The position numbers and the translations under genes were made by a program. Shown in pieces: positions 1 through 64,000 of a DNA stretch of 64,000 bases (position 1 is the stretch's first letter; each line of letters starts with the position of its first letter). Source of the stretch: Pseudeuparius sepicola (lineage: Eukaryota; Arthropoda; Insecta; Coleoptera; Anthribidae); the NCBI GenBank assembly GCA_963920635.1, contig OY987302.1, positions 44,643,500 through 44,707,499 on the forward strand, written 5' to 3'. Below the pieces are notes generated by a model. That model was not told the origin of the DNA and did no database searches. It saw only the letters and a program-made list of their open reading frames with translations.

Positions 1-398
1 AATACAGAAAATGCTTGAAGCTATTTTCTAAATAGCTTACAAATTAGACGCTAAGTATTAAGTTTCTTACTTATTGCACAAAAGTCGTTAAGTACACCAA
101 GACGAACTAAACTATGAAATAAAAAAGTAGGTACTTATATACCAGCATTTAAAAACCGATTTGATCTTCGAATGCTTTTGAAGATCCCTATACTTCTCAA
201 AAAGAAAAACTGGTATTCGGGTACATATTATCTTATACAACAATTAACAATTTCAAGCAAATATATGCATACAAGTTTCAAACCATTACCTATATGTCTT
301 GAGTAGACTGATGTAACAAGATAGCATTGAATTCTATAATAAAAATCCGTTACGCTAATATGGTTGACGATAATTTGCTTTCTTTTCTGTTGTTCCAG

Positions 399-557
399 GA
401 ACAGGCCCTCTCTCTAGTCACAAGAAGCGAGGATGTTTCGCTGTCGGAAACGGAGGAACACGTGCTCACCGACTCACCTAGGAAAAACAAAAACTCCAGT
501 CTATTTACCATCGAAAATTTAATTAAAAGTAACGACCACAGCAATAAAGCTGTTTAA
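399..557 (+). CDS. Last coding exon of a host gene with an eh1-like repressor motif
   Basis: Seen: a pyrimidine-rich tract ending in CAG at 396-398 gives a good splice acceptor; the frame that follows is open for 52 codons and ends in TAA at 555-557. The other two frames close, one of them early. The exon is rich in Ser, Glu and Asn and contains LFTIENLIK about 15 residues from the end. Known: F-x-I-x-x-(I/L)-(I/L) is the engrailed-homology-1 motif that recruits Groucho co-repressors, found in many forkhead, homeobox and T-box proteins; FoxB and FoxL proteins carry very similar C-terminal versions. Inferred: this is the C-terminus of a developmental transcription factor whose DNA-binding domain lies before the window. 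The gene's identity cannot be fixed from 52 residues. An in-frame extension upstream to about 327 is probably intron. Confidence 0.6.
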   Translation, partial: EQALSLVTRSEDVSLSETEEHVLTDSPRKNKNSSLFTIENLIKSNDHSNKAV

Positions 558-720
558 ATAAATAAGATTGTTTCATCTTTCCTTTGATGTTGCCATGTTT
601 TTGTGATTTGAATTATTTGTATTAGTATAGGGGATCCGGCGCAAATAAACTGTTTACGGTTACTTTTATACCGTGCATATCCTAATATTTAATTTTAAAT
701 AAATATTGCGTGCTAAAATG
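558..720 (+). promoter_or_regulatory. 3' UTR with two candidate polyadenylation signals
   Basis: AATAAA hexamers occur at 644-649 and 698-703, within 150 bases of the stop codon of the preceding exon, in AT-rich sequence. They would end the upstream host transcript. Exact cleavage site not determinable. Confidence 0.5.
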
Positions 721-1061
721 AAACGGATATCGTCTAAATTTCATATTAGGAGAGAGTGAGGCCCACCGAGAGGACTTGGCCAATATTTCAGCTGGTTGAT
801 GTCATCGGTTCGATGTTGTCACAAATAATATTTTAGTCGGTATAATATGCAGAATCAGTTATATTGAGAATTGGTCCTTGTAAGTGCCATTGTTGTAATA
901 TCAGAAAGAAAAAGTGATTTCTAGGGTACATTTGATAAAAGCATTTTACAGCAACAATCGATATCGCATAATGTGTGGCTTATGCTACTAAATCACTGTT
1001 TAATAAGTTACCATACTTATAAATAATACGATCATTTTTAAAAGCTTTTATTTAACTTGCA

Positions 1062-1090
1062 ATGTATGTATGTATGTATGTATGTATGTA
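1062..1090. repeat. Microsatellite (TATG)n
   Basis: About seven perfect tandem TATG units, directly before the 122-bp minisatellite, from which it is separated by about 48 bases. Bases 721-1061 before it hold no feature I can support. Confidence 0.9.
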
Positions 1091-1137
1091 ATTTGTTCGG
1101 GTGGAATCTTGCAACTCAATTTTGAAGCAGATATCTT

Positions 1138-1609
1138 CAACCGATCGAGCTGAAATTTTGTACACACGTTTAATTTGGATGACAATGCATGATTATATGT
1201 GTGACGTCATTCTAAATCCAACATGGCGGATCACCCAAGATGGCGGACTAGTTAAATTTCAACCGATCGAGCTGAAATTTTGTACACACGTTTAATTTGG
1301 ATGACAATGCATGATTATATGTGTGACGTCATTCTAAATCCAACATGGCGGAACACTCAAGATGGCGGACTAGTTAAATTTCAACCGATCGAGCTGAAAT
1401 TTTGTACACACGTTTAATTTGGATGACAATGCATGATTATATGTGTGACGTCATTCTAAATCCAACATGGCGGAACACTCAAGATGGCGGACTAGTTAAA
1501 TTTCAACCGATCGAGCTGAAATTTTGTACACACGTTTAATTTGGATGACAATGCATGATTATATGTGTGACGTCATTCTAAATCCAACATGGCGGAACAC
1601 CCAAGATGG
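1138..1609. repeat. 122-bp minisatellite, about 3.9 copies
   Basis: The phrase CAACCGATCGAGCTGAAATT begins at 1138, 1260, 1382 and 1504, an exact 122-bp period. Each unit has two ATGGCGGA-type stretches and a TGACGTCA palindrome (CRE/AP-1-like). Copies differ by only a few bases, so amplification is recent. The array is followed by about 40 open codons (to about 1738), then a fold-back element. Small reading frames inside the repeat are not credible genes. Confidence 0.9.
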
Positions 1610-1732
1610 TCATTAGAAGGTCTCCTCATTGAAGAGCTAGACTGTTCTAAACTAACCGGCAAACGACCTTGCAACAATGATGCGTTAACTGAGATGAATA
1701 GACTCAGACACCTGGCCAAACTAAAAATTACA

Positions 1733-2065
1733 AAATAAATTAAAAGTAAAAAAATATTTTTAAAAAAAGCTTTTATTTAAATGCGCTAAAAAGAATAAAA
1801 TAATATTTTCTTTTAAAACTTTTACTATCAACTTATAACGTCATTCCACAATTTATATGATATAAAAGCTTGTCGCGAGATTTAAGTTTTCAAACTAAGT
1901 AAATACCACTACTTAAATCTCGCGACAAGCTTTTATATCATATAAATTGTGGAATGACGTTATAAGTTGATAGTAAAAGTTTTAAAAGAAAAGATTATTT
2001 TATTCTTTTTAGCGCATTTAAATAAAAGCTTTTTTTAAAAATATTTTTTTACTTTTAATTTATTT
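1733..2065. mobile_element. Fold-back (palindromic) MITE, about 330 bp
   Basis: The arms are near-perfect inverted complements of about 155 bp around a short spacer near 1,895; the arm includes TCGCGACAAGCTTTTATATC and its complement. Ends read AAATAAATTAAAAG and CTTTTAATTTATTT. No coding capacity and no certain target duplication, so the superfamily is unassigned. Confidence 0.8.
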
Positions 2066-4068
2066 AACTTAAGCGATTCTCTGTACCTATATGTCCCACA
2101 CTACTACTAGTTTAGAAAAGAAATTATTTGTAAATATCTACTTAGGTATACCTAAATTATTATACGTAATAAATATTTAAACTGAATATTATTTAACGTA
2201 ACCCTAGAATGTTTATATTTGATCTTTATAGAAGTGTTTAAATGCAAAGGAGGGTAAGTATGAGGAATATTTTGGATGAAAATATCCTCGCTATAGAAAA
2301 TAATGAGTAATAACAGAGCCCTTTTGGAGTTACAAATCAATAACTGAGGGTAGTAGCTGGTTCCAACGCTTGCACATAGATGGCGAAAGGTGTACTATCA
2401 ATACGAACTTGTGGGAGGAAACAACTGTTGGGTTATTTTTAATACATCTACCTATATATCATGGTGGCGAATTTTATTCAGATATATGCAGTTTTTTGAA
2501 TGGTATCTAACTTAAAAGGTAGATACTTAGGTATATTTTACAAACTTTTATTTCTTTTGTTCATTAAAGGAATTAACAAATTTTAGTTTAATAAGTTATT
2601 ATACAGATGTCCAATTCACATAAAATTGCCAATATAGCCAAAAACTGTTAAAAATAATTTTTCTTTACGACTTCTATTGAAAATAGCGGGTTTAATTCTT
2701 TCCATCCAGTCTGAAAGCATGTATTTTCCAGATTTTCCTGTAATAGTATCTTGAAACTAGTTTAATAGATATTCGGTTTATTTTTTTCACTTTACATTTT
2801 CGACTTGTGGACACACATCATAGCATTATGGTTTTGTTTATTTGATTTTTATTAAATTGGCAAGTAACATCAGTTTTATTTAATGTCCCGTAGCAATAAT
2901 TGAATTTTTATAGGATGTTTCGTAATAATCTGCCAATATTTGGGGGGAGTGTTCAACTGGTGGTTTTGAAGGGGTTGATGTAAAATTTTTCGATTTATGC
3001 GTCCCCTGCAAAGTTACTCCAGCCTCAAGAGGAAGAGAAAAGTTTTTTTTTCTTCACAAAAATGGTTGAGTCTCGAAATTTGAGTTGTGGGATACATTAC
3101 TAGCAAGTTGGAAGACAAAAAGAAAAAATCGTGTTCGATAATCTAGCTTGGAACAAAAAATAAAATTACTTTTCTATTCCGTATTTAAATAAAAGTTGTC
3201 ATTGGCATTCACGATTACATAAAATCGTACTAGGCAGTGTCATTTTTGTCACATTCTTGTTTCACTGTTTACGAGCGTGTTAGTGAATAATTTTTCCTAC
3301 ATTCAGCATTCAAATAAAAAGATTGGTCAAAAAATGAAATTCTGTAAATCAAATAATTGTATATGAAAGACCCCCTTAACTTCCTATAAATATTTTTTTT
3401 CTGGCGTTTTCCTAAGGATTTCACTTAATAAGCCTAATAGTCATTTTCATCCCCGTAGCACTCCATAATATAGTACTAGGATTACTCCAGATGAAGCCAC
3501 ATGTTTGTGTATAGGGGGAGCAGCAATTACACACTATTATTTCTTTGCTATTGCCATTTGCAATTAGGGCCAAACTAGGATAGCATTTTCTCACGTATTA
3601 CGAAAAAACCCTAGAAAACCGATTTTATTGTTATTTATGTATCAAGGGAATTATAAGGGCCTAAATTACCGATGGCAAAGTTTGCGTCCCGAGGGCCTCC
3701 AGCCCGAGGGACAGCAATTGCCTGAGAAGGCTCATTAATTCCAGTGGTACATAGATAATTTTATTTCTGACCGATTTCAATAAAATATTGTTCATTTTTA
3801 AAAAGGAAAAAATGTACCAATTTATTGAATAAATAAAATATGGTTCAGTTTTCATTTCATAAATATATACACATATATGTATATTAGCATTTTTTATTTT
3901 ATTTTTACTTGTGAAAGGTAGAGGGAATTAGAGAATCTATAATGTCCGAAGGGAGTTATGACCCTCTTTATTGACAGCGTAACTATGACGATATAAGCTT
4001 ATAATATCCCGGTCAGAAATAAACAATTGAAATCAATTATTTTGTTTTCTTCCTGGTAGTTATAGATC
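2066..4068. other. AT-rich sequence without recognised genes
   Basis: Scattered short open frames have no recognisable protein features. A small imperfect palindrome (GAGGGCCTCCAGCCCGAGG) lies near 3,690-3,715. Nothing else supportable. Confidence 0.4.
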
Positions 4069-5261
4069 ATTTAAATAAAATATCCTGGGTACTCTACCAA
4101 AGTGTATTTAAAACGACAAGCAAAATTTTTTCTTTACATATCCTCTTGTACAACGTACGTTTCGGCGTTTAAGCCATCTTCAGGTACAGGGTGGTTCATT
4201 ATAAATTGACACCCCCCTTAACTTGTTAGTTTTTGAGGTAGAAAAAAAGTTTTTTACAAAAGTTTTAGATACTAATACTAAGTTTTTTGTGACGCTATTG
4301 GACCGTGTACAGTGTGTTTTAGAAAGCCGTGGAAAACAAAACTTATGTTTTTTTAAATGGAACGCTCTATATATTTCTGCATTTCTGAAATCTGCTCATC
4401 AAGCAATAAAATAATATCAAACTTTGTGGCATTATCTTTTTCCGTTTTTGAAAAATTCCGTATTCAAATTTTATACTAAATTTATTTAACTCGAGTAACA
4501 TAGTGAAACTCCAAAATGTTTAGGAGCTTTTAAAATTTTCCTGAATATAATCCGTAAAATTTGAAAAGGCTCCTATACATTTTGGAGTTTCACTATATTA
4601 CTCTCTTGTTTTAAACAAATATTTTTTGTTATTACATCGATCATCTATCACGAGATCCACAAATTCGAGTTAAATAAATTTAGTATAAAATTTGAAAACG
4701 AAATTTTTCAAAAAGGAAAAAATATATTGCCACAAAGTTTAATATCATTTTGATTGCCTTGATGAGGAGATTTAAAAAATGCCTTGATGAGGAGATTTCA
4801 AAAAATGCAAAAATATATAGGGTGTTCCATTTAAAAAAAAACATAAGTTATGTCTACCACGGCATTCTAGAACACACTGTACACGGTCCAATAGCGTCAC
4901 AAAAACTTTGTATTAGTATCCAAAACTTTTGTAAAAAACTTTTTTTTCGAAACTCAAAAACTAGCAAGTTAAGGGGGGTGTCAATTTATAATGAACCACC
5001 CTGCAAATAGGTATTAAAATTTTGAGTATTTTTGAAGCATAACAATTACTTGAAACATTACCTATTTAAATACGTTTTATCTCGTCAACTTCGATTCAAG
5101 TAATTGTTATGCTTCAAAAATACTCAAAATATTAATATGTATCTGAAGATGGCTTAAACGCCGAAACGTACGTTGTACAAGCGGATAAGTGAAGAAAAAA
5201 AAGTTTTTGCTTGTCGTTTTAAATACACTTTGGTAGAGTACCCAGGATATTTTATTTAAAT
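4069..5261. mobile_element. Outer fold-back element, split by a nested one
   Basis: Ends are ATTTAAATAAAATATCCTGG and its complement. The arms (left 4069-4186 plus 5004-5052; right about 5097-5261) are inverted copies sharing the phrase GGCGTTTAAGCCATCTTCAG. The left arm is broken between 4186 and 5004 by the 817-bp element listed separately, which therefore arrived later. No coding sequence. Confidence 0.8.
4187..5003. mobile_element. Nested fold-back MITE starting CAGGGTGGTT
   Basis: Terminal inverted repeats begin CAGGGTGGTTCATTATAAAT and extend about 400 bp inward, so almost the whole element is a palindrome. Left flank is TA; right flank is CA, so a TA target duplication (typical of Tc1/mariner MITEs) is not exact. 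It interrupts the left arm of a larger fold-back element. CAGGGTG ends recur in this window, e.g. at 59,572. Confidence 0.8.
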
Positions 5262-6699
5262 TTAAATCAATAGGTATGTTTTTGGTATAAGGTGCTAGCT
5301 ATGCTACAAGTATATCCCTTTTGACGCACAGGGTGCCCGCGGTTTTTGCAGACGAATTTTGGCAATTTGTAAAAAAATTGAAAGACAGATATCGATTTCA
5401 ACCTCGGTAAGTATCATTTAGATCCACCAGTGGCGTACCTGAGAAAAAGTAAAAATACACTAAACACACAATCTGGCTAATTTTGGGGATTTGGCTAATA
5501 ATACCATCAGTTACCGTGCATGAAAATGATTTTTTCCAAATTTGTCAAAAAGTAACTCAATTGCGAAAATGTTTAAACGTGCTCTTCTTCAGAATGTATG
5601 TAAACCTTGAAGACCTCTCACTACAGTTCGTGCACTCTAATCTGAGACTCGAAAACCTCAGTCTAAGCGCTAGCGATTCATAAGCAGCTTGTGCGTCGCT
5701 TAGACTGAGGTTCTCGCGTGTCAATTTAGAGTGCACGGACTGTACGTACCGAGTTTGAAGTCTATATTTCTTTTCGCTACAGAGATAAAAAATAATAAAA
5801 TATGAGAATATAATTATCGCTTTCTTAAATGCTCTGTATCTCGAAAACTAGCGGTTTATACATTCATGTTTAGAGCAATTTTTTGTTCTAAAACGACATT
5901 TTCCACAAATTGTCAACAAAAAAACTAATTTTTTATTTTTATGTAATAAATATAAGCAATTAAAAACTGCATAATTCATATCATTCTTGTAACGCGCCCT
6001 CCTTGGTTGTGACGTCAAGTAGCTCGTTGGTGATGGCGCCTCTGGTGGGCGGCGGCACCATGTATAAACTAATATGGGCGGCACATGTATAAAAACTACA
6101 GCACCACGCAAGCTTTGTTTAGAAAGATCAACGAGAACGTCCCATCCTTGTCTATCCGTCTTATATCAGTCTTGATATTGTTGATATGTTTGAAAAGAGT
6201 GTGCTGTATTAAATAGCTATTTACTTTGCGAGATGCGTAAGCGCACTTTTTTGGCCGAGGAGGTTGTTTAACGCATGTGTTGCCAACTCTCTCCGGGGCC
6301 AAAAAGAGCTTACGCATCGAGCAATGTATTACATTTTTCCTGCTATCTACTGACAATTTTATATTAGGTAGGTAAATACTTTGAATTTAGATACACTATG
6401 GAGTAGATTGTGAGTAATAACCGTCATAATAACCATTGTCCAATTATTACTAAAAATTATAATCAGTGATAAATATAGGATGCAGTGATAATTAAAAAAA
6501 ATTTAATCTTTTAGGCAGTTCTTATTTTTGACCCACGCATCAGATCCCTCTGGAAATGAGTCGCCGAACTGTTAATTTTAACGTTCAATTTCCATTCTTT
6601 CTTCTCTAATTCCGTGTAGCTGTCACTCCTGTCACCTTCTGATCGATCGAGCGGTGTGAAGTCACAACCATTCCCGCGCTTTTCTTGTCGTTTCAAATA
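5262..6699. other. Repeat-derived sequence with a small inverted repeat
   Basis: Bases 5622-5744 form an imperfect palindrome: TACAGTTCGTGCACTCTAA answers a complementary stretch ending near 5744. Around 6,000-6,110 lies a GC-richer patch (GGCGCC, GGGCGGCGG). No frame here resembles a known protein. Confidence 0.45.
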
Positions 6700-7243
6700 G
6701 ACCGTCAGACAGTGACAGATTCTCCTTACTGATTTTCTCATTTATGCCTTGGAGAGGGTTGAAAGGTAAATCGATGCTGAGTCGGAAAATAGTAATTTCA
6801 AGTTTGGCCCCCGGGGAAAACATTTGGAAAATTCGATTTTTCAAAACAGAAAAAAAGGTACTAATTCTCACTTATGCCATGTTCACCGTATGATTTCTTA
6901 TACTATTCCGACCTCGAAAACCCAAAGGCATAAGTGTAGCGTGTGGGAAAAGGGTTGAATTATTATTAAGGGTTTGGCAGATCACACAAAAATTACTTAA
7001 TTCAACCCTTTTTCCACACGCCTTTGGGTTTTCGAGGTCGGAATAGAATAAGAAATCATACGGTGAACAAGTGAGAATTAGTACCTTTTCTTTCTGTTTT
7101 GAAAAATCGAATTTTCCATATGTTTTTCCCGGGTACCAAACTTAAAATTACTATTTTCCGACTCACCATCGATTTATCCTTCAACCCTCTTCAAGGCATA
7201 AATGAGAAAATCAGTAAGGAGAATCTGTCACTGTCTGACGGTC
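6700..7243. mobile_element. Fold-back MITE with TA flanks
   Basis: Ends GACCGTCAGACAGTGACAG and its complement are bounded by TA on both sides (6698-6699 and 7244-7245). Arms of about 250 bp are inverted copies separated by a spacer near 6,970-6,990. Arms differ by scattered substitutions and small indels, so this copy is not recent. TA duplication is typical of Tc1/mariner-type MITEs; no transposase seen. Confidence 0.75.
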
Positions 7244-7499
7244 TAAAATGAATAGCTTGCGGTCACAATTTTAATTATTATTTATTGCTAATTAAATATT
7301 GCGATTTGGGGGCTGAGATTTGGTATGTGCTCTTTCTATAGATAGACAAATATATTAAAGGAATAAAAACAATTGTTCAAGTTCTCCATTTCGTCCGGGG
7401 AAACCGAAGCCTTCCTGGTCAATATCAAGTCACTACCTGTCCAGATTACCCCCACAAAATAGAAAAAGAATGTTCGGTTAAACTTCGGCCACTAATTCC

Positions 7500-7790
7500 G
7501 GCAAAGTGGAGACTAACGGACCGCAATTCGAAACGGACGGGGACGGAAGACCGCCAATAAAAATTTAATTCGTGGAGTGGCGGCGGCCGTCACGGCGCCG
7601 CCCTTCCCCCGCCCCCCCGCCCCTCCGTCACCGATAAGGGCGGCCGGGGCCAGGACGGCTTTTAGCGTGACACGCCGATAATTAGGCCCGATAAGCGCCA
7701 TAAATATTGCCGGGAGACGTGGCCGCCGCCGCTCTCTGGCAACACGTGTCAACCGACGAAATGGGCGGTTCGGCAAGCGGAAATTTTTCA
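7500..7790. other. GC-rich non-coding island
   Basis: This stretch is far richer in G+C than its neighbours, with GGCGGCGGCCGTCACGGCGC-type sequence, GATAAGGGC, GATAATTAGGCCCGATAAG and CACGTG. No long codon-like frame with recognisable content. In AT-rich insect DNA such islands are often conserved regulatory elements or CpG islands; here that is inference. A 92-codon frame across it on the minus strand is low-complexity Arg/Ala and not credible. Confidence 0.45.
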
Positions 7791-9900
7791 AAAAGTGGTT
7801 TATGACAGTCTGAGTCTGAGACCTGTTCTAACACTATATTTTTGAGCTTAAATGTAAGCATAGCTAAACTTCACCTCATGTATGTCTTGTTATCTAGAAA
7901 AAATAAAGACGATTTATTATATTAGGGACCCGAGAATTACGAGATAATTTCATTGTTGTTTGCGACTTGGAATGGCGCTAGTGTACGAAAAGATGTCCCT
8001 TATTGTAGGTTTTAGGGGGGTATTCTGTGATTATAACTTTCCAAAGTTTAGAAAGATCCATATTTCAAATATCCAGCTTTATATCATTTACGTTCTTTTG
8101 ACGGTAACGAATCTTCTTTGCGCTCAATATTTCGCAGTTTTGTCATATGAACAGAGTTTATATAGGGCAGATTTGTCTGTTTTTGCATGAAATTTTCATG
8201 CACATGAAGAAAATCCTATGCACAAACTATTATGTGAATTGCAGAAGAATAAACACTCTTTTAGAATTATTATGGGATGATCTGTTCAACCAGTGAAGAA
8301 ACGAGAATTCTGGTATTATGGAATAATGAAAATATGTTTAAAGCCCCAAAACGAATCAATGGTCCGCACCAGGACCGTGCAGAGCTCGTGCGGGCTCCAG
8401 TACTGCCATCCCGACGGCCTCTACCGCCAAAGTATATTATTTTACATACAAAGCGAAGTAGGATTGAACATTTTTACTTTATAGAAAATCACAGCTGATG
8501 GCCGAGAGCGCTGGACAAATCGTGGATTCACGGTATTGCTCCTTGATATAGCTTTCTCAGTGTGATTTACTAATTGTCCTACACGCATTGATACGGTTTT
8601 GTAGGGTTCTCCTAGCACTTGAGCGAATGTTATCCTAGTTTTGTCGGGAAAAGTCAGCCCTTAATCGGAAATGGCAACGAAGATAAAATAATAGTAATTT
8701 TTCCTTTCCCCCGCACAAGCCTTCAGTTGCATTTGGAGTACCTTCTCCTACTCAAACTAAATGCAAGTGGCGCTTAAACATTTACACGATAGAAGCACCC
8801 GAACAATTCTGAGGGTTAATACGAGGCAGGGCCGCATTAAAGACAATCTCTATGAATTTTATAATGTAAAATATTAAAATAATATGCCCCAGTATTAAGA
8901 ACTTTAAAAACAAAGTTTTATGGCACACCTAGTCATTCAGTTACCTGCAAATTTCTACTATTAACACAAGTCGTAGCTCCAACAATTAATAAACAGCGAA
9001 AGAATTATATCGGAAAAAAATAAAGGTCCACTTGCAACTCAATATATACCTCTGTATGAAACACCGACTCGCTGCACTCGCCCGCCGGGTCAGACTTTAC
9101 TGCCGGATAACCAATAGCAAGCCGATCACGTGCGTATCACGCTATAGCCATGCAACAACTTGTGTTTATGTTTCGCTTGCGTTTAGTTTGGAGTATTGTG
9201 AGGGTGATAATTATTATTTTATTATTATTGTCAAATACATAAACATATATATTTCAAACATAAAATACACCAAGCAAACAGGCGCTGGCGCTGGCGCCTT
9301 GCCGTTGGAGTTACATAAAGCGCGTTCATCAAACAGGGAGGGCACTACAAGCCAGGCCCCTGGTCGGCACTATATAAAAAAGAAACTACACTACAACTGG
9401 CGATGGATTTCATTTCAAACCAGGCTCGTGGAAATATGCCATGTAAACTCAAATTAAAGGGACATAACAAACAAGCATTTCATTTAATTTTAGATATTAA
9501 ATTCGTTGTAACAAACGGATTTGTATGTTTTTATTTTATAAAAGATTCTGTTACAATGGTGTTTTTAACATTAAACCACGCCGTCGATTATTTTAGTCTT
9601 ATGGCGCCAGTGGGGATCACTTGAAACCGCGCTATGCACAGGTCTAATAATAGAGTTGGTCCAGCTAAAAGAAATACTCGCAATAGTGGTAGTGATACAA
9701 TAATGCGTGACTTCACTTGACGCCTTTCTGCTTCTGCTGAGAGGCAAACAAACGAATTGCAAGAATTTGCTTTATGTAGTAACCTATATACTGCACACAA
9801 CAGACGTTCGATTGGAGGAACATTTTGACATTATGAACCCTAAACCTATCCTAATTGAAGTAAGTATTTAAAATCCTTCCTGCTTCATTTTAAAACACCT
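7791..9900. other. Dispersed-repeat remnants, no credible gene
   Basis: Two segments have relatives elsewhere in the window: about 8,088-8,150 resembles 22,326-22,385, and about 8,484-8,610 resembles 60,725-60,850 (shared CTGATGGCC...). A 141-codon frame from 9,032 has no domain and mixed composition. Near 9,280 is a short GGCGCTGGCGCTGGCGCC repeat. Confidence 0.4.
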
Positions 9901-9904
9901 GCTT

Positions 9905-10075
9905 ATAAAGTGTCTTCCAAAATGTCATAAGGTCAATTTTCTTAATAATGATTTATTTTTAAATTTAACTTTGGAGGTACCTTTTGCTTTAAAATATAGG
10001 AAAAATGACCCACTCAAATGTGGTCGCGTGACTTCCGCTTTAAAAAATGACATTTAAAAAACAAAGTCGCTTTAA
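9905..10075. mobile_element. Terminal fragment of the repeat family at 20.7-21.9 kb
   Basis: GTGTCTTCCAAAATGTCATA followed by a stretch with TTTAACTTTGGAGGTACC and GTGGTCGCGTGACTTCCGCT closely follows the terminal inverted repeat of the element at 20,692-21,942. Only one end is present, so this is a broken copy. Confidence 0.65.
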
Positions 10076-10189
10076 ATGGGCTTATTGGTTAAAATTTCAA
10101 ATAGTTCTGCTGTAAAAAGTTGTTTCTTTTTTAATATATCTGAAAATTCTGAAAATAAATGCAAACGTTCTTCTTGTCACTGTGAAGCT

Positions 10190-10495
10190 TACTCCCTTTT
10201 GGAAAAACAGAGCAGCTCTCTATGCTGGTTCGCTCAATTTTCAATCGCCGGAATCACGCAAGAGAGTACAAAATACTCGTATGTAATATCTCATCTGGAT
10301 GAATGCTACGCCAGCGAGGTTGACGATATCATCAGGTCTTCACCTTCAGAAAATCCCTATACAACTTTAAAAGAGGAACTTATTAAGCGTTTAACTGCAT
10401 CTGAAGAGCAACGTGTCCGACAACTTCTAATGGAAGAAGAATTAGATGACCATAAACCATCGCAATTTTTACGTCACCTACGATCACTAGCTAAT
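10190..10495 (+). pseudogene. Ty3/Gypsy retrotransposon Gag fragment
   Basis: About 90 codons read WFAQFSIAGITQESTKYSYV, then ENPYTTLKEELIKRL and EEQRVRQLLMEEELDDHKPS, a pattern known to me from Gag proteins of insect Ty3/Gypsy elements. A frameshift is visible at the start: PFWKNRAAL is in another frame just before WFAQ. The frame breaks off into AT repeats after FLRHLRSLAN near 10,490. No LTR, protease or RT is present nearby. Confidence 0.75.
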
Positions 10496-12267
10496 AATAT
10501 ATACTTATACCTTATATATATATTATTATGTATACAAATAAAGTCGATTATCTATTTTCAATGCTCATCTGAGCATGAAAGTCCGCTAGTCGCGAAAAAA
10601 TTATCTTTCGGAATAACTGAGAAACATAATAGGTATGTTTCAGCAGAACTCCAAACCGTCTGAAATCAGTTTCAGCAGTTTCATTTTGACGTTTCAAAAA
10701 CGAAACCGCGCATGCTCCTGACAGTTTTAAAACTGGTTTGAAATTCTGACGAAACAGACCTAATATCATCAAGACGTTTAAAATCGATTGCAAAATTTCA
10801 GACGCACAAGACTAAAAAGTAGAAAATTAAAAAATACATTATTTTTATAGTTATATCTCGTTTTTAAAACGCACTGAACAGTATAAAATAATTTCTACTA
10901 GCGGAAAAAAAAACGCGAGGCGCATACAATAGACAGTACTAAGAGGTGTAGAGGGTAGCTGTCGTCCCTATCATTTGCAGTGCAATTAGTATAACTAGCT
11001 CAGAATGGCATTTTCCACACATGTGACTTGAAGCATTCGCCTGCAGCTCGTGCTGCAAACTTTCGTAGTCCTGAGAAATGAACACTCCGTGCGAGTTATG
11101 GATATACTATACTTTTTCTACGACTGTTAATATAAGTTAAATTTTGTTTTTTCAGTTTTTTATAATTTAATTATTTTGAACATGAACAGTTGATTCTTAT
11201 TAAAAAATTAAGACAAATAAAAAAAATCCTAATCTATACTTATTTAGGTACAATATTAAATGATATACTAGAATCTTTTGAAATATGCTATAGTGTCAAT
11301 TCTATCTTATTACCTCCGGGACTGTTCACTTTTGTTATAAGTAACTAATTTAATTTTTTTCACTTTAAAAATATATGAAAATCCACATTCATCAACAAAG
11401 CTGAACTGTCACATTCCTCAGCGCCAGTGTATAATCGCGTTTGTTTTCAATGGCCTCCTACCATTTCACTCAAATTTGTATAGCGGACACCTGCACAATG
11501 ATATTCCCGCACCGGTTGCAAATTATCATTACGCTTTTTATATTTGTTTGATATTCGCGATACCAAAAATATCAAGAAAAGATATTGTTCATATCAATAG
11601 ATGAATTTTGAGACACGAAATGTAAGAAAATTCCGATTTCCGCGAAAAAAACTTAGTCCAGTGCAGCCCTGTGGAAATAGTAAATGAAGTAAATAATGAA
11701 GTAAAGCAGAATTTTTTATAGAAAAATCACGGGAAGTGTATATACTGACGCCTACTTACTGCTACTCCAAAATTACAGCACTCCAGGCTGACTTCTAGAC
11801 AGGCCTACCTTCTCAACAACCAACAATGCATTCGCCACACGATATCGTGTGCCTCAGCAGTCTGGACCTCAGGAAGGAGCTTGTTTGAGATTAACGTGCG
11901 ACCGGGATTTAGCTTGCATACAGAGTGGGTCAGAATCATGGTATACCCCCACTTCTTTCCCTTGTTTTTTGAGATACAATTTTGAAATTTGGCATGTTGA
12001 TGTTACTTTATAAATGTCACTATTTGACATATAGATCCATTTTTTCTGCTTCTGGTTTTACCGGAAGTGACATTCACTTTTGTTTTTTAAATGGAACCCT
12101 TTTTATATTGTTTAAGTTTCGGATTCTCCTCGATTCACTGAAACCAACAATGCCTCAAAAGTGACATTTTGACTGACAGAAAGTGGTTTTTCTTTAAGTT
12201 ATTTGGATTTGTAATAATAAATTAAAGGTGGCTATGAAACAAACGGGATATTTTTAATGAACTTTAT
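10496..12267. other. Repeat-derived AT-rich sequence
   Basis: Begins with a (TA)n-like stretch after the gag scrap. About 11,868-11,925 shares GATTAACGTGCGACCGGGA with 57,566-57,600, marking a dispersed repeat. About 11,940-12,180 resembles one arm of a CAGGGTG-type MITE. No gene seen. Confidence 0.4.
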
Positions 12268-12664
12268 TGTCTGTCTACAGAAAAGTACTTCTCCTATACA
12301 CTACGATATAAATGTGTTGTCAACTACAACAATGTCAAAAACAGTGCTTGCAAAATGCGTTAAAGTTACAAAAGATCGGAAAAAGTGGACATGTTGCTGA
12401 TTTATGGAGAGTGCCAAAAAATGTCGTTGCTGCTAAAAACTTGTACGACCAACGATATCCTGAAAGACAATGTCCTGCAAAAAATAATTTCCACCACCTG
12501 GAAACTTAATCTGGAATAGAGCCAGATGAAGCAGAATTTTTTTCTAGATCTTGTGTAAGTTTGTGGCATTTTCAAGCACTATTTTTGAAATTGTTGTAGT
12601 TGACAACATATTGGTACCGTAGCGCGTGGCGTATTATAAGAGAAGTATTTTTCTGTAGACAGAC
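12268..12664. mobile_element. Small inverted-repeat element with a DUF4817-like scrap
   Basis: TTGTCTGTCTACAGAAAAGT near 12,268 and its complement near 12,645-12,664 form terminal inverted repeats, with TTGTCAACTACAACAAT mirrored inside. On the plus strand about 12,410-12,505 reads NVVAAKNLYDQRYPERQCPA, resembling the N-terminal helix-turn-helix of insect transposase-like proteins (AA..LY..R[YF]P.R pattern, DUF4817). Probably an internally deleted copy. Confidence 0.55.
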
Positions 12665-12836
12665 GGTTTGACAGTTCCACCCTGTACAACAGGATGGCCG
12701 TTTCACATTCAGAATTGAAGGTTAGCTTAGGTTTCACCAATGATATAAATGAATAGATGACTCACGCTAATACAAGTAACACGGGTTTTGTTCTGCTTCC
12801 GGGTCGGGGGAAGAATACGAGGTAATTTGTTTACAT

Positions 12837-13362
12837 CAGGGACTCTTTAAAATAAGGGGACCCAGCATGTCACAGTCTATAACATAGGAAAAGTGAAGCC
12901 TTGAGGGGAAGTTTGTTTTCTGTAGACTCCAAGAAGACCACAAGGGGGCTGGTACAAGGTTATGATATATGTCAGTGTCCAACTGCCCTCAGGTTTTATG
13001 TAACATGCCAGTGCCATAGATTCTAAAGGAGGCAAAATATTTCCCATCATAATTCACAATTTTTAAGTGTTCTAACTTCCAGATACTCAGGTGTGTCAAT
13101 TAAAGGTAATGCGGTCATAATAAATTTGTTTCATTTTACAGTTGCCATATTCTTCACTTGTCGACACAACGTTGTCAAGTCTAATTTTTAGAAATCATGG
13201 ACACCATTATTAATTTTTACTAACAATCAAAGTACCTGTTATATTCATAGATTATCCAATAAAATGGCATACTTGGCATCACTGATACCATTAGAATGAT
13301 GAAAGAATAGGCCTCACTTCGGAAAATATAATGCTGGGTCCCCTTACTTTAAAGAGTCCGTG
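12837..13362. mobile_element. Non-autonomous hAT element, 526 bp, 8-bp target duplication
   Basis: Left end CAGGGACTCTTTAAAATAAG and right end (complement) CACGGACTCTTTAAAGTAAG differ at only two of 20 positions. Directly outside lies GTTTACAT on both sides (12829-12836 and 13363-13370), an exact 8-bp duplication. Ends of CA-x-x-G type plus an 8-bp duplication are diagnostic of hAT. No transposase frame: a MITE mobilised in trans. Confidence 0.9.
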
Positions 13363-13601
13363 GTTTACATTGTTGGGAATTGTTGTTTCTGCTGTTTTTC
13401 ATTTTCTTTACAAATTAAGCATGTAAGTAGTTATTTTTTTGTTAATGTAAATTCCAGTGATAATTTGCTCCTAGAAGAATGCTTAATGTACCCTGCTCGG
13501 TGTTGCCAACAATATAAAATGGCGTTCCACCAGATCAAGACTTAAAATCCACCAGATTTCTACTAAATTGTTGTCGGGAAAAAGACAGCAAGGTTAGCAC
13601 A

Positions 13602-15068
13602 GGGGTGGACTAAAAAAAATAAAATACAAGGCGAAAAGCAAAGAGCTTTATTAAAACACATTTAATGTAGATAACATACTCCTAAGAGTCGTAAGTACTT
13701 AACAAAATCTAAATTCGAATTAAAAACAAAATACTAAACTCTTCTGTATCTTACATATTTACAAAACCATAAAACACAAATAGGAACTTGAAAAAATAAA
13801 AAAATAACGAATTTCTCGAACAAAATAATTAAATAAATATGTCAAAATCTTCATCCAAGCCTAAATTTGGCTCTGCTAAATACGACTCGATTCTTTTAAT
13901 TTTAGACATACTAGAGATACTATAATGATTGCAACAGCACATGTTTTCCCTGGCTAGTCCCGACCGTATGCATAATAAGGCATTTAACATTTCTGATTGC
14001 ATCCGATTTCTCAATTTTGATTTGATGTGATTCATTTTTCACTTCAGCATTCTAATGCGGTAGCACCAAAAAAGAAATTGCGAAATCAGAGTTCCTGGAA
14101 AGGATTTTCATTTGTTCCATCTTTAAAAGAAATAACTTCAGACGGTTGAATTAATATTTTGCCACGGTATTAAAACATTCAAATTCCATTGCCTTTCAAT
14201 ATTGTCAATTAGGTCAGGAAGAGTATTAAAATGTTGTAATAAGGGAACTAAAACTAAGGAAGGCTTTATTCGTTTTAAAGTATTTTCTGCAGCAAATACT
14301 TACGTTTGTTCGAGTATATCAACATTAGTAGATAAGCTATGTCGCTTCTGGCGCAAATTCCCATGTTATTTCTTATGAAGCTTCATTTGGGATTTCAAGG
14401 TCGTTCGCGGTTCGAGCCAGCCGACGATGACGTCACCGCGACTTCCTCACGCGCGTTTGACGTTTACCTGACATTTTGACAGTTACGCGACGTTTTGACG
14501 CAAGGGTTGACGTTTTCCTCGATGTTTTGACGGTTCCGTGATATTTGACAGTTACGCGACATTTTGACACTTACATGACATTTGACAGTTACGCGACACG
14601 TAAACGTCAAACGCGCGTGAGGAAGTCGCGGTGACGTCATCGTCGGCTGGCTCGAACCGCGAACGACCTTGAAATCCCAAATGAAGCTTCATAAGAAATA
14701 ACATGGGAATTTGCGCCAGAACCGACATAGCTTATCTACTAACATTATCTGGAAGACGTTGCATTATTTCTTTAATTAATTTGACTACAAAATTCATACA
14801 TCTAGTCCTCAGAATTTGTTCTTCTTCTTTCGCAAAACTACTTTGACTCGTTTGTTGAAGCTTTTGTTCAAGCAAATACCCCAAATAGGCACCTCTATCA
14901 ATGAAAGAATCTATGTTATCTTTAAACAGTTTAAGTTTAGAGTAGGGGGTTATTACTTTTTGAATGAGGCCATTCAACAGTCTTTTTAGGTCTCCAAGTA
15001 ACTTTGATGGGTCTGCGTTATTTTGTTCAAGAGCTTTATTTATCTTTAAGAGATGTGTTCTGCTTCTG
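13602..15068 (-). pseudogene. hAT transposase pseudogene (ZNF862-like type), split by a fold-back element
   Basis: Reading down the minus strand from a splice-acceptor-like tract ending CAG at about 15,066: a 110-codon segment with IDRGAYLGYL and RCMNFVVKLIKEIMQRLPDN; then the 414-bp fold-back element; then the same frame resumes (VDILEQT), hits an in-frame TAA, continues through LVPLLQHF and NIERQW, shifts frame near 14,165, and ends in the hAT dimerisation region (IKSKLRNRMQSEMLNALLCI, 13,960-14,035). The 'SNAEVER' part of the dimerisation motif is degraded. CAGGGGTGG at about 13,603 could be the element's end; I found no matching other end. Clearly dead: stop, frameshift, insertion. Confidence 0.8.
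14327..14740. mobile_element. 414-bp fold-back element with Polinton-type ends
   Basis: The element begins AGTAGATAAGCTATGTCG and ends with its complement (…ATCTACT), giving 5'-AG…CT-3' termini. AACATT flanks both sides (14321-14326 and 14741-14746), an exact 6-bp duplication. Arms are about 144 bp, almost identical. The centre (14,471-14,596) is a run of degenerate 20-bp units of the type GACAGTTACGCGACATTTT. It interrupts a hAT transposase reading frame. AG/CT ends plus 6-bp duplication match Polinton/Maverick integrase products; the giant element at 26,465 also begins AGTAG. Confidence 0.8.
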
Positions 15069-15735
15069 CAACAGAACAATAAAAATTAAACTGTGTAAAG
15101 GTATGTCATAGACTAACATACACAATATAATAATTTTTATTTATGTTACTAATATTAGGACTAGTAGATTAGGATCATATACCCCGATCCTAAATCATCA
15201 ATCGATAATAAATGCTTAAACTAAAAGGGGTTGGAAATAATTTTATTTATAATATGGAATACGGCCCCGTAAACAAAAAGCGAAAGACGCTCCAATTCAT
15301 CAATGGCTGCTATTAATTAGAATACTTACAATAATTATTTGAGACCAGATTAAATAAGAAACTTTAAAAATAGAATAATAATTTCATGATTCTTTATACT
15401 TATATTGGCCGTCTACAATAACTGCTGAGTGCTGAAGCGTTGATATTGTAACGAAAAATGCCTCTAAGGTTGTTATATAAGCTTTCAATGAATATGTCTG
15501 CACGGTTCTAACCTACTCACAGATTTAGCAGATAAATTTTAAGTTTGGGTATTCTACTTACAGTTTTATAATTTTTGTAATTAATTTAGAGGCATTTTCC
15601 GTCATATCTTTGTTGGCCTGAGGCCCCCAGGGCCCCATTTTCCTTTAGTTTTCATGGTTTTCCCTGTAAAGCTTCCATAACATTCTAGAAAGTTTGCTAG
15701 AACTGACAAGTTTATTTGAGATTTTTGAAGGCTAA
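15069..15735. other. AT-rich flank of the satellite array
   Basis: No gene seen. The last ~40 bases (GACAAGTTTATTTG…GGCTAAACAATAAAG, ending 15,742) recur at 21,351-21,391 inside another repeat, so the satellite sits in or against a dispersed transposon. Confidence 0.5.
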
Positions 15736-17802
15736 ACAATAAAGATGTAAGATTAGCGAGTGTAAATGTAACAATTACAAGAAAAGGTGATAATGGGCAA
15801 ACACTCAAAGTTAACAAAAAGAAAAACTAGTAACCGCATACACGTGTTTCATGCTATTTGGCAATCATCAGTACGGTGTAACATTAACCAAATCAAAAGA
15901 TAGGCATGATTTGGGAAGCAACAAATGAAGTCCAGGCAGGAGCCAACAGCACATTTGCAGCTTCAGTCAGCACATCCCCTATTTTGGGGCTTGTACTAAC
16001 ATCGCCACGGAGGCTGCTAAAGCGACCTGCGTGGAAATCTTCATAACCCAAGATACAATGACAATAAGGATGTAAGATTAGCGAGTGTAAATGTAACAAT
16101 TACAAGAAAAGGTGATAATGGGCAAACACTCAAAGTTAACAAAAAGAAAAACTAGTAACCGCATACACGTGTTTCATGCTATTTGGCAATCATCATTACG
16201 GTGTAACATTAACCAAATCAAAAGATAAGCATGATTTGGGAAGCAACAAATGAAGTCCAGGCAGGAGCCAACAGCACATTTGCAGCTTCAGTCAGCACAT
16301 CCCCTATTTTGGGGCTTGTACTAACATCGCCACGGAGGCTGCTAAAGCGACCTGCGTGGAAATCTTCATAACCCAAGATACAATGACAATAAGGATGTAA
16401 GATTAGCGAGTGTAAATGTAACAATTACAAGAAAAGGTGATAATGGGCAAACACTCAAAGTTAACAAAAAGAAAAACTAGTAACCGCATACACGTGTTTC
16501 ATGCTATTTGGCAATCATCAGTACGGTGTAACATTAACCAAATCAAAAGATAGGCATGATTTGGGAAGCAACAAATGAAGTCCAGGCAGGAGCCAACAGC
16601 ACATTTGCAGCTTCAGTCAGCACATCCCCTATTTTGGGGCTTGTACTAACATCGCCACGGAGGCTGCTAAAGCGACCTGCGTGGAAATCTTCATAACCCA
16701 AGATACAATGACAATAAGGATGTAAGATTAGCGAGTGTAAATGTAACAATTACAAGAAAAGGTGATAATGGGCAAACACTCAAAGTTAACAATAAGAAAA
16801 ACTAGTAACCGCATACACGTGTTTCATGCCATTTGGCAATCATCAGTACGGTGTAACATTAACCAAATCAAAAGATAGGCATGATTTGGGAAGCAACAAA
16901 TGAAGTCCAGGCAGGAGCCAACAGCACATTTGCAGCTTCAGTCAGCACATCCCCTATTTTGGGGCTTGTACTAACATCGCCACGGAGGCTGCTAAAGCGA
17001 CCTGCGTGGAAATCTTCATAACCCAAGATACAATGACAATAAGGATGTAAGATTAGCGAGTGTAAATGTAACAATTACAAGAAAAGGTGATAATGGGCAA
17101 ACACTCAAAGTTAACAAAAAGAAAAACTAGTAACCGCATACACGTGTTTCATGCTATTTGGCAATCATCAGTACGGTGTAACATTAACCAAGTCAAAAGA
17201 TAAGCATGATTTGGGAAGCAACAAATGAAGTCCAGGCAGGAGCCAACAGCACATTTGCAGCTTCAGTCAGCACATCCCCTATTTTGGGGCTTGTACTAAC
17301 ATCGCCACGGAGGCTGCTAAAGCGACCTGCGTGGAAATCTTCATAACCCAAGATACAATGACAATAAGGATGTAAGATTAGCGAGTGTAAATGTAACAAT
17401 TACAAGAAAAGGTGATAATGGGCAAACACTCAAAGTTAACAAAAAGAAAAACTAGTAACCGCATACACGTGTTTCATGCTACTTGGCAATCATCAGTACG
17501 GTGTAACATTAACCAAATCAAAAGATAGGCATGATTTGGGAAGCAACAAATGAAGTCCAGGCAGGAGCCAACAGCACATTTGCAGCTTGCTGCATTTTGG
17601 GGCTTGTACTAACATCGCCACGGAGGCTGCTAAAGCGACCTGCGTGGAAATCTTCATAACCCAAGATACAATGACAATAAGGATGTAAGATTTGTAAGAA
17701 CAATTACAAGAAAAGGTGATAATGGGCAAACACTCAAAGTTAACAAAAAGAAAAACTAGTAACCGCATACACGTGTTTCATGCTATTTGGCAATCATCAG
17801 TA
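15736..17802. repeat. 325-bp satellite array, about 6.4 copies
   Basis: Landmarks recur every 325 bp (for example 15,893, 16,218, 16,543, 16,868, 17,193 and 17,518). Copies differ by one or two bases each; only the last full copy (17,518 on) has two deletions, near 17,587 and 17,692. 325 is not a multiple of three and each unit carries stops, so the identical 68-codon minus-strand frames are by-products of the repeat. Near identity points to recent amplification. Confidence 0.95.
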
Positions 17803-18179
17803 GATAGATCGCCCAGTTTTCACCAAGGTTGTCAAGCGTATGATGCAGATAAAATGCTTTAAAAAAGACTACTATGTTCCTTCTTTAATGTTACAAAACG
17901 AAAGTGTCATCATATTTGAATATTTTCGCAGCTATCTATGTTCTCGTTCTCGTCTCAAGCCGCTCAAGCAGAGCCGGACTCGAGCGAAAGTCGAGGTAGA
18001 GCTGCCCGCTGCGTTCGTTCAACGATGCGGTTATTGCGGTTTACCCGGATTCATTCATGGAGAAATGGGCGGTCTGTGTTCAGGAGAGCAGCAACTTTCA
18101 ACAGAAGGAAAAATTGTTCAGCAACTAGTGTAAACATTTACGGAGACTGGAGCAGTGGAAAACAAAAAGAGGCAGACAA

Positions 18180-18575
18180 TACGACTCGATGAAGCTGCCC
18201 AAGTACATATCCTGGGACAATTTGCAATAGATCCGATAAGCTTCATCGTGCTTCAGCTCAACCCTAGGTTGAGCTCAACCTAAACGAAGATTTACTTTAC
18301 TTTCAACAAAATGGAGCACTACCGCATTCTGCACTTTCCGTCAGACAGTTTTTGAATAACCGATACCCTCGAAAGTGGATTGGAAGAAGAAGACCCATAT
18401 ATCGGCCTCCAAGGTCGCTAGATCTCACGCCGTTGGATTTATTCCTTTGGGGAAATTTGTTGTTTACAAAACACAACCTGAAGGATCTCCACCAAAGAAT
18501 TACGAATGAATGCAGAGCAATTTCAAAAACCGTCTGTATTATACGGTTCGGAGCAGCGAGTTACATTACATCTTC
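18180..18575 (+). pseudogene. IS630/mariner-type DDE transposase relic, internally deleted
   Basis: First part (18,175-18,245) reads IRLDEAAQVHILGQFAIDP, the linker after the N-terminal helix-turn-helix in this family. It then jumps to FQQNGALPHSALSVRQFLNN and RPPRSLDLTPLDLFLWGNL (18,300-18,465). This matches FQQDGAPPH...RSPDLxPLDFFLWG of insect Tc1/mariner-like transposases, which holds the second catalytic Asp (replaced by Asn in QQNG here) and the third acidic position (LTPLD). The catalytic core's first part is missing, so the copy is dead. Confidence 0.85.
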
Positions 18576-18624
18576 TAAGAGCAAATTATCACTGGTAGTT
18601 GCTTTGACAAAAAATAACTACTAA

Positions 18625-19379
18625 CATACTAAATTTGTAAGGAAAATGAAAAACAGCAGAAACAAACAAGAGTTAAAACCGCTTATTCCCGAATAACTCT
18701 GAAACTACTAAACCAAATGCCACACATTTTGGTATCTTGTAAAGCATTTTGAAAGAGCTCTCCAACGATATATCACACATGGTAGGTTTCCATTTAAGAT
18801 TTTAAAATGGGGGGTACATAGGGGTGAGGGGATTCAAGGGGGTAGTCACCGAGTACGCCATTTTGGTTCCCTTTCGCTATTGCCAAAACGGTTTTCAGCG
18901 TTTTTTGCTATGTTTTCTAATTTCGGAGGTATAGCCACTGCAAATTTTTAAAGAGTCACCCGTATAATATAATGCTTGCGCTTGTGGCTTGTGCATATCA
19001 ATAACGAAGATAAATGTCCAATATTTTTAGTCTTGCTAGTAATGCCTCGCGATTATCGTCGTTTTGTAAATTGCTTAGACAAGGTCCATGAGATTTTGGA
19101 TCAGCTCTAGGTAGTAGCGTCCTGTGACTTTCACTGATGTGAACTAGCAAAATAGTTACCTAGGCAGTCACTGTGACTTGCACCAGCTGTTTTGTTAGAT
19201 TGCCCTATATCTTCTTACCTAGTAAATATTGTAAATTTATATGTTTAAAGTGTCAAATGCATGGCGCCACTATGCCATCTGCAGTAATGTCCAGGCTTTC
19301 AAGGCTCTAATCCTGCCTCCATTGCCAACCACACAAGAATTCGACAAAAAAACGGAGTTTTACTCGTTAATGGCGTAAG
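18625..19379. other. Repeat-like spacer, no gene seen
   Basis: 18,660-18,960 resembles one arm of a MITE (phrases about opening 'GAATAACTCTGAAACTA'); nothing coding. The stretch ends at the start of the GC-rich block. Confidence 0.35.
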
Positions 19380-19640
19380 TAGCTGACCGGTGTTTGTCGT
19401 AAACGGTTCCGTCTGACCGAGTCGATACTATACGCGACGCGGCCGGCAGGACCGGCCCCAGGCTAATTGGAAGCAAGGTAATTAAATGTTAACTTCGACG
19501 ATGTGCCAGGGCGAAACGCTCTCGTCGGCCCACCGTCGCGTGTGTACGGTTTACGGCGCCGTAAACCGGACTTAACCTTACGGCTCTCCGTAATTAGGTA
19601 ATTATGTCACGGAACTGCGGCACCCCAATAAGGGGTTTTA
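19380..19640. promoter_or_regulatory. GC-rich repeated block, copy A
   Basis: Contains GTAATTAAATGTTAACT, a perfect 22-bp palindrome at 19,547-19,568 centred on GGCGCC (left half CGGTTTACGGC), then CCGGACTTAACCTTACGGCT and TAATTAGGTAATTATGT. The same ordered motifs recur at 45,290-45,565 and, more worn, at 42,385-42,640. No coding frame. TAATTA pairs are homeodomain-type sites. Inference: conserved regulatory element duplicated locally, or an old repeat. Confidence 0.55.
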
Positions 19641-19937
19641 TAAATCTATTAGGTTGTCGTTCGTTTTTTGTGCCCGAATTTGGCTTGAGAAGTTGAGGGT
19701 TGGCGATATTGCGAGATCAGTATGTATGCTTGAAGGGCCTCAAACCAGTTGCTCTACTATTTTGATTGATTTTGCCAGCAAAGCTACACATAGCTACAAA
19801 GTTGCATTGGCTGTCAGAACAATTGGAAACTTGGTATGCCAGAATTTTTTGTGGACGGTTGCAACAATGCTCTTGACTATCTATGTCTTCTTTAATCCAT
19901 CTCAATAATGAGCTAAAGAAGATAATAGTTATTTATG

Positions 19938-20054
19938 TACCAAGGCACTGAAGTTCAACTTTTTATGACTCATGTGGAGTTTAGTTGCTGAGGCCTCTGG
20001 CCGAGGCAAATAAACCACATGAGTCATAAAAAGAACTTCAGTGCCGAGGTACAT
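19938..20054. repeat. Imperfect hairpin
   Basis: GGCACTGAAGTTCAACTTTT and TTTTATGACTCATGTGG pair with complementary sequence ending near 20,054; the centre carries GAGGCCTCTGGCCGAGGC. Probably a tiny fold-back element. Confidence 0.65.
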
Positions 20055-20112
20055 ATTATATTTTTCTTGAAATCGGAAAAAAAATGTTTTATTAGGCAAG
20101 AAAATAATAATA

Positions 20113-20180
20113 AGGGATCACCCGTCCACGAACCGACTACGCGCGGCGTTGCTTGACCGATCGCTCTACCTAGGACAAGT
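20113..20180 (-). repeat. 5S-rRNA-like fragment (possible SINE head)
   Basis: The minus strand reads CGATCGGTCAAGCAACGCCG, then GCGCGTAGTCGGTTCGTGGA and CGGGTGATCC, aligning with the internal promoter part of animal 5S rRNA (AAGCAACGTCGGGCGCGGTTAGTACTTGGATGGGTGACC in the standard, given here only as known family pattern). An AT-rich (TTATTATTATTTTC) tail follows on the minus strand. Too short and divergent to be a 5S gene; consistent with a 5S-derived SINE or pseudogene. Confidence 0.5.
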
Positions 20181-20691
20181 ATAATGATGTACGGCACCTT
20201 CTGACAGAAAAACCAAACTGCTGCTTCTTGTGCAGCCTACACAACAAATCTATTGATATTCAAATTTACTAAAATATGTATACTGAAGGATTGCGCTTCT
20301 ATAGGAAACAATTTCGCAATGTGTACGAAAAGTTAAATGAGCCTTTATCGGCCGGGTTTTGAATATTTGGTCACTTTTGACGGGCGATTTCTCCGCGTCT
20401 AACGTTTGATGTTTACATCTCGCCAAGGCCTACTTATTGAAAAAATCGTACAATAATGGGCTACATTATTGTACGATTTCTGTGCTTTTAATGACGATTT
20501 TGGGACATTTTAATGCCGATTTCAAGAAATAGTTTATTATTAGAACATGTGTGTCAAACATAAAATAAATTAATTAGTTATAGAAGAGGAAAAATACATA
20601 AAATAAACTACAGAGTATATAAACATCAAAAATGTCAATCATATTACGAGTAATATAACAACAACTAAGTCTAAGATATTCAACCATTAAT

Positions 20692-21942
20692 CAGTGTCCT
20701 CCAAAATGTTGGAATAAAGAGGGGGCAATTTTAATTCATGATTTATTTTGAAATCCTACTTTGGGGTTGCCTTTTGCTTTAAAAAAGATAAAAATGACTC
20801 ACTCAAACGTGGTCACGTGACTGTCGCTATATGTCAAAATGGCATTTAAAAACTGAAATGGCGAAAAGCGGAAACATGCGAAAAAATGCTAAAATTTCAA
20901 AAACGTTTACTTGAAAAAATTGCGTCTTTTTTAGTTTTACATAGTATCCAGTTGTAACTCTCCATTAAAATATTATTTGCTTTCTTGCAATTTTTTATAT
21001 GTATTTTTGATACTTCTGAAAATTGTAACTCTTTAAAATTCTGTTATCTCGATGCATTTAGGATATAAATGTATTTACATTAAATTTTCCAGTACAAAAT
21101 AGATGTCAAAATAATAACTAATTAAAATATCATCAAACTATCTCACGTATCTAACCAAATTTCACAGCAATTTAACGGCTAAAATTCAATAATTGTTCCA
21201 TAAAAAGTCCTAGTGTATTCTCCAGTCTTCCTTTTGAATATATAAGCACTGGGAATTGGGCCTGGGGGCCTGGGGGAAGTGAAAGGTTAGAAAGCGAATT
21301 TGTGCGAATTTTGGAGCTGAAAGAATATTCTTGGACAGTGACGGTAATCTGACAAGTTTATTTGTGAATTTTGAAGGCTAAACAATAAAGGTGGTAACCA
21401 AGGCAACGAGTTTGGACTGTGATCTGTGATTGTTGAAATACAGTACAATATTTAAATTGATTATTATTTTGTTATCAATTTAGAACTGCAAGATTTAATG
21501 TAAATAAGTTTATATCCTAAATGGCCCGCGGTACATAAACTTTGCATCAGACAAAACAGAATTTTAAAGGGCCAATTTAATATTCTTTTGAAAAATACAT
21601 AGCTAACTTTTAGAAAGTTTTAAATTTAATTTTTTAAAAATTGGCAATATACTTATCTACAAAATATTTTAATCATGCATTCAAATTTGCTCATATCTGT
21701 AGAATAGAAAAATAAACAACTTTTTCCAAGTAAAACTTTTTGATATTTTTAACACATTAACTCATTTTTAGCGAGTTTATTTTTTAAATGTAATTTTTGT
21801 CAGAAAGCGAAAGTCACGTGGCCAAGTTTTAGTTGGTAAACTTTCATATTTTTAAAGCGAAAGGTAACCCCAAAGTTAAATTTCAAAATAAATCATTAAT
21901 TAAATATTTTTCCTTGTGATGCGAACCTTTTGGAGGACACTG
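20692..21942. mobile_element. 1.25-kb inverted-repeat transposon, non-autonomous
   Basis: Ends CAGTGTCCTCCAAAA and its complement; terminal inverted repeats of about 180 bp include a TTTGGGGTT(A/G)CCTTT(T/C)GCTTT core and CACGTGACT. No transposase. The flanks (AAT / TAT) do not give a clear duplication. The interior (21,351-21,391) shares about 40 bp with the flank of the 325-bp satellite. A broken end of the same family is at 9,905. Confidence 0.75.
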
Positions 21943-22613
21943 TATAATAAATACCTATATCCAACACAAGATGCAGTGAACACATAACCTACATTCATTA
22001 GGAAAGATCTCTTAATACCAATAGAAATCGACATAATCTACATTATTTGTCTTTCTGTTGTGAGGTTCACAAATTCTATATATTAGCAGCATATTCCAAA
22101 ATTGCATTACTACCAAAAATATTTCTACTGTCCTTACATCCATAATGCTAGTATACGAAAAAAATGGCGACTTATACACCCGCCTATAACCATAAGCACA
22201 GAATATCTAGAAGTCCGCGTAGCTATATTTTCTATGCCATAAGCGGGTATTCTATGCTTATAGGTATGTCAGTTTCTGACGTTTACTATTTCCCATATTT
22301 TAAATAACTAGTTTTTTTACGATTTAGGTTCTTTTTACGGTAACAAATTCTTTTTGCGGTCAGTATTTTGCAGTTTTCTCATATACTTCAAAACATTCGT
22401 TCTTGAGGTAAGCAGGAAGAACGTTCGAAAAGGTCTAGATGTTATGCGGGGTAAATTAAACTGCAATCGAGATAATATGGCTCGACAATCAACATTTCAA
22501 AAATCGACTCTACAAATACCTAATACGATTAAAATTTTAAAATTGATTTACCTTCTAGGAACTAAGTTTGAAAATATACTTTAAACAGCTGATTCCATAC
22601 AACCTTACTTTAT
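21943..22613. other. AT-rich spacer with a dispersed-repeat remnant
   Basis: About 22,326-22,385 resembles 8,088-8,150. A 76-codon frame at 22,354 has no recognisable features. Nothing else supportable. Confidence 0.4.
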
Positions 22614-23022
22614 AGTTTGTGCAGAGGCGGATCCAGGCAAAACAAAACGGGGGGGGGGGGGGGGCGGCGTCATCATTAATTCTACTTGTCAATTCAATGG
22701 GCGGCGTGGTAAAAATTTTTCCTGAGGGGCCGGGGTAAGGGAAATTTTTAGAATATAATATGTATTTTTGTGAAAAATAAAATAATTTATTTCTCTAGAA
22801 AAAAAAACAGAAACAAAAAAATGTTTTCACCCAAACAAAATAGAAAACAAACTTAAATAATAAACAAAACAAAACAAAACAAAACAAAATCACAAAACAA
22901 AATCACAAAAATAGACAATAACTCTTTAGATACAAAAAATTACGTACTTATCACAAAATAATATCATATTTTCTCTTTTTTCGCGCAAACTGATATTTTC
23001 TTCATTTATGGGTACCACAGAC

Positions 23023-23193
23023 CTATTGCGAAGCTATATAGGCCTGTGTGGGTACATTGCGGTGTATATTTAATAGGGCTAAATTACTTAGTCTGTCTTG
23101 GACCATATTGGTACGTAACCAAGTTTTAATTCTTTTAAGTGAAGATAACTTTATTTTCGCCGATGCATTGCTTATAGGGACACTGGCAAATAT
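23023..23193 (-). pseudogene. hAT transposase dimerisation domain (hATC) relic
   Basis: About 56 codons ending in TAG read SVPISNASAKIKLSSLKRIK then TWLRTNMVQDRLSNLALLNI. This is the C-terminal hATC pattern (SxASAERSFSxLKxIKTxLRxxMxQxRLxxLALLxI) of hAT transposases such as the ZMYM1-like group; the conserved ER of SAERSFS is changed to KI. Upstream transposase sequence is lost or displaced by later insertions. Confidence 0.85.
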
Positions 23194-23341
23194 GCTCTAA
23201 AATTTTCTTGCTGTTGTCACGATGCGACATCGTACTGGTTTTGCCAGAACAAGCTTTATTGAGAAACTGAGGAAAATATACTAAAAACGCTCTTTAATTG
23301 TACACTAGATTGTAACAGGTAAATATTTCATGTCCCTAAAA

Positions 23342-24018
23342 TAGGGTTTCACCAAGTCAAGTAGCTTGACATTTTAACAAATTACTTGACTTGACTTGAA
23401 AATCAAGCTTTTGACAAATTAAATACTTGGCTTGACTTGATATTGGAAAATTACTACTTGACTTGAACTTGACTTGATTTCAAGTCAAGTCAAGTCAAGT
23501 AGCTTGAATATCAAGTCAAGCCATGAATCTCCAAAATTGGCAATAAAATAAAATTTACTTGTGAACATGTTTACTTATTATTAACACACAAAATAAGAAC
23601 CAAGTTTGCGAGAAAAATGTTTATATATTAAGAAAAAAAGTGCTTTGAACGGTGTTAACGTGAAACAAATAGAAGTTTTTGTTGTCTATGTTACACAGAC
23701 ACCCAAATAGAAGTTTTTGTTGACTATACACATAGTTTTGGTAAAGACTTAAAATAGTTTATTTTTGTTCTTTCCTAGTTTTGCAAAAAAAGTGTACAAT
23801 GCAAAGGTTTGCTATTAAATTATGATAATAAAATTTGAAATTGATAAAAAATCAAGTAATCAAGTAGCTTCAAGAAAAACTTGATTTTTCAATTACTTGA
23901 GAAATAAATACGTGACTTGACTTGATATTGGAAAATTACTACTTGACTTGAACTTGACTTGATTTCAAGTCAAGTCAAGTCAAGTAGCTTGAATATCAAG
24001 TCAAGCCATGATTCTCTA
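23342..24018. mobile_element. 677-bp hAT MITE built from CAAGT/ACTTG repeats
   Basis: Ends TAGGGTTTCA and (complement) TAGAGAATCA fit the hAT pattern YARNG; CCCTAAAA flanks both sides exactly (23334-23341 and 24019-24026). Both subterminal regions are dense in CAAGTCAAG and its complement CTTGACTTG; an almost identical ~95-bp block occurs at about 23,430-23,525 and 23,912-24,007. No coding sequence. Dense subterminal repeats are a known feature of hAT transposase binding. Confidence 0.85.
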
Positions 24019-24385
24019 CCCTAAAATTTCCCAAAAGGCGGCCATATTAATATTATTGATAGGTGACAGAGGACAGGGCCGTAATCAACAGAATTTACAT
24101 TTTACACACACGAATCCTAAATTTAAATAGATAGAAATTAACATTAAACTCTGTTCTTTGAAGCATAGAAAGAGGCTATAGTTATAGTTTCTGTGTTTGA
24201 AGTTAGGTTAGAGCCACAGACACAGAGATCGAATATCAAGGTTAAAGTTAGGCATCTGTCACAAGTTCTGACATTTCTGCCGGACATGCTAAATACGTCC
24301 CTGTAGGCCCCCAAAACATTGCTGCCAACCTTGTATTACCAAATTAAGAAATGCCATTTATAGTGTACAATTAAAGAGCGTTTTT

Positions 24386-25960
24386 AATAATAATCATAAT
24401 AATATAATAATAATAATGTTTATTCATGAAACCACAGTACATAATGTGTTGTAACCTATGCATACATGTATTTTTTTTACACAAAAATGTTTTCTTACCG
24501 GTAGGTGACAACACTTAAACTCCTAGGCAGAAAACTACAACAAGGGTGGTTCTTTTAAACAAACATTGAAAGTAATGGACTCACAAAAACCATAAGTTGC
24601 GCGTGGGCCATATTAGAATATTATTAGCTTAATATTTTTTGCAACACGGCACAAAATGAATAAGAGTTAATACAAACAAAATCTTCCTTAAATGTAAATA
24701 AAACAGAAAAAATTGCACTTTTGGTACAACTTATTTAAAAATATACTCGTATATATATAAAGATATTTTTTTTAACAAAAGACTTCACAATTTCAAGGAA
24801 CTAGGACATGACTATATTATTATGACTATACTTCCATCATACCGTTGAGTGAATTATTATTCCTCTCTCAACGATTATACATATTCGGAACAAATTACTT
24901 TCTTAATGCTGCCCCTACCTACAGAGCACACATAAGATCTTAAATGGTTTTTAAACGACCCTAATGAGAGTTTTATAATTTGCGTTTTTAAAGATGTATT
25001 CAAAAAATTAAACACGCGCAAAGCTAAGTGCGAATAACTCTTTTGTGTGATTGTTTTTTTAGACATAATTGTTCTTGATTTTCCCTGTGTTTTCTGTCTC
25101 GTACAGTAAGAGTGGTCAATCCTATCTATCTCGTGTCTATTCTTATAAAGGTTTATACATATCGCTTGAAAATACAACTGCCTGACGTCGAGACATTTAG
25201 TCTCAGAGAAGAGGGCATCAGATGGATACAATTTCGTTTTTTTATATATGGTTTTTAGGAAATACTTTTGTAAAACTGCCAGTTTGTTCAGATGCGCATC
25301 TGCCACTCCACCCCATCCCAGAATGCCATATTGCAGCCTTGATTGAACTAGGCCACAATATAAGACTCGTAAAAGGTAAGTATTCAGAATACTGCTAAAA
25401 TATTTAAACCGGTGCATTAGTGGTCTCAAATTCATTATAACATGTTTCACATGCTTATCCCATCTCATGTGACTGTCAATTATGAATCCAAAATATTTTA
25501 TTTTTTCAGACTATTGGATCCTGAATAGGCCACCATCATCTGTATTTTGAAACTCCAAATATTTATATGTGGGTAAATGATTTTTGTATGCAGCGAAGCG
25601 AAATCACAGTTAACTGTAAGGTACCTATATTTAAATGCACAGAAAAGTTTTGACATATCATTCTCTACGTTGGTTTTTAGGTTATCCCACGTCTCTCCAG
25701 AATAGATCACTACGGTGTCGTCCGCAAAGGACAAGATTTTTCCGCTTGTTTCCAAGGTAAGTATATTATTTATATATAGGAGGAATAGCAATGGACCCAG
25801 CACAGTTCCTTGTGGGACTCCAATCGATATATTCCTCTCGATTCGTAACACCTCATTAACGCAGACTCTTTGTTTCCGTCCCGTAAGGTAACTCCTAAAA
25901 AGATCCAACGCAACGCCTCGTATCCCTGAATCTTCCAAGACTTGAAGTAATAAGTTAGAT
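24386..25960 (-). pseudogene. 5'-truncated Jockey/CR1-like LINE (RT and C-terminal region)
   Basis: Minus strand, starting at about 25,960 inside the reverse transcriptase: GIRGVALDLFRSYL, then GVPQGTVLGPLLFLLYINN and the catalytic SFADDT (about 25,715-25,735). One frameshift near 25,490 separates this from the next segment, FGFIIDSHMRWDKHVKHVI and the C-terminal region (VQSRLQYGILGWGG), ending at 24,875. A 490-bp 3' tail ends in (ATT)n at 24,386-24,420. Endonuclease and ORF1 are missing. It lies wholly inside the hAT element 22,622-26,049. Confidence 0.9.
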
Positions 25961-26319
25961 TATACCTACCTATTAATACTCCGGTTGTAATAATGGTTGT
26001 AGAAAAAGGGGGGGCGGTCGCCCCCCCGCCCCCCCTGTATCCGCCACTGAGTTTGTGATTTGATTTTAATCTTTCATTCTTTCATTATTTCAGTTTTTTC
26101 TACTGGAATTTTATCATTTTAATAATGATTAGGAAATTAAGCAAGTCATTAACCTGTAATTTGGGCCCCAGAATTCATAAGAAATTTAGTAGAAAGTAGT
26201 TTAGGTCCTCAATATTCCTTATCTTCTTAAAGAAATTCCTGTGTAGAGTTCAACTTACACACATGGTAGATATTGCGAAATCTATCGTTTACAGAAGTAG
26301 TGGTCGTTACGGAATAGTA

Positions 26320-26458
26320 GATTCTGTAATGAGGTTAGAATGAAAAAATTCGATACGAGTGGAAGATTCCGAACGCGAGCGTTAGCGAGCTTGAGGAACC
26401 ACGAGTATCGAATTGTTTCATTCTAACCGAGTAACAGACTGAATTTTCTCCACGACCA
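26320..26458. mobile_element. Left part of a palindromic repeat used as insertion target
   Basis: GTTAGAATGAAAAAATTCGA at about 26,332 is answered by its complement near 26,425, forming a hairpin. Its edge (TTTTCTCCACGACCATTCGT, about 26,444-26,463) reappears inverted at 42,316-42,337, beyond the giant element. The 15.4-kb element therefore landed inside this repeat. Confidence 0.6.
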
Positions 26459-26726
26459 TTCGTGAGTAGTAATACAAAGAGAGTACGGGCTCACTTTGAC
26501 CTCAGTTGACCCCTTGATCCTGAGAGTCCCCTACGGCCCGAGGTCACGGGAGCAAAGTGGCTACGTCATGCCCGAGGTCACGTGACGTCACCGGATGACC
26601 CCAGTTGACCCCTAGATCCTGATAGGTTAACCTTTGACCTTTGGGCCACGTGTGACCCCCAGTTGACCCCCCCCCCACTCCAACGACGGGGCAACCCCCA
26701 CTCCAACGGCTTGGTGGGGTGAGGTC

Positions 26727-26765
26727 TATATATTCGTGCGCAAGAGCAGTTTTCCCGTTATATAC
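26727..26765 (+). promoter_or_regulatory. TATA-like boxes of the left-arm gene pair
   Basis: TATATAT at 26,727-26,733 is followed by an arthropod-initiator-like GCAGT at 26,747; a second TTATATAC lies at 26,758-26,765 with ACAGT near 26,780. The ATG is 72-77 bases downstream of the first box. The same arrangement exists inverted in the right arm (about 41,530-41,568). Confidence 0.5.
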
Positions 26766-26803
26766 ACTTACAATTTCCCACAGTCTGATTTGCCGAGTTC
26801 AAA

Positions 26804-27112
26804 ATGCAGTCGTTCCTGAATCACCTGAACAAGAATTTGATCGTCAAGAAATTCGAAAGCGTTCAAAATATGGACGTGGATGAAAATTTTCAAATCACGA
26901 GCGTGGACAAAGTGAACACGCAATACGGAGAGAAGGTCTACGTAGAGTTCGAAGAATTTAAGACGGTGCTGCCGCAACGATACACGGCCGAGTTTACGCC
27001 CCAACGGATCGAAGAAATTAATAGGGATATCGGTAACGGAAGGAGGTATTACATGAAGAGTCTTGGACCCGTCGGCCGATCTACAAATATCGAATTTATT
27101 GTAGAACCATGA
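26804..27112 (+). CDS. Unknown 102-residue protein, first gene of overlapping pair (left arm)
   Basis: ATG at 26,804 in context CAAAATG; 102 codons ending TGA. The predicted protein is identical in the right arm. Composition is balanced, with alternating hydrophobic strands: FESVQNMDVDENFQITSVDK, then TQYGEKVYVEFEEFKTVLP, RIEEINRD and ending GRSTNIEFIVEP. The strand pattern with 'xYGxxVxVxFxxFKxxLPxRY' suggests a small beta-barrel, OB-fold-like, and I have a general impression of similar small proteins from insect mobile DNA, but I cannot name a family. A nucleic-acid-binding role is inference only. Its stop overlaps the ATG of a 40-codon frame. Confidence 0.75.
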   Translation: MQSFLNHLNKNLIVKKFESVQNMDVDENFQITSVDKVNTQYGEKVYVEFEEFKTVLPQRYTAEFTPQRIEEINRDIGNGRRYYMKSLGPVGRSTNIEFIVEP

Positions 27113-27231
27113 CGAAGCTGGAGTACAGAAGAAAACTGCAACAATATTTGAAGAATTTAGAAGCATTGAAATATGAACTTATGTTATATGAAATTAAAAT
27201 GAAGATAAAACATATTGACTTACACAATTAA
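27109..27231 (+). CDS. 40-residue helical peptide overlapping the previous gene by ATGA (left arm)
   Basis: The ATG at 27,109 shares its last bases with the TGA stop of the 102-codon gene (sequence ATGA). It runs 40 codons to TAA at 27,229-27,231. The peptide (starts MTKLEYRRKLQQYL) is strongly helical with heptad-like Leu/Tyr spacing and many Lys/Arg and Glu: a short coiled coil. A polyadenylation signal AATAAA follows at 27,237-27,242, so both frames lie on one short transcript. ATGA overlaps allow termination-reinitiation; -1 frameshift fusion is the alternative. Conserved in the right arm. Confidence 0.55.
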   Translation: MTKLEYRRKLQQYLKNLEALKYELMLYEIKMKIKHIDLHN

Positions 27232-27349
27232 TTTTTAATAAACGTTTAAAAATCTTTTGTTGTGTTTTTTTATAAGAATCTTTGTGTTGAAGGGAAAACA
27301 CCTGAAGCATCATATTATAATAAAACTCTCACTCTAAGCAATAATATCA

Positions 27350-27890
27350 CTCTATTCCACTGTTATGTGTATACAGGGTGATTCTTAACTTATACACATA
27401 AATTTAGAAAATTGTAGGTTATGTCAAGTAATGGCTAATAATGAAAAAAAAGTCTAATAAAATTGTTATCGATAAGGTCTGCGTTTGTGATCTTATGAAC
27501 CATAATTTTTAATTTATTTGTGCAAATAAACCCCGAATTGTTCAAGTACACAAAAATATAACTCAGCTGTTGCGTCGCATCGGGTTACTCGCTGCGAACG
27601 CGTGACCGCATAGTAAATATATAGTAAGAGAAAACACGTGGAATAGTTCACGACAGACGCCTGCTTTGTTTGGTCGAGCACTCAGCGATTTTGCTGAAAC
27701 CGCATATAGAACAATAGGCTACAAATTTCACCCAATTATCTTCTAAATAAAAAAATCTGAAAAAATTGCAGATAGAATAATAAACGGAAAATTTGGGAAA
27801 ATCAGCATGTAACGCAAACGATTTAGGCCGGAATCTTCAACTAGACACGTGGAAATCCGAGGTAGACTCCTTGGTATCAGGAAATGTGAT
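27350..27890. other. Segment present only in the left arm (541 bp)
   Basis: Replaces an 85-bp right-arm segment. It starts near ACAGGGTGATTCTTAACTTA, resembling insect MITE ends, but no matching inverted end or clear duplication is seen. No gene. Confidence 0.65.
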
Positions 27891-28490
27891 ACTACGTGCC
27901 AGGAGAAACGGAGGCCGAAGGCCTCCGTCCGACTGGCATGTAGTTGCCCGAACAAAATCCACCCTTCCCCCTTGCACGCGTTTCGCGCATGCGCAGTTCC
28001 GCACTTTTGATACCTGAAAAATCGAAAAAATTTGAAAATTTTTTATTCAAAAAATGTAATTTTAAAAAGGTCCTGATCCTATTTATAATCCCGATAACAT
28101 TTTGGGAAATTTTCATTTTTTGACGGTGAAATGTACAAGACAAGACTCAGACGAATGTTTTATATACAAGTGCAGATAGAATTTTTTCGAGTGACTGATA
28201 AAAACAGTTATTATAATAGTTAGTCGGAAGGCCCCAGATAACATAGGAAATTTTGTTTGAACAAAATCTGTAAAAAAAATCCAAGACGTGAAAATGTAGG
28301 TAGAATTTTCGAATAAGTTTTGTATACCGGTAAAAATATATGTAAAGGTAAAAATAACGTCAGTTTCACTTGGAAAAAAATGATGAAAAAATTTCAGTAA
28401 AAAAAATACGATGTAGAGGTTGTACCAAAAAAAATTGGAAATAATTATTTATTCCAGTAAAATATACACAAGACCGAAAAAGGTAATTGC

Positions 28491-30180
28491 GCGGCTGTCC
28501 CATTTTATACACCCTAGCTGTTTCAGTTCATCTCGTTTGGAAAAATTTTAGGGGTTATTACTTTTTTAAATACCGGTTTCCTCAACCTTATTTGAAAGTA
28601 AATATTTTTTAGTTCCCTACAGAAGGAAATAATGACGATATTTTATACCGGTGGATTCAAAAAATATATAAGGTTAGGAAAAAACCTTGGTAGGCAAACG
28701 CGGCTCTGCTGACCAGACAAAAAAAAACCTTAGTCGACAAATAATGGCCTATAAGAAGGGTGCGTGATTCCACGTATCAGTTCGAGTGCTCCAAGATGCA
28801 AGTAAGTATATACCAGCTGTCCCATTTTTAAACAGCTAGATATTTGGAAACCTTTCGTAAAAAAATTCCCAAGGATTACATGAGCAAAAGAAAGAAAAAA
28901 ATGTAAATATACCAGCTGTCCCATTTATAAACCGCTTGATATCTTGGAAACGAAAACTTATATAAAGGAAGTAAAAGCTATATCTTAATAGGCGGAGGAC
29001 CGACTGTCATTCAGACAGGTGAAAATTTTTTGTGATTTTTTGTAGAAGTTTTTTGCCAAAATTTTTTTTTGTCAATTTTTTTTTCGTCAAAATTTTTTTT
29101 TGTCAAATTTTTTTTTTGACAATTTTTTTTGCCAAAATTTTTGTTTGCCAAATTTTTTTTTGCCAAATTTTTTTTTTGTCAAAATTTTTTTTGTCAAAAT
29201 TTTTTTTTGCCAAATTTTTTTTTTGTCAAAATTTTTTTTGTCAAAATTTTTTTTTGCCAAATTTCTTTTTTGGTCAAAATTTTTTTTTGTAAAATTTTTT
29301 TTGACATTTTTTTTGCCAAATTTTTTTTTTGTCGAATTTTCTTTTGCCAATTTTTTTTTTGCCAAATTCTTTTTCGACAAAATTTTTTTTGATACAAATA
29401 TAATTGCTAACGTTTAATTTGTTTACCCCATTTACGAAAATGATAACAAAATTGGATCAGACAAGATGTTTTTTCGAAGTATAGTTTTTAAACACAGGGT
29501 GCCACCACCGGTTTTACGATATAGGTTTCAAAATGCGACGCAAGTACATAAAAAAAATACCCTAGAGATAAGAAAACAAAATACAACTCACCGAAAGATT
29601 CTTGATGATGTATAAAAAGAAATCAGGTTACATCTAATGCCCCAGACAGTAAAATAAACATCCCCGAGCTATCAGATATAACCAAACATCATTTTTCTAA
29701 CGGCACAGTCATTTTCACGGGAAAAACAACCAGTAACCGTTCAAATTCCATAGATAGGTACTGCCGTAATCCAAAATTTCACTGAACTACGCGTATCTAT
29801 TATACTGAAGTAGGTACTGATACACTTCCATCTTTCCAAAGAAAAACAAACACGAAACTCAGACTTTTCATATATTTATTACAACGCCTCGATAGAGTCT
29901 TTATTTGTGGCCACGACCGAGAATCTACTGAAGCAAGTGCGACGCATAGGACGTGAAAAGTGCCGAGTTGGTTTTATTAAACAATGAAACTTATACCTAC
30001 GTATATATAAAATAAATGAGAAATATGCCAGAGATGTGAAACCTAATTGTGTTGCAAGTTTGAGGGTCCAAAAAAAATATTGGCTTTAATTTTTTAAGGT
30101 GAGAAACACATCTAACAGCCAGTTTGGAAATATACAAGGCAAAAAAAGTAGTGATGTGGCTGTCCCATTTTATGTTTTAT
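28491..30180. repeat. Dispersed GCTGTCCCATTT motif in the left arm
   Basis: GCTGTCCCATTT or a close form occurs at about 28,493, 28,816, 28,913 and 30,160, three of the four followed within 25 bp by further shared sequence (CTAGATATTTGG/CTTGATATCTTGG or TATACA). Mirrored in the right arm. Could be binding sites or old MITE debris. The 64-codon frame crossing two of them (28,730-28,924, minus) is not credible as a gene. Confidence 0.55.
29032..29400. repeat. T-tract minisatellite in left arm
   Basis: About twenty units of 17-18 bp of the type (GCC or GTC)AAA(A)TTTTTTTT. The right-arm counterpart is at about 39,364-39,720 and differs in unit number. Open frames across it (Phe-rich one way, Lys-rich the other) are artefacts of the repeat. 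Confidence 0.9.
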
Positions 30181-30281
30181 ACAGGTTGGGTTATTTTAGA
30201 ATAGTTGTTCAATAGACCGAGACAACATCATAAACGCTTCCCGTTAGAACAGAATGTGATGAAAAGAAAAATTCCATCTGG

Positions 30282-30515
30282 GTCAAGCTACTACATAACC
30301 AAAATAAAAAATACTGAACGTTATAAAATTTAAAAAATCATATTTTCTACGGATTTTTATCCTCTGAAAATTGTTCTTGTGTAAAATTCAGTTTCTCTGG
30401 GTCAAGCTAGGTGGTAACTATATAACCAAAATAAAAAATACTGAACGTTATAAAATTTAAAAAATCATATTTTCAAGGGATTTTTGTCCTCTGAAAATTG
30501 GTTTTGTATAAATTG
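30282..30515. repeat. Tandem duplication, about 117-bp unit (left arm)
   Basis: GGGTCAAGCTA…AACCAAAATAAAAAATACTG…CCTCTGAAAATTG occurs twice in a row with minor changes; mirrored at about 38,242-38,475 in the right arm. The duplication therefore predates arm copying. Confidence 0.85.
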
Positions 30516-30997
30516 AGTTTCAATAAGTTACTAATTGAGATAATAGGAAAAAAATCTTAAGAATCTCTTATAGAATTCTGAGACAACGACCCTGAGAGTA
30601 AATATCATACAAAAATCTTTGTGCGTTGACTTTCAACTCAATTTAATAATTAGGTTTAATAATGACAATTTTCTCGATTATCTAGAATCAAAAATATTGC
30701 GAGTGGCAATTTTCTAGATATCATGTGAAGCCTTATTATTGCGTCGTAAGTTAGAGGATCCAAAAATATTGGCTTAAATTGTTTAGTAAATGCGATTAAA
30801 ATATGTTTAGTTTATCAACAGTTAATTGTAACAGCTTATAATCTTAGAAGCTAAACTCTTTAAAAAATTTTTTAGACAAAAAGTTGTAGTTTAATAATGG
30901 TCAGTTGGATTCCTTTTGAATCATGTTTGCATATTACCTACAAGGAGTTACAACCTCAAAACAAAGAAATCGCTCATTTTAAACCGATTTAATAAAA

Positions 30998-31350
30998 ATT
31001 TCACCAAAACAATACTTTCACTCATATGATACACTTCTGATTAATAAAAAAGGCACCATAGGTAGTAATAATAAGATATTCAACGGAATTTTTATCGACT
31101 GTTTGCCCATTTTGCTAGCTTTTGGGGGTATTTCTTGATATTTTAGACTGATAAAAATGAATAATAAAAATTAAAAATAAAAATTTCACCAAAACAATAC
31201 TTTCACTCATATAATACACTTCTGATTAATAAAAAAGGCACCATAGGTAGTAGTAATAAGTTATTCAACGGAATTTTTATCGACTGTTTGCCCATTTTGC
31301 TAGCTTTTGGGGGTATTCCTTGATATTTTAGACGGATAAAAATGAATAAC
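30998..31350. repeat. Tandem duplication, about 177-bp unit (left arm)
   Basis: AAATTTCACCAAAACAATAC…GGGGGTATT(T/C)CTTGATATTTTAGAC appears twice, about 95% alike; mirrored at about 37,406-37,758 in the right arm. Confidence 0.85.
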
Positions 31351-31496
31351 TAAAATACAAAACGCACTGTTGACTTTACTTACGTGAATAGTAAGCCTAT
31401 AATACGTATCGAAAACAGAGAAATATTCAGGTCAAGAAAAAAATGGCCTAATTTACAATAAAAAATATAGCAGACAACATAGCGATGACACCGATT

Positions 31497-31880
31497 GACC
31501 CGTTTTGCTGGTAAAAAGTAAACAAAGGTACCTATTGCGATTCTAATCAGGCATTTCCAACGGAGATGCCTTCAATACGCCCACGTGGGAGAGCCGCCGG
31601 TGTTTCGTCACATGCAAATCGCCGCTCGAGATGGAAGCATCTCGGCCTTTCGACGCATTGCGCGCCACTTCGTTTGTTGAAATCTGGCCGCCGCGCCGCC
31701 GTCAACTTGCCCGGAGATGCCTCGCTACGTGGTGCGTCGCATACTCGCCGTCGCGTGGTGTATGGGCGCCAGCTTTTGGCCAATTTCAAGGGAATCGTTT
31801 TTCATATTTTCGACGGATTTTCGTCCTTTTTGCAGACGTTACACTGCTAAATTGATCCGTTTTGCTGGCAAAAAATATTT
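31497..31880. other. GC-rich island between direct repeats, near inner end of left arm
   Basis: A GC-rich, CpG-rich stretch (31,560-31,800) is flanked by TTGACCCGTTTTGCTGGTAA (about 31,497) and TTGATCCGTTTTGCTGGCAA (about 31,852). It contains GGAGATGCCT twice and CACGTG. Frames of 70-94 codons exist on both strands with Arg-rich, feature-poor translations, so I do not call a gene. Mirrored at about 36,876-37,259 in the right arm. Confidence 0.55.
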
Positions 31881-31918
31881 CTATCGCCATGACTGAGTCA
31901 CGACGCTTGGCCTTATGC

Positions 31919-32706
31919 GATAAACAATGTGTGTGGGTAGAGACATTCGCGGGAAAAGGTGTAACATAATATGCATGCTTTCTTCATGCAATGAATTGTA
32001 AATAAAATTCATACATCGAACTGTGACTGGTGACTGGATAAAAATGCCGTAATAAGAATCGACTGTTTTCATGAATAACCTCATTGAATTTTATGCAGTT
32101 TTAGAAAGTTAATGTGGGTTGGAAAATTTGTATTATATGCTGGATGCAGAGAAAAAGTGGAAATTTCATATAAGTTGAGCTGTTTATGAATGAAAAAAAG
32201 TTGGAGAACAATACCTACTTATACAAACACAACAGAACGAGACAGTCTTAAAGAAAATGGGCAATTCACTCTTTGTGTATAGGACTCGAACAGCGACTTA
32301 TTATTTTAATCGGTACTGTTGTAAGAAATTCAGAAATGGAATTTTGGTTTATTTAATAAAAATATATACTTACACATTTTATCTTTATCTTTTTATGGTG
32401 CACTTTAACATATTTTCAGTTTGTAACATGTTTCTCAGGAGAACAAAATCAGGAAATACTTGTCTCTAGGATTATATTATTATTACATTTTAGTTTCAAC
32501 ATGTTTTTGCACTTATAAGGGAGGATAGAAAAAAACCAAAAATATACATAAAACATATTTATTGTGTATAAAAATATAAAAGAAAATATACTTAAAAGCT
32601 AAGAATACGTATTAAATTTAAAACTAAAAGAAGGATAGGTATCTATAAACAACGTTGGAAAATAAAGACTCAAAATTTTTTTAAAAATATTTAATGTGAG
32701 AAAAAA
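31919..32706. other. Unique centre, left part: no gene seen
   Basis: AT-rich. The minus-strand hexamer AATAAA (plus TTTATT, 32,557-32,562) could end the coiled-coil gene's transcript. Nothing else supportable. Confidence 0.4.
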
Positions 32707-33449
32707 CTACTTTTTTACCACATTAAATCTTTTTAAAATACCAGCAGACAGCCGTTTATCCCTCTCCATTTTCTCAATTTTGGCTATAGATACCTGCTCC
32801 CTTTTTCTCAGTCGTTCTTTCTCTCTCCTAATAGTCGCCAGTCGATGTTGCTCCTCTCTCAAGGATTTTAGATTTTCGGCGTCCTTTTGTTTCAGCCCTT
32901 TTGAGACCTGTAATATATAGGAACCGAGTGAAGTACTCCCAGGACTAGTCAGCTCCTCGAATTCATCCTCGCTGTCCATCTGCTGACTAACACTAATGTG
33001 CACGTCACTAAAGGAGTCCTCGCTGTCCATGCCCAACTGACGCATGTCTTTACCACCATTTCCTTTCAATTGTGGGTTATTCGTGTTTTCCACACCACAC
33101 TGCTCGACGTCCTCTTGCCGATGAACCGGTGAAATAATGGAATTCGGACAGAATGCCATTATCTCGTCGTAACAAGGCACTTGGGAGGGCGACACGAAGG
33201 ACGCACTATTCAAATCGGGCATGTTGTATGACTGTGCAGAGTCGATGGTTGGCTGAAAAGAAAAAAAATAATAAGTTTAATTTAGAAAAAAAGTATTTTT
33301 CAAAAATAAAGTTTAAAAAATAATTTTGTATGAAAAAAATTGTTGAAGATTACCAGAAAACCAAGATTTATACTTACAGGCATTATTAGCATATTGCTAA
33401 GGATAGTAGGTTTCTTTGTCGAGAGAGACAACTTCTTAGGGTGCTGCAT
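32707..33449 (-). CDS. Two-exon gene for an acidic protein with C-terminal coiled coil (about 205 aa)
   Basis: Exon 1 is 33,378-33,449 (ATG CAG CAC…, 24 codons) ending CCT|GTAAGT; exon 2 is 32,707-33,252 after a pyrimidine-rich …TTTTCAG acceptor; the 125-bp intron is phase 0 and both sides are open in frame. N-terminal part is Ser/Asn/Pro rich; the middle is acidic (MDSEDSFSD, MDSEDEFEEL, a duplicated MDSED motif); about the last 70 residues (LKQKDAENLKSLREEQHRLA onward) form a charged coiled coil ending FNVVKK. No family recognised; the shape resembles DNA-binding or scaffold adaptor proteins, but that is a guess. An internal ATG at 33,222 would give 171 residues without exon 1. Only in the unique centre of the giant element. 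Confidence 0.7.
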
Positions 33450-33504
33450 TGTAAGTATCCAAAATACACAAAAAACACACCACTGGAACTACTATTGTGA
33501 ATCA

Positions 33505-33520
33505 AGAAACTTATAAGAGA
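33505..33520 (-). promoter_or_regulatory. TATA-like box of the two-exon gene
   Basis: Minus strand TCTTATAAG (33,510-33,518) lies about 62 bases before the ATG at 33,449, the same layout as for the acetyltransferase gene. Confidence 0.45.
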
Positions 33521-36108
33521 GGAGGCTGTGAACTGGCTAATGGCCATTCAACAAACCTCTTTAAAGGGAAAAAATTCGATGTCAGTCAAAAAATATAGTA
33601 GGAGAAAAACGATTTGCACACTCTAGAATTTTTAAAAAACTTGTTTATTGATCTGAGCGAGACTGTGTGGCGTTATGCGTGGTCATTAAATTTAATATGT
33701 GGTAAACAAGAGGCCACGGGGATGAACGATATAATGCAATGTAATCAAAAAAAATTAGCTAGACTGTATGGCGTTATACACGTTCTTTAGGGCCGGACTG
33801 GGCTGATGGACTAGGGGGAATTAGATTGTTAATACATCGCAGAGTCTTTGCGAAATTGAATGTGATAATGTTTAAAGAAACAAATCGCGCATGGGTTGTC
33901 CAATCATATCGTTGCACAGTTAATTAAAAATGTAGACGCAAAAACATATCTCCCAAAAAAAAAAGTTCAACCTACTTTCCGCTTAAAAATCGAACAACAG
34001 AGGTATCTCCCATCGCTCACAAAACCAATTCCAGAAAGGACAAGAACGCCAAGGCCGGGCGCACTCAAATTTCGTATCGGTGTTTTCTTTTAGTCGAAAA
34101 ATATTTCCAAGGTAAAAGCTGAACTTTTGGGGTGTATGTTGAAAATTTACATTTTGGGGTACGAATGAGGTTGATCGCGGCATCTCGGCTAGAAGGTCAA
34201 AATGGGTCAAAATGGGCCTAAGGTTTTGAAATTTTTTTTTACACCTACCTAATTCTTCATCTTGAACAAGTTTCATTAACAACATTTTAACGTGTAAGCT
34301 ACAGAAAAGGCACTCTTCTATAATAGTATAATATTTTTAATTAAAAGATACCTCTGTAAGGATATTAGGCAGACTTTTAGGCTATGTGTTCTCTAGAAAA
34401 ATTGTTAGAGTGCTTGCTTTAGGTAGCGAAAATCGCAGGGGTAGAAAGTCACGGTGGAGTCATTGATAAACGGTTCCACTTATCGAAATTTGGAAGGAAG
34501 TCACTGTGGTAATCATCGTTAAAATCTTCTATTACCTACGCTGCTATAATTAAATATTTATCTACGGCTTGGTTCTGTTTCTTTTCCAATGCCTAAATAG
34601 TACATTTTATAATATTAATTTTGTTTCCTCTCCAATATATTTTACGGTGTTTGTATCACATATATCTGTGAAAAACAACGTTTCAGATATTTCTCAGTTT
34701 TTAAGAGCGGTGTTTGGTCAGAAACGATCTAGTGGATGATGGGGTAGTAAAAAGGCCGCCGTTTTTCCAGAGCCTGTTTTGAATACACCCCACCAAGTCT
34801 TGACTTGTCATTATGATAGGTATTGCATACTTTTGTATAGGAGTCAGCTTTTGTTAACCCAACTTCTTTCTGTTATCTTCTTCCACCATTTTAATCTCAA
34901 TTCATCTACCCCACGCCACAATATGTTACTAATCGTGAATAAATAGCACATTTCATAGTGAAGTTTATAAACCAGTGGGATTTGGCAATTTTGTTTAAAT
35001 ATAATGAAAAATAGCTCGTTTTGGTCTTGATTATTGTTAGACAAATTATCGCAAACTTCACTTTTCAGAAGAATGATTTTATTGTGATGTAATGATTGTA
35101 CAAAGACGCCAGCGCAAACACGATCACGATAATTAACTGCTAACCTTAAACAAAACAGCTGACGATTTTATGCGATTTTTATTATGACTTAGCTTGTTGT
35201 TCCCCTGTTCCGCGCTGACTTAGCCTATTCTTCCCGTGTATGGGTATTTTAAAGTAATACGTATATTGTGACCTAGCCTGTTTTTCCCCTGACTATTACG
35301 TTGGTTTGAAAGAGCACACAATTTACCACAAGATGGCACTGTAATCCCAATTTCAACAAAAAATGACTTGGCCTGTTTTTCCCGTGTACCCTTCATATGG
35401 TTTTGTTTCTCTCAAGATTGGGTTTCAACCCCAGTGGCGAAAGAAGGAAGGCCCCAACTTGCATTATCTAGTTTTTACTCTAATCTTTTCTAGTCTATAT
35501 TGTTTAGGATTTGTATGAAAAAATGAATTTTGTATCATCAAGTTTGCGACTTTCCCTGCAGCTCGAAACGGTTGTTTGTGATTCCATACTTTCATAATAT
35601 AAGCTTATAAGGTAATATCCCATATTTTTAAATTACACTATTCTTTGTATCTCTCTAATATGTTTGATCAAACATGGATTAGACCTCCTGCGCCCTGCAT
35701 TCTACCTCAAAGGTGGTGGGAAAATGAATGCATATAGTTTTGTTACAATTTAAAAATATATATAAAAGAACAATTCAACCTATTTATAACTAATATCCAT
35801 ATGAAACTGTACGTCTAATTTGCGATTAAAAATTTTTGTTGAAGGTGTGAAACATTTTCGATTTTTTTTTTATTGCGTTCTGTATTCTACCTCGAAGTAG
35901 GAAACGAACGCATGATGATTGTCAGTTAAATGCGACGTGGTTCTTCAATTTCTCGGCCACGCTCGTCGGCCAAATTTTTTATCGAGACTTGCACAGCAAA
36001 ACGCCGGGCGCCACGGAGCGCCGCTGCGTCTAGGGTTCCGATGCAAAATATCTCAGCCGCGCTCGTACCTGGATCGTGGGAGCACAGATGTTTGATGACA
36101 CCCGGATT
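33521..36108. other. Unique centre, middle part: non-coding with short repeats
   Basis: Phrases of the type TGACTTAGCCTGTTTTTCCC occur four times between about 35,186 and 35,385. Two related phrases, GCGCCCTGCATTCTACCTC and GCGTTCTGTATTCTACCTC, lie near 35,690 and 35,877. Open frames near 33,896, 33,983-34,285 and 35,930 have no recognisable features. Confidence 0.45.
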
Positions 36109-36639
36109 TCAGAGGCGTACATCAGGGTGTAGTCTAATTTCTTGCTGAATCATCAATGTTGGAGGATTTCGGCAATAATGGACCCGATTTTGAGGTGCTT
36201 TGTGAAAAAAAAGAAGAAAAATTGACACAAACATTTTATTAGGGGATCTATACATGGTGTTATAATTTATTTCTCCGTAATTAATACATGAACAGTTTTC
36301 AAAAAGTTTTTCTGAATTGGTATTAGAACAGAAAGACGTAAATTGATTAATTTTCTTAATATGATTCACTAGTCTTGACGCATATCCTCTTCGACGATAT
36401 TCTTCATGGGTAAAAACAAAATTGAGATTTTTCGGGTTGGAGTGTTTGTTTAAAGGGTCGAAATCAATTTTTGACATTAGGACAAATGAAACCGGTTTAG
36501 CATCAACGTATAATATATAGCACGATATTTTTTTATCTAGGCACCACTGATCGAACATACTTCTTGCAATACCATCTCTCACGACTTCTTGTCTTATTTT
36601 GTTTACTGCTTGTCGATCAAAAAAGAATCTGATCTCCAT
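36109..36639 (-). CDS. GNAT-superfamily N-acetyltransferase-like protein
   Basis: GNAT enzymes move an acetyl group from acetyl-CoA to an amine. Start: the frame extends 12 codons further up, but that start is GTG; the first ATG is at 36,639, giving 176 residues. Seen: a strand-rich first half (CYILYVDAKPVSFVLMSKID), then LNFVFTHEEYRRRGYASRLV; RRRGYA (residues 82-87) is the acetyl-CoA pyrophosphate loop (R/Q-x-x-G-x-G/A) and starts the long helix. NTMYRSPN near residue 128 resembles the C-terminal part of small GNAT proteins; the last ~40 residues look like read-through extension. Target unknown. In the unique centre of the giant element, next to the right arm. Confidence 0.8.
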   Translation of the reverse strand: MEIRFFFDRQAVNKIRQEVVRDGIARSMFDQWCLDKKISCYILYVDAKPVSFVLMSKIDFDPLNKHSNPKNLNFVFTHEEYRRRGYASRLVNHIKKINQFTSFCSNTNSEKLFENCSCINYGEINYNTMYRSPNKMFVSIFLLFFHKAPQNRVHYCRNPPTLMIQQEIRLHPDVRL

Positions 36640-36675
36640 GTTGCACAGACGTTTGAATGAAAAATCATCGGTCAC

Positions 36676-36753
36676 ACACTTTTAAGACATTACCCCCACC
36701 ACTTTTATATTTTTCCATACACTTTTTAAGACGTTACCCCCACCACTTTTATA
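36676..36753 (-). promoter_or_regulatory. Duplicated TATA promoter of the acetyltransferase gene
   Basis: A ~34-bp sequence is present twice, at 36,676-36,709 and 36,719-36,753. On the minus strand each copy reads TATAAAAGTGGTGGGGGTAA followed by (C/T)GTCTTAAAA. The nearer TATAAAA is 64 bases before the ATG at 36,639, a good distance for a start site near 36,675. Confidence 0.65.
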
Positions 36754-39363
36754 AATTTTAAACTAGCCGAAACCTTGACCCATTTGAGATGTTAAGATAT
36801 TTGGGGAAGCGTTTGGAAGTTGCGCCAGCAGCGAATTGCATAAGGTCAAGCGTCGTGACTCAGTCATGGCGATAGAAATATTTTTTGCCAGCAAAACGGA
36901 TCAATTTAGCAGTGTAACGTCTGCAAAAAGGACGAAAATCCGTCGAAAATATGAAAAACGATTCCCTTGAAATTGGCCAAAAGCTGGCGCCCATACACCA
37001 CGCGACGGCGAGTATGCGACGCACCACGTAGCGAGGCATCTCCGGGCAAGTTGACGGCGGCGCGGCGGCCAGATTTCAACAAACGAAGTGGCGCGCAATG
37101 CGTCGAAAGGCCGAGATGCTTCCATCTCGAGCGGCGATTTGCATGTGACGAAACACCGGCGGCTCTCCCACGTGGGCGTATTGAAGGCATCTCCGTTGGA
37201 AATGCCTGATTAGAATCGCAATAGGTACCTTTGTTTACTTTTTACCAGCAAAACGGGTCAATCGGTGTCATCGCTATGTTGTCTGCTATATTTTTTATTG
37301 TAAATTAGGCCATTTTTTTCTTGACCTGAATATTTCTCTGTTTTCGATACGTATTATAGGCTTACTATTCACGTAAGTAAAGTCAACAGTGCGTTTTGTA
37401 TTTTAGTTATTCATTTTTATCCGTCTAAAATATCAAGGAATACCCCCAAAAGCTAGCAAAATGGGCAAACAGTCGATAAAAATTCCGTTGAATAACTTAT
37501 TACTACTACCTATGGTGCCTTTTTTATTAATCAGAAGTGTATTATATGAGTGAAAGTATTGTTTTGGTGAAATTTTTATTTTTAATTTTTATTATTCATT
37601 TTTATCAGTCTAAAATATCAAGAAATACCCCCAAAAGCTAGCAAAATGGGCAAACAGTCGATAAAAATTCCGTTGAATATCTTATTATTACTACCTATGG
37701 TGCCTTTTTTATTAATCAGAAGTGTATCATATGAGTGAAAGTATTGTTTTGGTGAAATTTTTATTAAATCGGTTTAAAATGAGCGATTTCTATGTTTTGA
37801 GGTTGTAACTCCTTGTAGGTAATATGCAAACATGATTCAAAAGGAATCCAACTGACCATTATTAAACTACAACTTTTTGTCTAAAAAATTTTTTAAAGAG
37901 TTTAGCTTCTAAGATTATAAGCTGTTACAATTAACTGTTGATAAACTAAACATATTTTAATCGCATTTACTAAACAATTTAAGCCAATATTTTTGGATCC
38001 TCTAACTTACGACGCAATAATAAGGCTTCACATGATATCTAGAAAATTGCCACTCGCAATATTTTTGATTCTAGATAATCGAGAAAATTGTCATTATTAA
38101 ACCTAATTATTAAATTGAGTTGAAAGTCAACGCACAAAGATTTTTGTATGATATTTACTCTCAGGGTCGTTGTCTCAGAATTCTATAAGAGATTCTTAAG
38201 ATTTTTTTCCTATTATCTCAATTAGTAACTTATTGAAACTCAATTTATACAAAACCAATTTTCAGAGGACAAAAATCCCTTGAAAATATGATTTTTTAAA
38301 TTTTATAACGTTCAGTATTTTTTATTTTGGTTATATAGTTACCACCTAGCTTGACCCAGAGAAACTGAATTTTACACAAGAACAATTTTCAGAGGATAAA
38401 AATCCGTAGAAAATATGATTTTTTAAATTTTATAACGTTCAGTATTTTTTATTTTGGTTATGTAGTAGCTTGACCCAGATGGAATTTTTCTTTTCATCAC
38501 ATTCTGTTCTAACGGGAAGCGTTTATGATGTTGTCTCGGTCTATTGAACAACTATTCTAAAATAACCCAACCTGTATAAAACATAAAATGGGACAGCCAC
38601 ATCACTACTTTTTTTGCCTTGTATATTTCCAAACTGGCTGTTAGATGTGTTTCTCACCTTAAAAAATTAAAGCCAATATATTTTTTGGACCCTCAAACTT
38701 GCAACACAATTAGGTTTCACATCTCTGGCATATTTCTCATTTATTTTATATATACGTAGGTATAAGTTTCATTGTTTAATAAAACCAACTCGGCACTTTT
38801 CACGTCCTATGCGTCGCACTTGCTTCAGTAGATTCTCGGTCGTGGCCACAAATAAAGACTCTATCGAGGCGTTGTAATAAATATATGAAAAGTCTGAGTT
38901 TCGTGTTTGTTTTTCTTTGGAAAGATGGAAGTGTATCAGTACCTACTTCAGTATAATAGATACGCGTAGTTCAGTGAAATTTTGGATTACGGCAGTACCT
39001 ATCTATGGAATTTGAACGGTTACTGGTTGTTTTTCCCGTGAAAATGACTGTGCCGTTAGAAAAATGATGTTTGGTTATATCTGATAGCTCGGGGATGTTT
39101 ATTTTACTGTCTGGGGCATTAGATGTAACCTGATTTCTTTTTATACATCATCAAGAATCTTTCGGTGAGTTGTATTTTGTTTTCTTATCTCTAGGGTATT
39201 TTTTTTATGTACTTGCGTCGCATTTTGAAACCTATATCGTAAAACCGGTGGTGGCACCCTGTGTTTAAAAACTATACTTCGAAAAAACATCTTGTCTGAT
39301 CCAATTTTGTTATCATTTTCGTAAATGGGGTAAACAAATTAAACGTTAGCAATTATATTTGTA

Positions 39364-39720
39364 TCAAAAAAAATTTTGTCGAAAAAGAATTTGGCAAAAA
39401 AAAAATTGGCAAAAGAAAATTCGACAAAAAAAAAATTTGGCAAAAAAAATGTCAAAAAAAATTTTACAAAAAAAAATTTTGACAAAAAAGAAATTTGGCA
39501 AAAAAAAATTTTGACAAAAAAAATTTTGACAAAAAAAAAATTTGGCAAAAAAAAATTTTGACAAAAAAAATTTTGACAAAAAAAAAATTTGGCAAAAAAA
39601 AATTTGGCAAACAAAAATTTTGGCAAAAAAAATTGTCAAAAAAAAAATTTGACAAAAAAAAATTTTGACGAAAAAAAAATTGACAAAAAAAAATTTTGGC
39701 AAAAAACTTCTACAAAAAAT
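39364..39720. repeat. T-tract minisatellite in right arm (A-rich on plus strand)
   Basis: Inverted counterpart of 29,032-29,400, with a different internal unit arrangement: repeat-number drift between the arms. Confidence 0.9.
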
Positions 39721-40860
39721 CACAAAAAATTTTCACCTGTCTGAATGACAGTCGGTCCTCCGCCTATTAAGATATAGCTTTTACTTCCTTTATATAAGTT
39801 TTCGTTTCCAAGATATCAAGCGGTTTATAAATGGGACAGCTGGTATATTTACATTTTTTTCTTTCTTTTGCTCATGTAATCCTTGGGAATTTTTTTACGA
39901 AAGGTTTCCAAATATCTAGCTGTTTAAAAATGGGACAGCTGGTATATACTTACTTGCATCTTGGAGCACTCGAACTGATACGTGGAATCACGCACCCTTC
40001 TTATAGGCCATTATTTGTCGACTAAGGTTTTTTTTTGTCTGGTCAGCAGAGCCGCGTTTGCCTACCAAGGTTTTTTCCTAACCTTATATATTTTTTGAAT
40101 CCACCGGTATAAAATATCGTCATTATTTCCTTCTGTGGGGAACTAAAAAATATTTACTTTCAAATAAGGTTGAGGAAACCGGTATTTAAAAAAGTAATAA
40201 CCCCTAAAATTTTTCCAAACGAGATGAACTGAAACAGCTAGGGTGTATAAAATGGGACAGCCGCGCAATTACCTTTTTCGGTCTTGTGTATATTTTACTG
40301 GAATAAATAATTATTTCCAATTTTTTTTGGTACAACCTCTACATCGTATTTTTTTTACTGAAATTTTTTCATCATTTTTTTCCAAGTGAAACTGACGTTA
40401 TTTTTACCTTTACATATATTTTTACCGGTATACAAAACTTATTCGAAAATTCTACCTACATTTTCATGTCTTGGATTTTTTTTACAGATTTTGTTCAAAC
40501 AAAATTTCCTATGTTATCTGGGGCCTTCCGACTAACTATTATAATAACTGTTTTTATCAGTGACTCGAAAAAATTCTATCTGCACTTGTATATAAAACAT
40601 TCGTCTGAGTCTTGTCTTGTACATTTCACCGTCAAAAAATGAAAATTTCCCAAAATGTTATCGGGATTATAGGATCAGGACCTTTTTAAAATTACATTTT
40701 TTGAATAAAAAATTTTCAAATTTTTTCGATTTTTCAGGTATCAAAAGTGCGGAACTGCGCATGCGCGAAACGCGTGCAAGGGGGAAGGGTGGATTTTGTT
40801 CGGGCAACTACATGCCAGTCGGACGGAGGCCTTCGGCCTCCGTTCCTCCTGGCACGTAGT

Positions 40861-40945
40861 TGCCCACCCGCCACCCCCCACCCACCCCGGGGTAGACTAA
40901 GTCCACCCCCCCCCAAGGGGTGGACCCAAAATCGATCGCGCTATA
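40861..40945. other. Segment present only in the right arm (85 bp, C/G-rich)
   Basis: Contains runs of C, GGTGGACC-type complements and CGATCGCG. Corresponds to the 541-bp left-arm segment 27,350-27,890. Confidence 0.65.
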
Positions 40946-41063
40946 TGATATTATTGCTTAGAGTGAGAGTTTTATTATAATATGATGCTTCAGGTGTTTT
41001 CCCTTCAACACAAAGATTCTTATAAAAAAACACAACAAAAGATTTTTAAACGTTTATTAAAAA

Positions 41064-41186
41064 TTAATTGTGTAAGTCAATATGTTTTATCTTCATTTTA
41101 ATTTCATATAACATAAGTTCATATTTCAATGCTTCTAAATTCTTCAAATATTGTTGCAATTTTCTTCTGTACTCCAGCTTCGTCAT
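41064..41186 (-). CDS. 40-residue helical peptide (right-arm copy)
   Basis: Inverted copy of the frame at 27,109-27,231, with the same ATGA overlap to the preceding gene and the same polyadenylation signal downstream. Its persistence in both arms supports it as real, although the arms are so alike that this alone is weak. Confidence 0.5.
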   Translation of the reverse strand: MTKLEYRRKLQQYLKNLEALKYELMLYEIKMKIKHIDLHN

Positions 41187-41491
41187 GGTTCTACAATAAA
41201 TTCGATATTTGTAGATCGGCCGACGGGTCCAAGACTCTTCATGTAATACCTCCTTCCGTTACCGATATCCCTATTAATTTCTTCGATCCGTTGGGGCGTA
41301 AACTCGGCCGTGTATCGTTGCGGCAGCACCGTCTTAAATTCTTCGAACTCTACGTAGACCTTCTCTCCGTATTGCGTGTTCACTTTGTCCACGCTCGTGA
41401 TTTGAAAATTTTCATCCACGTCCATATTTTGAACGCTTTCGAATTTCTTGACGATCAAATTCTTGTTCAGGTGATTCAGGAACGACTGCAT
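41183..41491 (-). CDS. Unknown 102-residue protein (right-arm copy)
   Basis: Translates to the same 102 residues as the left-arm copy at 26,804-27,112, with the same upstream TATA arrangement. The element therefore carries two doses of this gene, transcribed inward from both ends. Confidence 0.75.
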   Translation of the reverse strand: MQSFLNHLNKNLIVKKFESVQNMDVDENFQITSVDKVNTQYGEKVYVEFEEFKTVLPQRYTAEFTPQRIEEINRDIGNGRRYYMKSLGPVGRSTNIEFIVEP

Positions 41492-41837
41492 TTTGAACTC
41501 GGCAAATCAGACTGTGGGAAATTGTAAGTGTATATAACGGGAAAACTGCTCTTGCGCACGAATATATAGACCTCACCCCACCAAGCCGTTGGAGTGGGGG
41601 TTGCCCCGTCGTTGGAGTGGGGGGGGGGGTCAACTGGGGGTCACACGTGGCCCAAAGGTCAAAGGTTAACCTATCAGGATCTAGGGGTCAACTGGGGTCA
41701 TCCGGTGACGTCACGTGACCTCGGGCATGACGTAGCCACTTTGCTCCCGTGACCTCGGGCCGTAGGGGACTCTCAGGATCAAGGGGTCAACTGAGGTCAA
41801 AGTGAGCCCGTACTCTCTTTGTATTACTACTTTCGTG

Positions 41838-42384
41838 AATATAATTTCAGGTGGAGTATTCCATATCAAAATCACTCGATTTTTCACTCATTTTATTTAA
41901 ATTAAAGCACGTTCGAAAATACTTTTATTATGACGCGCACCCCCACGCCGCTATTGTTGACAGCGAGGTTGACAGTCTTGAAATCCATGGCACTCTATGC
42001 TGTGTTTAGTTCGATTAGCGTATATTCATTGTCTTGTTATGGAATGAAAATATATAAAATAATGCAATGATTTATTATTATTAGTACGAAATATTAGTAC
42101 TATTATTATATTATTGTTTATTTATGTGCAATAGATTACAAAAATTATATTATTATATTATTGTTTTTTTATGTGCAATATATTACAAAAATTATATTAA
42201 GATCCTGGAAATACATGCAAAACACTCGAGAAGCAAGTATTTAAGAATAAATCATGTCGCTCTAGAGTGAGAATTTATAAGTTCTATTAATAAAAATGAT
42301 TTTAGAATACTTACATTCACGAATGGTCGTGGAGAAAATAATTTTCACGCACAGTGCATTCGTAGGTATACAGGAAATCTGGTT
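41838..42384. other. Right flank of the giant element
   Basis: 42,108-42,205 holds two copies of a ~59-bp AT-rich unit (TTATTGTTTATTTATGTGCA type). 42,316-42,337 is the inverted partner of the left flank (see 26,320-26,458), completing the palindromic repeat into which the giant element was inserted. Confidence 0.6.
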
Positions 42385-42640
42385 AGTTCTTCCGCGTCAG
42401 CCGCAAACGGCTGGCTCGGACCAGGCTGACACTCCCTGAAATATTATCTTGCATGAGCTGGCCGGCAGACTTCTGTAATTGGGAGGAAGATAATTAAATG
42501 TTAACTACGGAAACATGTACATGATGTGGAGCGCTTCCACTATCCCATATACCTAGACGTTATAACGGCCTTGTAAACAGAACTTAACCTTAACGGCTTC
42601 CTATTGCAGGGAGTTTCCTTCCTAATACCTATATGAGATT
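42385..42640. promoter_or_regulatory. GC-rich repeated block, copy B (worn)
   Basis: Shares in order with copies A and C: CGTCAGCCGCAAACGG, GGGAGGAAGATAATTAAATG then TTAACTA, GTAAACAGAACTTAACCTTA and CGGCTTCC. The GGCGCC palindrome is decayed here. No coding frame. Confidence 0.5.
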
Positions 42641-45289
42641 GACTTTTATTCCCGAATTTTATTAATAGACTGTTCTACTTTGTATAGGTCAAGTATTTCT
42701 GTATAGACTACAGAGGAGAGTTAGATCTTTAAATGGCATGGGAATCAGTAAGTAGATACGACGAGAAATTTTTTTATAAAAAAACTGCAAAAATTTCTCA
42801 AAACTGCATAACATAGTAAGACTGAACATTTTTATTTCAATATTCTTGAATTGTAATGAACTGAACAACATTTGCGACGCTGTCACAAGATTAGAAATTG
42901 TTAAGAAAATAACCAATGCCGGTGACTTTTATATATTCTTTTAGGTAAGTTTCTGGCGGGGATATTTTTCTATTTTCTTTTCTCGCCCTCCACTTTACTT
43001 GTATTATGTTTGGGGTTTTTGGAATTGTTTTATACTTATATATAGTTCGAGAAATTATTTCTTTGTTTTGTTTTGATTTGGTTGGCAGTTTGAGGTTATC
43101 TTGGCGGTTTGACACTGTTGAAGATATTTTGAAATTTGACATTGTTGCCGGCCTTTCCGCCTAAGCATCGAAAAGGTGGTTTGTTGGTGACTTGTAAGTT
43201 TTCTTGGGTGACCATGTAAGGATGTAAGGTGTTTAGCAGAAGTGTGGTTATCAATAGCTAAGACCTACATGAGTTTTTCTTCTTTTTGGCGTATACTTTG
43301 TCCCTTGGTGTGCAGTTTGATACTGTCTGACAGTTCTGTGGGTTATTGACATGCACTTGTGGTTTAGAAGATTCAACGACAGCTAAGTCTTACTATATAT
43401 TTTTTTCGTTTACTTTTTACCGTGTCTTAACTAGTATAGCTAATTTTATTGCGTGTACAATAGAGAGAGAATTCTGTTACTACTTAGTATTGCGTACTTT
43501 GTTACTAATCTGGCGAACGTTGTTATCTTTGCGTACATTGTGATATTTTTAGCGCATTTAAAATGTTAATTCGATTTTCTTTTGATAAAGAATAAAATGT
43601 TAATGGAAAGGATAAAGCTCTAGTGACATAAAATTATAGATATCTGCTAGGGTAAGTTGAGAGAGAATTGTGTCAGTAGATTTAACAACCACAACCTACC
43701 ATGATACAAAGAGTACCTACTCCTCTCACTAAATATTTATTTATAAAAAATGTATAAAGCAGATAAGACAGCATCAATGTTCATATTTTGTGTTTGACAA
43801 TTCACCGTTTAAATCTCAAAAAACTCGAGGAGCAGAACGATGTGCTGTTATTTGTGGAAAAAAAGAGGGACCGGGTCGCCCCCCCCAGGCCCCTATTTCT
43901 GACCAACGACACTGTATCAGGCAACAAAACAATGCAGCTTACATTCTTCGCTCTCATATTATAAAGCGTTTTCCATTAAGAGGTGCCATTTTAAAATTTA
44001 TGACATCTTTTACTGTCAAACTTATGGATATCATTTTTTTGACAGCTGTGAAGTAATAACTGCGATTTAAGAAAATGGAACGATATACAGGGTGAGTTTT
44101 TTTTGATAATCAGTATGGGGATCTTGGAAACTAGCGGAGATAAAAGGAAGGTTAAATGGGAAAAGAATTGCAGTTTTGTAGGCCCAATTTAATGCACCTT
44201 GTGGATTTTTGAAAAAAGCTATGGCTTATTAGATATTTTAAATAAACGAAATTTTGTCGATTTATTCTAATCCATCTAACTTCGTTGTTTCTGATTTTAG
44301 ATAAAAAAGTGTAAATACAAAAGTTGGAGGGAATTGTGTCCCCATGCGGTTGTCATATCCTACTTTCCGTGAGAACTGGCCTTTTCTAGATATGACACAA
44401 ACTTTTGTTTTTTAAATGGAAACCATAGTTGGCCCTGGTCTCGAAAAATCAGGCATTTTTAGAGCTTTCCAACGATATAATACTCGATACGATTATTCGA
44501 AAAAATAACGGAAATAACTATGGTTTCCATTTAAAAAAACACAAGTCATGGAAAGTAAAATTTCGTTCCCCCACCGTCGCGAATAGCTAATAACGAAATT
44601 TGGGGGAATTGACCAAGCTAAAGTCTATCCAAGTTACAGAGGCAGTGGATCAAAACATTGGCCACCACGTGACCTATTCTCTTATTGGTCTGGCCGTCAT
44701 AAAATGTCAAGTGTTTACGCGGCAAACAGAATGCAGGGCCGGCTCTTCCCTCAGTCGAGTTTCCTGCATATTTTAGATCGGATCGCGGGCAGTATATTCT
44801 GTAAATTTATTTTGCTACTTAATTTAAGGAAATTTATAAAGATCCACGAAAGGTAAAAACACAATTTTTAGAACTTCTAAAATAATTAGTTCAGAATTAC
44901 AAGCCACTGGGAATCTAATATTAGTCAGACCCTGGTAATCGATCGCAATGCGGTCATGTGACTTTGTTTATATCTACTGCCGCTGTAACTTGGAAAGGCT
45001 ATAGGTGAGGCTAAGATACCAGTCCGTCGTTGTCGTGTCAGGTCAGCCACGAACTCTGAGAAACGTTCGCCATATCTGTAGTGAATTTTCACCATTTCTA
45101 GAGGTATTCGTCGCACAGTGCTCTCAATGACGAACGGGAACTTATTTTAGCAACATTTACCCAAACTAAGAACACGGTAAAATGAAAGACGTCGCGAGGT
45201 GATGACGTTTTAATTCCGCCCTTAAACAAACCGGGGTACAAATTCGTCCAACTGAAACAATTTCCGCGCATATAATGCCCGGCGCAAAC
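42641..45289. other. Spacer with repeat arms, no gene seen
   Basis: 44,085-44,580 includes CAGGGTGAGTTTT and an inverted pair around 44,415/44,515 (TGGTTTCCATTTAAAAAA), a MITE remnant. 44,930-45,289 is GC-richer and may be part of the regulatory region around copy C. Open frames of 60-90 codons here show nothing recognisable. Confidence 0.4.
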
Positions 45290-45565
45290 TGGCCAGTTTT
45301 TCCCCGTCAACCGCAAACGGTCCCGTCGGGCCCGCCCGCCAGTCCACGAAATATTCTGCCGGGCAGGCTCCGCGTAAATGGGAGGAAGATAATTAAATGT
45401 TAACTATGACGGCGCGTGACGCAGGGCGTCGGGGCGCCCGCGTCGTACCCGTCGGATGCCAACGTTTTACGGCGCCGTAAACCGGACTTAACCTTATGGC
45501 TCTCCCTAATTAGGTAATTATGTTACGTTACTCCAGAGGACTAATATGGGTTTTATATATTAAAC
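45290..45565. promoter_or_regulatory. GC-rich repeated block, copy C
   Basis: Contains CGTCAACCGCAAACGG, GGGAGGAAGATAATTAAATG, TTTTACGGCGCCGTAAACC (one base off a palindrome), CCGGACTTAACCTTATGGCT and CCTAATTAGGTAATTATGT. Closest to copy A (19.4 kb), on the same strand, and only 2.9 kb from copy B. Confidence 0.55.
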
Positions 45566-46142
45566 CGCCGTCATTTTTAAAGGTCGTAGAAATGTTAGGT
45601 ACATAGAATATTTTTATTTTTAATTTGTCGTAAAAATATTGTAGCTATTTAATTTATACGGTAATGTTCCCGGCTTTAAATGCTCCTCAAAATGTCTGAA
45701 AGTAATAATATGTTACTCAACGAGTGGCTATGACCATAACCCGCGCGTTGAGAACTATTATTAGTCCAATAAAGATGTCAGTTTTGCAAAAAAATCCAAA
45801 TAGGATGATTTATTCAGGGTTGCTTGGGGACTGCTTCCCGAGTGTCCAACCAAAAGATCACACTCGAACTCCTGTCACGAATTGCTCTATAGAGTGGTTT
45901 CCTAAACATTTTTTAAAGTTAGGCATCTATCTTATTATTGTGTCAGAGAACTGAAATCGTAAAAAAAATATATATTAAGAAGATATTTATTAAAGCAGAA
46001 CTGTTAACGAAGAAGCTTAATATATAATCTATTGAAGAAGTGAAGATAGAGTGATAATAACATATATTTGTGGGAAATTTTCAAACGAAGAATTATTAAA
46101 AGGAAAAGACAAAGTAATTGAATTAGAGAAGAAAACAAGCAG

Positions 46143-46790
46143 TTGAAGGAGACGCAAGAAGATTTGAAGAATATTAAAAACAGGCTGGATGAATTGGGCA
46201 ATATAACAGTAATGAACAATGAACAAAATTTTAGTACAAAACAATTGTTTGCATCTGTACTTTCAGCAAATAAGAAGGAAAACCAGGTTATGTTCATAAA
46301 ACCAACAAATACAAACCAAGATTGTTCTGAAACTTTTTTTTAATGTTGAGGATTAAAATTAAAAATAATTTTTTGTTAGTTGGTGGTTTAATGATTCACC
46401 CAATGAAAGTCATGTCCCATTTTTAATTTTTTTGGAAAATTTGTTTGATTCTAATAAATAAATATTAGAAAATAATATGCTAATTATCGGAGATTTTAAT
46501 ATAAGATGGGAGAAAAAAGATGAATGTTATTATGCAAAAAGATTGAGTCAAATTATCAATGACAATGGGCTTGTTCAAATTGTTAAAACTTATACAAGAA
46601 TACAGAATAAGAGTAGAAGTATAATTGATTTAATTATCAATAGCAATAAAAAATATAAATGTGAAATATTAAATCACCCAGAATATCTGATCATTTTATT
46701 ATAAAAATTTGTTTATGTGAAAATAAATTTACTAGTTATAAAAGTTGTTACATTTGAAAGTCATATATCGCTAACTAGGTTTATTTCAAA
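46143..46790 (+). pseudogene. LINE fragment: ORF1 scrap and endonuclease C-terminal part
   Basis: 46,143-46,330 encodes a helical piece followed by STKQLFASVLSANKKENQV, like the N-terminal part of Jockey-type ORF1 proteins. 46,477-46,700 encodes MLIIGDFNIRW (the 'GDFN' endonuclease motif) and SRSIIDLIINSN. The region between ORF1 scrap and endonuclease is deleted. The rest of the same LINE appears to resume near 49,190. 45,566-46,142 before it holds nothing supportable. Confidence 0.75.
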
Positions 46791-47058
46791 AAAATGGAGG
46801 AAACGCTGAGATTAAACCTCTAAATTTTCTGTCACAAAATAAGTAGGAACCTACTTTTTATTTCGCTAATTGTTTTCAAGTTTTTTTTTCTTCAAATACA
46901 CTCTTTATATTATTTATTTATTAAAATCTAAATATTAAACAATAACTGTTCAATTTTACAATAGGCAAGTAGTATACATTCATTAGCAAATACATATAAC
47001 CTAATAAATAACTAAATAGTTATTCACTACAAGATTTTAATCTTTGTATTATACTTAT

Positions 47059-47385
47059 TTAGTTTATCAACCAATCTATCGCTGCTCTGCCATATTCCCT
47101 ACTTTTTCTGTAGTCCATACAATTCAATTTTGAGCCTGAAAATAAATCAAATCATTAATTATTATTGTAAATTTATTAATTAGTCCAGTACTTACCATTT
47201 TGACTTAAATTGTCCGGAATATTTTCTTGTCTTGTGGCTTTGGAAGAATACCTGAGGTGTGTTGTGGATTGTTGGTTGATTATGTAAGAAGTCTTGCATT
47301 TGCTGATCTCTGATATGAGCGCGATTTGTTTTGCACTGGTTTTTGGGTGAATAGAGTGGCCAATTTTATCTGTTCCTTGTTATTT
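47059..47385 (-). CDS. Two-exon minus-strand coding fragment of unknown function
   Basis: One frame is open from about 47,385 to 47,196, ends at |GTAAGT, and continues in frame after a 60-bp intron (47,136-47,195; acceptor TTTTCAG) to TAA at 47,059. The joint lies in codon Gly (phase 1). Together about 88 residues: basic, with IGHSIHPKTSAKQIALISE in the first exon and DYRKSREYGRAAIDWLIN at the end. An upstream acceptor-like …TTTTCAG lies at about 47,392, but a stop follows it within two codons; the nearer AACAAG|G is the alternative. No family recognised; may belong to the element inserted in the LINE, or be a processed-out host fragment. Confidence 0.4.
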
Positions 47386-47399
47386 TGCCTGAAAATGAA

Positions 47400-49189
47400 A
47401 GGATTATAGACGTATTTGCGGGGAAATGGTTTGTTTACATTTGGAACTTCGGGCTAAATAAATAATAACCGGTGTTAAATGCTATATTATGAGTTGGGCG
47501 TAGGTTTGCTCACCGATTTCATCGCTTGGAACTTATGGATGAAGAATATGAGGCAGCCCGGATGGTTCTTGTGCGGAAATATGCGCTGGTACCGGCCACG
47601 CACTGTTTTGGTTCAATCGCCATGTTCGGCTGTTGACAATTCCGGTCGGCCTGCAGACTGTCTTTCTCCTGCCGCGGAAGTCCGTGATGCGCGTGCCCGT
47701 TCTACGCATGACGTCGTTAACGTAGCAGTCAAAATAGTATCTGCAATGTACTCCCTTTGGTAAATTATTTAATATTATTGTTATTTCGGTTATCCGGAAG
47801 GTCTTCAATATTATCTTGTTGGGCAAAGCTGTTTTACTTTTGGGCTTTATCTGGTTCTTTGATGGTTCCTGCATTCAGTTTGACGGGTTATTTCCGGTCA
47901 CATGACACGCCAACGTCATTGGAGGGTCCTCGCCCCATTCCTGGAATCACTTTTCCAAGTTCGGTCGTCCAAGTGTGTGTGCAAATTTCTGGAAGTTGCC
48001 GAGATTGCGGCTCTACATTTTGTAGGATTTTTCTTCATGAAAAAATTTGCCAAATATTGTGTACCTTGCAGTTTGGTTGTTGAGTTTCGTTGTGGTACAC
48101 AATTAACGACTTTGGTCGGATTTATAACACACGTCGAACCGGTGAGTTGCTCCTCCATTTTGTCTTTATTGCCTGAAGCTGTAAATTCCAGGGGTGAATT
48201 GCAAGAAAGCCACCCACCATCCACGTAAGCCCCCTTCACCTAGTATACTTTCGAGTTACGTAATCCCGTAATTTCTAGGGCTTTTTCCCATATAGTCTCC
48301 GAGTTTTGTTCTGTTTGTCCTGTTTGTCCTGTTGAACACTTGGCTGCAGTTGCTGGGAGCTGACCTTGGGTCCTGTGAGAGGCTGCGCGAGACTGTTGTG
48401 AGGTGTACCCTGCTTGTATCCCTACTACCACCCTACCTACAGCTAAGTGTAGTTTTAAGAAATACTAAGATAGTTTTTTTTAAATTAAAATCTCCGATCT
48501 CCCACAAGGAAACTTCCCTTCTGCAAGTTTTGTCTAGTCTGATTAATGTAAGTTTTTAAAGTGTGGAACGCCTATCAGTTGCACCAAGGCATCAGTGTCC
48601 TATTAGTTGCTTCACAACATACCTACAAGATATTAACGTGTTATTAATTTAGTTCGTAAATATTTATAAATTTGTTTTAACCTTTAATGTTAACTTTTTG
48701 TTACTTATTTTGCGGTGGCATACAGGAAATATCCCTCCATTTGGTAGCCCTACTGTAAACCGTGCTCACGTGAGAACTGGTATAAAGGAAAGTGATATTT
48801 AAAACTAAGTGGTTATCGTCTCGAGAGGTGCTCCACAATAATATTAATAAGAACCTATTATACAACGAGCTTGTGATACCCGCATTCTATTATTTAAATG
48901 TTTGCCAGCTTTTAACATAATTTTTCTATTAAATATTTATAGACTATAGTAGCTGAAATTTTCTTTATTGGGGTTGCGCAGTCACCACTCCATGTAATAA
49001 TAACCCACTCCCATACGCCCACGTGAGCTGGCTAGTGGGCCGTTTCTCTCCCCATTTGGCCTCAAACGGCGCACTATAAAACAAATTTGTTTGGGTTGAC
49101 ACATACAGGGTGGTCATCTTTGACCCTGCCCCTTCGAACTTTATTGTGAATAAATTTATCTTGAATTAAATTTTCTTAATAATATATCA
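47400..49189. other. Unassigned insert within the LINE
   Basis: 47,480-48,430 is GC-richer than its surroundings, with frames of 90-113 codons on both strands but none with recognisable domains. It may hold further upstream exons of the fragment at 47,059-47,385. Near 49,105 CAGGGTGGTC resembles MITE ends. LTRs or inverted ends for the whole insert were not found by eye. Confidence 0.35.
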
Positions 49190-49698
49190 AGCCAATTATA
49201 ACCCGTAACAAAGTATTAGAGGAAAATTATCTGATGAGCAAGAATTTAAAAATGCATTGAAACAAATTGATATAAGATATGAAAATAACATAAATAATAA
49301 GTGTGACATTTTCATAACTGCTATTAGTTCAATACTTAACTTTTATAGACCAAAAATTTCTGTTAAAGTAAGAGAAAATAATGAATGGTTTGACAGGAAC
49401 ATATTAGAGTGTATAAAATATAGAGAATCATGCTTTAAAATTTTTAATTTAACCAATAATCTAAAAGATTGGGAAACGTGCTAGAAATATAGTAGTTTCA
49501 AAAATAAAGATGTCTAAAAAAGCATATTTTGAAAATAAAATAGATGGGTGCAAAAATAATTCTAAAGAAATGTGGAAGATATTAAAGTCCCTTTTATATC
49601 AAATAAAAAAAAGAAAAATATATGGAAATTTTGTTTGGGGATGAATGTGTGACAAATGAGAAAGAAATGGCTGAAAAATTTAATGAATTTCTGGGATA
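49190..49698 (+). pseudogene. LINE fragment: linker between endonuclease and RT
   Basis: Reads KLSDEQEFKNALKQIDIRYE, then NEWFDRNILECIKYRESCF and (another frame) KMSKKAYFENKIDGCKNNSK, the basic 'W…R…Y' linker seen in Jockey/CR1-type ORF2, with frameshifts. It stops abruptly at 49,698 where a second LINE enters in the opposite direction. Likely the continuation of the fragment at 46,143-46,790. Confidence 0.7.
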
Positions 49699-50190
49699 AT
49701 AATAATAATAATAATAAACAAATTTATTTAGCAACAAATTGCTATCCAACTACATCATTAATAAATAAAACCTACTGTGTATTAATATCCTATTCTACTT
49801 ATTTAAATAATTACACTTTAAATTAAACTTAAACTGTTTTAATGAAGAATTTTTTAATGATGGGGCTAAATTATTGTAACAAATTAATCCTTTGAAAAAA
49901 ATCGAATTTTGAGCAAATTTAGAATTTTTTTGGTCCAGAACAAAATTTGAATTTCCTCTTGTTTGATAATTATGTACTTCTTGAAATTTTGTTAACATGT
50001 TGCTAAAATACGACGCTACTAAATTTAATTTAATTTTATGAATAAATATTAAAGTTTTATATTCTAAATAATATCCACTACCAAATCGGTACACATTGTA
50101 TAATCGATGTGGATGTTGTAGATTTTTCCATTGCTTATTGCATATACATAAAGTATTATTTGCCGATGAAAATATATTATCTGGTGAAAT
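49699..50190 (-). pseudogene. 3' end of a second LINE, minus strand
   Basis: Minus strand from about 50,190: an open frame ending YLNK at 49,795 with HNYQTRGNSNFVLDQ and LICYNNLAPSLKNSSLKQFK, the standard C-terminal tail of Jockey/CR1-like ORF2 (HxYxTR…xxYNxLPxxIK). The plus strand shows (ATA)n at 49,698-49,719, i.e. an (ATT)n tail on the minus strand, typical of the 3' end. Strongly 5'-truncated. Confidence 0.8.
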
Positions 50191-51974
50191 AGTTATATTT
50201 TATTTAAATGTATTAAATCGTCATCAGTTTTTAATGCCGAAATCCGACTGATCTCGTGGGTGAGAGAGTATTGGAGAAGATTAACGATTGTGGAATTTTT
50301 GCAGAAAACGCTCAAATAATGGGGATTCCTGAAGATCGCATATAAGTATCTACTTTCTGGTGATGGTCGATACAAATGTGGGGCAGATTTAAAAATTTAG
50401 AAATAGCATACGACTACTACCTATGTTTGCAATAAAACTTATTTACTTTTTTCACATGTTGCTGCATCGTGAAAATTCTCTGCTTATTTATTTTATTAAA
50501 AAATTACGAAGAGAGAAATGTTGGAGATACAATCGGTATACTGCAAAAAATTCGTTCACCGCTCTATTTTTTAAGTACAAGTTTACCTGTTCATGCAAAA
50601 TGCATTCTATATTCGAAAAATACCAGCCAATAATATAAATATTATTAAGACACAAATATAATATTGCAACAGCATACTCGTATATACCGCTAAAGAACTC
50701 AGCGCAGTACACGAGCATAAGAATTTAATATCGTTTTATTAAATTTACATTTTCAGCGGAAATATACGGATGCTTATGGAGGAGAAAAAAGAGGAAGGTC
50801 TTTTATTCTTTTAAATTCGGTATACGCATAAAAGCATAGTAGAGATATATTGCTTTGATCGTTTCAATTTTAATTCCGCAGTTTCCAGTTTCATACAATC
50901 CTGCATGCATTTAATATATTTTGAATTTATAACATCTATATATGCATGCGTATACCTTCATAAAATTTCATCATAAAGTTAGCTGCACTAAACTTATGTG
51001 GTTTATTATTCTCATGCCTGTAGCTAAAATATCATCTGATCTGATATTAAGGGTTTTGTATACCTATTGAATTTTTTATTTTTTATTTTATATTATAATA
51101 ACTATGCCAAATTAACAGAGAGTAACAGAATTATATGCCTTAAAACCGGCAACGTCCTCCCAGCATTTATATTTGGCGGAATATGTCAGATACACAGCGT
51201 AACGTTGCTAAATGTAAATTCGATGTGTCGAAAATTTTACACCGTGCCTTTTTCCGCTGGAGTATTTTCCCGTGTAATATTTTTTACGCGGTGCTTCGAT
51301 TTGATGTTTAGCACTGCTTATCTAAGCAAGAAGTTCCGCTAGACAAAAAATTCTTCTATGCTTCAATTTATTTTCCGAAAGAAGTTGCAGAAAGAAATAA
51401 ATAGAGAAAATGCAAATAATAAAATAAAGAGAATAAGAAATAAATAAAGAAGTAAATAAAACTACAATTAAAGGTTAAGTAGGAACTTATTAATTAATTC
51501 TCGGTGACACAATAGGATCACGAGTGCTGTTTTAAACATATTGGCTACAAAAAATTTGAAACTAAAAAAAACACCAAAACGAAGTTCAAGTATAAAGTAA
51601 TATTCGGAGCATCACGAGAGGTCTACCTTCCGTTATACGCTGTTTCGCCATGCCCACCTTTGGTATAACAACGTTGTTGTTGTTGTTACAACATTGCAGG
51701 TACTGATTTTGGTAAAAAAATCAATATTAAATTATTACTAATTGTTAGAAACATTAATTAAAGAAAACTCTTTGATTTGGGTTGCTGTAACGCTATCTAA
51801 TTCCATATGTACCTAAGGAATTTTATAACGCATTTTCTTAATAGGACAAAGTAACGTCTATTTATATTTTTTTATAATTAGACTACACAGGGTGCATCAA
51901 AGACAGTGGACAGTTTTCTAATGTAGAAGAAAGGAACATAATAAAAAAGTAATATACAAACATATAAGGGGTTA
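50191..51974. other. AT-rich spacer
   Basis: Open frames near 50,423, 50,488-50,718 and 51,067 lack recognisable features. A TTGTTGTTGTTGTT microsatellite lies near 51,673. ACAGGGTGCATC at 51,887 resembles a MITE end just before the LINE. Confidence 0.35.
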
Positions 51975-52269
51975 TAATTCAGTCAGTCCGTTTCGTTTCG
52001 AGTGGACGCACGCATTTTTAATAACGCTTGGAAAATAAGCCCAAAATAATCCAGTAAAGACCAAAAAATATACCAAAAATTTGTGCTAGTGATATTAGTT
52101 TATTAGTCGAGTATCGCATCATGAAAAAGTGAATTAATGTGTATTAGTTCCCCAGTCAGCGTACCGGCCAAAGTCAGACACAAAAAATCAATTAAAAAAT
52201 CACCGCCTGTGTATATAGTGCCAGTGCCGCATATGCTTGTACTATCTTATTAGGCGAGTCTATAAAAAT

Positions 52270-53103
52270 ATGTCTGGCATTGAGAAACTTTCCCAGGAAC
52301 ACGCTCTGTTATATAAATTGTTAATAGAAGCAAACAAACAACAAACAATAGATATTGCAAATAAAGTCGAAAGGAGTGTGGAAATTATCGAAACAAGACT
52401 AAGGAAAACTGAAAACGAAGTTGTTGAATTAAAACGGCGTTGCATTGAGTTGGAAAGAAAACAAAGATGTAATAATGTTATCATATTTGGTTTGAGGGAC
52501 CTCCCGGATAACAATAATAGCGCCTTAGTGTGTAAGGTGCTTAAGTTGCTTAATAAGGTCCTAGACATTGAACTGCAAATATCAGACCTAAACAATATTT
52601 ATAAAATAGGCGATAAAAAAGATCCTCCCGTTGTTATTGAATTTGTGTCGTATATCAAGAAGTTAACATTATATACCAACAAGGAAAAACTGAAGGGACT
52701 CAGACAACATAATATTGCCATCTCAAATGATCTATGCACAGAAGATAGAGAAGTGAATAGGACCTTGACGAAACATATGAGGAGTGTCCGAGCACAAGGA
52801 CACAAAGCAGTTATAAGAGGTCGTAGGTTAATTATTGATGAGAATCCTTATACAATAGAAGACCTGGAAAACCTAGAGGAGGAAATTGAGAGTGCACAAG
52901 AAGAAGTAGAAGAAGAGGGAGAGGATAAAACAAGTCACCCAGAGGTTTTAGAAACTACATCTATATCCAGAGAAACAAAATTGTCCACCGCTACCAAAAC
53001 AGACAATCAACCACAGCTACAAGATAAAACGAAAAGGAAGAAAAGAAGAATATCCTATAGCCCTAAACAAGGAAGCGTTATCACAAGAAGTTCCAAAAAG
53101 TAA
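52270..53103 (+). CDS. LINE ORF1 protein
   Basis: True ATG is at 52,270 (ATGTCTGGC); the frame extends 11 codons upstream but only from a TTG. 277 residues, intact. N-terminal coiled coil (about residues 15-65), then CNNVIIFGLRDLP, the start of the RRM-like domain of L1-type ORF1 proteins, a basic C-terminal domain (KAVIRGRRLIID), an acidic stretch and a very basic tail (KRKKRRI). It binds LINE RNA and acts as a nucleic-acid chaperone in retrotransposition. ORF2 starts 53 bp downstream. Confidence 0.8.
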   Translation: MSGIEKLSQEHALLYKLLIEANKQQTIDIANKVERSVEIIETRLRKTENEVVELKRRCIELERKQRCNNVIIFGLRDLPDNNNSALVCKVLKLLNKVLDIELQISDLNNIYKIGDKKDPPVVIEFVSYIKKLTLYTNKEKLKGLRQHNIAISNDLCTEDREVNRTLTKHMRSVRAQGHKAVIRGRRLIIDENPYTIEDLENLEEEIESAQEEVEEEGEDKTSHPEVLETTSISRETKLSTATKTDNQPQLQDKTKRKKRRISYSPKQGSVITRSSKK

Positions 53104-53156
53104 GGTATAGGTATATATATAGTTGTTCTAACAAACTATAAGGTCAAAACAAAAAA

Positions 53157-55963
53157 ATGAATAACTATGTAAGAGACTTTAATACTTTCGAAATAGATAC
53201 CCTTGAAACATACACCCTAAACGAATTAAATAGGCAATTACACTTAAATAGCTTATATAAAAATCTTGCCATCTTTCACACTAACATAAGAAGTGTTAAT
53301 AAAAATTTTGAAGCTCTTGAAGTTATGTTGGATCAAATTTATCCAAAGTTTGAAGTTGTTGTACTTACGGAGACCTGGCGAATACATAACCTGAATATGT
53401 TTAATGTTGGTAATTATTTTTGTGTCTACAGCGAGGGTAGTATTAACCAAAATGATGGTATATTAATATTCGTTAGTAGGGAAATCAATGTTGAACATGA
53501 AATAGTTAATATTGCAGGGATTAATTGTATAAGACTAACTATCAATAAAGGAAACGAAAATATTTCTATCACAGCAATCTACAGACCTCACGTAATTGAA
53601 CTTAACACTTTTATTACTGAACTTGAAAAATACCTTGAAAATATTATAAACTTTACCACTGAAATATTAATTGGAGATATGAACATTAATATACTCGATC
53701 ACTCCTCTATTAGTCAAGATTACTTAAATATCTTATACACAAATGGTTACAAATCCTTAATTAATCGATACATTAGAATAGAGGGAAACTCCAAAAGCTG
53801 CATAGACCATATTTTTATTAAATCAAAACTTGTTAAGCAAGAACAGTTATTACCTATAGTTTGTCATTCAAAGATCACTGACTACTCTCCAATTATTCTT
53901 TTGAATAAAACAAAAATAGAGCAAAAAAAACTACTGATAAAATATATTCTAAAAAACTTTTGAACTATGATAAAATGAAGAAAATATTAGTGGAACAAAA
54001 TATTGATATGATTTACAATAGTAATGATGTTAACTTTATAACTAACAATATAGTAGTAACTATTAATAAAAGTATTAATAATGCAACATATTACAAGCTT
54101 GTTAGAAAGAATCATACAAATAAGCCATGGGTTAATGAACGTTTAATATATACAATAAAAATTAGGGACAAGTACCATAAAAATTACATTAAAACTAGGA
54201 CTTTGAACGACCAAGAATTATATAAGAAATACAGAAATAAAGCAAGTAATCTTTCAAAACAACTTAAACAACAATATTACAAAACAATCATATCAAAAAA
54301 TCCAAATAACAGCAAAAAAATATGGCAGGCCATAAAGGAGTACAACAACAATCTTAACAAGACTGATAACAGGATAAATGAAATTTTTTATAACAATGAG
54401 AAAGTTACTAATGTAGTCAAGTTGGTAGATATCTTTAACAACTACTTTGCTACGATTGGGAAAAAAATGGAGAACGATATTTATAGTCAGACTAACAATA
54501 AAATTGATACGTTATATGCTTGTCGGAAACCAAATGTGGTGGATTCAATTTTTTTATCACCGGTCACTGAGCCTGAAATAAAAAATATTATTTTTTCTCT
54601 CAAGAGCAATGGCTGTCCTGGACATGATAACCTAACAGCTGATATATTAAAGGAGATTATACCCTTCATACTAAAGCCGTTAGTACACCTTATAAATACT
54701 ATATTTAATAAAGGTATATGTCCGGAACACTTCAAGATTTCTATAATTAGACCTATATATAAAAAGGACCAAAAAACCAGGTAGAAAACTATAGGCCAAT
54801 AAGTCTAACATCTAATATATCTAAAATATTCGAGAAGGCCTTAAAACATAAAACATAGAATAATGGGATTTATTCAAAACCATAATTTGCTTTCAAAAAA
54901 TCAATACGGATTCCAAAATAAAAAGTCAACAAGTGATGCTATTGCATATCTCGTAAGTAAAATTTATTCCAATCTCGATACATCTAGACCCTGTGCACTG
55001 TGCAGCCATTTATACTTGGATTTAGCCAAGGCATTTGACTCAGTAAACCATCCAAAACTACTAGAAAGATTACACCATATGGGTATAAGGGGAACAGCTC
55101 ACAAACTTGTAACTAGTTACCTAAAAAATAGATATCAACTAGTAGAATGGTTGGAATACGTAGTAAAAAAAAAAAGATATTACCTGTGGCATACCACAAG
55201 GGACAGTGATTGGTCCAATATTGTTCCTACTTTACATAAACCAGCTACTTTCCATAAATTGTACGGGTGATGTGATCTCCTTCGCTGACGATACAGTCTT
55301 ATCTGTTCAGGGTAGTAATTGGAACTGTGTGGAGGATACCATACGTTGTGATCCACAAAAGATTACACAGTGGCTAGATCACAACATCTTAACATTAAAT
55401 TCTCATAAAACAGTATACTTGCCCTTTTCAATTAGCAAAAGTAACCTGCCAACGAGAAAAACAATTATAGTTAATATCCCACAGCGAAATGAAAATTTGG
55501 GGCACCTTAGAACTGTGTACTTTGCCTTGGTTCAATCATTATTATCATATGGTATTATAGCTTGGGGTGGAACCTATTACTACTACATTAAACCTGTAGA
55601 AATTCTTCAAAAAAATTTTTAAAGATAATTTATAAACTCGACCCTAGGTTTCCGACAGTACAACTATTTCAACAAGCTCATGTTTTTGAAATTAAAAAGT
55701 TGTTTTACAAAACATCAATTATGTACATGGTAAAGAATCAAATGCTTTATATAAACTCTGAACATGATTACGAGACTAGATCAAAAAAAGAGGAAATTAT
55801 TAATTTGTATAAAGCTAACAAAACTATAGGACAACAAACATTTTTATATACAGGAATAAAGATTTTCAATGCGTTACCCATAGAAGTCAAAAATAGTAAA
55901 CACAATAACAATTTTAAAAGAATTATAACCACCTGGCTTTTGACCAATAATATTGATGTATAA
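53157..55963 (+). pseudogene. LINE ORF2 (endonuclease and reverse transcriptase), frameshifted
   Basis: Starts at ATG 53,157. Endonuclease 53,250-53,900: FHTNIRSVNKNFEAL, LTETW, AIYRP, LIGDMNINIL, SCIDHIFI, ITDYSPI. A frameshift in an A run near 53,955 leads to the linker and the start of the RT (LKSNGCPGHDNLTADILKEI). A shift near 54,775 and a 7-bp tandem duplication (AAAACAT twice, about 54,843-54,857) break ENYRPISL…IFEKAL. Then YLDLAKAFDSVNHPKLLERL. A shift in the 11-A run near 55,171 leads into GPILFLLYINQLL and the catalytic SFADDT (about 55,280). About 100 residues after the fingers/palm are deleted near 55,490; the tail (YETRSKK…) ends at 55,963. Confidence 0.85.
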
Positions 55964-56345
55964 TATTACAATGTATTTGATTCTTGTGAATTATTATCTA
56001 GAACGGTCGGGAGGAAATAGGAAGGGGAGAAGGAATATCTTATAAATTTACTTTGCATTTCTTGTATACTTTTGTTTCTTTTTTGTTGTTGATTTAAGCA
56101 AACCAAACAATGCTAATATATACCTAGTGTGTAATATAATAACAGACTGATAGTTTGAGAATAGCGGACAAGTTTGTATCAAACTTATTGCTAGACTCAA
56201 ATTCCACCAGTTGAAATTATATGTAGTGACACAATGAACATCTGCAACATTGTATTTATGTGGTGAGTTGTTGTAATTATTAGATTGTATGGTTTTGTGT
56301 AAATTTCAACTTATTCAAATAAATACAACTTATTATTATTATTAT

Positions 56346-56799
56346 AATTGAATAGGTTAAAATTTGGGTTCGAAAATTTTTTGATGCATTGTTCAAGCGG
56401 TACTATTGGAAATTTTTATTTTTCACATTTTGGAGTTAACAAGTGTTTTGGGGCAAATTATGCCGACTTTAACGTAGTAGAACAACAGTAACTCTTTTGT
56501 TGAAACCTGAAATGATGAATCTGCAAGACTAAAAAGATAACATCAAAAAAGTTATAAGTATAGAAGCCATTGTGCTATCCCGCCCCTCCGACTCAATAAA
56601 TTGTTTTTACACGGAATTGTTGCACTTCAGAAACTAACGGACTGCACCAAGTTTCATTTAAATTGCATAACTTCTTTAAAAGTTTTTGTGAAAATATATT
56701 TTTCAAACTATGTATATACCTTTATCACCCTGTGACTTTTTTATTACGCATTTTCGGACCCATATTTATAGGCACCATAATTTAGAAACACCCTGTATA
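56346..56799. mobile_element. Single arm of a MITE related to 59,572-60,707
   Basis: Shares the run ATGATG(A/G)A(T/C)CTGCA(A/G)GAC…AAAAAGATAA(C/T)(A/C)TCAAAAAAGTTA with the fold-back at 59.6-60.7 kb and ends AACACCCTGTAT. The opposite arm is absent. Confidence 0.6.
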
Positions 56800-57192
56800 T
56801 CTATATATAAATGAATCCCTATTTCCCTTGGTCACGACATAACTTTAGAACGGCTTTACCGATTCCATTTATCTTTTTTTAATAAGACTTCTAAAGCCTT
56901 ATAGAAGGTTTTTGCGGAAAGACAAATTAAGAAAATTGCACAGAAAATTGGAAAATTTCAGAAAACTTAAAAAATGATTAATGAAGTAGTTCTCAAGTTA
57001 TGGTAGTGACCGACAGACGTTGTCGTGTCTTAACTATGAATATTCAAAACATAGTGTTTATTGTAATGCTTTTTGATACACAAAATTCTTAGTTTTGTTT
57101 TCTGGCGCAAACATTATGTTTTTTTTTTAGTTATTCCAGTTTGAATTGAATATTCATAGTTAAGATAGGACAACGTCTGTCGGGTCAGCTAG
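56800..57192 (+). mobile_element. Helitron-like non-autonomous element (393 bp)
   Basis: 5' end A|TCTATATATAAATGAATCC and 3' end GGGTCAGCTAG|T satisfy the Helitron rules (TC start, CTRR end, insertion between A and T, no duplication). CCCTATTTCCCTTGGTCACG then AACGGCTTTACCGATTCC is a phrase common in insect Helitron-like repeats as I know them. A large palindrome (CGACAGACGTTGTC…, about 57,008-57,050 against 57,140-57,183) precedes the end, larger than the usual hairpin. Confidence 0.5.
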
Positions 57193-57689
57193 TTTTTTTA
57201 TAATAATGCTCATTTTTTGTATCTTCTTCCAACGGTACGTTAAAAATCGAGCGTTAAATAATTCAATAAGGTATACATTAGTGAAAAACAGTTAGCTTTG
57301 CCCTAAAATCCTGTACACTGTATTTTAAAACACCCGATATAAAGTTAATTTGCATTTTTACTTAGAAATTTTCATTCCAATGGGGAAGTTTTAAGCGTAC
57401 TGGTATTTGTCAGAATTTGACATGCCGTGTTAAAAATAAACGAGCGTCCATTTCAATTTGCAGAAGAGTATCCAGTATCTACACATTTTTACAAGGTCGC
57501 TAAGAAGTTGACTGTATTACTCCGATGTAAGTATAAAACTTTTGAATAAAGAGCTCCGGAAGGATCATGTTTGGGATTAACGTGCGACCGGGAAGGGACT
57601 TGCATATGGCGGGATGCCGTTTCCGGTTTCACAGTGGCGTGCACCTTTGAGTTGTTTCGACAAACTAATCGAGGCAGAAATCCTCATGT
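57193..57689. other. Spacer with a dispersed repeat
   Basis: 57,545-57,605 resembles 11,868-11,925 (GATTAACGTGCGACCGGGA). No gene. Confidence 0.4.
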
Positions 57690-58600
57690 TTCGCGAAATC
57701 GGCTAACAATTTTTTATTTTAAAAGTTTTTTTTTATCATTTTCGTATAATATGTTATGGCCTAAGTTATTTGAATCAAAAATAATTATGCAAAACGGGCC
57801 AATTTCAGTGGCGTATGGAAAAGAGGGTATCCTTCAGAACCATAATGTATTTTATGTTGTTACAAAAATCAGCCAAATGGAATAAAAATGTAAAAATAAG
57901 CAATCATCCGTACGCCACTGAAATAGACTTATTTAAACTTAGTTAAACTTAAACTTAAATTATTTTTACATTTTTAGTTCATTTGGTAGATTTTTGCAAC
58001 AGCATAAAATACATTGGTTTTGAAAGATATCCTCTTTTCCGTACGCCACTGAACTTGACCCGATTTGCATAGTTCTTTATGATTCAAATAACTTAGGCTA
58101 TAACATATTCAAAATTACAAAAAAAAACCTTTTAAAATAAAAAATATATTTAGCATTAAAAAAGGTTCCTATTTAATTTCACCTACAAGATATGGTTTTA
58201 CAAAAATTAAACTAGGTATCAATTTTAATAATAAATGATATTTAGTGGCATATCACTAAACATCATTTATTATTTATAATTATTACAGGTACTAAAAATC
58301 TTTCTGTGTATCAATTTTAATTTCGTTTATATTGATCTGTTTTTTTAGTGGTCAATATACCAAACCCTTTCAAATCTTTTTTTGCCTATTTTTAGATTTT
58401 TATTTCATTTGGCCCATCTTTGCAACGTCCTTAAATACATTGCTTATGAAAAATATACCGCCTTTTCCGTGCGCCACTGAAATTGACCCGCTTTGCATAG
58501 TTCTTTTTTATTATCCAAAAACGATCCAGAAACGATCCTTTGAAAATAAAAAAAATATATTACGCATTAAAAGGGGTTCCAATTTAATTTTAAATTTCTA
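57690..58600. repeat. Three copies of a ~150-bp module, one inverted
   Basis: Phrases CCGTACGCCACTGAA(C/A)TTGACCCG, TTTGCATAGTTCTTT and CATTTGG…TTTGCAAC occur at about 57,980-58,100 and 58,400-58,520 in the same direction, and complementary (ATGCAAAACGGGCCAATTTC, AGTGGCGTATGGAAAAGAGG) at about 57,785-57,885. The first two copies form an inverted pair around 57,935, suggesting a fold-back element plus a broken extra copy. Confidence 0.65.
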
Positions 58601-59129
58601 ATTATGACACAAACGCCTATGTCACCTTGGTGCATGACCTCAAAAGTTAATGTAAATTACAAAATTACTTAATCATTTATGATTATCATCAAACATTTGG
58701 TTTTGGCAATCAGGGAAGAGCTACAAGCCACAGAGCTAAGCATAATAACTAGAAAAAGTATCGAAGCGAATCATACTGGCATCAATCGCCTTGTCAGATA
58801 TCAAAATATTGTGTCAAAACTTGGCTCCCACACAGGGCGATTTCTGTCCGTATTTTATAATGCCCAGAGAGTTTTGACTCCTTCCTGGTGTTATTTATTC
58901 AAAGTATAAAACTATATTTTATCTAAGCTGGTTTTTGAAATTGGCAATTGTTCGCAATGGAGAATAATTCTATAGTTATCCGTTTTTATGTGACACTTTC
59001 ATGGTCTCTTTCAGTATCTAACGCTCAACCGAGACCTGTGCTATTGTGAATTTCCGTTATTAAATCGCATAGAATTAGAGCAGTTAAAAAGCGAAGTTCT
59101 ATTTTGGTTGTTAAAAAATGCCGAGAAAT
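58601..59129. other. Spacer, no gene seen
   Basis: A 76-codon frame at 58,679 has no recognisable features. Composition grades into the GC-rich island that follows. Confidence 0.35.
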
Positions 59130-59410
59130 TTAAAACGACACCGTTTACAAGAATCGTTACGATTGCAATAATTATAACATACTTGGCCCACAAAGGCCGT
59201 TGACCTTATGCAAGTCAGTTTACCGAAATTCCTCCAGCTAAGCGTAAGCATCGCATTATAATTTTTAATTAGACCCAAGGCACGGCTTCGCGTGGCCCGC
59301 TCCGTACCAGGCCGCGCAAGGGCCGTCAATTAACCTCGCCAGCCGCCGGCGGCGTTTTTGCACGATTTTGGGCTTATTAATGCTCGCGCCGAGCTCGAAC
59401 ATGACAGCTT
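59130..59410. other. GC-rich non-coding island
   Basis: AT-rich background changes to sequence such as GGCCGCGCAAGGGCCGTCAA and CGCCAGCCGCCGGCGGCG, interleaved with TTAATTAG, TTATTAATG and CAATAATTATAA. No credible coding frame. Inference: conserved regulatory element, like the islands at 7.5, 19.4 and 45.3 kb. Confidence 0.45.
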
Positions 59411-59571
59411 CACGGAGGAATGAAATTCGAGTAGATAACATTTTCACGGATAACTATGATAGAGACATAAGACATACATAGCCGACATATGGGGATACAG
59501 TGGCGTCGCCAACTATTTGTAATGCATGTTTTCGACCTTGGTTCGATTGGAGGTGAGAGCGCAAATGTATA

Positions 59572-60707
59572 CAGGGTGTTCCTTAATGACATGCTAATAC
59601 TTAAGGGGGTTATTCTTGGGCCCATTTTAAGAAAAAAACTTCATATGAACGTATGTCGTAAACGTCCTAACTTTTGAGATACAGGGCGTTAAAGTTAATT
59701 TTTTTAAATTGAATTTTGGCTACATCTCCCGAAATAATCAAGCTGCTAAACTGAAATTTGGCACTGCTATGTTTTTGGGGATGGAGAATAAGCTGAAAAT
59801 GTCAATCTCAGAGGGCGCCACTTGCGCTGTTTTTTGATCACGCTTTTACGCGTAACTTTTTTGAGGTTATCTTTTTGGTCCTACAGGTCCATCATTTTAG
59901 TGCATCTTTTCATTCTGCAAGAAAAAGGTACTCTTGTTTCATAACGATTAAATCTACTGTTTGCGTTGAAATTACCAAAACGTGCCCCAAAACACCTGTT
60001 GATTCCAATATTCGAAACATAAAATTTCCACCTATTGCTTTCAAATGTTACATATCAACTGTACATTCAAAATGATGAAAAAAATGCCAAATGGGCATTG
60101 GTCAAAACACCATTGGTTTTCTTGAAATAGTGTCCAAATTTTGTCAAATTAATTCGTTTCCATTTTGAAAGCGAATAATTTTTGGTACATTGTTCATAAG
60201 GATTTTTTTCTCAGTTTAAATGGTACAGTTGATCTGTAACACTTGAAGGTGGTAGGTGAAAATTTTATGTTTCGAATATTGAAGTCAACAGAACGTTTTG
60301 GCAATTTCACAGCAAACGGTTGATTTAATCGTTATGAAACAAGAGTACCTTTTTCTTGCAGAATGAAAAGATGCACTAAAATGATGGACCTGCAGGACCA
60401 AAAAGATAATCTCAAAAAAGTTACGCGTAAAAGCGTGATCAATTGTGTGGCGCCCTCTGTGAGATACGGTGAAATTGACATTTTCGGCTTATTCTCCATC
60501 CACAAAAACATAGCAGTGCCAAATTTCAGTTCAGCAGCTTAATTATTTCGGGAGATGTAGCCAAAATTCAATTTAAAAAATGAACTTTAACGCCCTGTAT
60601 CTCAAAAGTTAGGACGTTTACGACATACGTTCATATGAAGTTTTTTTCTTAAAATTGGCCCAAGAATAACCCCCTTAAGTACTAGCATGTCATTAAGGAA
60701 CACCCTG
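59572..60707. mobile_element. 1.14-kb fold-back MITE with TA target duplication
   Basis: Ends CAGGGTGTTCCTTAATGACA and its complement; TA on both sides (59570-59571 and 60708-60709). Arms of about 540 bp are inverted copies with a short AT-rich spacer near 60,110-60,170, differing by scattered bases. TA plus CAGGGTG ends fit Tc1/mariner-type MITEs. No transposase. A 66-codon frame inside (59,875) is not credible. Confidence 0.85.
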
Positions 60708-60716
60708 TATACATGT

Positions 60717-62109
60717 CTTTGTCTTTATAGAAAAACACGGCTGATGGCCAAGAGAACTGGTCAAAATGTAGACTCACCGTATTTCTTCTTAATAGCGTGT
60801 GATCTACTAATTATTGTTCTACACTCGTACACTCACTGGGATTACTACCGTTTTTCGTAGAGTGTAGTATGACATTGAAACTGAAGGCTAAATAACTTTC
60901 GTGACAGATTTTAGTAGTAGAAAAATGGTAATAATGGTGGTTTATGGCAGGGGCTTTTCTATGAGGGGAGGTAGTGGAAAATTATAGCAATGTTACCGAA
61001 ATTTTACTTAAAAAATAAACATTATTTCATTAGCCCAAAATTTACATTTCGTGGTTAAAAATTGGGCAGCAGGCGAAAATTTATCGAATTTTCAAGGTAA
61101 AACAGTTTAAATGCCTTTTGTCTTCCTATTTGCTATTATATTAAAAAACAATACAAATGCAAAATCATTTTTGACAGATCTTATTCAAATTTATAAGCAG
61201 GATTCTGTCTGTGAACCTAACAAAAGAAAAATTGCCTGAAAGTTAAAAAATTCTATTGAAATAAATTACACAAATTACGCAAATAATAATTTTGAAGTAG
61301 CTAGTTTAAATTTTTAAACGCGAGTTCTCTCCAGAAATATCTGGAGACGGCATGCCACTATGCTTCAGTGAATGCTCTCTTAGTTCTATCGGAAAAAGTT
61401 GGCCTTAATCGCAAATGAAAATGGACTACCTACCTAATACAGTAAAAGAAAATATTTCCCTTTTTTGTGTGCATCACGTAGGTAAAGGCTTTAAAAACCC
61501 AAAGAGCTATCTAGCTTGTTTTTTCTTCTTAATTTAAATTGAAATTCAAATTTCGGGTTCCTGGATGTCACGTGGAAACTATACCGAGACATATTACATA
61601 TCAGGTCAAATAGTGGACTTGAATATTATGGATTTGTTGTTGCCCATTAAAGATTTTATGATAATCTCTAATTATAACCATATTAAATGACATGCAAATT
61701 AGAAGGTATAAAACTTACCTTGTACATGATAATACCTCAGGACAGATAATTGGCAACACCGCAAGTTGTCAAATAAATGTCAAGATTCCCTGATCTTGCT
61801 CTGGAAAGGTGCAATTTTGTTGTCATCTAACCAAGTTTTTTATCAAAGTATTTTTATTTATAGTTTTCAAGATGAAATCCAAAAATGAATTTTAAAGGCA
61901 TCTGGCAAGTCAAGTGTGTTATGGAATCCCCTCAAAACAGTTGAGTGGTCCAACACAAAACATACAAGGTGTCTTTCTCTATACAATCTGAGTTTTTTTG
62001 TGATCAAAAATTTTTTATATTGGTTGGCAGTTTGTAAAAAATAAATTACTCCTGTGTTTATTTAATTTTTTCTATAATTCGAGAGATCTCTTTGACCCGT
62101 ATATAAAGT
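60717..62109. other. Spacer with a dispersed repeat at its start
   Basis: About 60,725-60,850 resembles 8,484-8,610. The rest shows nothing supportable. Confidence 0.4.
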
Positions 62110-62460
62110 TATGTAGTAAATATTTTCACACCAACACTTTGAGTGGCCCTGTTGGCTATTTAACTGTTTTGAGGATTCCAAGGCATATTTATTTGACTCC
62201 GCAGATGCCTATAAAATTTTTATTTTGCCCAATTTTGACAACCTGCAGAATGGAACTCCCTGTATATTTTTTTGTTCAAATTTTGTAGGTATATGGGGTT
62301 TGGTATATGGGTGGTCCTGGTAATTCTTAAACTGTTTTTAAATAATTCCATGGCACGCTTGACTCGACAGGTTCCTATAAAGTCCCTATTTTGCTCAACT
62401 TTCAGACGGTAGAACCGAACACCGAACACCCTCTATATTTTTGTACAAATTTGGTATGTG
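62110..62460. repeat. Diverged direct duplication, about 170 bp
   Basis: GTGG(C/T)CCTG…TT(A/T)AACTGTTTT…CCTATAAA(A/G)T…TTTTGC(C/T)CAA occurs twice head to tail (from about 62,142 and 62,309) with many differences: an old tandem duplication. Confidence 0.55.
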
Positions 62461-64000
62461 GAGGTTTTAATGCCTAATGTAGTTTTTCAGTTTCATTCAG
62501 TACCCCCATATTATAATGACTGATTGGTCTGGCACAAGGACTACATAATATAGAAAACTGCATGCAGGCGGATAATAGAATTTTAGTAGACTCCATATTT
62601 CATTTTTGCCAATTCCTCTTAGTTTTTAAATAAAAAATAATCCAAAATTTTAAGGTATTGCTCCTTTTGCTCTCAAAAGATGGCGCTAGAAACAGTTGAT
62701 ATGCTGAAAGTCCTCTGTAGCTAAGTTCACACAATCTTCCTTGTTATTATTTGGGAATTGTCAATTTTTTACAAATCTAACCTAACTACTTATCCTTGGT
62801 ATAAGTACTTCAAACATTTCAAACTGAAATAATTTTAATTTTGAGATTTTAGTTTTTTTAGTTTACCAAAACAATAAACCTATGTAATATTTTTTGTAAT
62901 GTAGGTAGGCAGGAAATATATAGAAATGTCTATTGTAGGTATAAAATCTGGTTGATAATTTAGATACCAAGATTCCTCTGCTGAAGATGTTATAGGGATT
63001 CGGATTCGTGTTCTGTTTTTTCTGTGCTGTTTGCTGTATCAAGCCAATAATGAATAGTGAATGCGAAATAACTACCTTTTAATGTAAGTACTTATTTAAA
63101 TACCAAGCTATAATTGTATTGCAATATATTTTTTTCCACTTATTCGCCTTTGATTAACCTGACATTCTGCCCCATATTTTTTTACCACAACTAGCATCCC
63201 AAATTTCAAAAGAGGAAAAGAATCATTTTAAAAACCAAGAATTTGTCGAGGAAGAACATAATGACGAGGAGTGCACCAGTTACCATAATGGGAGGATTGT
63301 TGGAATAAGCTTTTTCCGAGGCTTTTTCAAAACTCTAAACTATACCTACCTTCTGCAACTTATTATTAAACTTCAAAAGGCCACTTTCACAAGCACTAAA
63401 AAGAAAAAATGTTTTCAAATTAACAAAATATGTATACGGAAATACTGTGGGGTACATACTTTATTTATTTATAAAAGGTATTAATGGGTACCTAGGTACC
63501 TGCCCTCCAGGCCTTGATATGTAACAACAGGGACACTTGAAGCAAGCAGTTTTATTCTTAGAATCCAGTCTCATCCAGCAGATAGCAGGTAATCATACTT
63601 TAAGCTGTCATACCACAGAATATACTGTCAGCCCACAAATCACTAACCAATTAGGTACCCTGAAGATGCCGCACGTGGTTTTGAGACAGACCCATGGATA
63701 TAATATGATTTCGGTAAAGAAGATTACTACCACCTTAAATATGTTAAATTTTCAAATTTCTAAGATTGTGGATCTTGGACAAGGGGCCTTTTAGGGAACT
63801 AGATGACTGTAGTTCACCATTGCAAACACCAAATTAATTTTTAAAATTTAATCGTACTAGCCCATTAGGTCAATATTAATTGAGGTTTTTTTATTGATTT
63901 GGGGAAGACCATTATAGAACTATAGCTTTTAAAAGTTATATACCAGTTTCTTAATTTCGGAAAAAAAGTGTTTATAGTTACCTCTATAAAACATAGCACT
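62461..64000. other. Right end of window; one possible exon
   Basis: From an acceptor-like …TTTACCACAACTAG (about 63,194) one plus frame is open for about 95 codons to 63,482, containing EFVEEEHNDEECTSYHNGRI. It then turns Lys-rich and ends just after a GTATTA donor-like site. This could be a host exon but composition is not convincing. A frame at 63,537 has no features. Confidence 0.25.

Follow-up and report, generated by a model that had tools for sequence, protein, structure and literature searches.

Polintons are thought to be intermediate between transposons and viruses, and their replication is known mainly by analogy. Adenovirus and the yeast linear plasmids are protein-primed replicons that have defective genomes with one end inversely duplicated. 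LARDs and MITEs are non-autonomous derivatives that have ends without enzymes, and Foldback-type elements such as Galileo, which belong to the P superfamily, have P-type ends and target duplications of 7-8 bp. Vertebrate Mavericks have an (AGT)2//(ACT)2 motif and 6-bp target duplications, and the terminal repeats of intact copies measure 46-1,447 bp with a mean of 402 bp (PMC8097293). Long, internally repetitive inverted repeats are the most characteristic feature of Galileo, which is classed with the P element (PMC3573991). Passages on adenovirus incomplete particles describe left-end DNA and make no mention of inverted duplications (PMC5033970). Searches of open-licence papers turned up no account of double-ended Polinton satellites; the nearest remark in the passages concerned is an older suggestion that Tlr elements derive from Polintons as non-autonomous forms (PMC4028283).

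The window, a stretch of 64,000 nucleotides from the beetle Pseudeuparius sepicola, contains an element with Polinton-type ends and long inverted arms. Inside the duplicated TTCGTG the sequence AGTAGTAATACAAAGAG... stands at one end and its mirror image at the other, so that the AGTAGT…ACTACT ends, like the duplication, are exact. The terminal 30 nt occur twice in the window, in inverted orientation, and in none of 100 shuffles. The ends and arms comprise the following features (E numbers denote individual sister copies elsewhere in the genome):

26459..26464, forward strand: target-site duplication TTCGTG, left copy, read in the sequence
26465..31921, forward strand: left arm of 5,457 bp, which matches a Polinton right end in its outer part
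26465..27106, forward strand: terminal repeat of about 642 bp; E6, E10 and E12, which carry core genes, have it at either end
27350..27890, forward strand: block of 541 nt absent from the right arm, also in sister copies E4, E5, E7 and E8
29049..29391, forward strand: A/T-rich 16-bp tandem repeat of the left arm, similar to a repeat in E10 and E6
36835..41831, reverse strand: right arm, 4,997 bp, an inverted copy of the left arm by arm comparison
39366..39706, reverse strand: A/T-rich 16-bp tandem repeat of the right arm, the same repeat as in the left arm
40861..40945, reverse strand: block of 85 nt absent from the left arm, in 12 of 32 long pieces of other copies
41189..41831, reverse strand: right-end copy of the terminal repeat, by arm comparison
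41832..41837, forward strand: target-site duplication TTCGTG, right copy, read in the sequence

Outside the single replaced block the two arms are 99.7-99.8% identical; 9 substitutions separate them, along with three indels of 1-4 nt. A preliminary description of the locus had reported the same ends and duplication, arms of 5,454 and 4,994 bp, which lie within 3 nt of the lengths given here, and a 4.9-kb centre, which measures 4,913 bp. The element shares with Polintons/Mavericks the AG...CT ends, the doubled AGT/ACT motif and the 6-bp duplication, but its arms exceed the terminal repeats given for vertebrate Mavericks, and it lacks the polymerase B, integrase, ATPase and capsid genes that these elements carry inside. 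The long inverted repeats are also reminiscent of Foldback-type elements (Galileo/FB); Galileo, however, is classed with the P element, whereas the ends, the duplications and the parent of the present element are those of a Polinton, and the duplication measures 6 bp.

Between the arms lies a centre that is unique within the element:

31922..36834, no strand assigned: unique centre, 4,913 bp, common to E4, E7 and E8 and partly to E5
32707..33449, reverse strand: spliced gene of 205 aa, exons 33449-33378 and 33252-32707, with GT-AG splice sites
33888..33893, forward strand: CGCATG, an empty site that in E7 is occupied by another Polinton (19,294 bp), from sister-copy comparison
36109..36639, reverse strand: GNAT-type acetyltransferase of 176 aa (PF00583)

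Both genes had been proposed before, the spliced one as a putative coiled-coil gene. The spliced gene is plausible by its GT-AG sites, and the open reading frame of its second exon is retained in E4, E7 and E8. This exon has no Pfam domain above the cut-off. The acetyltransferase frame in the window matches PF00583 with E=3.6e-7, and its last 31 codons are framed differently from those of E4, E7 and E8. The absence of Polinton core genes, likewise part of the preliminary description, was borne out by Pfam searches of six-frame translations (X at each stop) of 31900-36900 and 26480-31460, in which GNAT-type domains were found, and by tblastn with nine Polinton proteins (E<=1e-4), which gave no match anywhere in the window. 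The only other Pfam matches, to HC2 in the tandem repeat, were weak, of low complexity and under the cut-off.

A search of the same genome with the terminal 25 nt returned 196 forward and 195 reverse occurrences, compared to 0 and 0 for a backwards-pattern control. On contig C1, 97 ends could be joined into 43 pairs with a spacing of 7–37 kb. The 6-bp duplication is exact in 39 of the 43 testable pairs, correct in 5 of 6 positions in two and absent in two, while deliberate mis-pairing gave 2 matches in 1,806; the exact duplications mostly differ from one another in sequence. The preliminary description had named copies with different duplications as support for a distinct class of large element, one that would borrow Polinton integrase in trans, and at sequence level the high-copy family with the same ends agrees with this. 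To type the ends, a probe located 680-759 bp inside each terminus was applied to the 43 C1 pairs. By this measure 28 pairs are right/right and 12 left/right, no pair is left/left, and 3 are unclear. Copy classes come from C1, one of 16 contigs, together with one pair on C2 and the window itself on C5. Fourteen copies were examined at length; this selection was non-random, several having been picked as short or long. Copy comparisons kept alignment pieces above a minimum of 80-200 nt, and one of them used in-register pieces, with at most 14 per copy. In the ten examined copies other than E6, E7, E10 and E12, tblastn with the nine Polinton proteins gave no match to core genes; the queries were derived from the Polinton in E7, and E7's own pieces were omitted from the result.

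Which Polinton do these ends belong to? E6, E10 and E12 combine the window's own ends with homologues of capsid, ATPase, integrase and polymerase genes; the preliminary description had named full-length relatives with polymerase B and integrase as pointers to the parent. The reference for these genes is the Polinton nested in E7, which encodes a DJR capsid protein (E=2.7e-77), has rve integrase, A32-type ATPase and PLA2 domains and shows the polymerase motifs in order; homologues of its capsid, integrase, ATPase, PLA2 and polymerase genes are all present in E6, E10 and E12. The left ends of these three copies match the window arm over 26465-27106 only (642 bp), whereas at the right, polymerase-side end the similarity continues, interrupted by gaps, as far as 28.3-28.8 kb, and the right ends of E6 and E10 additionally contain a tandem repeat resembling that of the window, located between polymerase and right end. 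Because the match to Polinton left ends stops at 642 bp and that to right ends extends much further, both arms of the window element are, judged by sequence, Polinton right ends. This agrees with the earlier suggestion of a Polinton stripped of its core, with one of its ends doubled. Where a Polinton has a left and a right end, the window element has two right ends, and as in a non-autonomous Polinton derivative it shares its ends and subterminal sequence with core-carrying copies of the same genome. Both the terminal repeat of 642 bp and the gene pair at the right end are those of these Polintons.

This gene pair, noted before as a doubled bicistronic unit, is present in both arms:

26727..26733, forward strand: TATA-like box 5' of the 102-aa gene, found by eye, with a mirrored counterpart in the right arm
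26804..27112, forward strand: 102-aa gene, copy 1; the gene is conserved in Polintons and its product is predicted to have an OB-like fold
27109..27231, forward strand: 40-aa open reading frame, copy 1, overlapping the 102-aa gene at ATGA
41064..41186, reverse strand: 40-aa open reading frame, copy 2
41183..41491, reverse strand: 102-aa gene, copy 2, encoding an identical protein

Another Polinton family has a homologue of the 102-aa protein with 53% identity, followed by a reading frame 38% identical to the 40-aa one, which has no ATG at the overlap. Between Polinton families the 102-aa gene has a pS of 0.87 and a pN of 0.26, and it is under purifying selection. In the predicted structure the order appears to be three strands, a helix and two strands. 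Phage PRD1 P12, an ssDNA-binding protein, is the best PDB match of the model, with a weak score, and the viral matches include named phage ssDNA-binding proteins, again with weak scores. On the basis of the model the protein is a candidate ssDNA-binding protein with a predicted OB-like fold. Like PRD1 P12 and the Bam35/phi29 group it is predicted to be small, and, as for such proteins in protein-primed replicons, its gene lies near the element end and the polymerase of the Polinton parent is of the protein-primed type; there is no sequence match to P12 or to the Bam35/phi29 group.

Given the copies, the Polintons with shared ends and the right/right pairs, we assign the window element to a double-right-end satellite family. 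It would be one copy of an amplified, non-autonomous Polinton satellite, a reading to which we give a probability of about 0.8. The satellite has neither the Polinton left end nor any core gene, and the right end, each time with the 102-aa and 40-aa gene pair, is present twice, mirrored around a private centre; some sister satellites are almost spacerless palindromes. Since the arm as far as 31.46 kb also occurs in satellites with other centres, comparison of the copies identifies the window centre as cargo. We propose that the Polinton polymerase, terminal protein and integrase act in trans on the shared ends, so that the satellite would be copied by protein-primed strand displacement and then integrated as linear DNA. 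The mirror image may go back to a strand, either growing or displaced, that folded onto itself in the course of replication, as in the defective genomes of other protein-primed replicons; the preliminary description had suggested, for its part, that the large palindrome could extrude or replicate as a hairpin. In addition, the doubled 102-aa gene might supply a small OB-fold ssDNA-binding protein serving the displaced strand. On C1, right/right elements outnumber left/right ones. They occupy dispersed sites with 6-bp duplications and little divergence, a pattern consistent with movement by the parent's enzymes; the satellite probably spread by borrowed parental machinery.

E9, E13 and E3 are palindromes with one common loop of about 120 nt and are therefore copies of a single event; a separate snap-back for each palindrome was accordingly rejected. 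E2 has a different centre. Because the palindromes share one event, the right/right excess stems from few founders. Homogenisation of the arms within an element found no support when left and right arms were compared with those of other copies, the satellites being too alike to tell.

The inverted arms could in principle come from fold-back reads or a mis-join, long palindromes being hard to assemble, but this is very improbable: differing flanks share the 6-bp duplication in 39 of the 43 testable pairs, and the arms differ by the 9 substitutions and the replaced block, with both alleles present in other copies. Still less credible, indeed next to impossible, is the view that the window element came from a large Polinton, for instance E7 (32.7 kb), through mere internal deletion. 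E7 does have the same arms, spliced gene and acetyltransferase around a full core, and the window joint at first resembled a microhomology deletion. Its core, however, has inverted ends of its own (AGTAGTTAAG..., a 107-bp repeat) and its own CGCATG duplication, and the joint sequence is intact, at 132 of 132 positions, in E4, E5 and E8. The core of E7 is thus a nested Polinton that interrupts the centre, and E7 as a parent by deletion is refuted. It also seems unlikely to us that the element stands for a separate class of large element, unrelated to Polintons except for captured ends and with acetyltransferase and spliced genes of its own. E6 and E10 indeed show no match to the centre genes or the inner arms, and the window centre is nearly unchanged in E4, E7 and E8 and partly present in E5. 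Yet the similarity to the Polinton right end goes beyond the tips and covers some 2 kb in the outer part of each arm, followed by the tandem repeat; the matched part includes the gene pair with its 53% identical first protein in another Polinton family, and the arm up to 31.46 kb is common to satellites with other centres.

The alternative with most substance, though we hold it to be the less probable course of events, is that the double right end was made in the chromosome and only then mobilised in trans, either by recombination between two Polintons inserted in opposite directions, for example in the A/T-rich tandem repeat, or by gene conversion that lengthened one end at the expense of the other. 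E12 resembles such a recombinant: the E10-like part, with its core (97.9-99.5%), stops in the tandem repeat, and about 3.7 kb further on follow inner arms as in a palindromic satellite. Moreover, the terminal repeats of satellites and of Polinton left ends are nearly identical (0.16% between E10 left and E13 right). The roughly 120-nt loops of E9, E13 and E3, on the other hand, would require near back-to-back insertions, and the left/left product is found in 0 of 43 pairs, although these pairs descend from few founders.

A close parallel to the double-right-end satellite is the inverted-duplication defective genome, in which one parental end is mirrored and the core is lost, as in the window element. 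By the probe, 28 of the 43 C1 pairs likewise have two right ends; by analogy, dependence on a helper is presumed here too. In contrast to defective genomes, the satellites are integrated, amplified and equipped with private cargo. Like LARDs and MITEs they are without enzymes and, on the contig sampled (C1), commoner than the Polinton-like copies, but they differ from these in a size of mostly 12-17 kb, in their conserved genes and in the duplicated end. More tentatively, and at somewhat less than even odds, there may be a lineage of defective, palindromic satellites, linear genomes with the polymerase-side end in two copies, born by snap-back in protein-primed replication, that parasitises and outnumbers Polintons and carries its own cargo together with two copies of a Polinton ssDNA-binding protein, a distant counterpart of PRD1 P12.

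A little-diverged family built from one mirrored end offers a direct handle on Polinton replication: the satellite ends would show what suffices for being moved, and the loops and joints may record how parental DNA is copied. From its predicted structure, the doubled 102-aa gene may encode an ssDNA-binding protein of Polintons, a proposal that can be tested. If the lineage just described is real, its members would represent defective genomes fossilised by integration, and hence indirect evidence for Polinton replication as free linear DNA.

The element consists of two inverted arms around a centre of 4,913 bp:

26465-41831, the whole element, with TTCGTG on either side
26465-31921, left arm, inverted relative to the right arm
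36835-41831, right arm, inverted relative to the left arm

Excluding one block with a different loss in each arm, the arms are 99.7-99.8% identical, and the parts lost from either were recovered in other copies. Each arm carries once, downstream of a TATA-like box, a 102-aa gene with an overlapping 40-aa ORF; the centre holds a predicted spliced gene and a GNAT gene. At 36109-36270 the GNAT frame reads through an AATAAA just past the domain, and its tail beyond codon 145 is in a frame unlike that of three sister copies. About 30 bp beyond the element's left boundary there is a short palindromic repeat (26333-26428).

Elsewhere in the window there are tandem arrays at 15736-17802 (325-bp unit, 6.4 copies) and 1136-1609 (122-bp unit, 3.9 copies), and probably two other inverted-repeat elements, at 6698-7245 and 59565-60714, which match their own reverse complements at 86% and 85%, respectively. 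LINE-like ORFs plus an ORF with DUF7041 lie at 52219-55622, 24875-25959 and 10076-10663, with Pfam matches to reverse transcriptase (25498-25959) and endonuclease (53142-53963).

The 25-nt end of the element was found at 196 forward and 195 reverse sites of the 769-Mb genome (at most 3 mismatches), and the reversed pattern, as a control, at none. The first 100 end positions among the matches listed fall on two other contigs, C1 (97) and C2 (3). Joining a forward end to a following reverse end no more than 40 kb away resolved the 97 C1 ends, among the matches listed, into 43 pairs (spanning 7.4-36.8 kb) and 11 singles. Target duplications were compared in 42 C1 pairs and one C2 pair: 39 of the 43 have exact 6-bp duplications, two agree at 5 of 6 positions and two are mismatched, as against 2 matches in 1,806 deliberately wrong pairings. 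Therefore the TTCGTG boundary proposed in the preliminary description is the true element edge, and the sister copies with their own duplications that it called for exist. The duplications are biased towards nA(C/T)GTn.

Fourteen sister copies (E1-E14, in pieces labelled L0xx) were examined at length; in L012, L017 and L018, Tc1/mariner transposase-like ORFs were seen by eye. The idea that the window element is a deletion of a full Polinton, E7, was dropped, as the core of E7 is a nested Polinton of a second family with other ends (AGTAGTTAAGTAAAGCGG...). This insert (19,294 bp; L021-L024, C1:112138498-112157791) ends in a terminal repeat of 107 bp and is flanked by a duplication of its own, CGCATG; its insertion point corresponds to 33888-33893 of the window, where the site is empty. 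Its genes identify it as a Polinton: a double-jelly-roll capsid protein (PF21738, 2.7e-77, Pfam), an A32-type ATPase, an rve integrase, a phospholipase-A2-like protein and a 1,119-aa ORF in which four motifs of polymerase B follow one another in order; this ORF has no Pfam polymerase match.

Nine proteins of the nested Polinton served as tblastn queries. E6, E10 and E12, which bear the window's own ends, each match eight of them, including capsid, ATPase, integrase, phospholipase-A2-like protein and the polymerase ORF, so that the anticipated relatives with polymerase and integrase are present, with some core ORFs disrupted in the copies read. The same search gave no match in E1-E5, E8, E9, E11, E13, E14 or the window, and a six-frame Pfam scan of the window element's centre and most of its left arm found no Polinton genes, which bears out the reported lack of core genes. 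Since the core is absent, the element is, judged by its sequence, a Polinton derivative and not an autonomous Polinton. Its arms are several times longer than the terminal repeats of intact vertebrate Mavericks, given as 46-1,447 bp alongside 6-bp duplications in PMC8097293.

E10 measures 14.8 kb and has a terminal repeat of 641 bp. The 36.8-kb E12 (L035-L038, C1:144423373-144460203) has an E10-like core joined, across about 3.7 kb, to a palindrome's inner arms (4.3 kb, around a spacer of 287 nt), and looks like a recombinant of a Polinton core and a palindromic satellite.

In each of E6, E10 and E12 the left end resembles the window arm across 26465-27106 and diverges from it beyond; at their right, polymerase-side ends a gapped match extends up to 28.3-28.8 kb, and the arm's A/T tandem repeat also occurs at the right ends of E6 and E10. 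Ends were therefore typed beyond the shared repeat, with an 80-base probe 680-759 bp from each end, both in the 30 C1 pairs outside the set examined in full and, at the corresponding position, in the 14 examined copies. Among the matches listed, the 43 C1 pairs comprise 28 right/right, 12 left/right, no left/left and 3 unclear cases; the C2 pair and the window element are right/right. Three of the copies examined, E6, E10 and E12, are left/right, and it is these that contain core genes of their own. The earlier suggestion that one end was duplicated thus holds at the level of sequence, as the window element is right/right and the parental left end differs past 27106. On C1, mirror-image elements exceed Polinton-like ones 28 to 12, but stem from few founders.

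Two groups of satellites, the non-autonomous derivatives with two right ends, can be told apart by the bases following the shared end. CTCAC marks the window element, E4, E5, E8 and, in E7, the element that hosts the nested Polinton, all with the window-type centre (partial in E5); ACCAC marks E9, E13, E3, E2, E1, E11 and E14. E9, E13 and the interrupted, larger E3 (19.3 kb) are palindromes with one loop of about 120 nt in common, E2 is a palindrome with a different centre, and E1, E11 and E14 have related inner sequence. The palindromes, of 14-19 kb with a small or absent spacer, occupy separate chromosomal sites (L009-L010, L029-L030, L039-L040, L016-L017), three sharing the loop. The inner arm (29.4-31.46 kb) is present in both groups and absent from E6 and E10. 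Satellites diverge by 0-1.1% between a copy's arms and by 0-1.0% from the nearest arm of another copy, less than the 1.6-4.0% that separates one end from the other within E6, E10 and E12, and so the satellite burst looks recent.

No report of double-ended Polinton satellites was found in the literature searched, including passages of PMC8097293, PMC6431247, PMC2871265, PMC5033970, PMC8276246, PMC8363768, PMC4028283 and PMC6035795.

Common ends, copies that are dispersed and differ little, and target duplications together indicate, at the level of sequence, that an enzyme recognising Polinton ends inserted these elements; this would be Polinton integrase acting in trans. Could the double right end have arisen on the chromosome, by recombination between opposed copies? 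Such an origin is possible. Protein-primed replication from both ends is established in related replicons; it would copy any linear DNA bearing Polinton ends, and a strand folding back on itself during copying would yield a molecule with two identical ends. Such fold-back products are known in defective genomes of other protein-primed replicons. We hypothesize that mobilisation in trans, together with fold-back during protein-primed copying, is most likely how the element works.
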